From: Saccharothrix sp. NRRL B-16348
GTDB lineage: Bacteria; Actinomycetota; Actinomycetes; Mycobacteriales; Pseudonocardiaceae
Assembly (NCBI RefSeq): GCF_001280085.1
Contig: NZ_LGED01000208.1
Location: 124,001 to 188,000, forward strand
Reading direction: 5' to 3'
Length of the DNA stretch: 64,000 nt
Positions 1-64,000 of the stretch are shown piece by piece. Each line of letters starts with the position of its first letter. The stretch's first letter is position 1. The notes under the pieces are model-generated. The model was not told the origin of the DNA. It was given only the letters and a program-made list of their open reading frames with translations, and did not search any database. Both the position numbers and the translations under genes were made by a program.

Positions 1-116
1 GTGCCGCAGACGCCGACCCGCTCGACGTCCACGACCGCTTCACCCGGGACGGCCTCCGGCGCCGGGACCTCCCGCACCTCCGCCTCCCGGGGTGCGGTGA
101 GCACGAAGGCGCGCAT
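1..116 (-). CDS. Zinc-dependent alcohol dehydrogenase, N-terminal part only
   Basis: The first 38 codons are visible and the rest lies beyond the left edge. The reading begins MRAFVLTAPREAEVREVP and reaches VERVGVCGT at the window edge, the usual start of the GroES-like domain of medium-chain zinc alcohol dehydrogenases, where the Cys of GVCGTD binds catalytic zinc. The start codon lies 11 bp downstream of the stop of the FAH-family gene, so it is probably in the same sugar-acid operon. A sugar or sugar-acid dehydrogenase role is likely but the substrate cannot be read. Confidence is limited by truncation. Confidence 0.75.
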   Translation of the reverse strand, partial: MRAFVLTAPREAEVREVPAPEAVPGEAVVDVERVGVCG

Positions 117-127
117 GGTGCGAGGTC

Positions 128-988
128 TCACCGGGGGCCGATCACGTGCTGCCGCTGCCTGCCCAGCCCTTCGATGCCCAGCTCCACCACGTCACCGGGC
201 CGCAGCCAGAGCTGCGGGGTGTGGCCCATGCCGACGCCGGGCGGGGTGCCGGTGTTGATCAGGTCGCCGGGCTCCAGCACCATGAACTGGCTCAGGTGGT
301 GCACGATGAAGTACGGGTCGAAGACCATCGTCGCGGTGGTGCCGGTCTGCCGGCGGATCCCGTTGACGTCCAGCCACAGGTCCAGCGCCAGGACGTCGCC
401 GACCTCGTCCGGGGTGACCAGCCACGGGCCGGCCGGGTTGAACGTCTCGGCGGACTTGCCCTTGCTCCACTGCCCGCCGCGCTCCAGCTGGAACGTCCGC
501 TCGCTCACGTCGTTGACCACGACGTAGCCGGCGATCGCGTCGCGCGCCTCCTCCACCGAGTCCAGGTAGCCGGTGCGCCTGCCGATCACGATCCCGAGTT
601 CGACCTCCCAGTCGGTCTTGGTGGAGCCGCGCGGGATGCGGACGTCGTCGTTCGGGCCGACGAGCGTGTTCGGCGACTTGGTGAACAGGATCGGCTCGTC
701 CGGCACCGCCTGGCCGGTCTCGGCGGCGTGGTCGCGGTAGTTCAGGCCGATGCACAGGATCTGGTGCGGGCGGGCGATGGGCGCGCCGATCCGCTCGCCC
801 GCGAAGCGGGACACCCGGCCCGCCGCGGCGCGGTCGGCGACCACGGGACGGACGCGGTCCAGGCCACCGCCGCCGAAGAACTCCTCGTCGAAGTCCCGGA
901 CGACGTCGGACAGGTCGACGTAGGTCTCGTCGTCCAGGCGGGCGACGGGCTTCTCGGCGCCGGGCGCGCCGATGCGCATGAGGTACAA
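128..988 (-). CDS. Fumarylacetoacetate hydrolase family protein, possible 2,4-diketo-3-deoxy-sugar-acid hydrolase
   Basis: A 286-residue FAH-family hydrolase. The N-terminal cap is followed by the catalytic fold with ILCIGLNYRDHAAETG, an acidic metal-binding segment in KTDWEVELGIVIG, and the later INTGTPPGVGMG loop. The family cleaves C-C bonds of diketo acids with Mg2+. Next to an IlvD-type dehydratase and an SDR dehydrogenase it best fits the last step of a non-phosphorylating L-fucose or L-rhamnose type route, giving pyruvate and lactate. That assignment is inferred. I chose the TTG at 988 because GGAG sits 8 nt upstream and MYLMRIGAPGAEKP matches the usual family start. An ATG at 979 is the alternative. 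Confidence 0.88.
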   Translation of the reverse strand: MYLMRIGAPGAEKPVARLDDETYVDLSDVVRDFDEEFFGGGGLDRVRPVVADRAAAGRVSRFAGERIGAPIARPHQILCIGLNYRDHAAETGQAVPDEPILFTKSPNTLVGPNDDVRIPRGSTKTDWEVELGIVIGRRTGYLDSVEEARDAIAGYVVVNDVSERTFQLERGGQWSKGKSAETFNPAGPWLVTPDEVGDVLALDLWLDVNGIRRQTGTTATMVFDPYFIVHHLSQFMVLEPGDLINTGTPPGVGMGHTPQLWLRPGDVVELGIEGLGRQRQHVIGPR

Positions 989-1036
989 GGGGTTCGCTCC
1001 AGGGTCGGTGGTGAGGGGTTCAGGACGCGGCGGCGT

Positions 1037-1858
1037 TCACCGGGCACCGCCGAGGTTCCCGAGCAGGTCGCGGATCTCGTCCACGGCGTCGATCAAGGCC
1101 CGCAACGGCGTGCGGTAGGTCAGCGCGCTGACGCTCAGCGCACCCGAGGGTGTCGTGGGCGAGGTCGCGTACACGGGCAGCGCGACGCAGTTGACGCCGG
1201 GCTCGTTCTCCTGGTCGTCGGTCGCGTAGCCGTGCTCGCGGACCTCGACCAGGTCGCGGTGCAGCTCGTCGACCGTGCAGCGGGTCCGCGGGGTGCGGCG
1301 TTCGAGGTCCGCGGCACCGACCCACGCCGCGACGTCGTCCCGGGTCGGCAGGTGCTGGGCCAGCAGGAGCTTGCCGACGCCGGTCGCGTGCGCCGGGTTG
1401 CGCCCGCCGATGGTCGAGGTCAGCCGGACCGCGCCGGTGGGCGGGTCGACCTTCTCGCGGTAGACGACCTCGCGGCCGTCGAGGACCGCGTAGTGCGTCG
1501 TCTCCCCGAACCGGTGGGCCAGCGACTCCAGCACCGGACGCACGCGGACGTGGTCCGGGCGCGCCTCGTGGTGGGCGAACGCCATCCGCAGGAACTCGTC
1601 GCCGAGCAGGTAGCGGCCACGCGCGTCCTGGTCGGCCAGACCGGCGCGGCGCAACGACCCCAGCGCCCGGTGGACGGTCGGCTTGGGGCTGCCGATCACC
1701 CTGGTCAGCTCCTCCAGCCCGACGCCCTCGGGATACCGGGCCAGCTCCTTGAGGACGGCCAGCACGCGGTCGGAACCGACGAGCCGGCTCTCGTCTAGCG
1801 GAGCCACGTCCTCGGTTCGGGGTGCTGTCGCTTTCGCCGACAGGTGGTTATCGTTCAT
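1037..1858 (-). CDS. IclR-family transcriptional regulator
   Basis: An N-terminal winged helix (SDRVLAVLKELARYPEGVGL through SPKPTVHRALGSLRRAGL) is followed by a C-terminal effector domain with GATGVGKLLLAQHL-like and NCVALPVYA segments, the standard IclR order. It is divergent from the dehydratase and SDR genes and convergent in sense with the FAH gene downstream on its own strand. It therefore sits in the middle of the sugar-acid locus and is presumably its local regulator. The ATG at 1858 was chosen over an upstream in-frame start at 1915, which would overlap the divergent dehydratase promoter. Confidence 0.9.
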   Translation of the reverse strand: MNDNHLSAKATAPRTEDVAPLDESRLVGSDRVLAVLKELARYPEGVGLEELTRVIGSPKPTVHRALGSLRRAGLADQDARGRYLLGDEFLRMAFAHHEARPDHVRVRPVLESLAHRFGETTHYAVLDGREVVYREKVDPPTGAVRLTSTIGGRNPAHATGVGKLLLAQHLPTRDDVAAWVGAADLERRTPRTRCTVDELHRDLVEVREHGYATDDQENEPGVNCVALPVYATSPTTPSGALSVSALTYRTPLRALIDAVDEIRDLLGNLGGAR

Positions 1859-1908
1859 TGCATTCCACAAGTTAGACCATCGTGTCGATAGTTGGAAGGT
1901 GGTCGCAC
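1859..1908. promoter_or_regulatory. Divergent IclR/dehydratase promoter region
   Basis: Only 50 bp separates the divergent starts, so both promoters and any operator must lie here. A short inverted pair, TTCCA at 1863-1867 and TTGGAA at 1892-1897, brackets the gap and is a weak operator candidate. GGAAGG at 1894-1899 is the ribosome binding site for the GTG at 1909. Confidence 0.4.
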
Positions 1909-3618
1909 GTGACACTCCGGAGCGCCCAGTGGTACGCGGGAGACGACCGCAACGCCTACATCCACCGCGCGTGGATGCGGCGAGGCGTGCCCGACGACGC
2001 GTTCGACCGACCCCAGATCGCCATCGCCAACACCGCCTCGGACCTGACCCCGTGCAACGCCCACCTGACCGAGGTCGCCGCGTCGGTGCGCAACGGCATC
2101 TACGAGGCCGGCGGGATCCCGCTGGAACTGCCCGTGGTGTCGTTGGGCGAGACGCAGGTCCGCCCCACCGCGATGCTCTGGCGGAACATGGCCGCGATGG
2201 CCACCGAGGAGATGCTCCGGGCCAACCCGATCGACGGCGTGGTGCTGCTCGGCGGCTGCGACAAGACCATCCCGTCCCTGCTCATGGCCGCCGCCTCGGT
2301 CGACCTGCCCGCCGTGGTCGTGCCCGGCGGCCCGATGCTGACCGGCACGTTCCGCGGCGTTCCGCTCGGGTGCGGCACCGACGTGTGGCGGCTGTCCGAG
2401 GAAGTCCGCGCGGGCACGCTGTCGAACGAGCAGTTCACCCGGTCGGAATCGTCCATGATCCGCAGCCGGGGCCACTGCAACACCATGGGCACCGCCTCCA
2501 CGATGGCCCTGGTCGCCGAGGCCCTCGGCACCGTCGTCCCCGGTGTCGCCGGCACCCCGGCCCCGGACAGCCGCCTGCTGGAGGCCGCGCACGGCACCGG
2601 CCGCCTGGCCGTCGACATGATCACCGCCGACCGCAGGCCCAGCACGTTCCTGACCAAGGCGTCCTTCCACAACGCCATCGTCGCCCTGGCCGCGATCGGC
2701 GGCTCGACCAACGCCGTCGTCCACCTGCTGGCCATCGCGGGCCGCCTCGGCATCGACCTGACGCTGGACGACTTCGACCGCATCGGCTCGGACGTGCCCG
2801 TGCTGGTGGACCTGCAGCCCGCGGGCCGGTTCCTGATGGACGACTTCCACCGCGCGGGCGGCCTGCTCGCCGTGCTGCGCGAGGTCCGCGACCTGCTCGA
2901 CCCCGACGCGCTCACCGTCACCGGACGGCCGCTCGTGGAGCACCTGGGCGACGCGCCGATCTGGGACCCCGAGGTCATCCGCACCCGCGCGACACCGCTG
3001 GTCGAACACGGCGGCATCGCCGTGCTGCGCGGCAACCTCGCACCGCGCGGCGCGCTGATCAAACCGGCCGCCGCCTCACCCCACCTGCTCAAGCACCGGG
3101 GCCGGGCCGTCGTGTTCGACTCCATCGAGGACTTCCACGCCCGCGTGGACGACCCCGACCTGGACGTGGACGCCGACTCCGTCCTCGTGCTGCGCGGCTG
3201 CGGCCCCAAGGGCTACCCCGGCATGCCCGAGGTCTCCAACATGCCGTTGCCGAAGAAGTTGCTGGGGCAAGGCGTGCGCGACATGGTCCGGGTCTGCGAC
3301 GGCCGCATGTCCGGCACCGCCTACGGCACCGTCGTCCTGCACGTCGCTCCCGAGGCAGCCGCGGGCGGTCCGCTCGCTTTGGTGCGCACCGGCGACGTGA
3401 TCAACCTCGACGTCGAAGCCCGCCGCATCGACATCGAGGTGCCCGACGAGGAACTGGCCGCCCGCACGCCCGACGACGCCACGGTCGCCGGCTACGCCAA
3501 CCCCCGCCGCGGCTGGGAACGCCTCTACGTCGACCACGTGCTCCAAGCCGACACCGGCGCCGACCTCGACTTCCTCCTCGGCTCCAGCGGCTCGGAAGTC
3601 AGCCGTGAATCGCACTGA
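1909..3618 (+). CDS. IlvD/Edd-family sugar-acid dehydratase
   Basis: A dehydratase of the IlvD/Edd superfamily, about 569 residues. The opening LRSAQWYAGDDRNAYIHRAW matches pentonate and hexonate dehydratases such as L-arabinonate dehydratase. Cluster-ligand segments GGCDKTIPS and SRGHCNTMG carry the Cys residues expected for an iron-sulfur cofactor. It should convert an aldonic acid to a 2-keto-3-deoxy acid. The GTG at 1909 has GGAAGG 9 nt upstream and gives the family N-terminus; a start at 1882 is less likely. The last codons overlap the SDR start by 14 bp, so the two are translationally linked. Confidence 0.9.
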   Translation: MTLRSAQWYAGDDRNAYIHRAWMRRGVPDDAFDRPQIAIANTASDLTPCNAHLTEVAASVRNGIYEAGGIPLELPVVSLGETQVRPTAMLWRNMAAMATEEMLRANPIDGVVLLGGCDKTIPSLLMAAASVDLPAVVVPGGPMLTGTFRGVPLGCGTDVWRLSEEVRAGTLSNEQFTRSESSMIRSRGHCNTMGTASTMALVAEALGTVVPGVAGTPAPDSRLLEAAHGTGRLAVDMITADRRPSTFLTKASFHNAIVALAAIGGSTNAVVHLLAIAGRLGIDLTLDDFDRIGSDVPVLVDLQPAGRFLMDDFHRAGGLLAVLREVRDLLDPDALTVTGRPLVEHLGDAPIWDPEVIRTRATPLVEHGGIAVLRGNLAPRGALIKPAAASPHLLKHRGRAVVFDSIEDFHARVDDPDLDVDADSVLVLRGCGPKGYPGMPEVSNMPLPKKLLGQGVRDMVRVCDGRMSGTAYGTVVLHVAPEAAAGGPLALVRTGDVINLDVEARRIDIEVPDEELAARTPDDATVAGYANPRRGWERLYVDHVLQADTGADLDFLLGSSGSEVSRESH

Positions 3619-4309
3619 CCCGGCCGAGACGACCACCGCCCGGACCGCCCTGATCACCGGTGGCGGCAGCGGCCTCGGCGCCGCCACCGCCGCACGGCTG
3701 CGCACCGACGGCCTCCAGGTGACCACGCTCGACCTGACCGGAGCCGACGTCACCGCGGACGTCACCGACGAGGCCGCGCTGCTCCGGCTCGCCTCGCGGA
3801 TCGGACCGGTCGACGTGCTGGTGAACTCCGCGGGCGTCGTCGGCCCCAACAAGCCCCTGGTGGAGACGACCGCCGAGGAGTGGCGCCGGGTCCTCGACGT
3901 GAACGTGCTCGGCACCGTCAACACCATGCGCGCCTTCGTCCCCGGCATGCGCGAGCGCGGCTGGGGCCGCGTGGTCAACATCGCCAGCATGGCGGGCAAG
4001 GACGGCAACCCGAACCTGTCCGCCTACTCCGCGTCCAAGGCCGCCGTCATCGCCCTGACCAAGTCCGCCGGCAAGGAACTGGCCACCACCGGCGTGCTGG
4101 TCAACGTCATCGCCCCGGCCGTGATCGCCACCCCGATGAACGACGCCACCGCACCCGAGGTCCTCGCCCACATCACCAGCCTGATCCCGATGAAACGCGT
4201 CGGCCGACCGGAGGAGGTCGCCGAACTGATCGCCTTCCTCTGCTCCGACCGCCTCACCTTCTCCACCGGCGCGGTCTACGACATCAGCGGTGGCCGCGCC
4301 ACCTATTGA
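3605..4309 (+). CDS. SDR-family oxidoreductase, probable 2-keto-3-deoxy-sugar-acid dehydrogenase
   Basis: A classical short-chain dehydrogenase of 234 residues. It has the cofactor loop TGGGSGLG near residue 20, NSAG, the catalytic Ser in NIASMAG, and YSASK with the catalytic Tyr and Lys. The GTG start lies inside the end of the dehydratase gene. In L-fucose and L-rhamnose non-phosphorylating pathways an SDR oxidises 2-keto-3-deoxy acids to 2,4-diketo acids, which the neighbouring FAH enzyme would cleave. That step assignment comes from gene context, not from specific residues. Confidence 0.9.
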   Translation: MNRTDPAETTTARTALITGGGSGLGAATAARLRTDGLQVTTLDLTGADVTADVTDEAALLRLASRIGPVDVLVNSAGVVGPNKPLVETTAEEWRRVLDVNVLGTVNTMRAFVPGMRERGWGRVVNIASMAGKDGNPNLSAYSASKAAVIALTKSAGKELATTGVLVNVIAPAVIATPMNDATAPEVLAHITSLIPMKRVGRPEEVAELIAFLCSDRLTFSTGAVYDISGGRATY

Positions 4310-4317
4310 GAGGACCA

Positions 4318-4440
4318 TCGGCCTACCCACGCGTTCCGGTGCGGCGTCGTGGGCGAGCAGGGCGATCTGGGTCCGGTTGTTGAAGTCGAGCTTGGTGAGC
4401 ATCCGGGAGATGTGGGTCCGGTTCCGGGCTCCGAGGCGGT
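4318..4440 (-). pseudogene. Remnant of a LuxR-type HTH C-terminus
   Basis: The minus-strand translation NRTHISRMLTKLDFNNRTQI followed by ALLAHDAAP matches the recognition helix and last helix of LuxR/NarL-type DNA-binding domains. No upstream receiver or start belongs to it, and the frame runs on without a natural stop into the antisense of the SDR gene. It is a short leftover, not a functional gene. Confidence 0.6.
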
Positions 4441-4584
4441 GCCAGCGAGGTGGTCTACCCCTGGAGGCACCTCTGGGACGACGACGGCATCGACGACCTG
4501 CGGGACAACTACGTGGACCTCGTCGAGTTCTTCCAGGAGACGGCGGCGTCGGGTGGGGCACTGATCCGGGAGATCAGCTTCTGA
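4441..4584 (+). pseudogene. Remnant C-terminal gene fragment
   Basis: A plus-strand frame without its own start reads EVVYPWRHLWDDDGIDDLRD, then NYVDLVEFFQETAASGGALI, and ends REISF before a TGA at 4582. It looks like the C-terminus of a small globular protein; resemblance to DUF1877/YfbM tails is only impressionistic. It begins where the LuxR remnant stops, which suggests a deletion junction near 4440. Confidence 0.4.
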
Positions 4585-4603
4585 CCGCGCAGGCCGTCGA
4601 CGG

Positions 4604-5533
4604 TCACGGCTGCCGCTCGGCCCAGCCCCGTTCAACCGCCCAGTCACCCGTGAACTCGTCGGCGGCGGGCAGGGTGAGGAGCGAGACGGCGGACAGGGCG
4701 ACGACGAGCCCGATCGACACGGCCCAAGCGCGAGAACGGGTTCCCGACCGTCCGGCGTGGTCCTGGACCGCGTCGGCAGGACGAAGCCGCGTCTGCGGCA
4801 GTCGGCGGTCGGCCGGCCTCAGCACCCACGACGCGACGGCGAACGCGGAGAACATCAGCGGCGGCCCCCACGACACGGGCCCGTCACCGACGGCCAGGTG
4901 CGACACCACGGCGCCCCACCACCGGAACAGGACGCCCGCGTAGGCCCATTCCTTGAGCACCACGAACGCGGGGACGGCGATGGCGACGGCCGCGCCGAAC
5001 TGAATCCGCGCGGTCGTCGCGGCGTCGGCGGGCCCGAACCGCTTGCGCCGTGCCTGCACGTGCTCGCGGGCGCGGTGCGCCGCCTGCCGTGCCGTCGCCA
5101 CGGACTTGCCCACCGCGGCGGCGATCTCGTCGTAGTGGAAGCCGAACACCTCGCGCAGCACGAACACCACGCGCTCGTCCGGTGTGAGCGTTTCGAGCAC
5201 GACGAGCATCGCCATGGACACGGACTCGGCGAGCACGACGTCGGCCGACGCGTGGTCCTGCTCGATCAGCACGGGTTCCGGCAGCCACGGGCCGACGTAG
5301 TCCTCGCGCCGTCGTGCGCTCGCCCGCAACGCGTTGAGCGCCTGACGGGTCACCAGCCGCGCCAGGTACGACTTGGTGTCCCGCACCGTCGCGAGGTCCA
5401 CCTCGGCCCACCGCAGGTAGCTGTCCTGCAGCACGTCGTCGGCTTCGGTCGCCGAACCGAGCACCTCGTACGCGATCGTGAACAGCAGCGGCCGCAACAG
5501 GGTGAACCGCTCGGCGTGGTCGTCGGTGGTCAT
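4604..5533 (-). CDS. ECF41-like sigma factor fused to a DoxX-like membrane segment
   Basis: Residues 1-165 are an ECF sigma factor: region 2 (RPLLFTIAYEVLGSATEADD) and region 4 (LTPDERVVFVLREVFGFHYD and the following HTH), ending ARRKRFGP as in SigJ/ECF41 proteins. From about residue 172 the expected SnoaL-like C-terminal domain is missing. It is replaced by about 135 residues with hydrophobic segments (190-212, 225-238, 272-290) that resemble the second half of DoxX-like proteins. This is either a real membrane-tethered sigma factor or a deletion fusion of two adjacent genes. The start overlaps the stop of a small upstream gene (ATGA). Confidence 0.7.
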   Translation of the reverse strand: MTTDDHAERFTLLRPLLFTIAYEVLGSATEADDVLQDSYLRWAEVDLATVRDTKSYLARLVTRQALNALRASARRREDYVGPWLPEPVLIEQDHASADVVLAESVSMAMLVVLETLTPDERVVFVLREVFGFHYDEIAAAVGKSVATARQAAHRAREHVQARRKRFGPADAATTARIQFGAAVAIAVPAFVVLKEWAYAGVLFRWWGAVVSHLAVGDGPVSWGPPLMFSAFAVASWVLRPADRRLPQTRLRPADAVQDHAGRSGTRSRAWAVSIGLVVALSAVSLLTLPAADEFTGDWAVERGWAERQP

Positions 5534-5730
5534 GGCGACGTGACGCCCCGCTGCCGACCGGGCCGAGGGCCGCCCTTGGGCCAGATCGTGGAGCCGGGCT
5601 TGCGCACCTCGCGGCGGATCCTGCCCACCCACAACCTGCCGGCGAACTCCTTGATCGCCGCACCGGCGCGGCCGCCGACGTGGAGGTTCACCGGGTGGTC
5701 GTCCCGGGTCAGTGCGCTGTGCTCAGACAT
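5530..5730 (-). CDS. Small hypothetical protein coupled to the sigma factor
   Basis: A 66-residue reading frame, MSEHSALTRDDHPVNLHVGG onward, rich in Arg and Lys and without membrane segments or a family I recognise. Its TGA overlaps the sigma-factor ATG. An ECF41-like promoter lies just upstream. It could be a shortened relic of the gene usually paired with ECF41 sigma factors, or a small partner protein. Confidence 0.4.
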   Translation of the reverse strand: MSEHSALTRDDHPVNLHVGGRAGAAIKEFAGRLWVGRIRREVRKPGSTIWPKGGPRPGRQRGVTSP

Positions 5731-5739
5731 GCCTCTCAA

Positions 5740-5767
5740 GACACCGTGGGCACACCCGAACGTGACA
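5740..5767 (-). promoter_or_regulatory. Possible ECF41-type promoter
   Basis: Read on the minus strand, TGTCACG (5767-5761) is followed after 17 nt by TGTC (5743-5740), immediately before the small gene at 5730. ECF41 promoters have TGTCACA at -35 and CGTC at -10, so this is a near match and would make the sigma operon self-regulated. Confidence 0.35.
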
Positions 5768-5828
5768 TCACGGGCTGTGACCCGACACACAGGTGCGGCC
5801 GACAGCGGCGATCAGGCCTCGCGCCGCT

Positions 5829-7367
5829 TCAGCTGTAGCGGCGTTCGAAGTTGTTGAACGCCGCTTCCTGCGCCCACTGCAAGGCTGCCTTCGCGTTCGC
5901 GTCCAGGAACGCCCGGCACGTCGCGCTCGGCTCGGGCGCGCCGAGCTGGTCCCGGGCGCACGGCGTGGCCGGCGTGTAGTCGTCCGGACCTCGCCACAGC
6001 CGCTCGCCGTCGAGGAAGGCGTGGTCCAACGACGTGCGGGCCAACGTCTTCAAATCCCCGTAGCGCAGCCGGTAGTCGGTGGTGGCGCGGGCGTACTCGC
6101 GGGTCAGGTCGGTGCGGGAGATGCCCTCGTCGTCGGTGGCCAGGGCGATCGGCACGTCGAAGGACCGGTAGGTCGGGAACGGGTGCTCCCAGCCGGAGAC
6201 CTCCAGGATCTGGGCGTTGCTGGTCAACGGGCTCTCCACCATGACGTGCCGCGCGCGCATCAGGCGCATCAGCTCGGGCCAGTCGTCCTCGTGGAGCACG
6301 TCGACGGCGTGACCGACGCGCTCGGCCCGGCCCACCTCCACGGCCTCGCGGATGTGGTAGGTCAGCTCCTCGGGCTTGACCAGGCCGGGCACCAGCTCAC
6401 CGGCGTGCAGCGTGATGTGCGCCTTGCCGTAGGCGCCGCGCAGGTAGGCCAACATCCGCATGTGCAGCCGGTAGTCGCGCAGCGACACCTCCCCGTCCTC
6501 CGGCTGCACGAGGTTCAGCGCGACGTTGCGGCCGTCGGCCTCGGCCAGCTCGAAGCCGTAGACCATCGAGGTGAACACCGCGTTCGGCTCGCTGTTGCGA
6601 CTGACCTGGTGGATGTAGCGCACGGTCATCCCGCAGCCCGGTGACGCCTGCTCGGTGCCGCAGCCCAGCAGTTCGCGGTAGCGGGCCTCGTCGCGATCGG
6701 TCTCGGCACGGGCTGCGGCGACGATGCCCGCCAGCCTGCCCTCGGCCAGGACCTGCCGGTGCATGGCGGCGAAGTCCTCGTTGAACTCCACACCCTGGGC
6801 CAGCTCGAACACCGCGCCGCCCTGGCGGGTGGTCATGGTCTCCATGTACGACTCGTGCTGCCGGCCCGCCTTGTCCAGCACGTCGGCCAGCATCTCCGGC
6901 CGGTGCCCGCTCGTGATGGCGCCGGTCTTGCCGAACGCGGCGAAGAAGTGGTCGTGCCCGCTCTGCCCGGCGGACGGCCGGAAGCCCTCCATCGACCACT
7001 GGCTGATCACTTCGGCGCGGAACGCGGGGTCGGTCTCGGCGTCGGCCGCCGGGCGCTGTCCCGCACCACACGGTCCCGCCACGGCCTTGAAGTCGGCCAG
7101 GTTCACGCACATGCCGTCCGCCGCGGCCAGTGCGATCAGCGTCTCGGTGGTGACCGCCCCGGACAGGTGCGTGTGCAGGTCGCCACCCTTGGGCAGCTCC
7201 CGCAGGAACGCGTCCAACCGCGCCGGGTCGTCCCGGACGGTGTCCAGGTACCGCTCCACCCCGGACTCCCCCGCCACCGCGGGCGCCACACCGACGAGCA
7301 GGCTCGACGCCAGCAGCCCGACGGCCACGACCGACAGCCCGGCCAACCCGGTTCGCAGTGCCCGCAC
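5829..7367 (-). CDS. Secreted adenosine deaminase-like amidohydrolase
   Basis: An ADA-family metal-dependent hydrolase of 512 residues. The GTG at 7367 has GGGAG six nt upstream and gives a typical signal peptide (RALRTGLAGLSVVAVGLLAS, ending APAVAGES). Metal and catalytic motifs are present: GGDLHTHLSGA (HxH), ITLHAGE (His plus Glu), GHAVDVL and ATDDEGIS (metal Asp). Four or more Cys in the exported part are consistent with disulfides. The length and export resemble extracellular ADGF-like deaminases. It would deaminate adenosine outside the cell for scavenging. It shows no link to the biosynthetic clusters. Confidence 0.85.
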   Translation of the reverse strand: MRALRTGLAGLSVVAVGLLASSLLVGVAPAVAGESGVERYLDTVRDDPARLDAFLRELPKGGDLHTHLSGAVTTETLIALAAADGMCVNLADFKAVAGPCGAGQRPAADAETDPAFRAEVISQWSMEGFRPSAGQSGHDHFFAAFGKTGAITSGHRPEMLADVLDKAGRQHESYMETMTTRQGGAVFELAQGVEFNEDFAAMHRQVLAEGRLAGIVAAARAETDRDEARYRELLGCGTEQASPGCGMTVRYIHQVSRNSEPNAVFTSMVYGFELAEADGRNVALNLVQPEDGEVSLRDYRLHMRMLAYLRGAYGKAHITLHAGELVPGLVKPEELTYHIREAVEVGRAERVGHAVDVLHEDDWPELMRLMRARHVMVESPLTSNAQILEVSGWEHPFPTYRSFDVPIALATDDEGISRTDLTREYARATTDYRLRYGDLKTLARTSLDHAFLDGERLWRGPDDYTPATPCARDQLGAPEPSATCRAFLDANAKAALQWAQEAAFNNFERRYS

Positions 7368-7660
7368 GGTGATCTCCCGAGGCTCTCGTGGCGTCCCGCC
7401 GCCGAAACGCGGCCCGATCCATTGAGTCCCAGCCGTGCGGGGGCCGCAATCCGCAACGGGAGGTTCAACAGGACGTGTCATCCGCCGGAGTTCGTCGGTG
7501 CGCTGCGTGTCCGACGGCCGTTCCCCGACGGAGGTTCACCACACCGCGGGTGGGTGAACCGTGCGAGTGTCGTCACCGGCATCCTCATGACACGGCACTT
7601 GGTAGAAAGACCGTCAACCCTTCCGGAAACACGCACACGCGCCGCCGAATGGAGATCATC
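7368..7660. other. Divergent intergenic region, no gene seen
   Basis: This 293-bp gap separates the divergent deaminase and VOC genes and must hold both promoters. I see no reading frame with a recognisable product, no long repeat and no clear -10/-35 pair. Confidence 0.5.
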
Positions 7661-8131
7661 ATGGACGACACCGACCAGCGGGGCCCCGGGCGCGGGACGA
7701 TCCAGCGGATGGACAACGTCGCCATCGTCGTGGACGACCTCGCGGCCGCGAAGGCGTTTTTCACCGAACTCGGACTGGAGCTGGAAGGCGAAGCGACCGT
7801 CGAGGGCAGCGCGGTGGATCGCCTCGTCGGGCTCGAGGGAGTCCGCTCGGACATCGCGATGATGCGCACCCCGGACGGCCACGGACGGCTCGAGCTGACC
7901 AAGTACCACTCGCCGTCGGGCCCGGCCGGCGACCCGCTCGCCCCGCCGAACACGCTGGGCGCACACCGCGTCATGTTCGCCGTCGACGACATCGCCGCCG
8001 TCCTCGACCGCCTGCGGCCGCACGGAGCCGAACTCGTCGGCGAGCTGGTGCAGTACGAGAACAGCTACCGGCTCTGCTACCTCCGCGGCCCCGGCGGCAT
8101 CATCGTGGCGCTGGCCGAGCAGATCGGGTGA
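7661..8131 (+). CDS. VOC (glyoxalase/bleomycin resistance) family protein
   Basis: A 156-residue protein with two beta-alpha-beta-beta-beta repeats. The first starts at MDNVAIVVDDLAAAKAFFTE and the second at GAHRVMFAVDDIAAVLDRLR, ending LRGPGGIIVALAEQIG, where the conserved Glu is a usual metal ligand. GGAG six nt upstream supports the ATG at 7661. VOC proteins include lyases, dioxygenases and drug-binding proteins; nothing here fixes the substrate. Confidence 0.88.
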   Translation: MDDTDQRGPGRGTIQRMDNVAIVVDDLAAAKAFFTELGLELEGEATVEGSAVDRLVGLEGVRSDIAMMRTPDGHGRLELTKYHSPSGPAGDPLAPPNTLGAHRVMFAVDDIAAVLDRLRPHGAELVGELVQYENSYRLCYLRGPGGIIVALAEQIG

Positions 8132-8228
8132 CCGACCCAGCGTCGGAAACAGGGGCACACCGCTGCCGCTAACGACTCGACAGGAATCCCACAGGCGACG
8201 CACAGGAACCGGGTTCAGGGTGGACGGC

Positions 8229-9014
8229 ATGACGCCGATCCACGACCGCGGGCTCGCCTTCGACCTGGCCACGTTGACCCGCAGGCGGGCGCTCACGCTG
8301 CTCGGCGGTGTGGGGCTCGCCTCGCTGACCGCGTGCTCCACCGGCGGCACCGCGCCAACCACCGCCCCGACCACCGCCGCGGACGAGTGCCGGGACGTGA
8401 TCCCGCAGGAGACGGCCGGCCCGTACCCCGGCGACGGGTCGAACGGCCCGAACGTGCTCACGCAGTCCGGCATCGTCCGCGGCGACATCCGGACCAGCTT
8501 CGGCACGGGCTCGCGCACCGCCGAGGGCGTGCCGCTGCGCATCGAGCTGACCGTGCTGGACAACGGGTCGGGCTGTGCCCCGTACGCGGGCGCGGCGGTG
8601 TACTTGTGGCACTGCGACATCGACGGCAAGTACTCGCTGTACTCGGAAGGCCTGACGAACGAGAACTACCTGCGCGGCGTGCAGGAGGCGGACGCGTCCG
8701 GCCGGCTCGCGTTCACCAGCGTCTTCCCCGCCGCCTACCCCGGCCGGTGGCCGCACGTCCACTTCGAGGTCTACCCCAGCCTGGCCGAGGCGACCAAGGC
8801 CGGCACGAAGATCACCACGTCCCAGCTCGCCCTGCCGGAACAGGTCTGCAAGACCGTCTACGGCACCCCTGGGTACGTGCAGAGCGTGCGCACCATGGCG
8901 CGGACGTCGATCGAGGACGACACCGTGTTCCGCGACGGCCACGACGAGCAGCTGGCCACCGTCACCGGTGACGTCGACGCCGGCTACACGGCCGCGCTCA
9001 CGCTGGCGGTGTGA
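8229..9014 (+). CDS. Intradiol ring-cleavage dioxygenase-like lipoprotein
   Basis: The protein starts with a twin-arginine-like stretch (LTRRRALTLLGGVGLAS) and a lipobox LTAC, then a Thr/Pro/Ala-rich linker, so it is probably exported and lipid-anchored. The mature part has the intradiol dioxygenase beta-sandwich pattern with VYLWHCDIDGKYSLYS and WPHVHFEVYPS, which carry the Tyr and His iron ligands. Family members open catechol-type rings with Fe(III), but many exported homologues are uncharacterised. ATG 8229 is preferred over GTG 8220 because AGGG lies just upstream. Confidence 0.85.
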   Translation: MTPIHDRGLAFDLATLTRRRALTLLGGVGLASLTACSTGGTAPTTAPTTAADECRDVIPQETAGPYPGDGSNGPNVLTQSGIVRGDIRTSFGTGSRTAEGVPLRIELTVLDNGSGCAPYAGAAVYLWHCDIDGKYSLYSEGLTNENYLRGVQEADASGRLAFTSVFPAAYPGRWPHVHFEVYPSLAEATKAGTKITTSQLALPEQVCKTVYGTPGYVQSVRTMARTSIEDDTVFRDGHDEQLATVTGDVDAGYTAALTLAV

Positions 9015-9093
9015 AGGTTAGAACGCTCCTGCCACTTAACCACGGCCAAGCACCCATTTGACAGCGATAGAAGCATTTCTCACCGACATGACT

Positions 9094-9564
9094 TTAAACA
9101 CCTGTTTCGTCGATTTGTCGGACTTTCCACGCCGACTTGTTCGAACCCGCCGGATTGAACCGCAGACTAAGCCACTCCCTCGCCAACTCTATCGCGCTAT
9201 AGGGAGCAATTATACGAGATCCAAAGCATAGCACCTGGCAGTCATTTGAAAGAACGGATAGTCGCACTGAAATAATATCATGACATACTGCCGCTCGGAC
9301 TCCTGACAGCCGGTTCACTGCGATACAAACACCAATCCCGGTCCCGCAAACTAGCAAACCACGGATACCCGAGGCCTCGGCAACAGATTTTCCCAGCCGA
9401 CGAGCAATGACGGCGTAGTTGCCATCAGCAGGAGTGGGCAGGCGTGTCACAAGGAAAGATGCTCTTAGACTTTCACAAAGCACATCCGCTAGTTCAGTTC
9501 CCACAATATCCGAGCCGACCAAAAGGTTCTCCGGCTTTTTTGTCGCCGCATTATTGATGAACAT
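9094..9564 (-). CDS. RpiB/LacA-family sugar-phosphate isomerase
   Basis: A 156-residue member of the RpiB/LacAB family. GLLVCGTGIGVCIAVNR matches the active-site loop with the catalytic Cys, and the N-terminal VGSDIVGTELADVL corresponds to the phosphate-binding region. Such enzymes interconvert aldose and ketose phosphates. It is the last gene of the RuBisCO-like operon, its start overlapping the upstream gene by 14 bp. The substrate is probably a tetrose or pentose phosphate derivative but is not determinable. Base use is atypical like its neighbours. Confidence 0.82.
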   Translation of the reverse strand: MFINNAATKKPENLLVGSDIVGTELADVLCESLRASFLVTRLPTPADGNYAVIARRLGKSVAEASGIRGLLVCGTGIGVCIAVNRLSGVRAAVCHDIISVRLSVLSNDCQVLCFGSRIIAPYSAIELAREWLSLRFNPAGSNKSAWKVRQIDETGV

Positions 9565-10672
9565 TTACTACAACTCCCACGGGCTTGACCAGCCAAGAAT
9601 GACCGTCATGCGAGAGTGCTCGCACAACGTCTACACCAATATTTTCACTTCGGCCAAGGTGCCGAAGCTCGACTTCAACAAAATCACCCTTGTTCTCGAT
9701 GGCTCTAACAACTGCATCCCGACACTTGAACTCAATTGAAGGAACATCTAGGGACACTTCGCTAACAAGCTTAATTACGAGCTCATCTTTCTCGGTCGAT
9801 ACGAGAACTTCCAGGGTCAAGATAAGCGGCTCCATCAGGTTGAAGGAATGTTCCCACCGATTGTCGAACCCTTGTTCCAGATCACCGATCATGGCAGCGC
9901 TGGACTGTGTAGATCCGTCGAAAAAGATCGCGAAATTTTGATCACCACCCCGACCTTCACGTGACAAGGTGACAAGACACCGAGTTGTATCGCATACTAT
10001 CAGTCCATAGTGAGGTGTGCTGTAGTAACCTCGTACCTGCAATCGGTCTCCCACGTTCTGCTCACCTCGTAGGCTAGCCAAAGGCAGGATAGTTTCTTCG
10101 ACCAGGTTACGGATCGTATTCGGCGTGAAACCGATGTCTGCCTCGCGAAGCGATACGTGTGGCGAATATGGATGGATCAGAAGAATCCTGGCTTTAACGT
10201 CGACATTTTTCTTGAAGAGCTCTTCGAGAAGTTGCGTAAACTGCCATTTTTGTGACAATGAGATGGATTGAACCCTCAGCTCTTCGTGTACTGATGTAAT
10301 ATCTAGTTTAGAGAACAGTTTTCCTCTCGGACCAAAGTCGACCGCGCTCGCGGTCACCTGGCCGACTGCACGGACTACTTCCTCATGAATCGCTGAGCGA
10401 AAACTTCCTTCGCGCTCAGAGTCAGTATGGAGATCAAAGACCTCGTACACCGCATCTAATGTTGGGTTGAGTTTTTCCGACACTAAAGAGGTAACCGCGA
10501 ATCCGATTAAGGCGCCAGCGAGGCCGGATAGCGCATTTTGAATGCCACGCTGGGAAGGGTCGGTAAACAACCAAGCCGGACTAGTAATCAAAAGGAGTCC
10601 TGAGGCTAATACAGCATATGCGACAGCGATCCGCACACGTCGTTCCGCTGTATACTCCCGATGACCTCTCAT
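9551..10672 (-). CDS. Two-transmembrane protein of unknown function
   Basis: A 373-residue protein with two hydrophobic segments near the N-terminus (about residues 12-32 and 45-65), then a soluble domain of about 300 residues. Within that domain, KARILLIHPYSPHVSLREAD followed later by GYYSTPHYGLIVCDTTRCLV recalls the layout of phospholipase-D-like folds, but no HKD motif is present. I do not recognise the family. It lies between the phosphatase and isomerase genes with overlaps or gaps of a few bases, so it is co-translated with a RuBisCO-like protein. A membrane sensor role is possible but speculative. Confidence 0.6.
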   Translation of the reverse strand: MRGHREYTAERRVRIAVAYAVLASGLLLITSPAWLFTDPSQRGIQNALSGLAGALIGFAVTSLVSEKLNPTLDAVYEVFDLHTDSEREGSFRSAIHEEVVRAVGQVTASAVDFGPRGKLFSKLDITSVHEELRVQSISLSQKWQFTQLLEELFKKNVDVKARILLIHPYSPHVSLREADIGFTPNTIRNLVEETILPLASLRGEQNVGDRLQVRGYYSTPHYGLIVCDTTRCLVTLSREGRGGDQNFAIFFDGSTQSSAAMIGDLEQGFDNRWEHSFNLMEPLILTLEVLVSTEKDELVIKLVSEVSLDVPSIEFKCRDAVVRAIENKGDFVEVELRHLGRSENIGVDVVRALSHDGHSWLVKPVGVVVNVHQ

Positions 10673-10678
10673 ACTGCT

Positions 10679-11308
10679 TCACCGTCCGGGTTGTGGTCTG
10701 TTCGAAGCACATGGCAGGCCAAAATTTTGCCAAACACTCGACAGTCCACTAGTTTCTCCTGAAACGCGACAAATTATCCCGCTCAAGTGCGACTGCGACG
10801 CAAGCGGGGGTAGACCGACTATACGCCGTATGGCGCGAAGAATCGCCTCATGAGTCACCGTCACGGTCGCTCGGTTGTTAAAGACCGACGGCAGAGCCAT
10901 GGCGACCCGGGAAATAATCGCTTCAGCGGACTCTCCACCTGGATAGCTTAGTAGACTTCCTATGCGCCACTCGGCATAATGTGTAGGAAACCGCCGCTTT
11001 ATCTCCGATTCCTCTAGCCCGCTCAGTTCGCCAATGCGCGCTTCTGACAGAAGTGCTGAGGTCGTGATCTGGGAACCCCGCTGGATACCTTCGGCGAGGA
11101 TTTCGGCCGTCTGGACCGCTCTAAGCATAGAAGAAGCTTGGAACTTCACGCGCTCTTCGTTGAAAATAGGATGCAACTCTGGTGCTGTCAATTTCGAAGC
11201 AGCGACCCCTTCTGCGCACAGGGGAGAATCAATCTCGCCGCCCTGCCAAATCCTATCCATGTTCATCTGAGTTGGAGCGTGTCGTAGTATCAGTGATACT
11301 AAGTTCAT
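10679..11308 (-). CDS. Histidine phosphatase (phosphoglycerate mutase-like) family protein
   Basis: About 209 residues with the family opening LVSLILRHAPTQMNMDRIWQ, where RHAPT is the RHG catalytic motif with the nucleophilic His. It also has SSMLRAVQTAEILAEG, LSEARIGELSGLEESEIKRR and VTVTHEAILRAIRR (second catalytic His). The Gly of RHG is Ala here. It probably dephosphorylates a sugar phosphate. The ATG at 11308 overlaps the stop of the RuBisCO-like gene (ATGA) and was chosen over an upstream in-frame start inside that gene. Confidence 0.82.
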   Translation of the reverse strand: MNLVSLILRHAPTQMNMDRIWQGGEIDSPLCAEGVAASKLTAPELHPIFNEERVKFQASSMLRAVQTAEILAEGIQRGSQITTSALLSEARIGELSGLEESEIKRRFPTHYAEWRIGSLLSYPGGESAEAIISRVAMALPSVFNNRATVTVTHEAILRAIRRIVGLPPLASQSHLSGIICRVSGETSGLSSVWQNFGLPCASNRPQPGR

Positions 11309-12531
11309 ATGGCATACCCATCTTCGACAATAGGGACCCATATGTTGGGTCCATCTGTCGGTACCTTTATATGATCTACAGCCGTTCGCATTGCACGCGC
11401 TCCTGTACGCGGCCCTTCGGGATGATCAAAAATAGCCGATCCAGCTGTATACCCTGCCGGCAGACCGGGCGACAGTTTATGCAAGTAAGGAATGGTGGCT
11501 GGGGAAACAGATCCGGAATGAAGAGGAAGGCACTGGTTGAACCGTTCGATTGGATTTGCACATGCTTCCAAGAAAGATGACGTTTCCGTAGGCGAGTAGC
11601 CAAAGGATCCAAAAGTGGAAGGCAAAACCGCTGCTGACGCGCCCGCATACCGTTGAATTTTTAGCCAAAGAGCGAGCGACAGTCCATAGCTTTCCAGTCG
11701 GGACGCAACCGTTTGATAGGTGCCGTGCACGATAATAGGAGTTTCAGGTACCCTCGTCCGCAGGAATGAAACGACGTCTTGGCCCTGCAACGCTGGAGCT
11801 ACTAGAAGCATATCAGCGCCGCATTCCATGGCAGCTTCGATCCTTTTTTCTAGGTCGACCATTGGGCATATCACGTTAGCGACATACCGTTTGGACTCAC
11901 CTGTCTCGTTTTTAGTACGACTTATAGCTGCGGAAACCATTCGGTAGCGCTTCGCATAGTCAAACTCAGGATGCGTAGCCGATAGCTCGTCATCCTTAAT
12001 TATGTCTGCACCGCCTAGCGCGGCTTCGTATGCCAAATATGCGGCTTCAGAAGGCTCAAGCGGGCCAGAAGGCTTGATGGGAGCGCAAACGAAAGATCGT
12101 CGACCGAAATCGGCAACCAGCCTGTCTACAAAATTCGGTGGCCCCTGGAACTTCGGGTTAGGCTCAACTGGCAGTGAAATGTCTTCCAAGCGCAGCGCGG
12201 ACACCACCGCTAGATGTTGGCACTCGCCAAGTGCAACGTTCAGGATCTCTACTATTCCGGAATCAGGAGTCAAGTTTTCGTAATCTATAACGACTCTTGC
12301 CGCCGATCGCCCAACGAAGGTTTGATTGACCGGTCGAGCGTGATATAGCGGAAGCGAATTTCCGCGCGCTTCAACGGTATCGACTGATACGACGAAGGCC
12401 TTATTGGCCTCTCTGGATCGATTGGATATTCCGCCCCATGAACGGCTATGACCGCCGCTTTGTTCTCTAGCGATTTGCTCAGCGACGAATCTGGTGTTTA
12501 GACAAGATTCAAGATAGTATGTTGCGCGCAC
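11305..12531 (-). CDS. RuBisCO-like protein (form IV)
   Basis: About 408 residues. The large-subunit barrel motifs are recognisable: APIKPSGPLEP (the K175 position), GGADIIKDDE (the carbamylated Lys and two metal acids), IIVHGTYQ (His kept, following Arg replaced by Gly), LHSGSVSP and AIFDHPEGPRTGARA. The loop-6 Lys region reads TFGSFGYSP and has no Lys, so carboxylase activity is not expected. Form IV proteins act as enolases, isomerases or decarboxylases on sugar phosphates. GGAG seven nt upstream supports the GTG at 12531. It is first in an operon with a phosphatase, a membrane protein and an RpiB-type isomerase. Confidence 0.85.
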   Translation of the reverse strand: MRATYYLESCLNTRFVAEQIAREQSGGHSRSWGGISNRSREANKAFVVSVDTVEARGNSLPLYHARPVNQTFVGRSAARVVIDYENLTPDSGIVEILNVALGECQHLAVVSALRLEDISLPVEPNPKFQGPPNFVDRLVADFGRRSFVCAPIKPSGPLEPSEAAYLAYEAALGGADIIKDDELSATHPEFDYAKRYRMVSAAISRTKNETGESKRYVANVICPMVDLEKRIEAAMECGADMLLVAPALQGQDVVSFLRTRVPETPIIVHGTYQTVASRLESYGLSLALWLKIQRYAGASAAVLPSTFGSFGYSPTETSSFLEACANPIERFNQCLPLHSGSVSPATIPYLHKLSPGLPAGYTAGSAIFDHPEGPRTGARAMRTAVDHIKVPTDGPNIWVPIVEDGYAI

Positions 12532-13066
12532 CTGCACTCTCCAATGCGGAATTCAATCGGCAATACTTTTCAGGCAGTGAAATTTTCCGCTATCGACACC
12601 TGCCTTCTATGTAGTTCAACTATCACAGTGATCGATCGATTGGCAAACTCGAAGTTCACGCGTATTGCAACGATCTGGACTGGTCGCGATAGTTCTGTGC
12701 TGGTCAAAGTTATCATCGTCTGTCGCGATGACGCGTTGCGGCCAGCAGGGAGTTATCACCCGATCGAGGAAGTCGCGGCCAGCTTCGGTAACAAGATGAA
12801 TCGTCGCGTGCGCTGCGCGTAGTCGGACGTGACGCAGCGTTCACGTGCTGTTACTTAAACGTAGCGCCTCGTAGAACGGTGTAGATGCTTCTGTTCCGGA
12901 CATCGGCAGCCTCGAAGCGGCATACCGTAGGAACCTGAATTGGTACTTCCTGTTCGCTGATGCAGATGACATCAAACTTAAGAGGGCAGTGCGGTTGCCG
13001 TAAGGACTGCTCGTCGCTCCCGCAGCGACCACTTACTCGCACGGTTGACTGGTAGAAAGCTCGACT
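12532..13066. other. Intergenic part of the low-G+C island
   Basis: About 530 bp between the divergent RuBisCO-like operon and the small plus-strand gene. Short open frames exist on both strands, including 12544-12822 (+) and 12851-13240 (-), but none has a recognisable protein, good codon pattern or ribosome binding site. It presumably holds the operon promoter. Confidence 0.45.
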
Positions 13067-13342
13067 ATGCTCGAAGTGGATGTTGATGACATCCGAGAGT
13101 GCGCAAAATGGTTCGCGAGCACGGACCGCCGCCTCAGGCAGGCGAGAACGATGAACGGCTTGATCTCGATTCGACGAGCGCCGGAGTGGGTCACCTACCC
13201 ACTGTGGGGGTGCAAGCACGGTGATTCGATTTCGACACACTACTCGGCTGAGCGACTGGCGAGGGACTACGGAGTTCCTGACGATCTCGCTGCATCCATC
13301 GACGCGTCAGGTGGTGAGTTCAGGACGTCTACGGCCCTGTGA
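13067..13342 (+). CDS. Small hypothetical protein
   Basis: A 91-residue frame beginning MLEVDVDDIRECAKWF and ending GGEFRTSTAL. Third codon positions are moderately G+C-rich, which favours coding, and the protein is hydrophilic without membrane segments. I do not recognise it. It lies at the right edge of the island and may be a fragment of a longer transferred gene. Confidence 0.4.
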   Translation: MLEVDVDDIRECAKWFASTDRRLRQARTMNGLISIRRAPEWVTYPLWGCKHGDSISTHYSAERLARDYGVPDDLAASIDASGGEFRTSTAL

Positions 13343-13598
13343 GCGTCGCAGGTGCGGGTGTCACACCGCATACGGCGACCGCGCGCTCGGCGGTTGAGTT
13401 CGGCGTTCTTGCCGTCATTCACGCTGCCGTGTGTGGAGAACATTTGGAGCAGGTGGTGGAGTTGAACAGCGTGCGACGACTTCGAACGGGTGTGAACGGC
13501 ACCGGTTGACTTGTTGGTTCTCCGTTTGCGCTGGTCGGAGCACTTGTCGAACAGCACTGGCGGGGTGAGGGGGTGGTGGATGATCCCGTCGCGACGGG

Positions 13599-14597
13599 TC
13601 AGGAGAGGGACAGCAGCAGGTGCAGGCCGACCAGCAGGCCGCACGTGACGGTGTGCACGACGGGGTTGTGGGCGAGCAGCGCGGCGAACTCGCGCAGGAA
13701 CGCGCTGGGCAGGAAGTACCAGGCCGTGGGCGCGCCGATGATCTGCATGCGCAGCCGCAGCCGTCGAGCCAGGACGGCGGCGCGGAAGACGTGGAAGTTG
13801 TTGGTCACCGCGACCGCACGGCCGGTCCAGCCCCGCTCGGCGAGCAGTCGTGCGCTGTACTTCAGGTTCTCCTCGGTCGTGGTGGCGCGGTCCTCCAGCA
13901 CGATCAGCTCGTCGGGCACGTCGCGGCGCAGCAGGTAGGCCCTCATCGCCGCCGCCTCGGACACCTGCTCGTCCGGCCCCTGCCCGCCCGAGACGACGAG
14001 CAGCGGCGTCCGGCCCGCGTCCACCTCGCGGTGGTACAGGTGCAGGCCCCGGTCCAGGCGGGAGGCCAGCAGCGGCGGCACGCGGTCGCCGATCAGGCCC
14101 GCGCCGAGCACGACGATCGCGTCGAAGCCCGTGCGGCGGCCGATGCTGCCGTACACGATCGAGTACAGCAGCAGGCTGACGAACAGGAACGCGACGTAGG
14201 CCGCGACGATCAGCAGCGACCCGATCACGGCGTCCACCACCGGCCCGGTGTGCGCGGTGGCGAAGCCGAACGCGAACACCACGCCGAAGATCGCGAGCCC
14301 GGCGAGCAGCGAGAGCAGGTTCGCCAGGCCGAGGCCTTCCCGGCGCAGCATCAGCACGCCGTTGGCGATCAACGCGCTCGGCAGCACGAAACCCAGCCCC
14401 AGCAGCACGGCGACGATCACGTACCCGACGACGACGGCGGACCACCCACCCTGCGCCGAGGCCCGGAACACCAGCCACAGCACGAGGAACACCAGCGTGA
14501 CGCCGAGCCAGACGGCGTTGCCGAGCCGCCGCCGGTCGCGGATCACGCCGACCACGAAGAACAGGGCGGGCACGAGCGCCGCGATCCCGAAGATCAT
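13599..14597 (-). CDS. YdcF-like DUF218 membrane protein
   Basis: A 332-residue protein. About five N-terminal membrane helices are followed by a DUF218 domain starting at FDAIVVLGAGLIGDRVPPLL, with LLVVSGGQGPDEQVSEAAAM and the loop VLEDRATTTEENLKYS typical of this family, then a C-terminal hydrophobic segment. DUF218 proteins (SanA, YdcF, ElyC) are linked to envelope integrity. It ends 26 bp after the DUF4032 gene in the same direction and is probably cotranscribed. Composition is back to chromosomal norm. Confidence 0.85.
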   Translation of the reverse strand: MIFGIAALVPALFFVVGVIRDRRRLGNAVWLGVTLVFLVLWLVFRASAQGGWSAVVVGYVIVAVLLGLGFVLPSALIANGVLMLRREGLGLANLLSLLAGLAIFGVVFAFGFATAHTGPVVDAVIGSLLIVAAYVAFLFVSLLLYSIVYGSIGRRTGFDAIVVLGAGLIGDRVPPLLASRLDRGLHLYHREVDAGRTPLLVVSGGQGPDEQVSEAAAMRAYLLRRDVPDELIVLEDRATTTEENLKYSARLLAERGWTGRAVAVTNNFHVFRAAVLARRLRLRMQIIGAPTAWYFLPSAFLREFAALLAHNPVVHTVTCGLLVGLHLLLSLS

Positions 14598-14622
14598 GCG
14601 GGCCAATGTAGACGGCCGGTGG

Positions 14623-15855
14623 TCACTCGAAGTCGTCGTCCCCGAGTCCGCTGTCGCGTTCGGACGCTTCCCGGTCCGGCAGCACGGTCGCCAGGTAGGA
14701 GCGCAGCGCGGCCGTGGTGCCGACGTCGCGGCCCGCGTTCTCGGAGAGGAACCAGCGGTGGACCAGCACCTCGTGGAACAGCTCGGCCGGCGCCAGCACG
14801 CCGAGGAGGTCGGGCGGCACGGCGGCAACGACGGGGTCGTAGACCTCGTTGCGCCAGAGGTGGCCGGCGGTGGTCTCGGGGACGGGTCCGCCGTCGCGCT
14901 GTTCGAGGTAGGCGCGGAAGGAGCGCAGGTCGTTGAGCAGGCGCCTGGCCTGGCCTTCCTGCACTTCCAGGCCGGTGAGCTTGAACAGCTCGCGGCGGCT
15001 CTGGCCGATCTCGGCGACCCTGATGTCGACGCGCAGGCGGGCGCCGCTGTCGGAGGTGACGAGTTCGACCTCGCCGACGTCGAAGCCGAGGTCGTTGAGC
15101 CGGCGGAGGCGTTCGGCGACGCGGTAGCGCTGCTCGTCGAGCCGGAAGAACTCCTCGCGCGTCACCTCGTCCCACAGGGCGGCGTAGCGCCGGGGCACGC
15201 TGTCGGCGACCTCGACCGGGTCGATGTCGGAGGGCAGCAGGCCACCGGCTTCGAGGTCCATCAGCTCGCCGCCGATGCGCTCCCGGGCCAGGTCCACGTC
15301 GTAGGTGCGCTGGCCGTCGGACAGCTGCGGGTGGCGTTCGACGGTCTCGGCGTCGACCAGGTAGGCGGCCAGGCCGCCCGCGTCGAGCCGGAACAGCGTA
15401 TTCGACAACGAGCAGTCACCCCAGAACGTGCCCGACAGGTGCAACCGGACCAACAACTCCACTAACACGTCCACCAGCCGGTCGGCCGAGTGCTCGCCGC
15501 GCGGGCTGGAGAACAGGTACCGGTAGGACATGGAGTGCTCGAGGTAGCGGGTGACCAGGATGGCCTGCTGGTCGTCCGGCCGGTCGACGCACAGCCCGAG
15601 CACCGACACCGACGGCATGCCCTCCCGCTCCAGGTCGCCCAGCACGGCGTACTCGTGCCTCGCCAGCGACTCGGCGATCTCCTTGAGCGCGTACACCCGG
15701 CCCTCGCTGGCGACGAACCTCACGACGTGCCGCGAGATGCCTCGTTGGGGGACGGTCAGCAGCAGCTTCTCGTCCCACTCCTCCAGGGGCTGTGCCCACG
15801 GCAGCGAGAGCAGACCACCGGCCTCGCTGGCGGGTGGGCGGAAGAGGAATCGCAT
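14623..15855 (-). CDS. DUF4032 protein with a kinase-like N-terminal domain
   Basis: 410 residues. The first half resembles small-molecule kinases: YALKEI (Lys), HLSGTFWGDCSLSNTLF (catalytic-loop Asp and Asn) and AYLVDAETVE (metal Asp). The second half is the actinobacterial DUF4032 region with RLRRLNDLGFDVGEVELVTS. An acidic tail (GLGDDDFE) ends the protein. It is widespread in actinobacteria and its function is unknown. It precedes the DUF218 gene. Confidence 0.85.
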   Translation of the reverse strand: MRFLFRPPASEAGGLLSLPWAQPLEEWDEKLLLTVPQRGISRHVVRFVASEGRVYALKEIAESLARHEYAVLGDLEREGMPSVSVLGLCVDRPDDQQAILVTRYLEHSMSYRYLFSSPRGEHSADRLVDVLVELLVRLHLSGTFWGDCSLSNTLFRLDAGGLAAYLVDAETVERHPQLSDGQRTYDVDLARERIGGELMDLEAGGLLPSDIDPVEVADSVPRRYAALWDEVTREEFFRLDEQRYRVAERLRRLNDLGFDVGEVELVTSDSGARLRVDIRVAEIGQSRRELFKLTGLEVQEGQARRLLNDLRSFRAYLEQRDGGPVPETTAGHLWRNEVYDPVVAAVPPDLLGVLAPAELFHEVLVHRWFLSENAGRDVGTTAALRSYLATVLPDREASERDSGLGDDDFE

Positions 15856-16398
15856 GTGCTCCCCGTGGGCCGGTGCGCGGACGACGCGAAACTACCCCGT
15901 TCGCGGCTCTCCGATCCAGCCGGCGTCCATGGAGAAACCTGTTCACATCATCATTCACCCGGACCCGCACACCCGCGGAAGTCCGACATGACCCAGCTCA
16001 TACCCCGGCCGGTCGACCTACGCAGCTGACGACCACTGTCCGCCGCCGCCTCAGGGATCGTGGACCCGTAACCACCATGGCCGAACTATCGAGCCGGATT
16101 CGGGGCGGCCCTGCCCGTCGAACAGTTCACCGGACCGGGTCGACGTCGTCACCGCTCACTGCCGCGGTTCACAGAACCACGCGCCGCTGCGCGGTGTGCT
16201 GGAACCAGCCGTCGCACGCGATCCGCGGAACGCCGCGGTGACCTCGCGGGCACACGGCATCCCCGTCGGCTACGTCGTGCCGATGCACACGGACCCGCGG
16301 CCGCCGGCCCCGACGACCATTCGCAGCGCCGGTTCCCCTGGCAGCGCACCGCCAGGAGAAGAGGCCGACGCACCGACGGTTCTCCCGATTACCGGCTG
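15856..16398. other. Intergenic region without a supported gene
   Basis: About 540 bp between the DUF4032 start and the integrase remnant. Short frames occur on both strands but show no protein family. Part of it may be decayed sequence from the missing C-terminal half of the integrase, but I could not find its HxxR or Tyr motifs. Confidence 0.4.
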
Positions 16399-16878
16399 TC
16401 ACAGCCAGCAGTGCCACAGCCACTCGTAATGGGGAAGAGTCAGCGGAGCGCCGTTGGCATACCGCAGCACCTTGTCGTTCTCGTCCCGGACGCCCCGATC
16501 ACGGGCATGATGAAGCAGATGCTCCATCAACGTGGGCGACATGGGCTGCCACCGCTGCGTCGAGCCCTTCTCCCGCAGCCGGACGAGTGACTGATCGGGA
16601 TCCAGGTCGCGTGCCCGCAGCGCGAGCGCGCCACCGGTGCGGGCCGCGGTCTCGAGAGGGAACCGCAAGAGCAGGGCGTCCAACATCGGATCCGAACCCG
16701 TGCGTCGGGCCGCGGCCAGGACGAATTGGTTGCCGCGCCAGTACTCTGCCAAGAGCACCGACCCGTCCGGAGACGTGACTACCTCGAATTCGTCGCCGCG
16801 CGATTCGACAACGGTGAAACCGGTGACGACTTGGGTTCGGCACCCCGCCGCGAGCAGAGCGGCGGGGTGCGAGCCCAC
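16399..16878 (-). pseudogene. Truncated tyrosine recombinase (integrase) remnant
   Basis: The frame contains LLLRFPLETAARTGGALALR followed by ARDLDPDQSLVRLREKGSTQ. This is the first catalytic-Arg region and the beta-sheet Lys region of phage-type integrases. It continues through a helix to NGAPLTLPHYEWLWHCWL and stops before the HxxR and Tyr motifs. The apparent GTG start lies against a strong terminator hairpin, so the N-terminus is also unlikely to be native. It cannot be active. It sits at the left boundary of the biosynthetic region. Confidence 0.6.
16840..16870 (-). terminator. Strong hairpin after the LAL regulator gene
   Basis: A perfect 12-bp stem (16840-16851 with 16859-16870) and a 7-nt loop, very G+C-rich, 52 bp past the LAL stop codon. 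No T-run follows, as is common in actinobacterial terminators. Confidence 0.65.
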
Positions 16879-16921
16879 GTGGAGCGGTGTGGAAAGGAAC
16901 GGTGCTCCGTTCGGACGTCCA

Positions 16922-19531
16922 TCAGATCGACTCGACGGCGGTGGAGTACAGCCACCTGGCCAGTTCGGACCGCCGGTTCACCTTCAGCTTCCGGTACGTC
17001 CGCGTCAGGTGTTGCTCCACCGTGCTCACCGTGATGAACAGCTTGTCGGCGATCTGCCGGTTGCTGTACCCCCACGAGGCCAGCACCGCGACCCTTGTCT
17101 CCGCGTCGCTCAACGACCGGTTCCGGGCGCTCTCCGCCGGTGGCTGGTCGACCGCGGCCGCCGGTCGCGAGGTCCGACCGGGTGCCGGCGCGTCGCACTG
17201 CTTCGCGATCAGCGCGGCGCTGCGCAACGCCAACCGGGACTGGCTGAAGCTGCCCAGCTCGTGGTACGCCCACCCCAGGTCCGACAGGGTGTAGGCCAGT
17301 TCCAGCCGATCACCGGTGCTTTGCAGGGCCTCCACGGCCGTCCCGAGCATCACCACCCGGCGGTTGGGGTCGGTCGTCGCCGCGACGATCCGGATCGACA
17401 CGGCGCGCAGCCGGGCGTCCTCCGGGTCGCAGAGCTCGCTCTGCTCCTCGGCCAGCTTGCGGGCGTAGTCGAGGTTGCCGAGCCTCAGCCACGTCTGGGC
17501 GGCGTCCGTGCGCCAGGGCACCAGCTTCGGCGAGTCGATGCCCCACTTGCCCATGAGTTCGCCCAACGACTGGAAGTCGTCCAGCGCCGCCTTGTAGCGG
17601 CCGGTGGCGTGGTAGTACAGGCCCCGCGCCCGCATGTAGTGCAAGCCGATCACGGTCTGGAACATGGCATCGGGCACCCGGGTGCGCAGTTGGTCCAAGG
17701 CGTCCTCGACCCGGCCTGCGGCCAGGTGCGTCCGGACCAGGGTGCCTACCGGCAGGCCGATGACCACACCCCAGCCCTCGGTCGGCAGGGTTTCCAACGC
17801 GACCTTGCCGTGGCGCTGGGCTTCCCCCAGTTCGCCGCGCCGCAAGGCGATCTCGGCGCGCATCGCGGACAGCAGGGCGTACCACGTCGGCACGTGACGG
17901 CCGGAGACCTCGTCCATCAGGCGCTTGCACGACGACTCGGCGTCGGCCAGCCGACCACCCGCCATCAGTGCGGTGAGAGCGCCGAGGGTCTGCATGAGGG
18001 TGTGTTCATCCAGCCTGCCGGTCTGGAGCACGCGCTCGGCGGTGGCCAGGCCCTTCGCGTCGGGTCGGCCGACCTCGTCACCGGTCGGCAGGAGGTCGGT
18101 CAGGGCGAGCGTGCGGGCGTGGTGAGGCCGGCCGGCGGTCTCAGCGGCGGCCGGCCTCAAGAGTGCCCTCGCCCGGTCGATGTGGCCGAACCACGCCAGG
18201 AGCTGGATCAGCATGCCCACGTGCCGCTCGGTGAGGTGGCCCGCGTGGGCCGCCTCGGTCAGCTCGTCGATGTGCGCCGCCGCGGCGGACGGGTCGGCGC
18301 GCCACTGGACGCGGGCGATCATGGCGGTGGTCGTGGCGCGCTGCCGCTCGCCGCCGCCGGACTGCCTCGCGAGCCACAGGAGGGCGCGCGCGTGGTCCAC
18401 GTCGTCCTCGGTCAGCGCCTGCTCCGCCGCTTCGTGCAGCACGGGGATCAGGTCCGGCTCGACGGCCGCGCCGGCGTGGACGAGCTGGCGGGCGATGCTC
18501 GCCGCGCCCGAACCTTCGGTCCGCAGCAGCGTCGCGGCACGGCGGTGCAATTCCGTGTGGTGGGCGGACGGGATGCCGTCGAGCACGGCCGCGCGGGTCG
18601 TCGGGTGGCGGAACCAGCCACCGTCGAGGACGCCGCACTCGTTGAGCGCGACGGTCGCCCGGACCACCGACTCCGGCTCCACGTCCGCCAGTTTGCCCAG
18701 CAGCAGGGACGGGCACGGCTCGCCGAACACCGCCAGGCCGCGGGCCACCTCGCGCATCACCTCGCACACGTCAAGACAGCTCAGGACGGCGTGGGCGAAC
18801 GTCGGGCCGATCTCCAACTCGCCGGCCGGTCCGGTCTCCCCGTTGTCCTCCGCCAGCGCGCGGATCAGCAGCGGGTTGCCACCGGTCGTGTCGTGGCAGG
18901 GTTCGGCCAGGGCACGCGCGCGGTCGACGCCGAGGTGTTCGGCCAGCAGCGCCGCGACACCGTCCTGGGACAGCGGGTCAAGCCGGATCCGGCGGCACAG
19001 CGGCAGGCCGGCGCGGAGCAGCGGGTGGCGCGCGCCCGCGAAGAGGCCCTCGTTGAGCACGATCATCACGCCGCCGGACCGCACCCGGCGCAGCACGGTG
19101 GACAGGCACTCCAGCGACTGGGCGTCGGCGTCGTGCGCGTCGTCGACCCCGATCAACAGCGGCGCGTCCGAGCCCTCGACGAGGTCCAGCAGCGCCATGC
19201 ACAGCTCGTGGTGGACGACCGGGCTGACCGTCGTGCTCCGCGCGGCCTCCGCGAGCAGCCACGAGACGTGCACCGACGCCTGCGCGGACAGGTGTGCGCA
19301 ACGGAAGATCTGACCCAGCACACCGAAGGGAACGGTGCGTTCGGCTCGGCATCCCGAAGCAGAGAGGAACACCGCGCCGCCGTCCACCGCCTCCTCGGCG
19401 AATAGTTCGAGCAGTTCGGACTTGCCGGTACCGACCGGCCCGCTGACGACCGCCATCCGCCCCTTGCCGCCTCGGCATTCGGCGAACAGCTCGCGTAAGT
19501 CGGATAATTGCGTTTCCCGTTCGAACAGCAT
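16922..19531 (-). CDS. LAL-family (large LuxR) transcriptional regulator
   Basis: 869 residues. An N-terminal AAA/STAND ATPase has Walker A SGPVGTGKSELLELF near residue 30 and Walker B LLIGVDDAHDADAQSLE near 150. A long TPR-like helical middle follows, then a C-terminal LuxR HTH (LSDAETRVAVLASWGYSNRQ and VSTVEQHLTRTYRKLKV). LAL proteins are common pathway-specific activators of PKS clusters. It is the leftmost intact gene of the biosynthetic region, and upstream it has about 390 bp of non-coding DNA shared with the end of the exporter gene. Confidence 0.9.
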   Translation of the reverse strand: MLFERETQLSDLRELFAECRGGKGRMAVVSGPVGTGKSELLELFAEEAVDGGAVFLSASGCRAERTVPFGVLGQIFRCAHLSAQASVHVSWLLAEAARSTTVSPVVHHELCMALLDLVEGSDAPLLIGVDDAHDADAQSLECLSTVLRRVRSGGVMIVLNEGLFAGARHPLLRAGLPLCRRIRLDPLSQDGVAALLAEHLGVDRARALAEPCHDTTGGNPLLIRALAEDNGETGPAGELEIGPTFAHAVLSCLDVCEVMREVARGLAVFGEPCPSLLLGKLADVEPESVVRATVALNECGVLDGGWFRHPTTRAAVLDGIPSAHHTELHRRAATLLRTEGSGAASIARQLVHAGAAVEPDLIPVLHEAAEQALTEDDVDHARALLWLARQSGGGERQRATTTAMIARVQWRADPSAAAAHIDELTEAAHAGHLTERHVGMLIQLLAWFGHIDRARALLRPAAAETAGRPHHARTLALTDLLPTGDEVGRPDAKGLATAERVLQTGRLDEHTLMQTLGALTALMAGGRLADAESSCKRLMDEVSGRHVPTWYALLSAMRAEIALRRGELGEAQRHGKVALETLPTEGWGVVIGLPVGTLVRTHLAAGRVEDALDQLRTRVPDAMFQTVIGLHYMRARGLYYHATGRYKAALDDFQSLGELMGKWGIDSPKLVPWRTDAAQTWLRLGNLDYARKLAEEQSELCDPEDARLRAVSIRIVAATTDPNRRVVMLGTAVEALQSTGDRLELAYTLSDLGWAYHELGSFSQSRLALRSAALIAKQCDAPAPGRTSRPAAAVDQPPAESARNRSLSDAETRVAVLASWGYSNRQIADKLFITVSTVEQHLTRTYRKLKVNRRSELARWLYSTAVESI

Positions 19532-19922
19532 TGAGGTCCCCTCCCCGAAACCACTGGATGGTCCATCTGCGTCGAATACTGCCTCGACTTACTTACCGCC
19601 ACCACACCGGGCGCGACCACGGCCAATCCGCACACCACCGGGCCGGGCCATACACCCTGCGGGCAGCCGACCGACGGGGCGCCCTAAGCCCGACCCTATC
19701 CGGTCGACCTCCACCGTCGCCCTCATCACATGGATGTCTACCACAATTGCGACTTGCCGCCACGTGGTCCGCCAAACGAACCCGCCGTTCGAGAATCACC
19801 CGATCCGCCGACGCGGAGTAGCCACTCGTTCCCGCGAAAAGCGTCCGGGTATGACGACCATTCGGCCGCCATCCCGGACGCGAACTCGCGAAGTGGCGTT
19901 CACCCGTTCGCCGGCAGGCTCC
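19532..19922. promoter_or_regulatory. Upstream region of the LAL gene
   Basis: 391 bp without a supported gene. It must contain the LAL promoter and the 3' end signals of the exporter. No clear consensus hexamers or long repeats are visible. Confidence 0.4.
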
Positions 19923-21347
19923 TCAGACCGCGGCCTCCGGGGTGGCGACCGGGGGTGTCTCGGCGACGGGCGTCGGAGCGGGCTTCTTGAGCGTCAGCGC
20001 GAGCAGGCCACCCAGGAGCGCACCCGCCGCGGCGACGTAGCCCGCGACCTTCAGGCCGTCCAGGAAGGACGAGCCGGCGTTCGCGATCACCAGGATGATC
20101 GCCAGGCCGACCGCCGCGCCGATCTGCAACGCGGTGGAGCCCAGTGCCGACGCGACGCCCTGCTGGGAGGCGTCGACACCGGACGACGCGGCCACGAAGA
20201 TCGCGGTGAAGGCGAGACCACCGCCGAAGCCGTACAGGACCACGCCCGGCAGCACGGCCCAGTAACTGCCGCCCGTGCTCATGCCCGCCACGAGCGCGCC
20301 GAGGCCGACGGCGTAGATGATCATGCCGACCGCGAGGCCCGCGCCGACGCCGAACTTCGTCAGCACGGTGGAGGCCACCTTGCCGCCCGCGATCATGGCG
20401 AACACGCCGAGCGGGAGGAACGCCAGACCCGCCTCGAGCGCGTTGTACTGCAGGGTGTTCTGCATGTAGATGGTGAAGATGAAGTAGCCGGAGCTCAGCG
20501 CGGCGTGGTGCAGGAAGGCCACCGCCATGGCGGTCACCAGGCTGCGGTTGCGGAACAGCGTCACCGGCGCCAGCGGGTCCTTGGTGGTGCGCTCGATGAC
20601 GAAGAACGCGATCACCAGCACGACGCCGAGCAGGATGGCGCCCCAGGCGCGGATCGAGCCCCAGCCCACCTCGGGACCGCTGACGAGCCCGAACACGACC
20701 AGCGACACACCGACGGTGGCCACCAGCGCGCCGGGGAGGTCGAAGCCGCCGCCCGTCCGGACGGCGGCGTCGGGCGCGATGAGCTTCGGCGCGACGATCG
20801 CGGCGATGACGGTGACCGGCACGACGATGAAGAAGACCCACTCCCATCCCATGCCGTGCGTGATCACACCGCCGAGCAAGGCGCCGGCGGCCAGACCGCC
20901 ACTGCCGGTGGAACCCCACACGGACAGGGCGCGGTTGCGCTCCTTGCCCTCGGGGAAGCGGGTCACGATGAGGGTGAGGACGGCCGGGAACAGCAGCGCA
21001 CCGCCGATGCCCTGGACCGCACGGGCGGCGACCAGGACTGCCTGCTCGGTGGCCAGGCCGCCCACGAGGGACGAGATCCCGAAGACCAGCAAGGCGCCGA
21101 TGAACATCCGCCGGGCGCCGAGGCGGTCGGCGGCACGGCCGCCGAGCAGGAGTAATCCGCCGAACGCGACCGCGTACGCGCTGACCACCCACTGCAACGA
21201 CTGGTCCGAGAAGCCGAGCGCGCTGCCGATCTCAGGCAACGCGACATACACGTTGTTGTAGTCGATGGCGATGATGAACTGCGCCAACGCCAGGAGCGCG
21301 AGCCGGAGACCGGACCTGCTCGATGTCGGGTTATCGGTAGCGACCAC
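19923..21347 (-). CDS. DHA2-family MFS drug exporter
   Basis: 474 residues with about 14 hydrophobic segments. Motif A-like GGRAADRLGARRMFIG and motif C-like GSTGSGGLAAGALLGGVI are present, as in proton-driven multidrug exporters of the EmrB/QacA group. It is divergent from a TetR gene across a 170-bp region with repeated operator-like sequences. It probably exports the cluster product and is repressed by that TetR protein. The start is a GTG at 21347. Confidence 0.9.
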   Translation of the reverse strand: MVATDNPTSSRSGLRLALLALAQFIIAIDYNNVYVALPEIGSALGFSDQSLQWVVSAYAVAFGGLLLLGGRAADRLGARRMFIGALLVFGISSLVGGLATEQAVLVAARAVQGIGGALLFPAVLTLIVTRFPEGKERNRALSVWGSTGSGGLAAGALLGGVITHGMGWEWVFFIVVPVTVIAAIVAPKLIAPDAAVRTGGGFDLPGALVATVGVSLVVFGLVSGPEVGWGSIRAWGAILLGVVLVIAFFVIERTTKDPLAPVTLFRNRSLVTAMAVAFLHHAALSSGYFIFTIYMQNTLQYNALEAGLAFLPLGVFAMIAGGKVASTVLTKFGVGAGLAVGMIIYAVGLGALVAGMSTGGSYWAVLPGVVLYGFGGGLAFTAIFVAASSGVDASQQGVASALGSTALQIGAAVGLAIILVIANAGSSFLDGLKVAGYVAAAGALLGGLLALTLKKPAPTPVAETPPVATPEAAV

Positions 21348-21444
21348 AGCTAGGAACTCTCTTCGTCACAAGGGGTGCCCCCGCGCGGGTGCGCCCAGGG
21401 CCGGGAAGGGGTTGATCACGGCGTCTTCGACGGGACCGGACTAC

Positions 21445-21472
21445 ATGCCGTTCATTGACTAAATGCCGTTCA
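21445..21472. promoter_or_regulatory. Direct-repeat operator candidate between exporter and TetR
   Basis: ATGCCGTTCA occurs at 21445-21454 and again at 21463-21472, an 18-bp period, with TTGACT between them. A TACCC...GGGTA inverted pair lies just downstream. The location between the divergent genes suggests TetR binding. Confidence 0.45.
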
Positions 21473-21517
21473 GTTCTTGTACCCCGGATACTATACGTAC
21501 AGGGTAAGGTGTCAAGC

Positions 21518-22234
21518 ATGGGACGAACGACGCCACGACGGCGGGACCGGATCCGGGCGGAGACGAGCTCGGAGATCAAGACCATCGCGCTGAAGCACCT
21601 CACGGCAGGTGGCGCGGAAGCGGTGTCGTTGCGCGCGATCGCCCGGGAGATGGGCATGACGGCCAGCGCGATCTACAGCTACTTCGACACGCGCGACGAC
21701 CTGATCACCGCGCTGATCGCGGACTCGTACGCCTCGCTGGCCGGCGTCATGGAAGCGGCGGGCGCGGGCGGTTCGGACACCGGTGCGGCGGACCGCATCC
21801 TGGCCGTCGCGACGGCGTACCGGCAGTGGGCGATCTCGCACCCCGAGGAGTTCCGGCTGATCTACGGCGACCCCGTCGCCGGGTACCAGGCGCCGGAGGA
21901 CGACGCGGTTCGGGAAGCCGAAGATCGCGCGTGCGCGGTGCTGCTACGACTGGTCGAAACGGGCTGGCCGGTGCCCGAGCACCCGGCCGCCGAGCCGTAC
22001 GAATGGGCCGATTTCGGCGATGGCTACACCCGCCGCGTGCGCGAGCTGTTCCCCGACCTGCCACCGGCGGCGGTCGCACTGGCCCTGCGGACGTGGGGCC
22101 GGATGCACGGGCAGGTGGCCCTGGAGATCTACGGCCACCTGCGGGCGCAACTGGTCGACCCGGCCAAGCTGTTCCGGGCGGAGATGCTGGACCTGACCAG
22201 GATGCTCGGCGCGGACCCGACGACGTCGCGCTAG
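21518..22234 (+). CDS. TetR-family transcriptional regulator
   Basis: 238 residues. The N-terminal HTH (SEIKTIALKHLTAGGAEAVS through MGMTASAIYSYFDTRDDLIT) is typical TetR. The C-terminal domain (RQWAISHPEEFRLIYGDPVA) resembles the TetR_C_33 group often paired with exporters. AAGG eight nt before the ATG at 21518 supports this start. It is the likely repressor of the divergent DHA2 exporter and of itself, with the cluster product as possible ligand. Confidence 0.9.
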   Translation: MGRTTPRRRDRIRAETSSEIKTIALKHLTAGGAEAVSLRAIAREMGMTASAIYSYFDTRDDLITALIADSYASLAGVMEAAGAGGSDTGAADRILAVATAYRQWAISHPEEFRLIYGDPVAGYQAPEDDAVREAEDRACAVLLRLVETGWPVPEHPAAEPYEWADFGDGYTRRVRELFPDLPPAAVALALRTWGRMHGQVALEIYGHLRAQLVDPAKLFRAEMLDLTRMLGADPTTSR

Positions 22235-22252
22235 GTCGGTGGCCGGAACGTG

Positions 22253-22310
22253 ACGAGGTCTCCGGTGAGTGGGTTGGCGACCAGGCAAACCCGAACACCG
22301 GAGACCTCGT
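22253..22310. terminator. Perfect 15-bp inverted repeat after the TetR gene
   Basis: Arms 22253-22267 and 22296-22310 are exact complements (ACGAGGTCTCCGGTG on the left), with a 28-nt loop that itself contains a GGGTT/AACCC stem. It lies 19 bp past the TetR stop and between convergent genes, so it can serve both directions. Confidence 0.6.
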
Positions 22311-22439
22311 GGCCGGCGTAGCGGCAGCGGGACGGGCCGACCGACCGACGCGCGCGGCGCACCGGGGTCCGGCAGACGATTCCCACCGCGTTGCCCGCCC
22401 ATCGCAAGGCCAAAGGCCACCGGCGTTCGACCCGGGCGC

Positions 22440-22567
22440 ACACAGGAACGCCCCGGCAGGAGGCCGGGGCGTGTCCCTTCCATGGGGCTGGTCGTGCGCG
22501 ACAGGCGACACAGGAACGCCCGGATCGAAGCCGGGCGCGTCCCTCCATACGGCGGATCCCGCGCGAC
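22440..22567. repeat. Two tandem hairpin repeats between TetR and P450 genes
   Basis: ACACAGGAACGCC starts at 22440 and at 22508, a 68-bp period. Each copy leads into a G+C-rich hairpin (CGCCCCGGC...GCCGGGGCG, then CGCCCGG...CCGGGCG), and each repeat ends with GCGCGAC. They may act as a terminator pair for the long minus-strand operon that ends at 22577. Confidence 0.6.
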
Positions 22568-22576
22568 GGACGACTC

Positions 22577-23842
22577 TCAGCAGAGCTTGACCGGCAACGC
22601 GCCGATCACCCGCAGGAACGTGCCGGGCCAGCGTTCGAGCTCCTGGTCACCCCGCTCGAACGAGTACTCCAGCAGCGCCGTCAGGCCGACCTGGGCGATC
22701 ATCTTGGCGATCGGCGCCGCCACGCAGAAGTGGATGCCGTGGCCGAAACCGAGGTTGCGGCCCATCGGGCGGGACAGGTCGAGCACGTCCGGGCGGTCGT
22801 AGGTGCGCGGGTCGCGGTTGGCCGCGCCCAGCATCACGATGACGTGCGTGCCCTCGGCCACCGGCCGGCCCAGGATGTCCGCGTCCTGCAACGCCATCCG
22901 GGTGGTGATCTGGAGCGTGGTGTCGAAGCGCAGCAGTTCCTCGACCGCCTCGGCGATCCGGTCCGGGTTCGCCCGCAGCCAGGCCAGCTGGTCGGGGTGC
23001 TCCAGGAGGTTGTGCACGGCGTTGCCGATCATCGCCGTGGTGGCGCCGAAGCCGGCCGCGAGCAGGTTCATCAGCAGCATCGCCAGTTCCCACTCGGTGA
23101 GCCGCTCGCCCTCCTGCTCGGCCCGCACCAGGTCGCTGATCAGGTCGTCGCCCAGGTTCGACCGGCGGGCCTCGGCCATCTCGATGCCCGCGTTGATGAA
23201 CATGTCGCGGGCGAAGTCGCGACCCGCCTTCTGCTCCTCGGTCAGGGTGAAGCCGGGGTCGAGGCCGCGGCCGGACTCCTTGGCGCTGGCGAAGAAGATC
23301 GGGTGGTACCGCTCCGGGATGTCGAGCAGGTGGCTGAGCACCAGGGCCGGCAGCGGCCGGGCGAACGCGGCCATGAGGTCGACCTCGCGGTCGTCCGACC
23401 CGGCGGCCTTGCGCAGCAGGTTTTGCGCGAACCCGAGCGCGTGCGGGCGCAGGGCGTCCAGCGTGCGCGGGGTGAACGCCTTGTTCACCAGGCCGCGGAT
23501 CCGGGTGTGGTCCGGCGGGTCCATGAACATGAGGATGCGGCCGGACTCGCCGTCCTTCTGGTTCTCCACGAACTGGTCGGAGATCATCGACTTCTTGCCG
23601 GGCCCGATCCCGAACCGCAGGTCCTTCATGACCGCCGAGACCTCGTCGAAGCCGAAGACCGCGAGCGAGTCCGCCGAGGTGCGCATCAGGCCGCCGTGCT
23701 CGGTCAGCAGCCGACGGTAGTGCGGGTACGGGTCCTGGTGGAACTGTTCGTCGAAGACGTCGAACGGCAGCATCCGGGCCGCGGTCTCCGGGTCGTAGGT
23801 GAGGACGTCGGGCGCCGGGCGTGGCGGCGTGGTCTGGGTCAT
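22577..23842 (-). CDS. Cytochrome P450
   Basis: About 421 residues of bacterial class I P450. The I-helix is LLAAGFGATTAMIGN, the ExxR helix EELLRF, and the heme loop GFGHGIHFCVAAPIAK with Cys as axial ligand. It needs separate ferredoxin and reductase, which are not in the window. It is the last gene of the PKS operon; its ATG overlaps the stop of the preceding P450 (ATGA). It is a probable tailoring oxygenase for the polyketide or hybrid product. Confidence 0.92.
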   Translation of the reverse strand: MTQTTPPRPAPDVLTYDPETAARMLPFDVFDEQFHQDPYPHYRRLLTEHGGLMRTSADSLAVFGFDEVSAVMKDLRFGIGPGKKSMISDQFVENQKDGESGRILMFMDPPDHTRIRGLVNKAFTPRTLDALRPHALGFAQNLLRKAAGSDDREVDLMAAFARPLPALVLSHLLDIPERYHPIFFASAKESGRGLDPGFTLTEEQKAGRDFARDMFINAGIEMAEARRSNLGDDLISDLVRAEQEGERLTEWELAMLLMNLLAAGFGATTAMIGNAVHNLLEHPDQLAWLRANPDRIAEAVEELLRFDTTLQITTRMALQDADILGRPVAEGTHVIVMLGAANRDPRTYDRPDVLDLSRPMGRNLGFGHGIHFCVAAPIAKMIAQVGLTALLEYSFERGDQELERWPGTFLRVIGALPVKLC

Positions 23843-25131
23843 CGAACGCCTTTCTCTCTCGCGTCTTGCACCGTGGGTACGAGTCGGACGGGTACGTCCA
23901 GCAGCACCGTGTGCTTGTTGTTCGGCGCGTGCACCACCGGTCCGGCCGGGCTGATGTCGGCGACCCGGTCGAGCAGTGCGGTCAGCACGAGCCGGAGTTG
24001 GAGCCGGCCGAACTCGTCCCCGGAGCACGCGTGCGTGCCCGAGCCGAACGCCATGTGCGGGTTGGGGTCGCGGCGGATGTCGAACACGTCCGGCGCGGCG
24101 AACACCTCGGGATCGCGGTTGGCCGACGGCCACCAGAAGGTGACCTTCTCACCGGCCCGGATCCGCTGTCCGCCCACGATGAGGTCCCTGGTCGCGGTGC
24201 GCCGGTTGTACGGGTTGGCGGGCGCCCAGCGCAGGACCTCCTCCACGGCGCCGGCCAGCAGCGACCGGTCCGCCTTGAGCAGCGCCCACTGGTCCGGGTG
24301 TTCGGCGAACACCCGGATCGCCGCGGCGATCGTGTTGCGCGGCTGCTCGTAGCCGGACACGAACAGCACCGCCGCGTGCGTGTCCCGCTCCAACTCCGAC
24401 AGCGGCTCGTCGCCGGGGATCTCGCCGATCGCGATGACCGAACCGAGGTCCGGTCCGGGGTCGGCGTGCTTGGCGATCACGAACCGCTGGAAGTACTCGC
24501 GCACCGAGGCGAACACGGCGCGGGACTCGTCGGTCGCCCGGCCGGTGCGGCGGTCGGTGAACCCGAGCGCGGCGCGCACCCAGTCGAGCAGCCGGGGCCA
24601 GTCGTCCGGCGGCACGCCGAGCAGCGAGGCGATCGCCTCCACGGCAAGGGGTTCGGCGACCGCGGTGACCACCTCGGCCCGGCCCGCGGCCACGGCCGCG
24701 TCGACCAGTTCCTCGGCACGGGCGCGCAACACGGGCTCCAGCGCGGCGATCGCCCGCCCGGTGACGAACGGGTGCAGCACGCGCTTGATCAGCTCGTGCC
24801 GCGGGTCGTCCATCATGAACAGCAGGACGCCGGTGAGCATGCCGTTGGGCAGGTCCTCCAGGTGCGTGCCGCCGCCCTCGCGCCCGCCGCCGCCCTGCGC
24901 GGAGAACGCCGGGTCGGCCGCCGCGGCCTCGATGTCCGCGTGCCGGGTCAGCACCCAGAAACCGTCGTCGCGCGACGACCCGTGCGGGTGGAACAGCACG
25001 GGCGCTTCGGCGCGCAGCCGGGCGAGAAGCTCGTACGGCACGCCGTCGGCGAAGTTGGCGTGGTCGGTCAGGTCGATCCCGCCGAGCACGTCGGGCAGCG
25101 GGTCTGCGCGGGTGAGGTGTTCGGTGGTCAT
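23839..25131 (-). CDS. Cytochrome P450 with an altered I-helix
   Basis: About 430 residues. The heme loop is MAFGSGTHACSGDEFGR with the Cys ligand, and the ExxR helix is VEEVLRW. The I-helix reads LFVSGYEQPRNTI where most P450s have AGxETT, so the usual oxygen-activating Thr is replaced by Pro. Such changes occur in P450s that use the substrate hydroxyl for proton delivery or do non-hydroxylation chemistry. It lies between the acyl-CoA dehydrogenase-like gene (8 bp gap) and the second P450 (overlap). Confidence 0.9.
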   Translation of the reverse strand: MTTEHLTRADPLPDVLGGIDLTDHANFADGVPYELLARLRAEAPVLFHPHGSSRDDGFWVLTRHADIEAAAADPAFSAQGGGGREGGGTHLEDLPNGMLTGVLLFMMDDPRHELIKRVLHPFVTGRAIAALEPVLRARAEELVDAAVAAGRAEVVTAVAEPLAVEAIASLLGVPPDDWPRLLDWVRAALGFTDRRTGRATDESRAVFASVREYFQRFVIAKHADPGPDLGSVIAIGEIPGDEPLSELERDTHAAVLFVSGYEQPRNTIAAAIRVFAEHPDQWALLKADRSLLAGAVEEVLRWAPANPYNRRTATRDLIVGGQRIRAGEKVTFWWPSANRDPEVFAAPDVFDIRRDPNPHMAFGSGTHACSGDEFGRLQLRLVLTALLDRVADISPAGPVVHAPNNKHTVLLDVPVRLVPTVQDAREKGVR

Positions 25132-25139
25132 GCTCGCCT

Positions 25140-26789
25140 TCACGTGGTGGTGAGGAACTCGAAGGTCGATCCGGTCAGCCAGCCCCGGCTCATCTTGTGG
25201 TGCTCGGGCCGCCCGTCCGGGCTCAGCCGGCGCCACAGGCCCGCGAGCCGGGTGAGCGCGGCCGTGCAGTGCACGTCGGCCAGGTCCTGTGCCTCGCTCG
25301 TGCCCAGCGCGGCGGTGCGGGCCAACACGGCGGACGCGGCGACCAGCTCGGCCGCGATCCGGCCGGAGGTCACCAGGAACTCCTCGTCGGCGAACAGTTC
25401 GGCCTGCGGCGACTTCGTCGCCTCGGCGCAGGTCTGCGCGAACCACCGGGTCTGCTCGACCACGGCGTCCAGGTGGACCTGGTTGCGCGGCGCCAGGTCG
25501 AGCCCGGCGGTGTCCGTCGCGCACTCGCCCGGCACCGGACGTTCGCCGCGGTAGTAGGCCGTGAGCAGCAGCTGCGCGACCTGGCTGTCGAGCTGGAAGT
25601 CCACGTTGCCCGCCATGCGGAACCCGCGGGCGTCGCGCAGCGCGCGTTCGGCGGGCAGGACCGGAGCGCCGCGGCGCCGCTTGCTCGCCGCCGTCTCCAG
25701 ACCTTCCGCGCCCATCAGCGCGACCGTGCGGTCGGCGAGCTTCCAGGCCGTGCGGGTGAGGACGTTCTTGGCGACGAACCGCTCCAGCCACCGGTCGGTG
25801 ATACCGCCGCCGATCAGGCTCCACCGCGCCAGGCTGTCCATCGCGTAGACGTCGGCCATCGCGCGGGACACCATGCGCTGGATGCGGTCGTACTCCCCCA
25901 GCGGCCGACCGTCGATCATCCGCCGGTTCACGAAGGAGCGCGACCACTCCAGGCAGTTGCGCGCCACCGCCAACGCGGGCGCCCCCGTGAAGTAGATCCG
26001 GCCGAGGAAGGCGATGGAGTTGATCATCGCGGGCAGCCGCAACTGGCCTTCCCCGCCGGAGAGCACGTGCTCCTTGGGCACCCGGACGCCGTCGAAGCTC
26101 AGCGCGCCGTTGGGCAGACCGTTGCTGCCGATGAACTCGACGACCGAGTCGACGGAGAAGCCCTCGCTCGCGGTGTCCACGAAGCACACCCCGATGCCGC
26201 CGTCGAGCGTGGCCGACACGGCCAGCAGGTCGGCCACCGGACCGTTGCCGGTGTAGAGCTTGTCGCCGCGCAGCACGTAGTCGTCGCCGTCGAGCGTGGC
26301 GGTCATCGTCGGCAGCCGGTTGTTCTGGCCGGCCTGGTCGGTGTCGCCGAAACCGGACAGCGCCCCGCCCCTGATCCGGTCGCGCACCATGTCCCGCAAC
26401 GGCCCTTCGGGCAGCGCGGGGTGCAGCGCGCCGACACCGACACCGGCCTGGATGGCGATGATCTGGCCCACCGGGACGGACTTCGCCGCCGCGGCAGCCA
26501 CCACGCGCAGGACGTTGTAGGGGGACAGCGCCGCGCCGCCGAGCTCACCGGCGAACGCGACGGTGAGCAATCCCTCGCGCCGCAACGCGTCGATCAGCCC
26601 GTCCGGCAGCTCTCGGGTCGCGTCCAGCGCATCCGGGTCGGGCACGTGCTCGGTCACGAACGCCTCGGCCCGCGCGACCCACACATCGCCGACCGCCCGA
26701 TCCGCGGCATCCTGCTCGGGGAAACCACCCAGCAGACCCGTATCCAGCCGACCCGTCAACAACCCCGTCTCCAGCGACTCAACGACCAT
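25140..26789 (-). CDS. Acyl-CoA dehydrogenase-like flavoprotein
   Basis: 549 residues of the acyl-CoA dehydrogenase fold. The helical N-domain contains RREGLLTVAFAGELGGAAL, the beta domain GDDYVLRGDKLYTGNGPVAD, and the C-terminal helices ALMGAEGLETAAS and RDARGFRMAGNVDFQLDSQ. At the place where YEGT-type proteins keep the catalytic Glu there is AGN, so plain alpha,beta-dehydrogenation may not occur. Related proteins act as flavin oxygenases or amine oxidases. The start overlaps the FAD monooxygenase by 11 bp, with GGAGAGGAG upstream. It is a probable tailoring enzyme. Confidence 0.85.
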   Translation of the reverse strand: MVVESLETGLLTGRLDTGLLGGFPEQDAADRAVGDVWVARAEAFVTEHVPDPDALDATRELPDGLIDALRREGLLTVAFAGELGGAALSPYNVLRVVAAAAAKSVPVGQIIAIQAGVGVGALHPALPEGPLRDMVRDRIRGGALSGFGDTDQAGQNNRLPTMTATLDGDDYVLRGDKLYTGNGPVADLLAVSATLDGGIGVCFVDTASEGFSVDSVVEFIGSNGLPNGALSFDGVRVPKEHVLSGGEGQLRLPAMINSIAFLGRIYFTGAPALAVARNCLEWSRSFVNRRMIDGRPLGEYDRIQRMVSRAMADVYAMDSLARWSLIGGGITDRWLERFVAKNVLTRTAWKLADRTVALMGAEGLETAASKRRRGAPVLPAERALRDARGFRMAGNVDFQLDSQVAQLLLTAYYRGERPVPGECATDTAGLDLAPRNQVHLDAVVEQTRWFAQTCAEATKSPQAELFADEEFLVTSGRIAAELVAASAVLARTAALGTSEAQDLADVHCTAALTRLAGLWRRLSPDGRPEHHKMSRGWLTGSTFEFLTTT

Positions 26790-28253
26790 CGGCGCTCCTC
26801 TCCTTCTCCTCGACGGCGGCCAGCGCCCGGATGCGGACCTCCACCTCGGCCAGGTCCGCGGCGGACGCGCCGGACGCGGCCACGTACCCGTCCGGGCGCA
26901 GCACCAGGAAGCCCTCGGCACGACCGGCGAAGTGGTCGTGCGTGACCAGCGCCCGGTTCCGCTCCGCCAGCGCCCGTGCTTCGGCGACCAGCAACGCCGA
27001 GGCGTCGCCCGTGGTCAGCAACCGCAGCCGACCGACGGTGTCACGTGCCGGCACCCAGTGCGGCGTGCGGGTTCCGGGCTTGGCCCGACCGCGCTTCGCG
27101 CCGACGCGCAGCAGCTCGTCGGTGTAGCGCACGCCCCAGCCCGCGAGCAGCGGGACGAACCAACGGCGCAGCGCACCGGTCCGCTCCAGGCCGCCCCACA
27201 CCGCGTTGCGGACCTTCGCCGCGGCGGGCCCCAGCATGAACATCCTCATCATCCGGCCGGTCATGCCGACGATCTGCTCGGCCGCCTGCCGCCGCTCGAC
27301 CTCGTAGCCCGCCAGCACCTGCGCCCCGAGCCTGCCGTGCACGACACCGGCGAGCTTCCACGTCAGGTTGTGCACGTCCTGCAGCCCGAGGTTGAGGCCC
27401 TGACCGCCCAGCGGCGAGTGGGTGTGCGCGGCATCGCCGACGAGGAACACCCGGCCGCGCCGCAGCGACGACGCGATGCGCTCGGAGCTGGAGAAGGTGC
27501 CGATGTGGTCCAGCGACACGATTCTCAGGTCACCGGGTCCACGCTCGTCGAGCAGGCGCTGCACGCCGGTCCGGTCGATCGGCAGGTCGGGCGGGACGGG
27601 CGCGGAGACCCGCACCCGGCCGCCGCTCATCGGCGCGAACACCAGCGAACCGCCGCGGCCGAGGAAGTAGTGCACCGCGCCTTCCTCGAAGTCGCCGTCG
27701 ACGCGGCCCTCGGCGAGGATCAGGTTCGTCGGCACCCGCCGGCCGGGGAAGTCGATGCCCAGCCTCTCCCGCACGTCGCTGCGCACGCCGTCCGCGCCGA
27801 TCACCCAGTCGGCCTCGATCAGCTCGGTGCCCGACGCGCCCGTCACCTGCACGGTCACCGAGTCCTCGCCGGCCGCGAGGTCCTCGAACCGCACGCCGCG
27901 CTCCACCTTGCCGCCGGCGGCCTCCAGCGCTTCCTCCAGCAGCCGCACGGTGTGCTCTTGCGGCAGCAGCAGCGGCTCGTTCTCCGCGCCCAGCGCCACG
28001 CGCAGCACCTTGCCGCCCGCCATGTTGTAGACGTTCGTGCGCACGGTGACGCCCAGGCGCTCGGCCTCCGCGCGGATGCCGACACCCCGGTAGATCTCCA
28101 GGGCGGGCGGCCACAGCTGCAACGCCCGCGTGCCGGTCATCCGCTCGGTCGACGCCTCCAGCAGCCGCACCTGCACGCCGAGCCTGAGCAACTCGACGGC
28201 GGCGGTGAGACCGCACGGACCGGCGCCGATGACGACCACCGTCGCCTTCGACT

Positions 28254-28257
<4 letters not shown>
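26779..28257 (-). CDS. Class A FAD-dependent aromatic/polyketide monooxygenase
   Basis: 492 residues of the PHBH/PgaE group. It has [17 protein letters not shown] at the N-terminus (FAD), [18 protein letters not shown] (DG motif) and [20 protein letters not shown] (GD motif), then a C-terminal thioredoxin-like domain. It uses NAD(P)H and oxygen to hydroxylate electron-rich rings or enolised diketones, or to do Baeyer-Villiger-type steps. A released 4-hydroxy-2-pyrone or diketone from the PKS would be a sensible substrate, but this is inferred. The GTG start overlaps the PKS stop (GTGA). Confidence 0.9.
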
Positions 28258-32141
<3,884 letters not shown>

Positions 32142-32171
32142 GGCACTCACTCCTCCTTGCGTCGCGGGCGG

Positions 32172-35100
32172 TCAGACCAGTTCGTTGTCGAGCAGGGCGA
32201 ACAGGTCCTCGTCGCTGGTGTCGTCGCCGATGACGGCGGTGGCGACCGCGGGCGTCGAGGTCAGCTCGGTGAGGAAGTCGTGCAGCCGGCCGACCAGGCT
32301 CGCCCGCGCGTGCTCGTCGGGCGCCGCGGCCAGGGCGGCGCGCAGCTTGTCCAGGTGCTCGTCCACGGACACGGTCGGCGCCTGTGGCGTGACCTGCGTG
32401 GCGAGGAACCCGGCGACCGCGAGCGGCGTCGGGTGGTCGAACGCGAGCGTCGCGGGCAGCGACACGCCCGACACGGCGGTGATCCGGTTGCGCAGCGACA
32501 CCGCGGCCAGCGAGTCGAAACCCATCTCCCGCAGCGCTTTGCGCGGCTCGACGGCGTCGACCGAACCGTGGCCGAGGATGGCGGCGACCTCGGTGAGCAC
32601 GATCCCGAGCAGGTGCCGTTCGCGCTCGGGACCGGTCATCCCGGCGAGTGCCTCGGCCAGGTTCTCGCCGCCGTCGCCGTCGCCCGCCGCCAGCGCCTTG
32701 CCGACCTCGGGAAGCGCGGAGAACAACGGGCTGGGGCGTGCCGAGGTGTAGGCGGGGGCGAACCGCGCCCAGTCGACGTCGGCCACGACCAGGCCCGCAC
32801 CGGCGCTCGCGACCGCGTCGGCCAGCGCCGCGACCGCTCGGTCGGCGTCCATCGGGACGAGGCCGGACCTGGTCAGCCGGTCGCGCCGCTCGACCTCCTC
32901 GTCGGTGTCCGCGCCGAGCGCCCAGGGGCCGAACGCGATGGAGATGCCCTTCCCGCCGCCGCGCCGCACACCGTCGGCGACGGTGTCCAGGTAGGCGCTA
33001 GCCGCGCCGGCGGCACCTTGGCCACCACTGCCCCAGACGCCCGCGATGGAGGTCAGGACGACGAACGCGCCCAGCGAACCGTCCAGCACGTGCTGAGGTG
33101 GTGCCAGGTCCGCCGGTGTGATGTCGGCGAGCGGGGTGGTGCCGCCGACCGGAGCGAGGTGCACAACGGAGTCGACGGGCCGCGCGAGCGGGTCGACCCG
33201 CGCGGTCACGGTCACCCCAACGCCATCGAGCACGTACCGCGGCGGCACGACCTCGCCCGGCGCGACACCGGCGAGCGGCGGGGTGCCACCGTCCGGCGCG
33301 ACCGGGTCATCGGGCCCCACGAGCGAATCGGCCTGCGCCGACGCAGTCTCCCCGACACCGTCCAGTTCGGCCACGAACGCGGGCACCGAGCCGTCGGCGG
33401 TGACCAGCACCAGGTGCTCGGCCCCCGCACTGGCCAGCCACCGGGCGACCGGCGCGGCGATCGCCTCGTCGGCCCCGGTCACCAGCACCGTTCCGCGCGG
33501 CGTCCAGCGGGCGCCCGTGGGCCGGTCGGTCTCGGCCCGGACGAGGCGGCGGGCCAGTACGTCCCTGCCGCGGATCGCGACCTGGTCCTCTTCCCCGGCG
33601 GACTCCAGCACCGCGGGCAGCGCCGCCAACCCGGCCTCGTCCAGCACGTCCACCAAGCCGCCCCACTGGCGGGGCAGCTCCAGCGCGGCCGTCCGGCCCA
33701 GCGCCCACACCTGGGCCTGTGCCGGGTCGGCCGCGGGATCGGTGTCGGCGGTCGCGACCGCGCCACGGGTGGCCACCCACAGCGGGGAGTCCCAGTTCAG
33801 TGCGGCCGCCGCCTGGAGCACCGCCAGCGTTCCGGTCACGCCGGCGCCGGGGTCCAGCGCCAGCAGCGACAGCACACCGTCGAACGGCTGGCCGTCCACG
33901 GTCGCAAGCCGCTCGGCCAGCGCGCCGCCCTCGGCGGTGCCCGCGTCGACCACGACCGCGACGGTCCGCAGCCCTCGGGCGGCCATGGCCTCCACGCACG
34001 CCTCGGCGCCGTGGCCACCGGACGGCAGCAGCACCAGCCACCGGCTCGCCGCACTCGGCACGGACAGCTCCGGCAGAGCGGTCCAGGCGACCTCGTAGCG
34101 CCACGTCCGCGAAGCTCCGCCGCTCTCGGCCGCCAGCCAGTACCGCTCCCGCTGGAACGGGTAGGTAGGCAGGTCGACGCGCCGCGCGCCGGGCAGCAGC
34201 TCGCCCCACCGCACGTCCACACCGCGCACGTGCACCTCGGCCAACGCGGTCAGCAACGTCTCGGCCTCGTCCTTGTCCCGGCGCAGCGCGGCGCTCAGCC
34301 CCACCTCCGGGTCGTCGGCGAGCGTCTCGCGGCCCATGGCGGTCAGCACCGCGTCCGGGCCCAGCTCCAGGAACGTCGTCACGCCTTCGCCGCGCAGCCA
34401 CCGCAGGCCGTCGGCGAACCGCACCGACTCGCGGACGTGCCGCACCCAGTAGTCCGGCGAGGCGATCTCCTCGGCCGACACCGCGCCGCCGGTCAGGTTC
34501 GACGCGATCGGGATGTCCGGCGCGCGGAAGTCCAGTCCCGCGGCGACCCGCCTGAACTCCTCCAGCATCGGAGCCATCAGGTGCGAGTGGAACGCGTGGC
34601 TGACGCGCAGCCGCCGCGTCTTGTGGCCGCGCGCCGCCAGCTCCGCCTCCGCCTCGGCCACCGCGTCGGCGTCACCGGACAACACGACCGAACCGGGCGT
34701 GTTCACCGCGGCCAGCGCGAGCCGGTCCGACAACAGGTCGGCGGTCTGCTCCTCCGACGCCAGCACGGACACCATCGCGCCACCCGACGGCAGCGCCTGC
34801 ATCAGCCGACCGCGCGCGGCGACCAGCGTGCAGGCGTCCGCCAGCGACAGCACGCCCGCGACGTGCGCGGCGACCAGCTCGCCGATGGAGTGGCCCGCCA
34901 CGAAGTCCGGCTCGACGCCCAGGCTCGCCACCAGCCGGTACAGCGCCACCTCGACGGCGAACAGACCGGTCTGGGTGTAGCGGGTCTGGTCGAGCAGGTC
35001 GCCGTCGCCGAACACCACCTCGGCCAGCGGCCGGTCCAGGTCGCGGTCGAGCAGCGCGCACGCCTCGTCGAACGCGGCGGCGAACACCGGGTGCCGGGCG

Positions 35101-36821
35101 TGCAGCTCGCGGCCCATGGCCAGGCGTTGGCTGCCCTGCCCGGTGAACAGCACCGCGAGGCCGCCGCCGCGGGTCACCTCGCCGAGCACCGCGCCGGCCG
35201 GGAAGGCCGCCAGTCCGGCGCGCAGCTCGTCCCGCGAGGACGCGAGCACGACGGCCCGGTGGTCCAGGCCCGCACGGGTGGTGGCCAGCGAGAAGCCCAC
35301 GTCGGCCAGGTTCGCCCCGGGCTGTGCGTCGAGGTGGTCGCGCAGCCGTGCCGCCTGCCCCCGCAGCGCCTCCGGGCTCTTGGCCGCCAGTGCGAACGGC
35401 ACGACACTCGTCGGTTCCGGCGTCTCCCGCGTCGGCGGCGCCGGCCGGTACTCCTCCAGCACTACGTGCGAGTTGGTGCCGCTGATGCCGAACGACGACA
35501 CCGCGCCACGCCGCGGCCGGTCGCCGGCGGGCCAGGGCCGGGACTCGGTCAGCAGCGCCACGCCGCCGGACTCCCAGTCCACGAACGGCGACGGCTCGTC
35601 CACGTGCAGGGTGCGCGGCATGACGCCGTGCCGCATCGCCTGGATCACCTTGATGACACCCGCCGCCCCGGCCGCGGCCTGGGTGTGGCCGATGTTCGAC
35701 TTGACCGAGCCGAGCCACACCGGTTCGGTGCGCCCGCGGCCGTAGGTGGCCAGCAGCGCGGACGCCTCGATCGGGTCGCCGAGCCGGGTGCCGGTGCCGT
35801 GCGCCTCGACCAGGTCGACGTCCTTTGTGGACAGACCGGCGGCCTTGAGCACGGCCTTGATGACGCGTTCCTGCGCCGGGCCGTTGGGCGCGGTGAGCCC
35901 GTTGGACGCGCCGTCCTGGTTGACCGCGGAACCGCGCAGCACGGCGAGCACGTGGTGGCCCAGCCGTTCGGCGTCGGACAGCCGCTCGACCAGCAGCACG
36001 GCCACGCCCTCGGCCCAGCCGGTGCCATCGGCCGACGCGGCGAACGACTTGCACCGACCGTCCGCGGACAGGCCCCGCTGGCGGGAGAACTCGACGAACG
36101 TCGCGGGCGTGGACATGACCGTGACACCGCCCGCCAGGGCGAGCGAGCACTCCCCCGCGCGCAGCGACTGCGCGGCCAGGTGCAACGCCACCAAGGACGA
36201 CGAGCAGGCCGTGTCGACGGTGAGCGACGGACCCTCCAGCCCGAGCGTGAACGACACCCGGCCGGACAGCACGCTGCCCGCGCCGCCGGTGAGCCGCTGG
36301 CCCTCGATGCCCTCGGGCAGTTCGGTGACGCCCACGCCGTAGTCGTGGTACATGAGCCCGGCGAACACGCCGGTCCGGCTGCCCCGCAGCGACAGCGGGT
36401 CGATCCCGGCCCGCTCCACGACCTCCCAGGACGCCTCCAGCAGCAGCCGCTGCTGTGGGTCCATCGCCAGCGCCTCGCGGGGCGAGATGCCGAAGAACGC
36501 GGCGTCGAACTCGGCGGCCCCGTACAGGAAACCGCCCTGGTCCGAGGTCGACGTCCCGGTCCGCTCCGGGTCGGGGTCGTACAGGTGCGCGAGGTCCCAG
36601 CCCCGGTCGGTCGGGAACCCCCCGATGCCGTCGGCGCCGGCCTCGACCACCCGCCACAGGTCCTCCGGCGAGGCGATGCCACCGGGCAGCCGGCAGGCCA
36701 TCCCGATGATCGCGACAGGTTCACCGGTCGAAGCGGCCAGCCTGGCGTTGACCTCCTTCAGCCGGGCGATCTCCTTGACCGAGTCGCGCAGTGCCGCGAC
36801 CACGGCTTCGGTGTTCGTCAT
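32172..36821 (-). CDS. Type I PKS, module KS-AT-(inactive KR)-ACP
   Basis: 1549 residues. The order is docking helix ([20 protein letters not shown]), KS (DTACSSS), AT (GHSIGE; HAFH, malonyl type), a KR region, ACP ([11 protein letters not shown]) and a C-terminal docking tail. The KR is clearly broken: the cofactor loop reads [10 protein letters not shown] instead of TGGxGxxG (about residue 1113), and the catalytic Tyr region reads [14 protein letters not shown] with Ala/Gly where Tyr belongs (about 1260). It also contains a near-duplicate segment ([20 protein letters not shown] and [20 protein letters not shown]). The module should leave a beta-ketone. Confidence 0.93.
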
Positions 36822-36857
36822 CCCACTCCCCACTACTCCGCCGGGTTGTCGACGGCT

Positions 36858-39800
36858 TCAGTCCTCGATGCTGGCGCGGGCCAGTCGGATCAGGTCGGCG
36901 ACGTCCAGCGCGTCGACCTGCTCGACGGTCCGGGTGGTCTGCTCCTCGTCGTGCTCCTCGGCTTCGGGGAGCAGTTCGGCGCGCAGGTGCTCGGCGAGTT
37001 CCCGCGGTGTCGGGTAGTTGAAGATGACCGTGGGCGACAGCCGCAGGCCCGACGCCCGGTTGAGCCGGTTGCGCAGCTCCACCGACGTCAGCGAGTCGAG
37101 GCCGAGCTCCTTGAAGCCGCGCCGCACGTCCACGCTCGCCGGGTCCGGGTGGTCGAGCACCTTCGCCACCTCGGCGCGCACCAGGTCCAGCACGGCCTTG
37201 GCCTGCTCGGCGGCCGACCTGCCCGCCAGCCGGTCGCCGAACCCGACGTCCGGGGCGGCCCGCTCGACGCGGCGGGGTCGGGTCGGCACCAGACCGCGCA
37301 GCAGCGGCGGCAGGTCCTCGCCTTGGGCCCGCAGCACCGCCGGGTCCACCCGCAGCGGCACGACCTGCGAGTTGTCCAGCCCCAGCGCGGCGTCGAACAG
37401 CGCGAGACCGTCCGCTGTGGACAGTGCCGACATGCCGATCCTGGCCAGCCGGTTCAGCTGCGCCTCGTCGAGGGCGCCCGCCATGCCCAGCTCCGCCCAC
37501 GGCGCCCACGCCAGGGAGGTCGCGGGCAGGCCGGCGGCGGCGCGCTGCCGGGCCAGGGCGTCCAGGAACGAGTTGGCCGCCGCGTAGTTCGCCTGCCCCG
37601 GCGCACCGACCACGCCGGACGCGGAGGAGAACAGCACGAACGCCTTCAGGTCCAGCTCGCGCGTCAGCTCGTGGAGGTGCCACGCGGCGTCGACCTTGGG
37701 CCGCAGCACGGTGTCCACGCGCGCCGGGGTCAGCGCCCCGATCGGCGCGTCGTCCAGCACGCCCGCCGCGTGCACGACGGCGGTGAGCGGGTGCTCGGCG
37801 GGGACGCCGTCGAGCAGCGCCCGCACGCCGTCGCGGTCGGACACGTCGCACGCGACCGTGCGCACATCAGCGCCGTTGGCGGTCAGCTCGGCGACCAGCA
37901 CGGGGTCCTGCGGTCGCCGTGAGGCGAGCAGCAGGCGCCGCACACCGTGCTCGCCCACCAGGTGCCGGGCGATGAGCGCGCCGAGGGCGCCGGTCGCGCC
38001 GGTCACCAGGACCGTGCCGTCCGGGTCCCAGGTCCGCTCGGTCGGCTTGCGCGCGGCGGCGGCCAGGCGCGGCCGGAACACGACGTCCCCGCGCAGCGCC
38101 GACTGCGGCTCGCCGGAGGAGGCGAACGCGGCCACTTCGTCGTCGGTGACCTCCCGGTCGGTGTCCAGCAGCACGAACCGGCCCGGGTGCTCCGTCTGCG
38201 CCGAGCGCACCAGGCCCCACACGGCGGCGTGCGCCAGGTCCACCGCGTCACCGGTGCCGTCGCGGGTCACCAGCACCAGCGGTGTCTCGTCCTCGCCGGC
38301 GAGCCGTTCCCGCACGACGGCCAGCGCCTCGTCCACGGCCGCCCGCACGGCCCTCGGGACGTCGCCGGTCGTGGTGGCGATCCGCCGCACCGCGACCGGG
38401 CCGGTCCGACCGCCCTCCGGGGTCGGCGTCCAGGCCACCTCCAGGAGTGCGTCGTCGGCCTGGACGAGCCGGTCCGGCGCCACCTCCCGGACGGTCAGCG
38501 ACTCGACCGACGCCACCGGCGTGCCGTGCTCGTCGGTCAGCAGGATCGACACGGCGTCGTCACCGGCCGGTGCGACGCGCACCCGCGCCGCGGCCACGCC
38601 GGTCCGGTGCAGCCGCACCCCGCTCCACGCGAACGGCAGCCGGGTCCGGCCCGGCACCGGCGGCAGGGCGCCGAGTCCGATGGCGTGCAGCGCGGCGTCC
38701 AGCACGACCGGGTGCAGACCGAAGCGCGCGGCGTCCAGGCCCTCGGTCAGCCGGACCTCGGCGAACACCTCGCGACCGCGCCTGCGTGCCGACCGCAGTG
38801 CCCGGAACGCGGGGCCGTAGTCGAAGCCGCCTTCGGCCAGGTCGCCGTACCAGCCGGCCAGGTCGACCGGCTCGGCGTCCGATGGCCAGTCCGCCACCGG
38901 CGCGTCCGCCACCGCGCCGAGGACGCCCTGGGCGTGCCTGGTCCACGGCCGGCCACCGGAGCGGAAGTGCACCTGGAACGCGCGCGACCCGGCCGCGTCC
39001 GGTGCGTCCACGGTGAGCTGCACGTCCACCGCGTCCTGTTCGGGCAGCACCAACGGCGCTTCGAGGGTCAGCTCCTCGATCCCGGCGCAGCCGAGCTCGT
39101 CGGCCGCGAGCAGCGCGAGGTCCACCATCGCGGCGGCGGGCACCACGACCGTGCCCATGATCGCGTGGTCGGCGAGCCACGGGTGGTCCCGCACGGACAG
39201 CTTCGCCGTGTGCACGAGCCCGTCGGTGGCGGCCAGCGGCACGCCCGTGCCGAACAGCGGGTGTCCGGTGGCCTGGTCGCCGCTCCGCGGAGCGAGCCAG
39301 AACCGGCGGTGCTCGAACGGGTAGGTGGGCAGTTGGACCGGCTTGGGCCGCATCGGCGCCAACAACGCCGTCCAGTCCACCCGGACACCGCGTGCCCAGA
39401 CCTTGGCCAGCGCGTCGGCGAGGGTGGCGGTCTCCGGCTTGTCGCGGCGCAGCACGGGCACGAAGACGACCTCGTCGTCCGGCAGGCAGTCCTGCCCCAT
39501 ACCGGTGAGCACGGCGTCCGGCCCGATCTCCAGGAACGTGGTCGCGCCCGCCTCGCGCAGGGCTTGGACGCCGTCGGCGAACCGCACCGCCCGGCTGACG
39601 TGCCGCACCCAGTAGTCCGGCGTGCGCATCTCGTCGCCGGCGAGCAGGCCGGTGACGTTGGAGACGACCGGCACGGTCGGCGCGTGGTAGGTGAGCTTCT
39701 CCGCGACCCGGCGGAAGTCCTCCAACATCGGGTCCATCAGCGGCGAGTGGAACGCGTGGCTCACCCGCAGCCGCCTGCTCTTGGCGAACCGCGCGGCGAC

Positions 39801-42800
39801 CCGCAGGACGGCCTGCTCCTCGCCGGAGACCACCGTGGACGCGGGTCCGTTGACCGCCGCGATCGTCACGCCGTCCTCCAGCGCGGCCCGCACGTCGGCC
39901 TCGGTGGCGAGGACGGAGACCATCGCGCCGCCGGCGGGCAGGGCCTGCATGAGCCGGCCGCGCGCCGCCACGAGCGCGGCCGCGTCGTCCAGGCTCAGCA
40001 CACCGGCCACGTGCGCGGCGGCCAGTTCGCCGATGGAGTGGCCCGCCACGAAGTCCGGCTCGACGCCCAGGCTCGCCAGCAGCCGGAACAGCGCCACCTC
40101 GAACGCGAACAGCGCGGTCTGGGTGTAGGCGGTGGTGTCCAGGGCGTCCGGGTCGCCGTCGACCACGTCCTCGAGCGGCCGGTCCAGCTCGGCGTCCAGC
40201 GCCGCGCACGTCGCCTCGAACGCCCGCGCGAACACCGGGAAGCGCTCGCGCAGCTCGCGGCCCATGCCGAGCCGCTGGCTGCCCTGTCCGGTGAACAGCA
40301 GGGCGAGCTTGCCACCGGGGGTGCCGCTCGCGATCTCCCGGCCGTCGCGCAGCACCAGCCGGTGCGCCATGGCGGCGCGGGAGGCCAGGGTGTGGGCGAC
40401 GTCGATCTCGCGTTGCCCGGGGTGGTCGGCCAGGAACGCGGTCAGCCGGTCGGCCTGTGCCGCGGCGGCCTGCGGCGTGCGGGCGGACACGATGTACGGC
40501 AGGCCGGGGAGGTCGCGGTGTTCCTCCTCGTCGTCCGGTGCCTGCTCCACGATGACGTGCGCGTTGGTCCCGCTGATGCCGAACGACGACACGGCCGCGC
40601 GGCGAGGCCGGTCCACCTCGGGCCACGGCCGGGCACTCGTGAGCAGCTCGACGCGGCCCGCGGTCCAGTCCACCTTGGGCGACGGCTCGTCCACGTGCAG
40701 GGTGCGCGGCAGGACGCCGTGGCGCATGGACAACACGGTCTTGATCACGCCCGCGACACCCGCGGCGGCCTGCGTGTGGCCGATGTTCGACTTGATCGAG
40801 CCCAACCACAGCGGCTCCGCGCGGTCCTGGCCGTAGGTGGCCAGCAGTGCCTGCGCCTCGATCGGGTCGCCCAGCCGGGTGCCGGTGCCGTGCGCCTCGA
40901 CGGCGTCCACATCGGACGATCGCAGGCCGGCGTCCGCCAACGCCTGGCGGATGACGCGTTGCTGCGCCGGACCGTTGGGCGCGGTGAGGCCGTTCGAGGC
41001 GCCGTCCTGGTTGACGGCCGTGCCGCGGACGATGCCCAGGACCCGCCGACCGTTGCGGCGGGCGTCGGACAGCCGTTCCAGCAGGACCGTGCCGACACCC
41101 TCGGCCCAGCCGGTGCCGTCCGCCGCCGCGGCGAAGGACTTGCAGCGGCCGTCCGGGGACAGCCCGCGCTGGCGGGAGAAGTCCACGAAGGTGAACGGCG
41201 AGGCCAGGACCGTGACACCGCCCGCGACCGCGAGCGAGCACTCGCCCGCGCGCAGCGCGCGGACCGCCATGTGCAGCGCGACCAGCGACGACGAGCACGC
41301 CGTGTCGACGCTGACGGCCGGTCCCTCCAGGCCGAGGGTGTAGGCGACCCGGCCGGACACCACGCTGCCCGCGCTGCCGGTCATCCGGAAGCCCTCCAGG
41401 CCGGTGGCGGCGTTGCCCGTGCCGTAGTCGTGGTACATCACGCCCGCGAAGACGCCGGTGTCGCTGCCGCGCAACGACTCCGGGTCGATGCCCGCGCGTT
41501 CGAACACCTCCCAGGAGGTCTCCAGGAACAGCCGCTGCTGCGGGTCCATCGCCAGCGCCTCGCGCGGGGAGATGCCGAAGAAGTCGGCGTCGAAGCCCGC
41601 GGCGTCGGCGAGGAAGCCGCCGTACCTGGTGTAGGAGGTGCCGAGGCGTTCCGGGTCGGGGTCGTGCAGGGCGGCGAGGTCCCAGCCGCGGTCGGCCGGG
41701 AACGTGCCGATGGCGTCGCCGCCCTCGTCCAGCAGCCGCCAGAACTCCTCGGGGCTGTCGATGCCGCCGGGGAGACGGACGCTCATGCCGACGATGGCGA
41801 TCGGGTCGTCCTGGTCGGCGTTCGCGGGTCGCCGGTGGACGGGTGCGCCTTGCGGCTCGGCTTGCTCGGCGCGCAGGAACCGCGTCACGGCGTCGGCGGT
41901 CGGGTGGTCGAACACCAGCGTCGCGGGCACCCGGACGCCGGTCACCGCGGTGAGCCGGTCGCCCAGCTCCACGCCCATCACCGAGTCGAAGCCCAGCGAC
42001 TGGAACGTGCGGCCGAACTCGACCGACGCCGGGTCGGCGCCGAGGACCTTGGCGATCTCGTTGCGCACCAGAATCTCGACGTCCCCGCGTGCGGCGGCCT
42101 GTGTCGTTTCGGTCCTCTCTTCGGCGGTCCCACGGATCCAGTGCCTGCTCCGCTGGAACGGGTAGGTGGGCAGGGCGATCCGGCGGCCGGGCGTGAACCC
42201 CGTCCAGTCCACGGGTGTCCCGCGCACGTGGAGGTCGCCCAGGGCGTTGAGCACGGCGTCGGTCTCGGACCGGTTGGCCCGTGCGGTCGCCACGAACGCC
42301 GAGTCGGTCTGCCGCACGCCGTCCCGGCCCATCACCGCGAGGACGGCCTTGGGGCCGATCTCCAGGAACGTGCGGACGCCGTGGTCCTCCAGGCAGCGGA
42401 TGCCGTCGAGGAACCGGACGGCCTCGCGGGCGTGTCGGACCCAGTACTCGGCGGTGGCGATCTCCCCGTCCGGCACGCCGCCGGTCAGGTTGGACACGAC
42501 CGGGATGCGCGGCGGGTGGTAGGTCAGGCCTTCGGCGACGCGGCGGAACCGCGCCAGCATCGGGTCCATCAGGTGCGAGTGGAAGGCGTGGCTGACGTTG
42601 AGCCTGCGGACCTTGGCGAACTTCGCGGCGACCGCCAGCACCGCGGACTCGTCGCCGGAGACGACGGTGGAGGCGGGGCCGTTGACGGCGGCGATCGTCA
42701 CGCCGTCTTCCAGCGCGGCGCGCACCTCGTCCTCGGTGGCCTGGATGGACACCATCGCGCCTCCGGCAGGCAGGGCCTGCATCAGCCTGGCGCGGGCGGA

Positions 42801-44990
42801 GACGAGTTCGGTGGCGTCGGCGAGGCTCAGCACACCGGCGACGTGCGCGGCGGCGAGTTCGCCGATCGAGTGGCCCATCACGAAGTCCGGGGTGACGCCG
42901 TGGTGCTCCAGGAACCGGAACAGGGCGACCTCGAACGCGAACAGGGCGACCTGGGTGAACTTCGTCTGCGCCAGCAGTTCGTCGTCCTCACCGAACACGA
43001 CGTCCTTCAGCGGCCGCCCGAGGTCGAACCCGGCGCACACGGCGTCGAACGCGCCGGCGAACACCGGGAACCGCGCGTGCAGGGCACGCCCCATCCCGGC
43101 CCACTGGCTGCCCTGCCCGGTGAACAGCACGGCCAGCCCGCCGTCGACCACCGGCCCGCGCCCCGTGGCGTCGAACTCGCGCAGGGACCTCAGGTCGGTG
43201 GTCCACTCGACCGCGCGGTACTCGAAGTGGGTGCGCGTGGTGGCCAGTGAGTGCGCTACGTCCGCCACCGGCGCGCCGAGTCCGGCGACCCGTTCGGCTT
43301 GTGCCGCCAGCGCTTCCCTGGTCCGCCCGGACAGCAGCACGGGCACTGGCCACGCGGGCGGCTCGGGCGTCGCAACCGGCGCTTGCCCTGCGGCCGGCAC
43401 GTCCTCCCACGCCGACAACACGACGTGCGCGTTCGTGCCACCCATGCCGAACGAACTCACCCCGGCCGTGACCCGACCGGCCAGCGGCAGCACCCGGTCG
43501 TTCACCCGCAGCCGCAACCGCTCCAGCGGAATGTCGGGGTTCGGCGTGGCGAAGTTCAGACTCGGCACCAACTCCCGCTCGCGCAGGCACAGCACCGCCT
43601 TGATGAACCCGCCGATCCCCGCGGCCCCTTCGAGGTGACCGATATTGGTCTTCACCGACCCGACCGGCAACGCTTCGGCCCGCCCGACCCCGAGCACCGC
43701 CCCGAGCGCCGCCGCTTCGACGGGGTCGCCGACCGGCGTGCCGGTGCCGTGCAGCTCGACGAACGCCACCGACGCCGGCTCCACCCCGGCCCGCGCGTAC
43801 GCGCTGCGCAACACCCGCTCCTGTCCCTCACGCGAGGGCGCGGTGAGCGTGGTACCGCCACCATCGTTGTTCACCGCGCCGCCGAGCAGCACGGCGTGGA
43901 CGCGGTCGCCGTCGCGAACCGCGTCCTTCAGCAGCTTGAGCACGACGAGGCCGCCGCCCTCGCCGCGCACGTAGCCGTTCGCGCGGGCGTCGAAGGTGTA
44001 GCTGCGGCCGTCGGCGGACAGCGCGCCGAACTTCCGGTTCACCTCGAAGGTGTCCGGGTGGATGTTGAGGTTCACGCCGCCTGCCAGCGCGGTCGTCGCC
44101 TCGCCGCGCCGCAGCGCCTCGGCCGCGAGATGCACGGCGACCAGCGACGACGACTGGCCGGAGTCGACCACCAGCGACGGCCCGTCGAGCCCCAGCAGGT
44201 AGGAGACCCGGTTGGCGATCATGCCCCGGCTGCCGCCGGTGGCGGTGTGCTGGGTGATCTCGCCGTTCAGGCGGGAGTAGTCGTCCCAGATGGCGCCGAG
44301 GTACACGCCCACACCGGAGCCTGCGTCGGTGCTCCCTTCGACACCTCGCCCTCGGACACCTCGCCCTTCGACGCTCCTCCCTTCGACACCCACGCCCGTG
44401 GGTGTCCCTTCGCCACTCGGGCCCGTGGGTGTCCGGCCGGCACCCGCGCCCTCTCCGGCCCGACGGTCGCCCGCGCCCTCTCCGGCCCGGCCATGACCCG
44501 CGCCCTCGTTCGTCCGACCGCCGCCCGAGCCTTCCTCCGCTCGGGCCGGGACCGTGTGTCCTTCGTTCGCCCCGTTTCCGCTTCCGTCATTTACGGAATG
44601 CTGTGAGACCCCTGTTTGGTTGTCATTTCCCCCATCTGTCGCCCGGTTGTGCGATGGGCGGCGGGTGCCGGGGGGCACGATGCCGGCGTTCTCCAAGGCT
44701 TCCCAGGCCAGCTCGAGCGCCAAGCGCTGCTGCGGGTCCACCGCGGCGGCCTCGCGCGGCGAAATGCCGAAGAAGGCCGCGTCGAACCGGTCGACCGCCT
44801 CCAGGAAACCACCGCGCACCGACAGCGGCAGACCCCGGTCGGCAGGCGGGGCGCCGATCGCGTCCCCGCCGGAGCGCAGCAGCCGCCAGTACTCGTCCGG
44901 GTCGGCCGCGCCGGGGAACCGGCAGGCGATCCCGATGACGGCGACGGCGTCATCGGGAAAGTCCGCGGGAAAGTCCGCGTTGCTCATCAT
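36858..44990 (-). CDS. Type I PKS, loading module KSQ-AT-ACP plus KS-AT-DH-KR-ACP
   Basis: About 2710 residues. Loading KS has Gln for the active Cys ([10 protein letters not shown], about 279), so it decarboxylates. Its AT has GHSIGE and HAFH (malonyl), giving an acetyl starter on the ACP ([11 protein letters not shown]). Module 1 has KS (DTACSSS), AT (HAFH), DH ([11 protein letters not shown] and the Asp in LDAALHA), KR ([14 protein letters not shown] for B-type, Tyr in QANYAAAN) and ACP ([11 protein letters not shown]), then a docking tail. No ER is present, so it makes a 2-butenoyl unit. A Gly-rich insertion of about 115 residues interrupts the KSQ domain. Starts at 45005 (GTG, overlapping the upstream stop) or 44987 are alternatives. 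Confidence 0.92.
44313..44657 (-). repeat. Low-complexity Gly/Glu/Arg-rich insertion inside the KSQ domain
   Basis: Residues about 112-226 of the loading PKS, between IVPPGTRR and [11 protein letters not shown], where other KS domains have only a few residues. The translation repeats units like GRAGEGAGD and [10 protein letters not shown], then [18 protein letters not shown]. The DNA shows matching imperfect 18-27-nt repeats, so slippage expansion is likely. The frame stays open and KS motifs continue on both sides. Confidence 0.85.
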
Positions 44991-45001
44991 GTCTCCACCC
45001 G

Positions 45002-45864
<863 letters not shown>

Positions 45865-45865
<1 letters not shown>

Positions 45866-46860
45866 CAGGCCGCCCACCTCAGCAGGCAGGACCCGATCGC
45901 CATACCGCCGCCGAACCCGGCGAGCAGCACCAACTGGCCGGGTTCCAGCTGCCCGGCGCGGTTGGCCTCGTCCAGGGCGACGGCGACCGACGCGCTGCCG
46001 GTGTTGCCGTACTTCTCGACGGTGCGGTGCGTGGTGGCGGAGGTGAGGCCGCAGATCCGCACGAGGTCGTCGATCATCACGCCGTTGGCCTGGTGCGGCA
46101 CGAAGTGGTCGACGTCGGCGAGGTCGACACCCGCACGGCGCGCGAGGCCCGCCAAAGCGGGCGGGACTTCGCGTTCGACGAACTCCCGGACCTTGCGGCC
46201 CTCCATGCGGAAGTAGTGGCCGCCGTCGGCGACGGTCTCGGCGGAGGCGGGTAGCCTGCTGCCGCCCGCTTCGACGCGGATCAGCCCGTGCGCGTCGCCG
46301 CGGCTGACGAGGCCGAACTCGATGATCCCGCCGTCGTCCGGGGCCGGTCCGACGACGGCCGCGCCCGCGCCGTCGGCGAACAGGATGGCGGTGCGCCGGT
46401 CGGACTGGTCGAGGATGCGGGAGTACACGTCGGCGGCGACGACCAGGGCGTACGTGCCGGGATTCTGCGCCACCAGGCTGTGTGCCAGGGCGAGCGCGTA
46501 GACGAACCCGCTGCACACCACGTTCACGTCGAGGCAGGCCGCACGGTAAGCGCCGAGGGCGTGCTGGACGACGTACGCGGTGGGTGGCTGCGGGTGGTCG
46601 CCGGTGGAGGTGGAGACGATCAGGTAGTCGACCTGGTCCACGTCGAGCCCGGCCTGCTCCAGCGCCGCGGTGGCCGCGTGCGCGGCGAGGTCCGAGGTGG
46701 CCTCGCCGGGCGCGGCGAAGCGGCGGGTGCGGATGTGCGTCTTGCGTTCGATCCACTCCGGTGTGACGCCGACCCGCTCCGCGATCTCGGCGTTGCCGAT
46801 CTCCTCCTTGGGCAGGTACGAACCGGTCCCGAGGATGCCGACGGGCTGTGTGCGGTGCAC
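45865..46860 (-). CDS. Beta-ketoacyl synthase III (FabH-like), probable acetoacetyl-CoA synthase
   Basis: 331 residues with the FabH triad: Cys in [15 protein letters not shown], His in [13 protein letters not shown] and Asn in [14 protein letters not shown]. It condenses an acyl-CoA with malonyl-CoA or malonyl-ACP. In front of a hydroxyacyl-CoA dehydrogenase and beside CCR, the likely job is acetoacetyl-CoA formation for ethylmalonyl-CoA supply. Start-unit supply is an alternative but less likely because the PKS has its own KSQ loader. The GTG at 46860 has GGAG seven nt upstream. Confidence 0.9.
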
Positions 46861-46871
46861 GTGTCCACTCC

Positions 46872-47069
46872 TCATGAGCGCCAGGACCCGGGAGGGTGGA
46901 ACCGCACTGGGGGGGTGCGGTTCCACCCGGCTCGGGGGCGTTCCGGGGTGCCGACGCGTCGCCGTGCGCCCGCCGCGAGGGCGAGCACGGCCGCGGTGAG
47001 CGCCGCGAGTTCGGTGTCGTCTGGGACACCGCCCCGGATCACCTGGATGGATGTCTGTCGCGCGGCCAT
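46872..47069 (-). CDS. Acyl-CoA carboxylase epsilon subunit
   Basis: A 65-residue protein with SIQVIRGGVPDDTELAALTA, the characteristic N-terminus of actinobacterial AccE/PccE subunits, and an Arg/Pro/Trp-rich tail. Epsilon stabilises the alpha-beta carboxylase complex. It overlaps the end of the beta-subunit gene by one base, the usual order in actinobacteria. No biotinylated alpha subunit is encoded here, so a chromosomal one must be shared. Confidence 0.88.
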   Translation of the reverse strand: MAARQTSIQVIRGGVPDDTELAALTAAVLALAAGARRRVGTPERPRAGWNRTPPVRFHPPGSWRS

Positions 47070-48622
47070 CAGACCGGCGGGTTTCCGTGCTTGCGGGACG
47101 GGAGGTCCGCGTGCTTGCCACGCAGCATGTCCAGTGCCCTGATCAGGGTGAGCCGGGTGTGCCTCGGGTCGATCACGTCGTCGACCAGACCGCGTTCGGC
47201 CGCGTAGTACGGGTGGAGCAGCTCGCTGCGGTATTCCTTGATCTTCTGGGCGCGCATGGTGGCGGGGTCGTCCGCGGCGGCGATCTCGCGGCGGAAGATG
47301 ACGTTGGCCGCGCCTTCGGCGCCCATGACGGCGATCTCGTTGGTGGGCCAGGCGAGGGAGAGGTCGGCGCCGATGGAGCGGGAGTCCATGACGATGTAGG
47401 CGCCGCCGTAGGCCTTGCGGAGGATGAGCTGGATGCGGGGCACGGTGGCGTTGCAGTAGGCGTAGAGGAGCTTGGCGCCGTGCCGGATGATGCCGCCGTG
47501 TTCCTGGGCGACGCCGGGGAGGAAGCCGGGCACGTCGACGAGCGTGACGAGCGGGATGTTGAACGCGTCGCACATCTGGACGAACCGCGCGGCTTTCTCG
47601 CTGGCGCGGATGTCGAGGACGCCGGCGAGCGAGGCGGGTTGGTTGGCGATGACGCCGACGACGTGGCCGTCCATGCGGATCAGGGCGCACAGGACGTTGT
47701 CGGCCCACGTGGGGCTGATCTCGAAGCACTCGCCGTCGTCCGCGATCTCGGCGACGACGGCGCGCATGTCGTAGGACTGCTGCGGGTCGGCGGGGACGAG
47801 GTGCAGCAGCGCGTCGGTCGGCCGGTCGGCGGGGTCGGCGGAGGGTGCGGCGGGCGGCAGTTCGCGGTTGTTGGCCGGCAGCATGCAGAGCAGGTAGCGC
47901 ACGTCGGCGAGGCAGCTCTCCTCGTCGTCGTAGGCGAAGGTGGCGACGCCGGAGACGTCGGCGTGCACGTCGGCGCCGCCGAGGCCGTTCATGTCGATCT
48001 TCTCGCCGGTGACGGCCTGGACGACGTCCGGTCCGGTGATGAACATCTGCGAGGTGCCGCGGACCATGAAGACGAAGTCCGTGAGAGCAGGCGAGTAGGC
48101 CGCGCCGCCGGCGCAGGGTCCGAGCATGACGGAGATCTGCGGGATGACGCCGGAGTTGCGGGTGTGGCGTCGGAAGATGCCGCCGTACCCCGCGAGGGCG
48201 GTGACGCCTTCCTGGATGCGGGCACCCGCGCCGTCGTTGAGGCCCACCAGTGGGGCGCCCGCGGCGACCGCGAGGTCCATGACCTTGTGGATCTTCTCGG
48301 CATGTGCCTCGCCGAGGGCGCCGCCGAAGACGCGGAAGTCGTGCGCGTAGACGAAGACCTTGCGGCCTTCGACGGTGCCCCAGCCGGTGATGACGCCGTC
48401 GCTGTGCGGTCTGCGGTCCTCCATGCCGAAGCCGACCGCGCGGTGCCTGCGGAACGGTTCGATCTCGCGGAAGGAGCCTTCGTCGAGCAGGAGCCCGATG
48501 CGCTCGTGCGCGGTGAGCTTGCCCTTCTCGTGCTGGCGGCGGGTGGCTGCGGGGTCGTGGCCCTGGAGCACCGACTCGCGCAGCGCGGTGAGCTCCTCCA
48601 CCCGCTCGCGCATGCTCGTCAT
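47069..48622 (-). CDS. Acyl-CoA carboxylase beta subunit (propionyl-CoA type)
   Basis: 517 residues of carboxyltransferase: GVITGWGTVEGRKVFVYAHD in the N-half, GGAAYSPALTDFVFMV, DVPGFLPGVAQEHGGIIRHG and KAYGGAYIVMDSRSIGADLS in the C-half. The Asp in SIGAD corresponds to the residue linked to propionyl preference in characterised PccB. It would make methylmalonyl-CoA, or carboxylate butyryl-CoA to ethylmalonyl-CoA. It lies between the epsilon subunit and CCR with overlapping ends. Confidence 0.92.
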   Translation of the reverse strand: MTSMRERVEELTALRESVLQGHDPAATRRQHEKGKLTAHERIGLLLDEGSFREIEPFRRHRAVGFGMEDRRPHSDGVITGWGTVEGRKVFVYAHDFRVFGGALGEAHAEKIHKVMDLAVAAGAPLVGLNDGAGARIQEGVTALAGYGGIFRRHTRNSGVIPQISVMLGPCAGGAAYSPALTDFVFMVRGTSQMFITGPDVVQAVTGEKIDMNGLGGADVHADVSGVATFAYDDEESCLADVRYLLCMLPANNRELPPAAPSADPADRPTDALLHLVPADPQQSYDMRAVVAEIADDGECFEISPTWADNVLCALIRMDGHVVGVIANQPASLAGVLDIRASEKAARFVQMCDAFNIPLVTLVDVPGFLPGVAQEHGGIIRHGAKLLYAYCNATVPRIQLILRKAYGGAYIVMDSRSIGADLSLAWPTNEIAVMGAEGAANVIFRREIAAADDPATMRAQKIKEYRSELLHPYYAAERGLVDDVIDPRHTRLTLIRALDMLRGKHADLPSRKHGNPPV

Positions 48623-49926
48623 GGCGTCACCCGTAGGAGGTTGAGGCGGTCTTCCCCGATGCGGGCCCGCAGGTCGGGGTCGGTCACGCCGAGACCGGGC
48701 TCGGGCGCCTGGCACAGCACGCCGACCTTGCCGACGTGCTCGTTGTTCTGGACCAAGCGGGCGGCTTCGCCGACGTCCTCGAGGGGGTACACGGCCGACA
48801 GCACGGGCACCAGGTGGCCGAGCTGGAACAGCCGGTTGCACTCCCACTGCTCCTGGAGGTTGGCCGCGTGGCTGCCGATGATCCGCTTGAGGTTCATCCA
48901 CAGGTAGCGGTTGTCGAACTCGTGCTGGTACCCGGTGCTCGACCCGCAGGTGACCACGATGCCGCCCTTGCGCACGACGAAGACGGAGATGCCGAACGTG
49001 GCCCGGCCGATGTAGTCGAACGCGATGTGCGGGTCCTCGCCGACTTCGCGGCGAATGGCCCGGCCGAGGACCTTGCCCATTTCGATGGCGTGCTGCCCGT
49101 CACGGGGTGTGGTCAGGCCGATCTCGGCCCGGTTGATGACGACGTCGCAGCCGAGTCGGCGGGCCACCTCGGCCTTGGCCTCGGAGCCGACGACGCCGAC
49201 GGGGATGCCCCCGCCGTTCTTGACCAGTTGCACGGCGTACGCGCCGAGACCGCCGGTGGCGCCCCAGATGAGCACCACGTCGCCCTGCTTGACGCGGGCC
49301 CCCTTGTCGCTGACCAGCATCCGGTACGAGGTGCTCGCGCACAGCGGCGCGGACGCGGCCTCCTCCCACGTGAGGTGGGCGGGTTTGGCCAGCAGTTGGC
49401 TGGCGCGCACCACCGCGTAGTGGGCGAGACCGCCGAAGTTGGTCTCGAAGCCCCAGATGCGCTGGTCGGCGCCCAGCATGCCGTCCGCGTGCGTGGCGGG
49501 CTGTTGGTCGTCGACCTGCACGCAGCTCACCACGACGTGGTCGCCCGGTTTCCAGTGCCGGACACCGTCGCCGACGCGCACGACCACGCCGGCGGCGTCG
49601 GACCCGAGCACGTGGTACGGCACGTCGTGCCGCGCCGCGTACCCGCCCTGCTTGCCGAACCGCCGCAGGAATTCGAAGGTCGGGACCGGTTCGAAGGTCG
49701 CCGACCACACGGTGTTGTAGTTGATCGAACTGGCCATCACCGCGACGAGCACCTCGTCAGGGGCGATTTCGGGCATGGGCACCCGACCGACCCTGAGCGA
49801 CTTCCGGACGTCTTTGTCCTGAGCGACACCGAACATCTCCGCATCGTCCGAGACGACGTGCGCGGCGAGATATTCAGCGGGAGGTTCCGAAGCAGCAACG
49901 GAATTCAATTCCATCGCACCAGCCAT
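48619..49926 (-). CDS. ccr: Crotonyl-CoA carboxylase/reductase
   Basis: 435 residues of the medium-chain reductase superfamily with CCR hallmarks: SSINYNTVWSATFEPVPTFE, WGFETNFGGLAHYAVV, NADPH loop WGATGGLGAYAVQL and RIIGSHAANLQEQWECNRLF. The Asn, Phe-Glu and His used for CO2 binding in characterised CCRs are all present, so reductive carboxylation to ethylmalonyl-CoA is expected. It is the first gene of the long PKS operon, each following gene being coupled by a short gap or overlap. It supplies the branched extender for the last PKS module. Confidence 0.94.
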   Translation of the reverse strand: MAGAMELNSVAASEPPAEYLAAHVVSDDAEMFGVAQDKDVRKSLRVGRVPMPEIAPDEVLVAVMASSINYNTVWSATFEPVPTFEFLRRFGKQGGYAARHDVPYHVLGSDAAGVVVRVGDGVRHWKPGDHVVVSCVQVDDQQPATHADGMLGADQRIWGFETNFGGLAHYAVVRASQLLAKPAHLTWEEAASAPLCASTSYRMLVSDKGARVKQGDVVLIWGATGGLGAYAVQLVKNGGGIPVGVVGSEAKAEVARRLGCDVVINRAEIGLTTPRDGQHAIEMGKVLGRAIRREVGEDPHIAFDYIGRATFGISVFVVRKGGIVVTCGSSTGYQHEFDNRYLWMNLKRIIGSHAANLQEQWECNRLFQLGHLVPVLSAVYPLEDVGEAARLVQNNEHVGKVGVLCQAPEPGLGVTDPDLRARIGEDRLNLLRVTP

Positions 49927-50258
49927 GGCCCAAAAGCTACGACCGGCCGATGAACACGGCCAACCCCTACCGCTCCCCTAGCCCCGACCCCGAGTACCGG
50001 GTGTTCCGGGCCGCGAACGGGGCGCGCCTCCGGCTGGGCTAAGGGACCGACCGCGTGGTCGGCCCCCTCGGTCCAGCCCACTAGGAGCTTTACCTCGCAG
50101 ACACCCGTACGTGGGCGGCAGTTACCGACGTGGCACAGGGGTAGGGTCCGCAACGGCGATCTTCGGGATCACGCAAGGCCTGGTGGCGATACCCGGCGAA
50201 ACCACGAATCCGGTGACCGCTCCTCGATTCGGCACCGCGGTCACCACGACGGTCGCCG
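49927..50258 (-). promoter_or_regulatory. Promoter region of the PKS operon
   Basis: 332 bp without a gene upstream of CCR. On the minus strand TAGGGG occurs twice with an 11-bp period (49980-49975 and 49969-49964), preceded by further G-runs, a possible activator site of LAL type. A hairpin with 10-bp arms and one mismatch (50043-50052 with 50057-50066) may end the upstream regulator transcript. No consensus -10 is obvious. Confidence 0.4.
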
Positions 50259-50954
50259 TCACGCCACTTCCTCTTCGTCGTGGTGCGCGCCCGAGACCTG
50301 GGGAATCTGGTAGCCGACGCCGCGCACCGTGGTGATGAACGCGTCGGTGCCCAGCTTGCCGCGCAGGCTGCTCACGTGCGTGTCGATGGTGCGGCTGGAC
50401 GCGCTCCAACTGCTGTCCCACACCTTCGACATCAACTCCTTGCGGGACACGACCGTCCCCGCGTTGGACGCCAGCGTGTAGAGCAGTTCGAATTCCTTGA
50501 TCGTCACGTCGATGACGCGACCTCCCAGGCGCACCTCGCGCAGCGTGCGGTCGATGCGGAGCTTGCACAGGGAGATGACGTCGTGGTCGGGCCGCCGCGG
50601 GTGCGTGCGACGCGCCACCGCCTCGATCCGCGCGGTCACCTCGCGCAGCCCGCAGGACCCCGTCACCACGTCGTCGGCACCAGCCTGGAGCGCCAGCACG
50701 CGCTCCAGCTCGTCGTCCTGGCGGGTGATGGCGATGATCGGTGTGTCGCTGATCTCCCGGATCGCCCGGCACACGGCCAACCCGTCCAGGTCCGGCAGCT
50801 CCAGGTCGAGCAGCACCATGTCCACGGTCGGGTGCACCTTCAACGCTTCGGACCCGGCGGCCACGCTGCTCGAGTCGTAGCCCAGTCGGCGCAGTGCGCT
50901 GACGAGCAACTCGGCCTCGACCGATTGTCCCCCTGCCACGAGTACGCGCAGCAT
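50259..50954 (-). CDS. Atypical OmpR-family response regulator (paralogue 1)
   Basis: 231 residues: receiver then winged-helix (ELMSKVWDSSWSASSRTIDT, ITTVRGVGYQIP). The phospho-acceptor Asp is present (MVLLDLELPDLDG, Asp50), but the N-terminal acidic pair is missing (VLVAGGQ instead of VVDDE) and the conserved Lys region reads VVTGSCGLREV. No histidine kinase gene lies nearby. It resembles JadR1-type regulators that respond to small molecules, not phosphorylation. GGAGG lies 11 nt before the ATG. It is placed between the PKS and AmCP operons. Confidence 0.88.
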   Translation of the reverse strand: MLRVLVAGGQSVEAELLVSALRRLGYDSSSVAAGSEALKVHPTVDMVLLDLELPDLDGLAVCRAIREISDTPIIAITRQDDELERVLALQAGADDVVTGSCGLREVTARIEAVARRTHPRRPDHDVISLCKLRIDRTLREVRLGGRVIDVTIKEFELLYTLASNAGTVVSRKELMSKVWDSSWSASSRTIDTHVSSLRGKLGTDAFITTVRGVGYQIPQVSGAHHDEEEVA

Positions 50955-51687
50955 CGTCTCGACGACCTCCCCAGTTTCCACTCTCTGACACCACGTGGCC
51001 ATGACGACGGACGCCCTGGACGAGTCGGCGGCGTTCCGGGGCGCGGTCGAACCGATGCCGCGCCTCGCGCCGCTATCGCGCGGTCTCCGCCGGCCGTGGG
51101 AACGGCCTGGCGCGCACCGCCGCCGGTACCACCATCGATTGCCGCGGTGACCAGCCCCACTCGTACCAAGCGCCACCCGGCACGTCAACAATTGTGACAC
51201 CCCATCGCATGGCGGTCATATTGCTGCGCCGCGACGGTGATCGGGAAGCCGGGCTCACCACAGTGGTGGCGACGGCGGGCAATTACCCACACCGTCGCCG
51301 GATACCCGGTTCGGCCGCATGCCGTCGTTCCCGCCGAGCGGATTCGCGTATTCACGGGTGTCGCGCGTGACATTCACCACCGGCGGACGGACGAACGCCC
51401 GACCGGATGACACGCCGCGTTGACATTGCGTAACCGGTTCGGCATCGCGAAGCACGGCGGTCGGGGCGTTCCCGTGCCCGGCACGACTGGGCGGACCCGG
51501 AACTTTTCCGCCTGCTCGCGCGTGACAGGATCAAAGGATCCCTTGACAGTTTTTGACAAACTCCTGACGCGGCGAGTCTTGACATCCGATGCGGCGGACA
51601 ATCGGATCGCCACCGCATCCGGGCGCACGGACGTGATTCCGGCGGAACGCATTCATCGGGCGCGCGACGGATCAGGGCGCGGGAGGC
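50955..51687. other. Long regulatory intergenic region between two regulator genes
   Basis: 733 bp separates the OmpR-type gene from the end of MerR. Short frames show no family. The notable content is a repeat element at 51542-51584 with an additional TGACAG at 51523. The region presumably carries the promoter and a long leader of the OmpR-type gene. Confidence 0.5.
51542..51584 (+). promoter_or_regulatory. Shared 43-bp direct-repeat element, copy A
   Basis: TTGACA at 51543, TTGACA at 51553, CCTGACG at 51563 and TTGACA at 51579: TGAC cores about 10, 11 and 15 bp apart, on one helical face. The element matches the minus-strand sequence 61232-61190 at 29 of 43 positions without gaps. Such arrays are typical for SARP or OmpR-type activators. 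Confidence 0.6.
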
Positions 51688-52065
51688 TCAGGACGCCTCG
51701 GCCGACGCACCGGCGCGCACCGCGTCCAGGTACTCGGAGATCGCGTCCCGGTTGCGGGTCAGGAAGTTCACCCGTTCGGTCATCCGGTCGCGCTCGGTCT
51801 CCAGCAGTTCGATCATCTCCGGGGTGGCGTCCGGGAAGTGGATGACGCGCGGCTTGTTCAGGCACGGCAGGATCTGCCTGATGATGCGCGTGGGCAGCCC
51901 GGCGTCGAGCAGCCCGCGGATCTGGGCGACCCGGTCGACCAGGCTCTCGTCGTAGTAGCGGTACCCGTTGGCGCAGCGACTCGCTACCAGGAGGCCCTGC
52001 TCCTCGTAGTAGCGCAGCAGTCTGCGGGACGTACTGGTGCGCTCGGAGAGTTCGCCGATGCGCAT
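51688..52065 (-). CDS. MerR-family transcriptional regulator
   Basis: 125 residues. The N-terminal winged HTH RIGELSERTSTSRRLLRYYE followed by GLLVASRCANGYRYYDESLV is diagnostic of MerR. The C-terminal coiled coil is short and there is no metal-binding Cys cluster, so it is likely a small-molecule or redox sensor. GAGGTGG supports the ATG at 52065; a GTG at 52074 is possible. It is separated from the aminotransferase gene by a strong terminator, so it has its own promoter at 52066-52171. Confidence 0.9.
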   Translation of the reverse strand: MRIGELSERTSTSRRLLRYYEEQGLLVASRCANGYRYYDESLVDRVAQIRGLLDAGLPTRIIRQILPCLNKPRVIHFPDATPEMIELLETERDRMTERVNFLTRNRDAISEYLDAVRAGASAEAS

Positions 52066-52171
52066 ATGACCCACCTCGCTGTTCCCGGTCGACCTTCACA
52101 TCGGTTCGCGGGTTCCAGCATAGGGTTCCCCGGCGGACCGCGGTACCGGCCACCCACACGGTGAGACCGCG

Positions 52172-52205
52172 CGAGGGCCGTCCGCCGCGTGGCGGACGGC
52201 CCTCG
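52172..52205 (-). terminator. Terminator of the AmCP operon
   Basis: A perfect 15-bp stem (52172-52186 with 52191-52205) and a GCGT tetraloop, 36 bp after the aminotransferase stop codon. It isolates the MerR gene from the AmCP operon. Confidence 0.8.
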
Positions 52206-52241
52206 GTCCGGACGGATCGTCCATTGTGGATTCGGCTGCGG

Positions 52242-53525
52242 TCAGGGGTGCGCGGTGGTGGTGACGGGTGGTCCGACGAGGTCGCCGAGCACCTCGTCGA
52301 TCCGGTCGAGCGACGCCCGGATCCACGGCAGCACCAGCGGATCGGCGGCGGCCAGGGCGGCCGTGCGCTCCTCGTCGGTGTCGCCGTAGAGCCGGCTGGT
52401 GGAAGCGCGCAGCCGCAGCGCGTGCACGGGCTCGCCGAACGCGCTGCCGGGCAGCACTCCGACACCGTGGCGCTCCAGCAACCACCCGGTCAGCTCGGGC
52501 CCGGTGCGCACCCCGTGTGCCTGCGCCAGGTGCTCGCGCAGCGGCTCGAAGTCGGGGTACAGGTAGCAGGTCGCGCGAACCGGGGACACGAGCGCCCCGG
52601 CCGCGCCGAGCCGCCCGGCCACCGCCCGGGCGACGGCGGCGTGCAGCCGCCGGGACGCCGCGACGTGCTCGACCAGCTCGGCGGGCTCGGAGAAGGCGAG
52701 CGTGGCGGCCACCTGCACCGGTGCGACCGGACTGGACCAGATCTGGCTGGCCACGCCCACCAGCCGCTCCCGCAGCGCGTGGTCGCCGTCGGGCAGGCGG
52801 GCCACGCCCAGGCGCCACCCGCCCAGCGCGAGGCTCTTGGTGAGCCCCGTGGTCACGACCGTGCGCTCGGGTGCGAACCGGGCCGGTGAGGGCGCCGGGT
52901 CGTCGGTGTCGAACACCAGGTCGCAGTAGATCTCGTCGGACACGATCACCAGGTCCAGCTCTCGGGCGACCTCCGCGAGCCGGGCCACCGTCGCTGACGC
53001 GGTGACCGTGCCGGTGGGGTTGTCCGGCACGGTCACCACGACCGACCGCACCTGCCTGCCGGCGGCGCGCGCGGTGCGCACGGCCTCCCGCAGCAGGTCC
53101 GGGTCGGGCACCCCGCCCTCGCCCGGCCGGGTCCGGACGGGGATGGGGCGTGCGCCGGCTAGGTGGGCGTGCGCGGAGTAGCTCACCCAGCCGGGCACGG
53201 GGATCACCACGTCGCCGCCGATGGCCAGCAGCAGCGCGTACAACAGCGGTTTGCTGCCCGGCCCGGCCACCACCAGGTCCGGGTCGCACGCCAAGCCGCG
53301 CCGGGCCCAGTAGCCCGCGACCGCCGCCCGCAACGCGGCGCTGCCGGCCACCGGGCCGTACGAGTTCTCGCCGACCGCGCCGGCCAGCGCCGCCGCCGGC
53401 AGGGGGTGGACGGGCAACCCGATCTCACCGCTGCCCATCGCGAGCACGCGCTGGCCCGTGCGGCGCCTGCGCTCCAGGATCTCGTCGACGGCCAGGGTCG
53501 CCGACATGGTCACGGTCTCGGGCAC
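52242..53525 (-). CDS. Class I/II PLP-dependent aminotransferase
   Basis: 427 residues, fold type I. It has NSYGPVAGSAALRAAVAGYW near the N-terminus, VVVTVPDNPTGTVTAS (substrate and PLP binding), IVSDEIYCDLVF (PLP Asp and Tyr) and TTGLTKSLALGGWRLG (Schiff-base Lys). The C-terminal Arg for a substrate carboxylate is probably in LRLRAS. As last gene of the AmCP operon it may aminate an aldehyde or ketone on the carrier-bound intermediate, the role LysJ has in lysine biosynthesis, or transaminate the freed product. The GTG at 53525 has AGGAG six nt upstream. Confidence 0.9.
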   Translation of the reverse strand: MPETVTMSATLAVDEILERRRRTGQRVLAMGSGEIGLPVHPLPAAALAGAVGENSYGPVAGSAALRAAVAGYWARRGLACDPDLVVAGPGSKPLLYALLLAIGGDVVIPVPGWVSYSAHAHLAGARPIPVRTRPGEGGVPDPDLLREAVRTARAAGRQVRSVVVTVPDNPTGTVTASATVARLAEVARELDLVIVSDEIYCDLVFDTDDPAPSPARFAPERTVVTTGLTKSLALGGWRLGVARLPDGDHALRERLVGVASQIWSSPVAPVQVAATLAFSEPAELVEHVAASRRLHAAVARAVAGRLGAAGALVSPVRATCYLYPDFEPLREHLAQAHGVRTGPELTGWLLERHGVGVLPGSAFGEPVHALRLRASTSRLYGDTDEERTAALAAADPLVLPWIRASLDRIDEVLGDLVGPPVTTTAHP

Positions 53526-53546
53526 GATCAGCTCCTGGGGTTCGAG

Positions 53547-55163
53547 TCAGCTCGCGGCGTAGCGCTCCCGGAGCGCGGCCTTGCGGATCTTCCCGGTGAG
53601 GGTCTTGGGCAGGGCGTCGAGCAGTTCCACCCGGTCCGGTCGGAACCGGTCGTCCAGCCCGGCCGCCCGCACGTGCTCGCGCAGCTCGTCCGACGACGGC
53701 GCCCGCCCGCCGCTCGGCACGACGACCGCCAGGAGCACGTCACCGGCCGGCAGGCCGACCAACGCCGCCTCCGACACCAGCGGGTGGCTCTCCAGCACCG
53801 CCTCGACCTCGACCAGCGGCACGACGTGCCCGTCCCGGACGATGGCGTCCCCGGCCCGGCAGACGATCCGGATGCCGCCCAGGCCGTCGTGCCGGGCGAG
53901 GTCACCGGTGTCGAACCACCCCTGTGCGTCCAGGTGGGCGTCGAACACGTCCTGTCGTTTGTAGTAGCCGAGGCTCCGCGCCGCGCCCCGCGCCCACAGC
54001 CGGCCGATCGAGCCGTCGCCGGGCAGGCCCGTGGGATCGATGCGGACTTCCATCCCCGGTATCGCCCACCCGTTGCTGAACCCCGGCGTCGCTTCCGGGT
54101 CCTCGGTGCGGGTGATCGTCACCGGGCCGAACTCGGACATGCCCCACAGCGAGTACGTGCGCGCGCCCAGCACCTCCCGCAGGTCGTCGACCAACGCCGG
54201 CAGCACCGGCGCGGAACCGATGACCGCCTGCCGCAGGGTGCTGACGTCGCGCGGCCGCTCGCGCTGGGCGTCCCGCACCGCGACCAGGGTCGCGGGCGGC
54301 CCGTAGAGCAGGGTGGCGCGGTGCCGCTCGACCAGTTCCAGCAGCGCCGGGTTGTCCTTCACGTCCTGGAACGCGATCGTGCCGCCCACCAGGACGCCGG
54401 TCAGGACGCCTTGGCCGAACCCCGAGTAGTGCACCAGCGGCGTGGACACCGCCGCCACCAGGTCCTCGTCGAGGCCCAGCGTCGTGACGTAGCCCTGCAA
54501 GGCGCCGTAGAGCGTGTTCTGGCTGTGCAGCACGCCCTTGGACTCGCCGGTGGTGCCGGAGGTGAACAGCACCACGTACGGCTCGTCGGGGCCGAGCGCG
54601 AGGCCGTGCAGGTCGTGGCGCTCCTCCCACGGCACGTCCACGAAGTGCGCGTGGAAGTCCAGCGCCCCGTCGACCGGAGGACCGCCGACCACGAGGACGT
54701 GCTCCAGGCCGGGCAGCTCCGCCCGCAGCCCGACGACGACCTCCGCCAGCGGGTCGCCCGCCCACTCGGGGACGGTGACGCACACCCGCGCCCCGGTCAT
54801 CCCGAGCCGGTGCCGCAGCTCGCTCTCCGGGCAGATCGGCGAGATGGGGCAGATGACCGCGCCGACCGCCATGCACGCGAACATCAGCGGGACCATCTCC
54901 CACCGGTTGGGCAGCTGCACGGCAACGAAGTCGCCGCGCCGCACGCCGAGCTCCAGCAGGGCGCCCGCGAACCGGTCGGTCAGCCGGGACAGCTCGGCAT
55001 AGTCGAAGGTCTCCGTGCGGGACGCGGCGATCCGGCGGGCCGCGACGGCCGTCTTGTGCGGGCGTTCCCGGGCCTGGCGGCGCAGGTCGTCCAGGAACGT
55101 CTCGGACCGCCACCACCCCCGCCGCAGGTAGTCGGCCGCGCGGTCCTGGTCCACCGCGGTCAC
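53547..55163 (-). CDS. Adenylate-forming (ANL) acid-CoA ligase-like enzyme
   Basis: 538 residues. P-loop-like VVLFTSGTTGESKGVLHSQN, SLWGMSEFGPVTITR, GWFDTGDLARHDGLGGIRIV and C-terminal LPKTLTGKIRKAALRERYAA (catalytic Lys) show a complete two-domain ligase. It activates a carboxylic acid as an acyl-AMP for transfer to CoA, a carrier or an amine. No free carrier protein gene other than LysW and no condensation domain is nearby. It might join the amino acid and polyketide parts, or activate one of them. The GTG start overlaps the dehydrogenase stop (GTGA). Confidence 0.9.
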   Translation of the reverse strand: MTAVDQDRAADYLRRGWWRSETFLDDLRRQARERPHKTAVAARRIAASRTETFDYAELSRLTDRFAGALLELGVRRGDFVAVQLPNRWEMVPLMFACMAVGAVICPISPICPESELRHRLGMTGARVCVTVPEWAGDPLAEVVVGLRAELPGLEHVLVVGGPPVDGALDFHAHFVDVPWEERHDLHGLALGPDEPYVVLFTSGTTGESKGVLHSQNTLYGALQGYVTTLGLDEDLVAAVSTPLVHYSGFGQGVLTGVLVGGTIAFQDVKDNPALLELVERHRATLLYGPPATLVAVRDAQRERPRDVSTLRQAVIGSAPVLPALVDDLREVLGARTYSLWGMSEFGPVTITRTEDPEATPGFSNGWAIPGMEVRIDPTGLPGDGSIGRLWARGAARSLGYYKRQDVFDAHLDAQGWFDTGDLARHDGLGGIRIVCRAGDAIVRDGHVVPLVEVEAVLESHPLVSEAALVGLPAGDVLLAVVVPSGGRAPSSDELREHVRAAGLDDRFRPDRVELLDALPKTLTGKIRKAALRERYAAS

Positions 55164-56287
55164 CGGCCCGCCTCGCGCCGTGCCGCCAGCAGTTCCGGCA
55201 GCGGGTCGCCGGCCCGCCCGGCGGCGATCTCCAGCAGGTCCCGCGTGTTGCGCTCGACGCGCGTGCCCACCCAGTCGAACACCCACTGCTTGCGGGCCTC
55301 GCCCGGCAGCTCGAACGGCACGGTGCCGGTGAGCGCCAGACCCGCCGCCGCGGCACCACCGACGTTCGCGACCACGTCCGGCACCAGCGTCACGCCCGCC
55401 GCGGCCATCCGGACCCCGGCCTCCGGGGTGGTGGTGATGTTGCCGCCCTCGACGACCAGCTGGGCGGTCAGCCGGTGCACGTTGTCGCCGTTGATCGCGT
55501 CCTTCTGCGCGGCCAGCACGAGCACGTCGGCGGGCACGTCCAGCCAGGCGTCGGGCTCGGCGGTCGCCTTGACGTTCTGCGGGAGCTTGGTGCGGTCGAT
55601 CCGGCCGAGCGGGTCGGTGATCGCGATCAGGTCGTCGACGGGCAGGCGGTAGCCGCTGATGGTGCCGAACTCGTCGGCCACGCCCACGATCCGGTGGCCA
55701 CGCCGTTCGAGGAACCGCGCCGCCGCGCGGCCCACGGAGCCGAAGCCCTGGATGACGACCGTGCCGGGTTCGTTGCGGCGCAATGTCTCCAGCGCGGTCA
55801 CCGCCGCGACGCCGACGCCGTGGCCGGTGCAGTCGACCAGCGGTTCGTAGTAGGTGCGCCAGTCGTAGGGCATGGGCGCGGCGCGCGGTCGCTTGCGCGG
55901 GTCGTACCCGGCGGCGTCGAAGAACACCGCGCGTTCGGCCGGCCCGACCCCGAGGTCGGCACCCAGGTGGATGCCGCCGTGCAGCAGCGGCGCGACGGTG
56001 CGGCCGAACGTCTCCAGCGTCCGCCGGCTGTCCTGGCCGGCCACGATCCCGGCCTTCGCGCCGCCGACCGGCAGACCGACGAGCGTCAGCTTCTCGGTCA
56101 TGCCCCTGGCCAGGCCGCGCACCTCGTCCTCGGTGACCGAGGACGTCATGCGGACACCGCCCATCGCCCACCCGTCGACCAGCGAGTCGACGACCACCCA
56201 GCCCTTGATGCTGCGGTTGTCGCCGTTGAGCGCGACGACGAAGGCCGGTTCCTCGACCTGCACCGCGTTGATGTCGAGAACAGTCAT
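55160..56287 (-). CDS. Glu/Leu/Phe/Val dehydrogenase-like protein
   Basis: 375 residues of the ELFV family. GMTEKLTLVGLPVGGAKAGI contains the catalytic Lys region, and VVIQGFGSVGRAAARFLERR is the NAD(P) loop. The C-terminal region has GGNITTTPEAGVRMAAAGV. Canonical members interconvert amino acids and 2-oxo acids with ammonia. In this operon it may reductively aminate a 2-oxo group made by the homocitrate-synthase-like enzyme. The start at 56287 was chosen over a GTG at 56302 that would almost abut the amidotransferase stop. Confidence 0.88.
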   Translation of the reverse strand: MTVLDINAVQVEEPAFVVALNGDNRSIKGWVVVDSLVDGWAMGGVRMTSSVTEDEVRGLARGMTEKLTLVGLPVGGAKAGIVAGQDSRRTLETFGRTVAPLLHGGIHLGADLGVGPAERAVFFDAAGYDPRKRPRAAPMPYDWRTYYEPLVDCTGHGVGVAAVTALETLRRNEPGTVVIQGFGSVGRAAARFLERRGHRIVGVADEFGTISGYRLPVDDLIAITDPLGRIDRTKLPQNVKATAEPDAWLDVPADVLVLAAQKDAINGDNVHRLTAQLVVEGGNITTTPEAGVRMAAAGVTLVPDVVANVGGAAAAGLALTGTVPFELPGEARKQWVFDWVGTRVERNTRDLLEIAAGRAGDPLPELLAARREAGR

Positions 56288-56304
56288 TTTCCTGACCCCC
56301 ACGG

Positions 56305-56868
56305 TTAGTTGAACAGTTGGACGAAGCCCCGGAGCACGGACAGGCCGTCGGCGCGGAACTCCAGGTGTGCCTGCGAGCCGTAGACGCGGCCGTCGTCGGA
56401 GCGGATGAACTCCACCGGCGCGTCGTCGGACCAGCCGATGGCCTTGAACCCGAGCGGGGCCGCCTTCAGGTAGAGCATGTGGCGCTGGAACAGCGAGACC
56501 GTCGGCTTGGCCTCCGAGAACACCGGCTCCTGCTTGTCGAGGTGCACCTCGTGCCGGCCGACCCGGGACCTGCCCGGCACGAGTTCAGCGCCCGCGGCGG
56601 TGCCGATGATCTGCATGCCGCCGCAGATGCCCCACACCGGGACGGTCGAGGTGAAGACCAGGTCGGTCAGCCGGCGGTAGAAGTCGCTGTCGTACGCGCG
56701 GACCTTCGTGCCGCTCAGCACCAGCGCCTGGTAGCGCGGGCCGAGGCGGTCGGGCACCTCGGCGGCCCGCACCAGGTCCGTCTCGGCGCCCAGTACCTCG
56801 AAGCTCTTGCGGACCTGGGGGATCGACAGGCTCCCGTTGTCCACCACGAGCACACGCGGGGACGTCAT
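56305..56868 (-). CDS. Free-standing class I glutamine amidotransferase
   Basis: 187 residues resembling the GuaA amidotransferase half. The nucleophile elbow is VWGICGGMQIIG with Cys, and the remaining triad lies in YGSQAHLEFRAD (His and Glu). It is complete for glutaminase or gamma-glutamyl hydrolase activity, but no synthetase partner is fused or adjacent. In this operon it could supply ammonia, or act on the gamma-glutamyl bond of the carrier protein. GGAG nine nt before the ATG supports the start. It is not part of standard LysW operons. Confidence 0.88.
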   Translation of the reverse strand: MTSPRVLVVDNGSLSIPQVRKSFEVLGAETDLVRAAEVPDRLGPRYQALVLSGTKVRAYDSDFYRRLTDLVFTSTVPVWGICGGMQIIGTAAGAELVPGRSRVGRHEVHLDKQEPVFSEAKPTVSLFQRHMLYLKAAPLGFKAIGWSDDAPVEFIRSDDGRVYGSQAHLEFRADGLSVLRGFVQLFN

Positions 56869-56903
56869 GTCCAGTACTCCTCTCACTGCTGTGCGTTGTG
56901 CGG

Positions 56904-57710
56904 TCAGGTTCTGGTGATGACCGTCCCGGTGGACCCACCGAGCAGTTCCGACACGGGGGCACTGCCGATGACGACCCGCTCGACCCCGCCGTCCAGACCC
57001 TCGCCGGCGGCCCGCAGCTTCTTGCGCATACCGCCGGTGGCGCCCTTGTCCCGGAACTCCCGGGCGGCGGCGGCGCTGATCCGCCGCACCGGCTTGCCGT
57101 CGACCAGCAGGTACGGCACGTCGGTGACGAGGGTCAGCGCCGGTGCGCCGGTGGCCGCCGCGATGGCCGCCGCGGCCCGGTCGGCGTCGGTGTTGACCAC
57201 CCGGCCCGCCGCGTCCCGGGCCAGCGGGGTGACCAGGACGCAATGCCCCTTCCCGTGGCCGGTCAGGGCGGTCGGGTCCACCCTCGCGATCGGGCCGACC
57301 AGGTTGTCGATCTCGACGAGTTCCTTGCCGCGCCAGTACCACCGCTCGCCGGGGCCCGCGTGCAGCGTGCCGTCGCTGCCCAGCAGCCGCGAGGCGGTGA
57401 CGCCGTGCTTCTCCAGCCTGGCGATCACCTCGTCCGCCAGCGTCGCGCTGACCTTCAGGATGTCCTCGATCACCTCGGGCGTGGTCCACCTGCTCTGGTT
57501 GCCGTACCGGTCGCGCAGCACGGCCGACGGCTCGCGGTAGCGGGACGCCAGGCGCTTGAGCGGCTTGGACCAGCCGTGCACCAGCACCAGGGGGTTCTCC
57601 CGCGCGTGGCCGGCCAGGTCCTCCCACCACGCGTCGTCCATGTCCTCCAGGCAACTGCCGCCGAGCTTGACGACGGTGGCGTTCACGTGGGCGCCCGGTT
57701 CCGCGCTCAT
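56904..57710 (-). CDS. LysZ/ArgB-like amino acid kinase acting on carrier-bound substrate
   Basis: 268 residues of the amino acid kinase family. VVKLGGSCLEDMDDAW at the N-terminus binds ATP phosphates, NPLVLVHGWSKPL follows, then NTDADRAAAAIAAATGA and KGATGGMRKKLRAAGEGLDG near the C-terminus. In LysW systems this enzyme phosphorylates the side-chain carboxylate of the amino acid attached to the carrier. The ATG overlaps the LysY stop (ATGA). Substrate chain length (glutamate or aminoadipate) cannot be told from sequence. Confidence 0.9.
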   Translation of the reverse strand: MSAEPGAHVNATVVKLGGSCLEDMDDAWWEDLAGHARENPLVLVHGWSKPLKRLASRYREPSAVLRDRYGNQSRWTTPEVIEDILKVSATLADEVIARLEKHGVTASRLLGSDGTLHAGPGERWYWRGKELVEIDNLVGPIARVDPTALTGHGKGHCVLVTPLARDAAGRVVNTDADRAAAAIAAATGAPALTLVTDVPYLLVDGKPVRRISAAAAREFRDKGATGGMRKKLRAAGEGLDGGVERVVIGSAPVSELLGGSTGTVITRT

Positions 57711-58777
57711 GCCGGCATCACCGGTTGCATGGTCAGGCCCGTCTCCTCGGGCAGCGAGTACCGCTTGTTGATCGCCTGCACCGCCTGCCCGGCCGCACCC
57801 TTGACGAGGTTGTCCAAAGCGGACAGCACGACGATCCGACCACCATCCGGGTCGTGCATGACCGCGACGTCGCAGAAGTTCGAACCCAGCGTCGCCTGCG
57901 GGTCGGGCACCGGGATCAGCGTCTCGTCGTTGCGCCGCACTCGGACGAACGGGTGCGAGCGGTAGAAGCGCCGGTACGCCCGGGACAGCGTGCGCTCGTC
58001 CACCTCGTCGCGGGTGAGCACGTAGCAACTGGCCAGCAGGCCGCGCACGTTCGACACGCCGTAGGCGGACATCGACACCGTGCCGACCGTCCCCGGCTTG
58101 CCGCGGCCGAGGAAGTCGCTCACCTCGGCGGCGTGCCGGTGCCCGGTGGGCGAGTAGGGCGCGATGGCGCCCGCCCGGAACGGGTGCAGGTCGGACGTGC
58201 GCAGGTGCACGCCGCCGCCGCTGGACCCGCTCTTGCCGTCCACCAGCACGTGGTCCAGGTGCATGCCCAGCTCGAAGACCAGCGGGGCGAGGCCCAGCGT
58301 GATGGCGGTGGCGTAGCAGCCGGCGAGCGAGATGAGCGGTGCTCCCACCATCTGTTCGCCGACCAGTTCCGGCACGCCGTAGACGAAGCGGTCGGCGAGG
58401 CCGTCGGCCCGCGCCACCTTCGGGTACCACTTGTGGTGCGATTCGTCGTCACGGATGCGGAACGCGCCGCTCAGGTCGATCACGCACGCCACCCGGTCGG
58501 CGAACAGCGCGGCCAGTTCGGCCGACACCGACGCGGGCGTGGACAGCAGCAGCACGTCGACCCGGTCGGCGACGTCCTCGGTCACCTCCTCGACCACCAG
58601 GCCGAGGTCCCGCCGCAACCCGGGGTGCAGTTCCGAGGGCCTGCGGCCGGCGTGCCGCGACCCGCCCAGGAACGTCAGCTCCAGGTCCGGGTGCTGGCAC
58701 ACCAGCCGGATCAGCTCGCCACCGGCCAGCCCGGATGCCCCGACCACGCCGACGCGGATCTTCCCGTCCCCGCTCAT
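57707..58777 (-). CDS. LysY/ArgC-like acyl-phosphate reductase for carrier-bound substrate
   Basis: 356 residues. VGVVGASGLAGGELIRLVCQ is the NADP loop, SLAGCYATAITLGLAPLVFE holds the catalytic Cys, and SPTGHRHAAEVSDFLGR the catalytic His. It reduces the phosphate ester made by the LysZ homologue to an aldehyde while the amino group is masked by the carrier. It overlaps both neighbours by four bases. Length and motifs are normal for the family. Confidence 0.92.
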   Translation of the reverse strand: MSGDGKIRVGVVGASGLAGGELIRLVCQHPDLELTFLGGSRHAGRRPSELHPGLRRDLGLVVEEVTEDVADRVDVLLLSTPASVSAELAALFADRVACVIDLSGAFRIRDDESHHKWYPKVARADGLADRFVYGVPELVGEQMVGAPLISLAGCYATAITLGLAPLVFELGMHLDHVLVDGKSGSSGGGVHLRTSDLHPFRAGAIAPYSPTGHRHAAEVSDFLGRGKPGTVGTVSMSAYGVSNVRGLLASCYVLTRDEVDERTLSRAYRRFYRSHPFVRVRRNDETLIPVPDPQATLGSNFCDVAVMHDPDGGRIVVLSALDNLVKGAAGQAVQAINKRYSLPEETGLTMQPVMPA

Positions 58778-59622
58778 CCGAGCACCTCCCTGACGTACCG
58801 ACCGATCGCCGAGGCGACGTCCACACCGCTCGTGGTGGCCACCGCCCGGAAGCCGGGCGCGTGGTTGACCTCGTTGACCACGTAGCCGTCCCCGGTCCGG
58901 AACAGGTCGATGCCGTAGATCCCGCCGCCGAGCTGTTCGACCACCGCGTCCACGATCCGCGTGATCGGGGCGTCCCGTTCCACCACGCTGTGGTGGGAGC
59001 CGATGGCCGCGTTGTTGCGCCAATCCGTGCCGTTGCTCTCGAACCGCGCGGTGGCCACGATCTCGCGGCCGACGACCAGGCAGCGGACCGAACCACCGCC
59101 GAGGAACGGCTCGACCAGGCACGCCTGTTCGAACGCATGACCCAGGTCTTCGACGTAGTCGTAGACGGAGTTCGCGGTGTCCGGGTCGCGGAGGAGGGTC
59201 ACCCGCTTGCCCATGCCGCCGAAGATCGGCTTGAGCACCAGCGGAAAGGGCAGTTCCGCCAGCGCCTTGCGGAAGTCCTGACGCGACAGGACGAGGCGGA
59301 AGTCGGGCACCGGCACACCTGCCCGGCGCAGCAGGACCCGCAGCGCCAGTTTGTTCTCACAGGCCTGGATGACCGCGGCGGTGTTCAACACGGGGATGCG
59401 CGCGGCCTCGGCGAGCGAGGCCAGCAGACCGCCGCGGGTGTAGCTGCGGCTGCGGATCAGCACCACGTCGTAGCTCTTCAGCGCGTCGGCGTCCTCGTCA
59501 CCGAGGCACAGCGCCTCGTCGTTGACCCACTCGACCTCCAAGCCGTGCTCCGGGCCGCGGTCGATGAGTTGCCGCTCCTCCCAACTGACGCGGTCCGCCA
59601 CGATGGCGACCTTGCCACCCAT
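58774..59622 (-). CDS. LysX-like ATP-grasp ligase attaching the amino acid to the carrier
   Basis: 282 residues of the RimK/LysX ATP-grasp family. VLNTAAVIQACENKLALRVL, PLVLKPIFGGMGKRVTLLRD (ATP-binding Lys and glycine loop) and DGYVVNEVNHAPGFRAV (metal-binding Glu and Asn near the C-terminus) are in the expected order. LysX/ArgX enzymes join the alpha-amino group of aminoadipate or glutamate to the gamma-carboxyl of the carrier's last residue. Here the carrier ends in Gln, so this enzyme or a partner must cope with that. It lies 37 bp after the carrier gene. Confidence 0.92.
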   Translation of the reverse strand: MGGKVAIVADRVSWEERQLIDRGPEHGLEVEWVNDEALCLGDEDADALKSYDVVLIRSRSYTRGGLLASLAEAARIPVLNTAAVIQACENKLALRVLLRRAGVPVPDFRLVLSRQDFRKALAELPFPLVLKPIFGGMGKRVTLLRDPDTANSVYDYVEDLGHAFEQACLVEPFLGGGSVRCLVVGREIVATARFESNGTDWRNNAAIGSHHSVVERDAPITRIVDAVVEQLGGGIYGIDLFRTGDGYVVNEVNHAPGFRAVATTSGVDVASAIGRYVREVLG

Positions 59623-59659
59623 GTGCTTTCCCCCTTCTCGGGAAGCGCTGCTCGGTCGA

Positions 59660-59842
59660 TCACTGGCCCCAGTCGCGCAACTGCACCTCGACCACCTGGA
59701 GGACGAGCGTGCCGTCCTGGACCTCGTCGACCCGCAGTGTCAACAGGCACTCGGGGCAGGACATCGTCTCGCCCTGGATCATGGGCGGGGTGGACAGCGG
59801 GGTCTCGCACTCGGGGCAGGCACCTGCCAGCATCTGCGTCAT
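59660..59842 (-). CDS. LysW-type amino-group carrier protein with C-terminal Gln
   Basis: 60 residues. ACPECETPLSTPP and MSCPECLLTLRVDEV hold the two CxxC pairs of the LysW zinc ribbon. The acidic second half leads to the C-terminus LRDWGQ. Canonical LysW ends EDWGE, whose last Glu side chain carries the substrate. Here the final codon is CAG, and I confirmed the frame base by base against the TGA at 59660-59662. Position between a homocitrate-synthase-like gene and LysX supports the identity. The Gln may be deamidated by the operon's amidotransferase or mark a different attachment chemistry. Confidence 0.9.
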   Translation of the reverse strand: MTQMLAGACPECETPLSTPPMIQGETMSCPECLLTLRVDEVQDGTLVLQVVEVQLRDWGQ

Positions 59843-59861
59843 GTCCGGTCCTCCTGTCTCG

Positions 59862-61040
59862 TCAGCTGTGCTGGAACTCGGTGGCGTGCTTGCGGATGGC
59901 GTCGCGGTCCAGGAGCGGACGGCCGTCCTCCTCCTGCCTGCGCGCCAACCAGGTGCAGAAGGCGTCGAGGTCGACGTCGAGGTCCGAACCGGACAGAGCC
60001 CACGCGATCAGGGGCTTGGTGAACCGCGTGCGGACGCGGAGCTCGCGGCGGTTGCCGACCTGGTCGGGCGGCAGCGTCTCGTACGCCTCGGGGTGGGAGA
60101 GCTGGCCGGGCAGCTCGTAGGCGAAGGCGTGCGGCGTGGTGGGGCCGGACATGAAGGACTCGCCGAGGCCGGACCCGCTCAGCGCCGCGTCCGTGAGGGC
60201 CGTCAGGTGCGACAGGTCGAACCGGTCGTCGCCGTAGACGACCCGCAGCGACGTCAGCACCTCGGCCAACGGGGCGTTGCCGCCGCGCTCGCCGATGCCG
60301 CCCGCGGTGGCCGAGATCCACTCGGCGCCCGCTTCGTAGGCGGCCAGCGAATTGGCCGTGGCCATGCCGAGCATGTTGTGCGAGTGGATCTCGATCTCCG
60401 CGCCGTCGATGGCGGTGAGGTCCGAGATCACGTCGTACATCTGCCACGGCGCCAGGTAGGCGACCGTCTCGGCCAGCCGGAACCGGTCCGCGCCCGCGCC
60501 GAAGCCCGCAGCCACGTACGAGACCAGCCGCTCCCTCTCGGTGCGCGCACCGTCCTCGCCGCTGAAGGTGACGTGGAAGCCCCGTTCCTTGGCCATGTCG
60601 ATGGCGGCGTTCGCCACCGCGATGAGGTACTTGGTGCTCGGCGACGCGAGTTTGAGGGCGGCGTGCTCGGCCGACGTCGGGATCGACAGCATGACCGACC
60701 GGACGCCCAGGTGCTTGGCCTCGTCCAGTGCCTTGGCCACCTGCCGGCGGTCGCGCACCACCACCAGCGTGAGGCACTTGTCCGGGCCGACCGCCTCGTG
60801 CGCGGCCTCGATCATGTGGGTGTCGCCGGACTTCGAGCCGGAGATCATGCCGACCTCGACCAGCTCGACGCCGGTCTTGACCAGCAGCCGGGCGATGTAG
60901 GCCGTGGCCTCGGCGCCGAACTCGACGCCCGCCATGTGCGCGGAGTCGCGCAGCGTGGCGTCGGAGACGCTCGGTAGCGGCCGCGGTGTCCGCCCGCCGA
61001 CGGCGAGGAGACCCTCCCCGTCGTGTTCTCTTCCTGCCAT
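59862..61040 (-). CDS. Homocitrate/isopropylmalate synthase-like (DRE-TIM) enzyme
   Basis: 392 residues. SDATLRDSAHMAGVEF is the DRE-type metal and base motif, ISGSKSGDTHMIE follows, then FSGEDGARTERERL, AEIEIHSHNMLGMATANSLA (metal His-x-His) and GGIGERGGNAPLAEV, typical of the homocitrate, citramalate and isopropylmalate synthase branch rather than HMG-CoA lyases. These enzymes condense acetyl-CoA with a 2-oxo acid. It is first in the AmCP operon, so it probably makes or extends the carbon skeleton loaded on the carrier. No aconitase or isocitrate-type dehydrogenase follows, unlike in lysine synthesis. GGAGG precedes the ATG. Confidence 0.88.
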   Translation of the reverse strand: MAGREHDGEGLLAVGGRTPRPLPSVSDATLRDSAHMAGVEFGAEATAYIARLLVKTGVELVEVGMISGSKSGDTHMIEAAHEAVGPDKCLTLVVVRDRRQVAKALDEAKHLGVRSVMLSIPTSAEHAALKLASPSTKYLIAVANAAIDMAKERGFHVTFSGEDGARTERERLVSYVAAGFGAGADRFRLAETVAYLAPWQMYDVISDLTAIDGAEIEIHSHNMLGMATANSLAAYEAGAEWISATAGGIGERGGNAPLAEVLTSLRVVYGDDRFDLSHLTALTDAALSGSGLGESFMSGPTTPHAFAYELPGQLSHPEAYETLPPDQVGNRRELRVRTRFTKPLIAWALSGSDLDVDLDAFCTWLARRQEEDGRPLLDRDAIRKHATEFQHS

Positions 61041-61389
61041 GACCGTCCACTCCTCCCTAGAGGAAGTGCTCCTGGGTTTCGCAGTGCCGACCGCGCGGGC
61101 GTTCCGAAAAAGGGTGGATTGCCGTTACTCGCGAATCGAGTCCGCGGCGTCCTCTGCTGACCAAAAGCTTGGTCGTTCGCGGTCGGCACGGTCAAGATCC
61201 GGAACGTCAGGCCTTTGTGAAGCTTTGTCATGCGGATGTCGGACGCCGAAAAGTCGTGCAAGATCGACGTGGGCGACTGTCGAATAGCCTTTTCGGCGCT
61301 TGTCGGCCGACCCGGCCCGGCATTACCGTGGGTCGAATACCGACGCAGCGGCCGCGGCCGAGTGCCACCTGGTGGATGGGTGCAGTCGC
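61041..61389. promoter_or_regulatory. Divergent promoter region of the AmCP operon and the racemase-like gene
   Basis: 349 bp between divergent starts. It holds the 43-bp shared element (61190-61232) and a palindrome GACCAA-AAGC-TTGGTC at 61159-61174, both upstream of the AmCP operon. No protein-coding frame is supported. Confidence 0.55.
61190..61232 (-). promoter_or_regulatory. Shared 43-bp direct-repeat element, copy B
   Basis: On the minus strand it reads TGACA, TCACA, CCTGACG and TTGACC with core spacings of about 10, 11 and 15 bp, matching copy A (51542-51584) at 29 of 43 positions without a gap. It lies about 150-190 bp before the AmCP operon start and points toward it. Confidence 0.6.
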
Positions 61390-62118
61390 ATGGCAGTTTC
61401 CACCCCGCTCCGACTCGGGATGGTCGTCCCGCCGGAGAACCCGAACGCCGAACCCGAGCTGCACCGTTTCCTGGGATCCGCGATGCACCTGCACGTCATG
61501 CGCTTCCCGCTCACCCCCGGCAAGGGGCTGCGCGAGATGCTGGAGACCTACGACGAGGTGCTGCCGCAGGTGCTGGCGAACTTCGGCGGCCTGCCGCTGG
61601 ACGCCGCGGTCGTCTCGTGCAGCGGCTCGCACTACCTGCTCACGCCGAACGGCGACCGGGAGCTCTGCGCGAGGCTGAGCGAGCGCATGGGCATCCCCGT
61701 GCACTCCTCGACGCTGGCGAGCCTCGCGGCGTTGGAGGCGCTGGGCGTGACGAAGCTGAACCTGGTGTCGCCCTACGAGCCGTGGCTCACCGAACTGTCA
61801 CGGCGGTACTGGACCGACGCCGGCCTGGAGGTCGGTCAGGTGGTCTCCGTGCGGGCCGGCGGGCGCCACGCCCCGTACCGGGTCACGACCGCGGAGATCG
61901 TGGCACGCCTGCGCGCCGAGGACCCCGACCCCACCGTGCCGCTGCTGTTCACCGGGACGGGCATGGCCACCGCGGCGGCGCTGGAGGAGTCGGTCCGCGA
62001 CGGGCGCGGGGTGCTGCTCACGTCGAACCTGGCCAGCGCGTGGTGGGCCCTGCGCGTCACGGGTGCGCCCGCGGACGGCGACCCGCTGCTGGCCCGGCTG
62101 GCGCGCGCGGCGGCCTGA
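61390..62118 (+). CDS. Asp/Glu racemase superfamily protein (maleate isomerase/arylmalonate decarboxylase-like)
   Basis: 242 residues. VVSCSGSHYLLTPNGDREL has the first catalytic Cys; LLTSNLASAWWALRV near the C-terminus corresponds to the second loop but has Ser/Thr instead of a second Cys. A single-Cys pattern is known in arylmalonate decarboxylases, and two Cys in racemases and maleate isomerases. It could isomerise or decarboxylate a dicarboxylate in the AmCP pathway. It is divergent from the AmCP operon across a shared regulatory region and converges with the OmpR-type gene after 21 bp. Confidence 0.82.
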   Translation: MAVSTPLRLGMVVPPENPNAEPELHRFLGSAMHLHVMRFPLTPGKGLREMLETYDEVLPQVLANFGGLPLDAAVVSCSGSHYLLTPNGDRELCARLSERMGIPVHSSTLASLAALEALGVTKLNLVSPYEPWLTELSRRYWTDAGLEVGQVVSVRAGGRHAPYRVTTAEIVARLRAEDPDPTVPLLFTGTGMATAAALEESVRDGRGVLLTSNLASAWWALRVTGAPADGDPLLARLARAAA

Positions 62119-62139
62119 CGGGCGCCACGCGCGCCGGGG

Positions 62140-62802
62140 TCAGCCGCCGTGCCCGATGCGGTAGCCGACGCCCCGCACGGTCTTGATCCACGAACTGGAG
62201 CCGAGCTTGGCGCGCAGGCTGCTGACGTGGGTGTCGATCGTCCTGCTGGACCTGGTCCAGATGTCGTTCCAGATCTTGGCCATCAGCTCCTTGCGGGAGA
62301 TCACCGCCTCGGGGTTGGCGGCGAGCGCGCACAGCAGCTCGAACTCCTTGGCCGTCACCTCGACCAGCCGGCCGTCCAGCCTGACCTCGCGGGTCCGCCG
62401 GTCGATGCGCAGCAGGCAGAGCGAGATGAGGTCGGGGTGCTGCGGGCGGGCCCTGGCCCGGCGCGTCACGGCCTCGATGCGGGCCATCACCTCGCGGAAC
62501 CCGCACGACCGCACCACGCAGTCGTCCGCGCCGGCCCGGAGCGCGAGCACCCGGTCGAGTTCCGTGTCGCGGTTGGTGATCGCGATGACGGGCGTGCCGC
62601 CGTCGGCCCTGATCGCACGGCACAGCTCCAGGCCGTCGACGTCCGGCAGCTCCAGGTTGAGCAGCACGAGGTCGGTGCCGCGGTGCGCGCGGCGCGCCTC
62701 GGTCCCGGTGGTCACGGTGGTCACGTCGTAGCCCTGCCTGCGGAGGTCGCGCGCCAGCGCACCGCTCCCCTGGCCCTTCTGCTCGACGATGAGCAACTGC
62801 AT
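62140..62802 (-). CDS. Atypical OmpR-family response regulator lacking the phospho-acceptor Asp (paralogue 2)
   Basis: 220 residues, closely similar to the regulator at 50.3 kb. The winged helix is intact (ELMAKIWNDIWTRSSRTIDT, KTVRGVGYRIGHGG). In the receiver the phospho-acceptor position is Asn (LVLLNLELPDVDG, Asn49), the acidic pair is absent (LLIVEQKG) and the Lys region reads VVRSCGFREV. Phosphorylation is therefore unlikely, and a ligand-binding receiver is the probable mode. No kinase gene is nearby. The ATG at 62802 was chosen; a GTG at 62811 is also possible. Confidence 0.88.
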   Translation of the reverse strand: MQLLIVEQKGQGSGALARDLRRQGYDVTTVTTGTEARRAHRGTDLVLLNLELPDVDGLELCRAIRADGGTPVIAITNRDTELDRVLALRAGADDCVVRSCGFREVMARIEAVTRRARARPQHPDLISLCLLRIDRRTREVRLDGRLVEVTAKEFELLCALAANPEAVISRKELMAKIWNDIWTRSSRTIDTHVSSLRAKLGSSSWIKTVRGVGYRIGHGG

Positions 62803-63331
62803 GGCGACCACTTATCGGGAGGGCCGGCCGCGACGCGCGAGTCCGGCGACCCGGCCACCGGCGGACCACGTCGGATCGTCACCCGACCGTCGCGGTAATC
62901 GGCCGGGCCGGGCCGGGCCGCCGCCCGTTCCCGGCGAATTCCCGCCAACGTCCACCTGTCGTGGGCACCACGAACCCATATTCCCCATCCCCCTCGTTCG
63001 GCAGACCGCACGGAATCACTCGACCCTCGACGTGCTCCCCAAGGTAATCAGTGAACCGCACCCGGTCGGTCCCGCCAAACAGACCAACTCTCCGCACTCG
63101 TGGCGGCGTTCCGCAATCGGTCTCCGGGTTCCTGTCGGAATGGCGGCAGCCGCGTTCGCGGACGGGAAACAACCCGAGTCGCGAGCACGGCGACCGGACG
63201 CGCGGCGTACGGTGGTGCGTGTCTCCGTAACGCGGTGGCGGGCTCGGGCACCGGTCACCACAGGCTGTGACCTACGTCACATCGAGCGGGCTTGACCTTC
63301 ACATTTATGTGAGGCTTTGAGCATACGTGAC
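62803..63331. promoter_or_regulatory. Divergent promoter region of regulator 2 and the MFS gene
   Basis: 529 bp without a supported gene. Near the MFS start it contains a Crp/GlxR-like site (63266-63281), a second palindrome TCACAT-TT-ATGTGA (63299-63312), and TGACATGTCA overlapping the start codon at 63327-63336. Confidence 0.5.
63266..63281. promoter_or_regulatory. Crp/GlxR-type binding site
   Basis: TGTGACCTACGTCACA is an exact match to the actinobacterial GlxR/Crp consensus TGTGA-NN-TA-NN-TCACA, 50 bp upstream of the MFS start. It suggests cAMP-dependent or other Crp-family control. Confidence 0.6.
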
Positions 63332-64000
63332 ATGTCAACGTCGCACACAGCGTTACCGCCCGGCTCCACCGCCGTGGAGGGCCGGAAACTCCCCTTGTCA
63401 CCGCTGCTGGCATTGGCCACGGCGGCCTTCATGGTGATCCTGACCGAGGCGCTGCCCGCCGGTGTGCTGCCCGAGATGGCCGCCAGCCTGTCGGTCAGCG
63501 AGTCCGCGGCGGGGCAGGCGCTGACGATCTACGCCGTCGCCACCGGCCTCGCGGCGATCCCCATGTCCGCGATCACGGCGACCTGGCGGCGCAAGCCGCT
63601 CATGCTGATGGCGGTGGGCGGGTTCGCCCTCGCCAACATGGTCACGGCCTTCTCGTCCAACTACCTGCTGACCATGCTGTTCCGGTTCATCGGCGGGGTG
63701 GCCGCGGCCGTCGTGTGGGGACTGCTGGTCGCCTACGCCCGCCGGCTGGCGCCCGCGCACCTGCAGGGCCGGGCCATCGCGATCACCATGGCGGGCATCC
63801 CGCTCGCCCTGTCCCTCGGCATCCCGGCGGGCACGTTCCTCGGTGGGCTGTTCGGCTGGCGGCTGACGTTCGCCCTGGTGACCGTCGTCTCCCTGGTCCT
63901 GGTGGGGTGGATCTTCGCGTCCGTGCCGGACTACCCGGGACAGCGGCCGGAGCACCGGCAACCGATCCTGAAGGGTTTCGCCATCCCCGGTGTGGGGGCG
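63332..64000 (+). CDS. MFS transporter (DHA1 type), cut by the window edge
   Basis: 223 codons are visible from ATG 63332 and the frame is open at the right edge. The protein starts with a short Pro/Ser-rich leader, then membrane helices: LLALATAAFMVILTEALPAG, QALTIYAVATGLAAIPMSAI, motif A-like TATWRRKPLMLMAVGGFALA, RFIGGVAAAVVWGLLVAYAR and IPAGTFLGGLFGWRLTFALV. This pattern resembles AraJ-like and chloramphenicol-type exporters. It may be a second exporter of the cluster or belong to the next locus. Crp-like and palindromic sites lie upstream. Confidence 0.88.
   Translation, partial: MSTSHTALPPGSTAVEGRKLPLSPLLALATAAFMVILTEALPAGVLPEMAASLSVSESAAGQALTIYAVATGLAAIPMSAITATWRRKPLMLMAVGGFALANMVTAFSSNYLLTMLFRFIGGVAAAVVWGLLVAYARRLAPAHLQGRAIAITMAGIPLALSLGIPAGTFLGGLFGWRLTFALVTVVSLVLVGWIFASVPDYPGQRPEHRQPILKGFAIPGVGA

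What the first reader, a model, noticed from the sequence alone, without database searches (positions are those of the whole stretch)
52242..61040. A nine-gene amino-group carrier protein (AmCP) operon beside a modular PKS, with an unfamiliar gene set
LysW, LysX, LysY and LysZ homologues are recognisable by motif. LysW systems are established for lysine and arginine synthesis and for a few Streptomyces secondary metabolites. Here they are combined with a homocitrate-synthase-like enzyme, a free glutamine amidotransferase, an ELFV dehydrogenase, an adenylate-forming ligase and an aminotransferase, in one tightly coupled operon next to a short PKS. I know of no described product from this combination. 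Inference: a carrier-masked amino acid aldehyde is elaborated, freed, and joined to the polyketide.
Basis: partly seen in the sequence, partly recalled or inferred. Interest (0 to 1): 0.85.

Follow-up and report, generated by a model that had tools for sequence, protein, structure and literature searches.

The report
Gln-ended carrier in iso-maleimycin-type operon
This is a small-molecule gene cluster of the kind recently tied to the natural product iso-maleimycin, and its amino-acid carrier protein ends in glutamine instead of the glutamate normally used to hold the cargo, beside a glutaminase-like enzyme that could both unlock the carrier and release the product.

Summary
The nine-gene operon (61040 to 52242, minus strand) is real and the gene assignments hold. 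The combination is not without a described product: a 2025 paper (PMC12022981) shows that a cluster with an isopropylmalate-synthase-like gene, LysW, RimK/LysX and an AMP ligase is needed for iso-maleimycin, and three strains it names as carrying similar clusters are among my nine-gene loci. The PKS is probably a mere neighbour: a PKS ketosynthase hit lies in only 2 of 64 related loci (up to 10 kb per side). What I did not find described is the carrier chemistry. LysW here ends in DWGQ, not EDWGE. In 392 genomes of one genus (Streptomyces, by contig match), 24 of 24 such operons have a Gln-ended LysW, the homocitrate-synthase-like gene and the GATase, and no M20 peptidase or transketolase. Of 38 other LysX+LysY loci, none has the GATase or synthase, 36 have the M20 peptidase, and all 36 LysW tails found end in Glu. 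I infer that the GATase replaces the LysK-type releaser, hydrolysing the gamma-glutamyl bond that holds the product, and also deamidates the new carrier's Gln, as Dop does for Pup. No enzyme has been assayed.

The parts
59862..61040 (-). HMGL-like / homocitrate-synthase-like enzyme, probable C-C bond former on the carrier-bound aldehyde
   Evidence: PF00682 160 bits, but NifV 196 bits against cut-off 463; best PDB kin homocitrate and isopropylmalate synthases; motif RDSAH, with R31, D32, A34 and H35 invariant in 24 aligned and all five at 97% or more of 64 rows, where the three synthases aligned have R(D/E)GEQ
59660..59842 (-). LysW-like amino-group carrier protein with C-terminal ...RDWGQ
   Evidence: Last codon CAG; 61 CAG and 3 GAG in 64 distinct loci including this one (two duplicate rows taken out); 125 of 127 database relatives end RDWGQ
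58774..59622 (-). LysX-type ATP-grasp ligase
   Evidence: RimK and LysX_preATP_grasp domains; GGMGKR where EDWGE-type LysX has GSWG[RH]
57707..58777 (-). LysY-type (ArgC family) phosphate reductase
   Evidence: TIGR01850 323 bits, over the cut-off of 233.6
56904..57710 (-). LysZ-type amino acid kinase
   Evidence: PF00696; NF010659 [LysW]-aminoadipate kinase 117 bits, below its cut-off of 223
56305..56868 (-). free-standing class I glutamine amidotransferase, proposed carrier deamidase and product-releasing hydrolase
   Evidence: PF00117 62 bits; C82, H168, E170 invariant in 25 aligned; in 62 of 64 named loci, the other two (L088, L095) cut by contig ends
55160..56287 (-). ELFV-family amino acid dehydrogenase
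   Evidence: PF00208 and PF02812
53547..55163 (-). AMP-forming acyl ligase
   Evidence: PF00501 236 bits
52242..53525 (-). class I/II PLP aminotransferase
   Evidence: PF00155 149 bits
51688..52074 (-). MerR-family regulator, recurring neighbour
   Evidence: PF13411; match in 32 of 64 named loci
61300..62118 (+). Amdase-like protein, recurring neighbour
   Evidence: PF17645; relative in 34 of 64 named loci
62140..62811 (-). OmpR-type response regulator, recurring neighbour (a second one at 50259-51200)
   Evidence: PF00072 and PF00486; match in 52 of 64 named loci
63317..64000 (+). MFS exporter, cut by the window end (continues to about 64537)
   Evidence: 66% identity over 393 aa to the recurring MFS, which is PF07690; relative in 51 of 64 named loci

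Best explanation
The operon makes an iso-maleimycin-type small cyclopentene-fused maleimide (or close kin) through amino-group carrier chemistry of a new branch. Proposed route: LysX joins an acidic amino acid to the carrier LysW; LysZ and LysY turn its distal carboxylate into an aldehyde that cannot cyclise because the amine is masked; the HMGL-like enzyme adds a small carbon unit to the aldehyde; the GATase cuts the gamma-glutamyl bond and frees the chain; the aminotransferase, ELFV dehydrogenase, ligase and an FAH-fold protein just past the window then form the ring and imide; an MFS pump exports it. The special feature is that the carrier is encoded with a C-terminal Gln, whose side-chain amide blocks loading. 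The GATase, an enzyme class that hydrolyses gamma-glutamyl amides, first deamidates it to Glu and later hydrolyses the product's gamma-glutamyl link. It thus replaces the M20 (LysK-type) releaser of Glu-ended systems, as Dop both deamidates and removes Pup (Pup/Dop recalled). Shown: gene content, tails, replacement pattern. Inferred: every reaction.
For: Replacement pattern: of 392 genomes of one genus, 61 have LysX-like matches, 70 places; 68 read. 24 of 24 strong matches: synthase, GATase, Gln tail, no M20, no transketolase. 44 weak matches: 0 GATase, 0 synthase; of the 38 with LysY, 36 have M20, and 36 tails were found, all EDWGE or EDFGE. Earlier set: 19 Glu-type loci, 19 M20, 0 GATase; 64 named loci, 0 M20. 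The tail is only Gln or Glu in 64 distinct loci (61 and 3) and 127 proteins (125 and 2), as expected if the side-chain carbonyl is the reactive site. The three Glu-ended loci (L080, L092, L096) keep the GATase with its triad, so it does more than deamidate. Five six-gene relatives without matches to ELFV or ligase keep the GATase. The LysX motif that recognises EDWGE (GSWGR, per PMC10433800) reads GG[ML]G[KR]R in the Gln branch. Product link: deletion of lysW-rimK abolishes iso-maleimycin, adding the cluster to S. coelicolor gives it, and three named strains match (L033, L035, L058).
Against: No assay. All 15 solved relatives of the GATase are GMP synthases, so an ammonia-supplying role is equally natural by sequence. 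Three Glu-ended carriers coexist with the GATase, so deamidation is not required everywhere. The two LysX branches are each one clade, so the co-occurrence may rest on very few evolutionary events; the 24-to-36 count is not a set of independent trials. Why an amide cap would be useful is unexplained.
Confidence: 0.5

Rival explanations
1. The GATase supplies ammonia for the imide nitrogen, acting with the AMP-forming ligase in GMP-synthetase-like fashion; release from the carrier is done by a host peptidase or spontaneously.
For: All 15 solved relatives found are GMP synthases; the operon holds an AMP-forming ligase; the published product is a maleimide, which needs an imide nitrogen.
Against: GATase is kept in five six-gene loci without matches to this ELFV dehydrogenase or ligase (L078, L082, L090, L091, L096), and was not seen in any locus with the M20 releaser. 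It does not explain the Gln tail.
Confidence: 0.25
2. LysX joins the substrate to the main-chain carboxylate of the terminal residue, as RimK is recalled to do, so the side chain is irrelevant and Gln and Glu are interchangeable.
For: LysX is in the RimK family (TIGR00768 over its cut-off); Gln and Glu both occur; the EDWGE-recognising motif is changed.
Against: Only Gln or Glu is found in 64 distinct loci and 127 proteins; an irrelevant side chain should drift. A peptide bond would need a carboxypeptidase, and none of the nine operon genes is one.
Confidence: 0.12
3. Different building blocks within the same scheme: carrier-bound aspartate semialdehyde plus pyruvate (an aldolase reaction) rather than glutamate semialdehyde plus acetyl-CoA.
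For: Conserved RDxxH in the HMGL-like enzyme where the aligned synthases have Gln; aldolases such as DmpG are recalled to have His there. Asp plus pyruvate gives seven carbons with the hydroxyl on the middle carbon, as iso-maleimycin should have if achiral (my inference from the paper's 'two achiral substrates').
Confidence: 0.4
4. One reading: the carrier-made amino acid is released and joined to the product of the adjacent PKS.
For: The PKS lies on the same strand, its nearest large ORF beginning at 45005, about 7 kb from the operon's end.
Against: Ketosynthase hits in 2 of 64 named relatives; iso-maleimycin formation in QL37 was independent of the angucycline PKS, and the two products meet only in a later Diels-Alder reaction.
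Confidence: 0.04
5. A lysine or arginine pathway.
For: LysW, LysX, LysY and LysZ homologues.
Against: No aconitase-type, isocitrate-dehydrogenase-type or LysK gene among the operon genes and scanned neighbours; DapF and a separate ArgC elsewhere in the genome.
Confidence: 0.01

Closest known systems
iso-maleimycin cluster BGC23a of Streptomyces sp. QL37 and the putative maleimycin cluster of S. showdoensis (PMC12022981)
   Same: Isopropylmalate-synthase-like gene, LysW, RimK/LysX and an AMP ligase; Streptomyces sp. SM11, S. filamentosus and S. shenzhenensis, named there as having similar clusters, carry all nine genes here (L035, L058, L033).
   Different: 'Amidotransferase' and 'homocitrate' do not occur in the paper's main text, and the sections read do not discuss the carrier tail.
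Glu-ended amino-group carrier clusters of actinobacteria (vazabitide type; type name recalled)
   Same: LysW, LysX, LysY, LysZ logic; a carbon-carbon bond former nearby.
   Different: In the 19 loci they have M20 peptidase (19), transketolase (18) and often a DegT aminotransferase (13), with EDWGE or EDFGE tails (18 found) and GSWG[RH]; this branch has DWGQ, GGMGKR, GATase and an HMGL-like synthase.
LysW/ArgW lysine and arginine pathways of Thermus and archaea
   Same: Carrier, ligase, kinase and reductase homologues.
   Different: C-terminal Glu essential there (E54A mutant is an arginine auxotroph, PMC10433800); LysK/ArgE releaser; a GATase is not known to me there (recalled).
Pup and Dop of actinobacterial pupylation (recalled)
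   Same: Small protein encoded with C-terminal Gln, deamidated to Glu before gamma-ligation; one enzyme both activates and releases.
   Different: Unrelated proteins; Dop is glutamine-synthetase-like (recalled), here a class I GATase; analogy only.

Membership tests
LysW amino-group carrier family | Two CxxC zinc-binding pairs | tested here: met
   C9, C12, C29, C32 invariant in the 10 aligned
LysW amino-group carrier family | C-terminal EDWGE with terminal Glu as attachment site | tested here: not met
   Encoded tail RDWGQ, codon CAG; could be met after deamidation, which was not testable
LysW amino-group carrier family | Partner ligase with GSWGR motif | tested here: not met
   GGMGKR here; GG[ML]G[KR]R in all 67 rows of its branch, two of them duplicates
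LysW amino-group carrier family | LysZ kinase and LysY reductase partners | tested here: met
   LysZ is below its NCBIfam cut-off
LysW amino-group carrier family | M20-type LysK releasing peptidase | tested here: not met
   0 of 64 named loci at E < 1e-5 with one M20 query, 0 of 24 loci of the one-genus sample at E < 1e-6 with six queries; none of the operon genes
iso-maleimycin BGC (BGC23a type) | IPMS-like gene, LysW, RimK/LysX and AMP ligase together | tested here: met
iso-maleimycin BGC (BGC23a type) | Same cluster in strains the authors name | tested here: met
   L033, L035, L058 have all nine genes; QL37 and MBT70 themselves were not among the loci retrieved
iso-maleimycin BGC (BGC23a type) | Sequence homology to QL37 genes | not tested
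   QL37 sequence not among the loci retrieved
iso-maleimycin BGC (BGC23a type) | Production of iso-maleimycin | not testable with these tools
   needs metabolite analysis
homocitrate / 2-isopropylmalate synthase | Curated family score | tested here: not met
   NifV 196 bits against cut-off 462.9; the other 24 families shown also below
homocitrate / 2-isopropylmalate synthase | R(D/E)GEQ active-site motif | tested here: not met
   RDSAH; three alignments
homocitrate / 2-isopropylmalate synthase | HxH metal site and GxGER.GN loop | tested here: met
   H219, H221, G248, G250, E251, R252, G254 and N255 invariant in 24 aligned
class I glutamine amidotransferase | Cys-His-Glu triad | tested here: met
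   C82, H168, E170 invariant in 25 aligned; assignment of the triad recalled
Pup/Dop deamidation system | Terminal Gln converted to Glu before ligation | not testable with these tools
   Gln present; conversion needs mass spectrometry

The most novel reading that the evidence does not exclude
A whole branch of biosynthetic carrier proteins in Actinomycetota is translated in an amide-locked form (C-terminal Gln) and depends on a dedicated GATase that first unlocks the carrier by deamidation and then releases the finished amino acid from the same gamma-glutamyl position. This would be an independent, small-molecule counterpart of the Pup/Dop switch, and a second releasing chemistry for amino-group carriers, paired with a new HMGL-type carbon-carbon bond former on carrier-bound aldehydes.
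Probability: 0.35. Interest if true: 0.8.

Novelty: new variant of a known kind. Interest (0 to 1): 0.6.

Why it matters
If right, amino-group carrier biosynthesis has two chemically distinct branches told apart by one C-terminal residue, and deamidation serves as an activation switch in natural-product biosynthesis. It gives each core gene of the iso-maleimycin-type cluster a testable role. It offers a simple genome-mining rule (Gln-ended LysW plus GATase plus HMGL-like synthase); the six core genes were found together in 60 of 64 named loci from many actinobacterial genera. It also explains where an orphan cluster beside an unrelated PKS belongs.

Tried and rejected
GATase as deamidase only: rejected as sole role, because three Glu-ended loci keep an intact GATase. 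Operon coupled to the PKS: rejected (2 of 64 loci with KS hits). Lysine or arginine pathway: rejected. C-terminal Gln as a one-off error: rejected (61 of 64 distinct loci; 125 of 127 proteins). The TK_31 transketolase query was dropped because it gave scattered short hits; counts use TK_30 and five queries without TK_31. Alignment A1 mixed strands for some rows and was replaced by A2. LysW in the one-genus sample was found by pattern, not by model; two Glu-branch loci (L185, L188) gave no tail. The recurring 300-residue neighbour had no Pfam match; its model (pLDDT 93) matches FAH-superfamily folds. Not tried: complex prediction of GATase with LysW; neither was modelled (both jobs went to the FAH-fold protein and the HMGL-like enzyme).

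Papers: PMC12022981 read in part (abstract; sections 3, 7, 8 and 13; first of three parts of section 4; passages); PMC10433800 passages only. The founding amino-group carrier papers (vazabitide and later) did not come up as held papers and were seen only as references in PMC12022981, so prior notice of the Gln tail there cannot be excluded. Searches run; apart from the two papers named only listings and abstract beginnings were seen, and none of those mentions a Gln-ended LysW.
Full report
Observation. The nine genes are present at the stated place, on the minus strand, packed with small gaps or 4-base overlaps. Two sit far from their nearest curated families: the homocitrate-synthase-like protein reaches 196 bits against a NifV cut-off of 463, and LysW is below Pfam cut-offs while matching NF041070 at E 4e-9 (36 bits, cut-off 75). 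The PKS is real, with a KSQ loading domain (VDSGQSS) and ORFs at 45005-36858, 36833-32172 and 32150-28254, the last ending in a thioesterase.

LysW ends LRDWGQ, with last codon CAG. In described LysW and ArgW proteins the tail is EDWGE and the terminal Glu carries the cargo on its gamma-carboxyl; replacing it by Ala makes a haloarchaeon an arginine auxotroph (PMC10433800, passages). A Gln has no free gamma-carboxyl.

Family. A search with LysX found 14 of 390 genomes of the window's family, its own included, and, in named genomes, 64 loci. All nine genes were found in 52 of these 64, and the six-gene core (synthase, LysW, X, Y, Z, GATase) in 60. In 46 of the 52 the best hits are collinear on one strand; the other six are L043, L051, L055, L061, L063 and L092. 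The core is incomplete in L081, L086 and L088, which are cut by contig ends, and in L095, whose GATase side is cut. L038 and L050 are cut before the aminotransferase; L084 lacks a match to it in an uncut stretch. Five loci have the core with a GATase but without matches to this ELFV dehydrogenase, ligase or aminotransferase (L078, L082, L090, L091, L096), though L090 and L096 show weak aminotransferase matches (57 and 51 bits). L026-L028 are alike (L027 is the same place as L090). Of those scanned, the L090 locus holds a RidA-type protein and the L091 and L029 (same place as L096) loci an ATP-grasp protein.

Tail statistics. Of 66 rows with a readable LysW of this type, 63 end in CAG (Gln) and 3 in GAG (Glu: L080 Actinopolyspora alba, L092 Rhodococcus qingshengii, L096 Amycolatopsis anabasis). 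Of 127 database proteins from two searches (the second listed its best 120 of 230; one is a 34-residue fragment), 125 end in Gln and 2 in Glu. No other residue occurs in either set. A tree of 84 LysX rows puts all 19 Glu-type rows in one clade and the 65 rows of this type in the other; the tail needs three changes (short search, some long branches).

Replacement test. I then sampled 392 genomes of one genus with the window's LysX at E 1e-20: 61 genomes, 70 places. The scores are bimodal, with nothing between 1e-119 and 1e-33. I read 68 of the 70 places; the other two, in G532 and G562, had been read before as L120 and L117. All 24 strong matches have synthase, GATase and a Gln tail and no M20 or transketolase match; 23 of them have all nine genes, L163 only the core. 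Among the 44 weak matches none has synthase or GATase; 38 of 44 have M20. Of the 38 with LysY, 36 have M20 (L186 begins at a contig start, L207 is a 4.9-kb contig), and the tail was found in 36, all EDWGE or EDFGE (not found in L185 and L188). Four weak matches (L165, L167, L190, L200) have a lone LysX relative without the rest. Some strong matches are the same genomes as named loci, so the two sets are not independent. Before that, 19 Glu-type loci gave M20 in 19, transketolase in 18, GATase in 0 and synthase in 0. In both sets the GATase stands where the M20 releaser is absent, and the HMGL-like synthase where the transketolase is absent. Fisher's exact value for 24 against 36 tails is 3e-17, but the loci share ancestry and the number of independent events is small.

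Ligase motif. Of 19 Glu-type LysX rows 16 read GSWGR, two GSWGH and one SSWGR; PMC10433800 states that GSWGR recognises EDWGE. The Gln-type branch has GG[ML]G[KR]R in all 67 rows, two of them duplicates. The three Glu-ended members keep the branch's motif, so they look like secondary changes within the branch.

Mechanism. Class I GATases hydrolyse the side-chain amide of glutamine (established knowledge). The same chemistry would deamidate a C-terminal Gln and would cleave a product amine held on that gamma-carbon. The Cys-His-Glu triad is intact in the 25 aligned, including the three Glu-ended loci. Persistence of the GATase with Glu tails argues that release is its lasting task and unlocking an added one. 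The best rival is ammonia supply to imide formation, since all 15 solved relatives found are GMP synthases.

Product. PMC12022981 (JACS 2025) reports that BGC23a of Streptomyces sp. QL37, with a 2-isopropylmalate-synthase-like gene, LysW, RimK and an AMP ligase, is required for iso-maleimycin (deletion of lysW and rimK), that introducing BGC23 into S. coelicolor already carrying the lug cluster gave iso-maleimycin, and that a homologous putative maleimycin cluster lies in S. showdoensis. It names Streptomyces sp. SM11, S. filamentosus and S. shenzhenensis among the strains with clusters similar to both BGCs; these are L035, L058 and L033 here, each with all nine genes. The main text has no occurrence of 'amidotransferase' or 'homocitrate', and the sections read give no enzymatic scheme. 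I did not have the QL37 sequence.

Boundaries. Past the window end the contig continues with the MFS exporter, the FAH-fold protein and two acyl-CoA-dehydrogenase-like proteins, relatives of each of which occur in 14 of 64 loci. KS hits occur in 2 of 64 loci (L054, L080), within the stretches held, which are up to 10 kb per side and shorter at contig ends. The operon is therefore most likely an autonomous cluster that here adjoins a PKS cluster with its own crotonyl-CoA reductase, ketoacyl synthase III and carboxyltransferase.

Verdict. The operon belongs with a cluster type whose product was tied down in 2025, so as an unfamiliar operon it is less novel than claimed. The carrier branch it uses is, as far as the searches of the held literature show, undescribed and makes a sharp, cheap prediction.

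Noticed in passing
L139:3592-4833 and L139:4836-6101 (window 65592-66833 and 66836-68101): Two adjacent acyl-CoA-dehydrogenase-like genes beyond the window end; relatives of each occur in 14 of 64 related loci; possible late oxidation or desaturation enzymes.
   Followed up: partly
window 45865-49926: Beta-ketoacyl-ACP synthase III, a carboxyltransferase and a crotonyl-CoA carboxylase/reductase next to the PKS, suggesting its own unusual starter or extender unit.
   Followed up: no
window 44290-44650 approx.: The loading KSQ domain is interrupted by a long Gly/Glu/Arg-rich low-complexity insertion.
   Followed up: no
L043 (same place as L147): The Streptomyces echinatus locus has two Gln-ended LysW genes by pattern (L147; a second best-hit position for L043); P0111 and P0114 are also two LysW entries of one Actinocrinis assembly.
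   Followed up: no
L029:10159-11568 (L096:8586-9995 by position): In Amycolatopsis anabasis an ornithine/DAP-decarboxylase-like PLP gene lies between LysW and LysX, and an ATP-grasp amino acid ligase nearby: probably a different product from the same six-gene core.
   Followed up: no
L043:444-1688 and relatives: A DDE-type transposase-like protein recurs beside the operon in 25 of 64 loci, which seems often for a passing insertion element.
   Followed up: no
G000:C231:79204-80271: A third ArgC-family gene in the window's genome, with no LysW, LysX or LysZ match in the 20 kb around it.
   Followed up: partly
window 50259-51200 and 62140-62811: Two related OmpR-type response regulators flank the operon on both sides (60% identical over 221 aa).
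   Followed up: no
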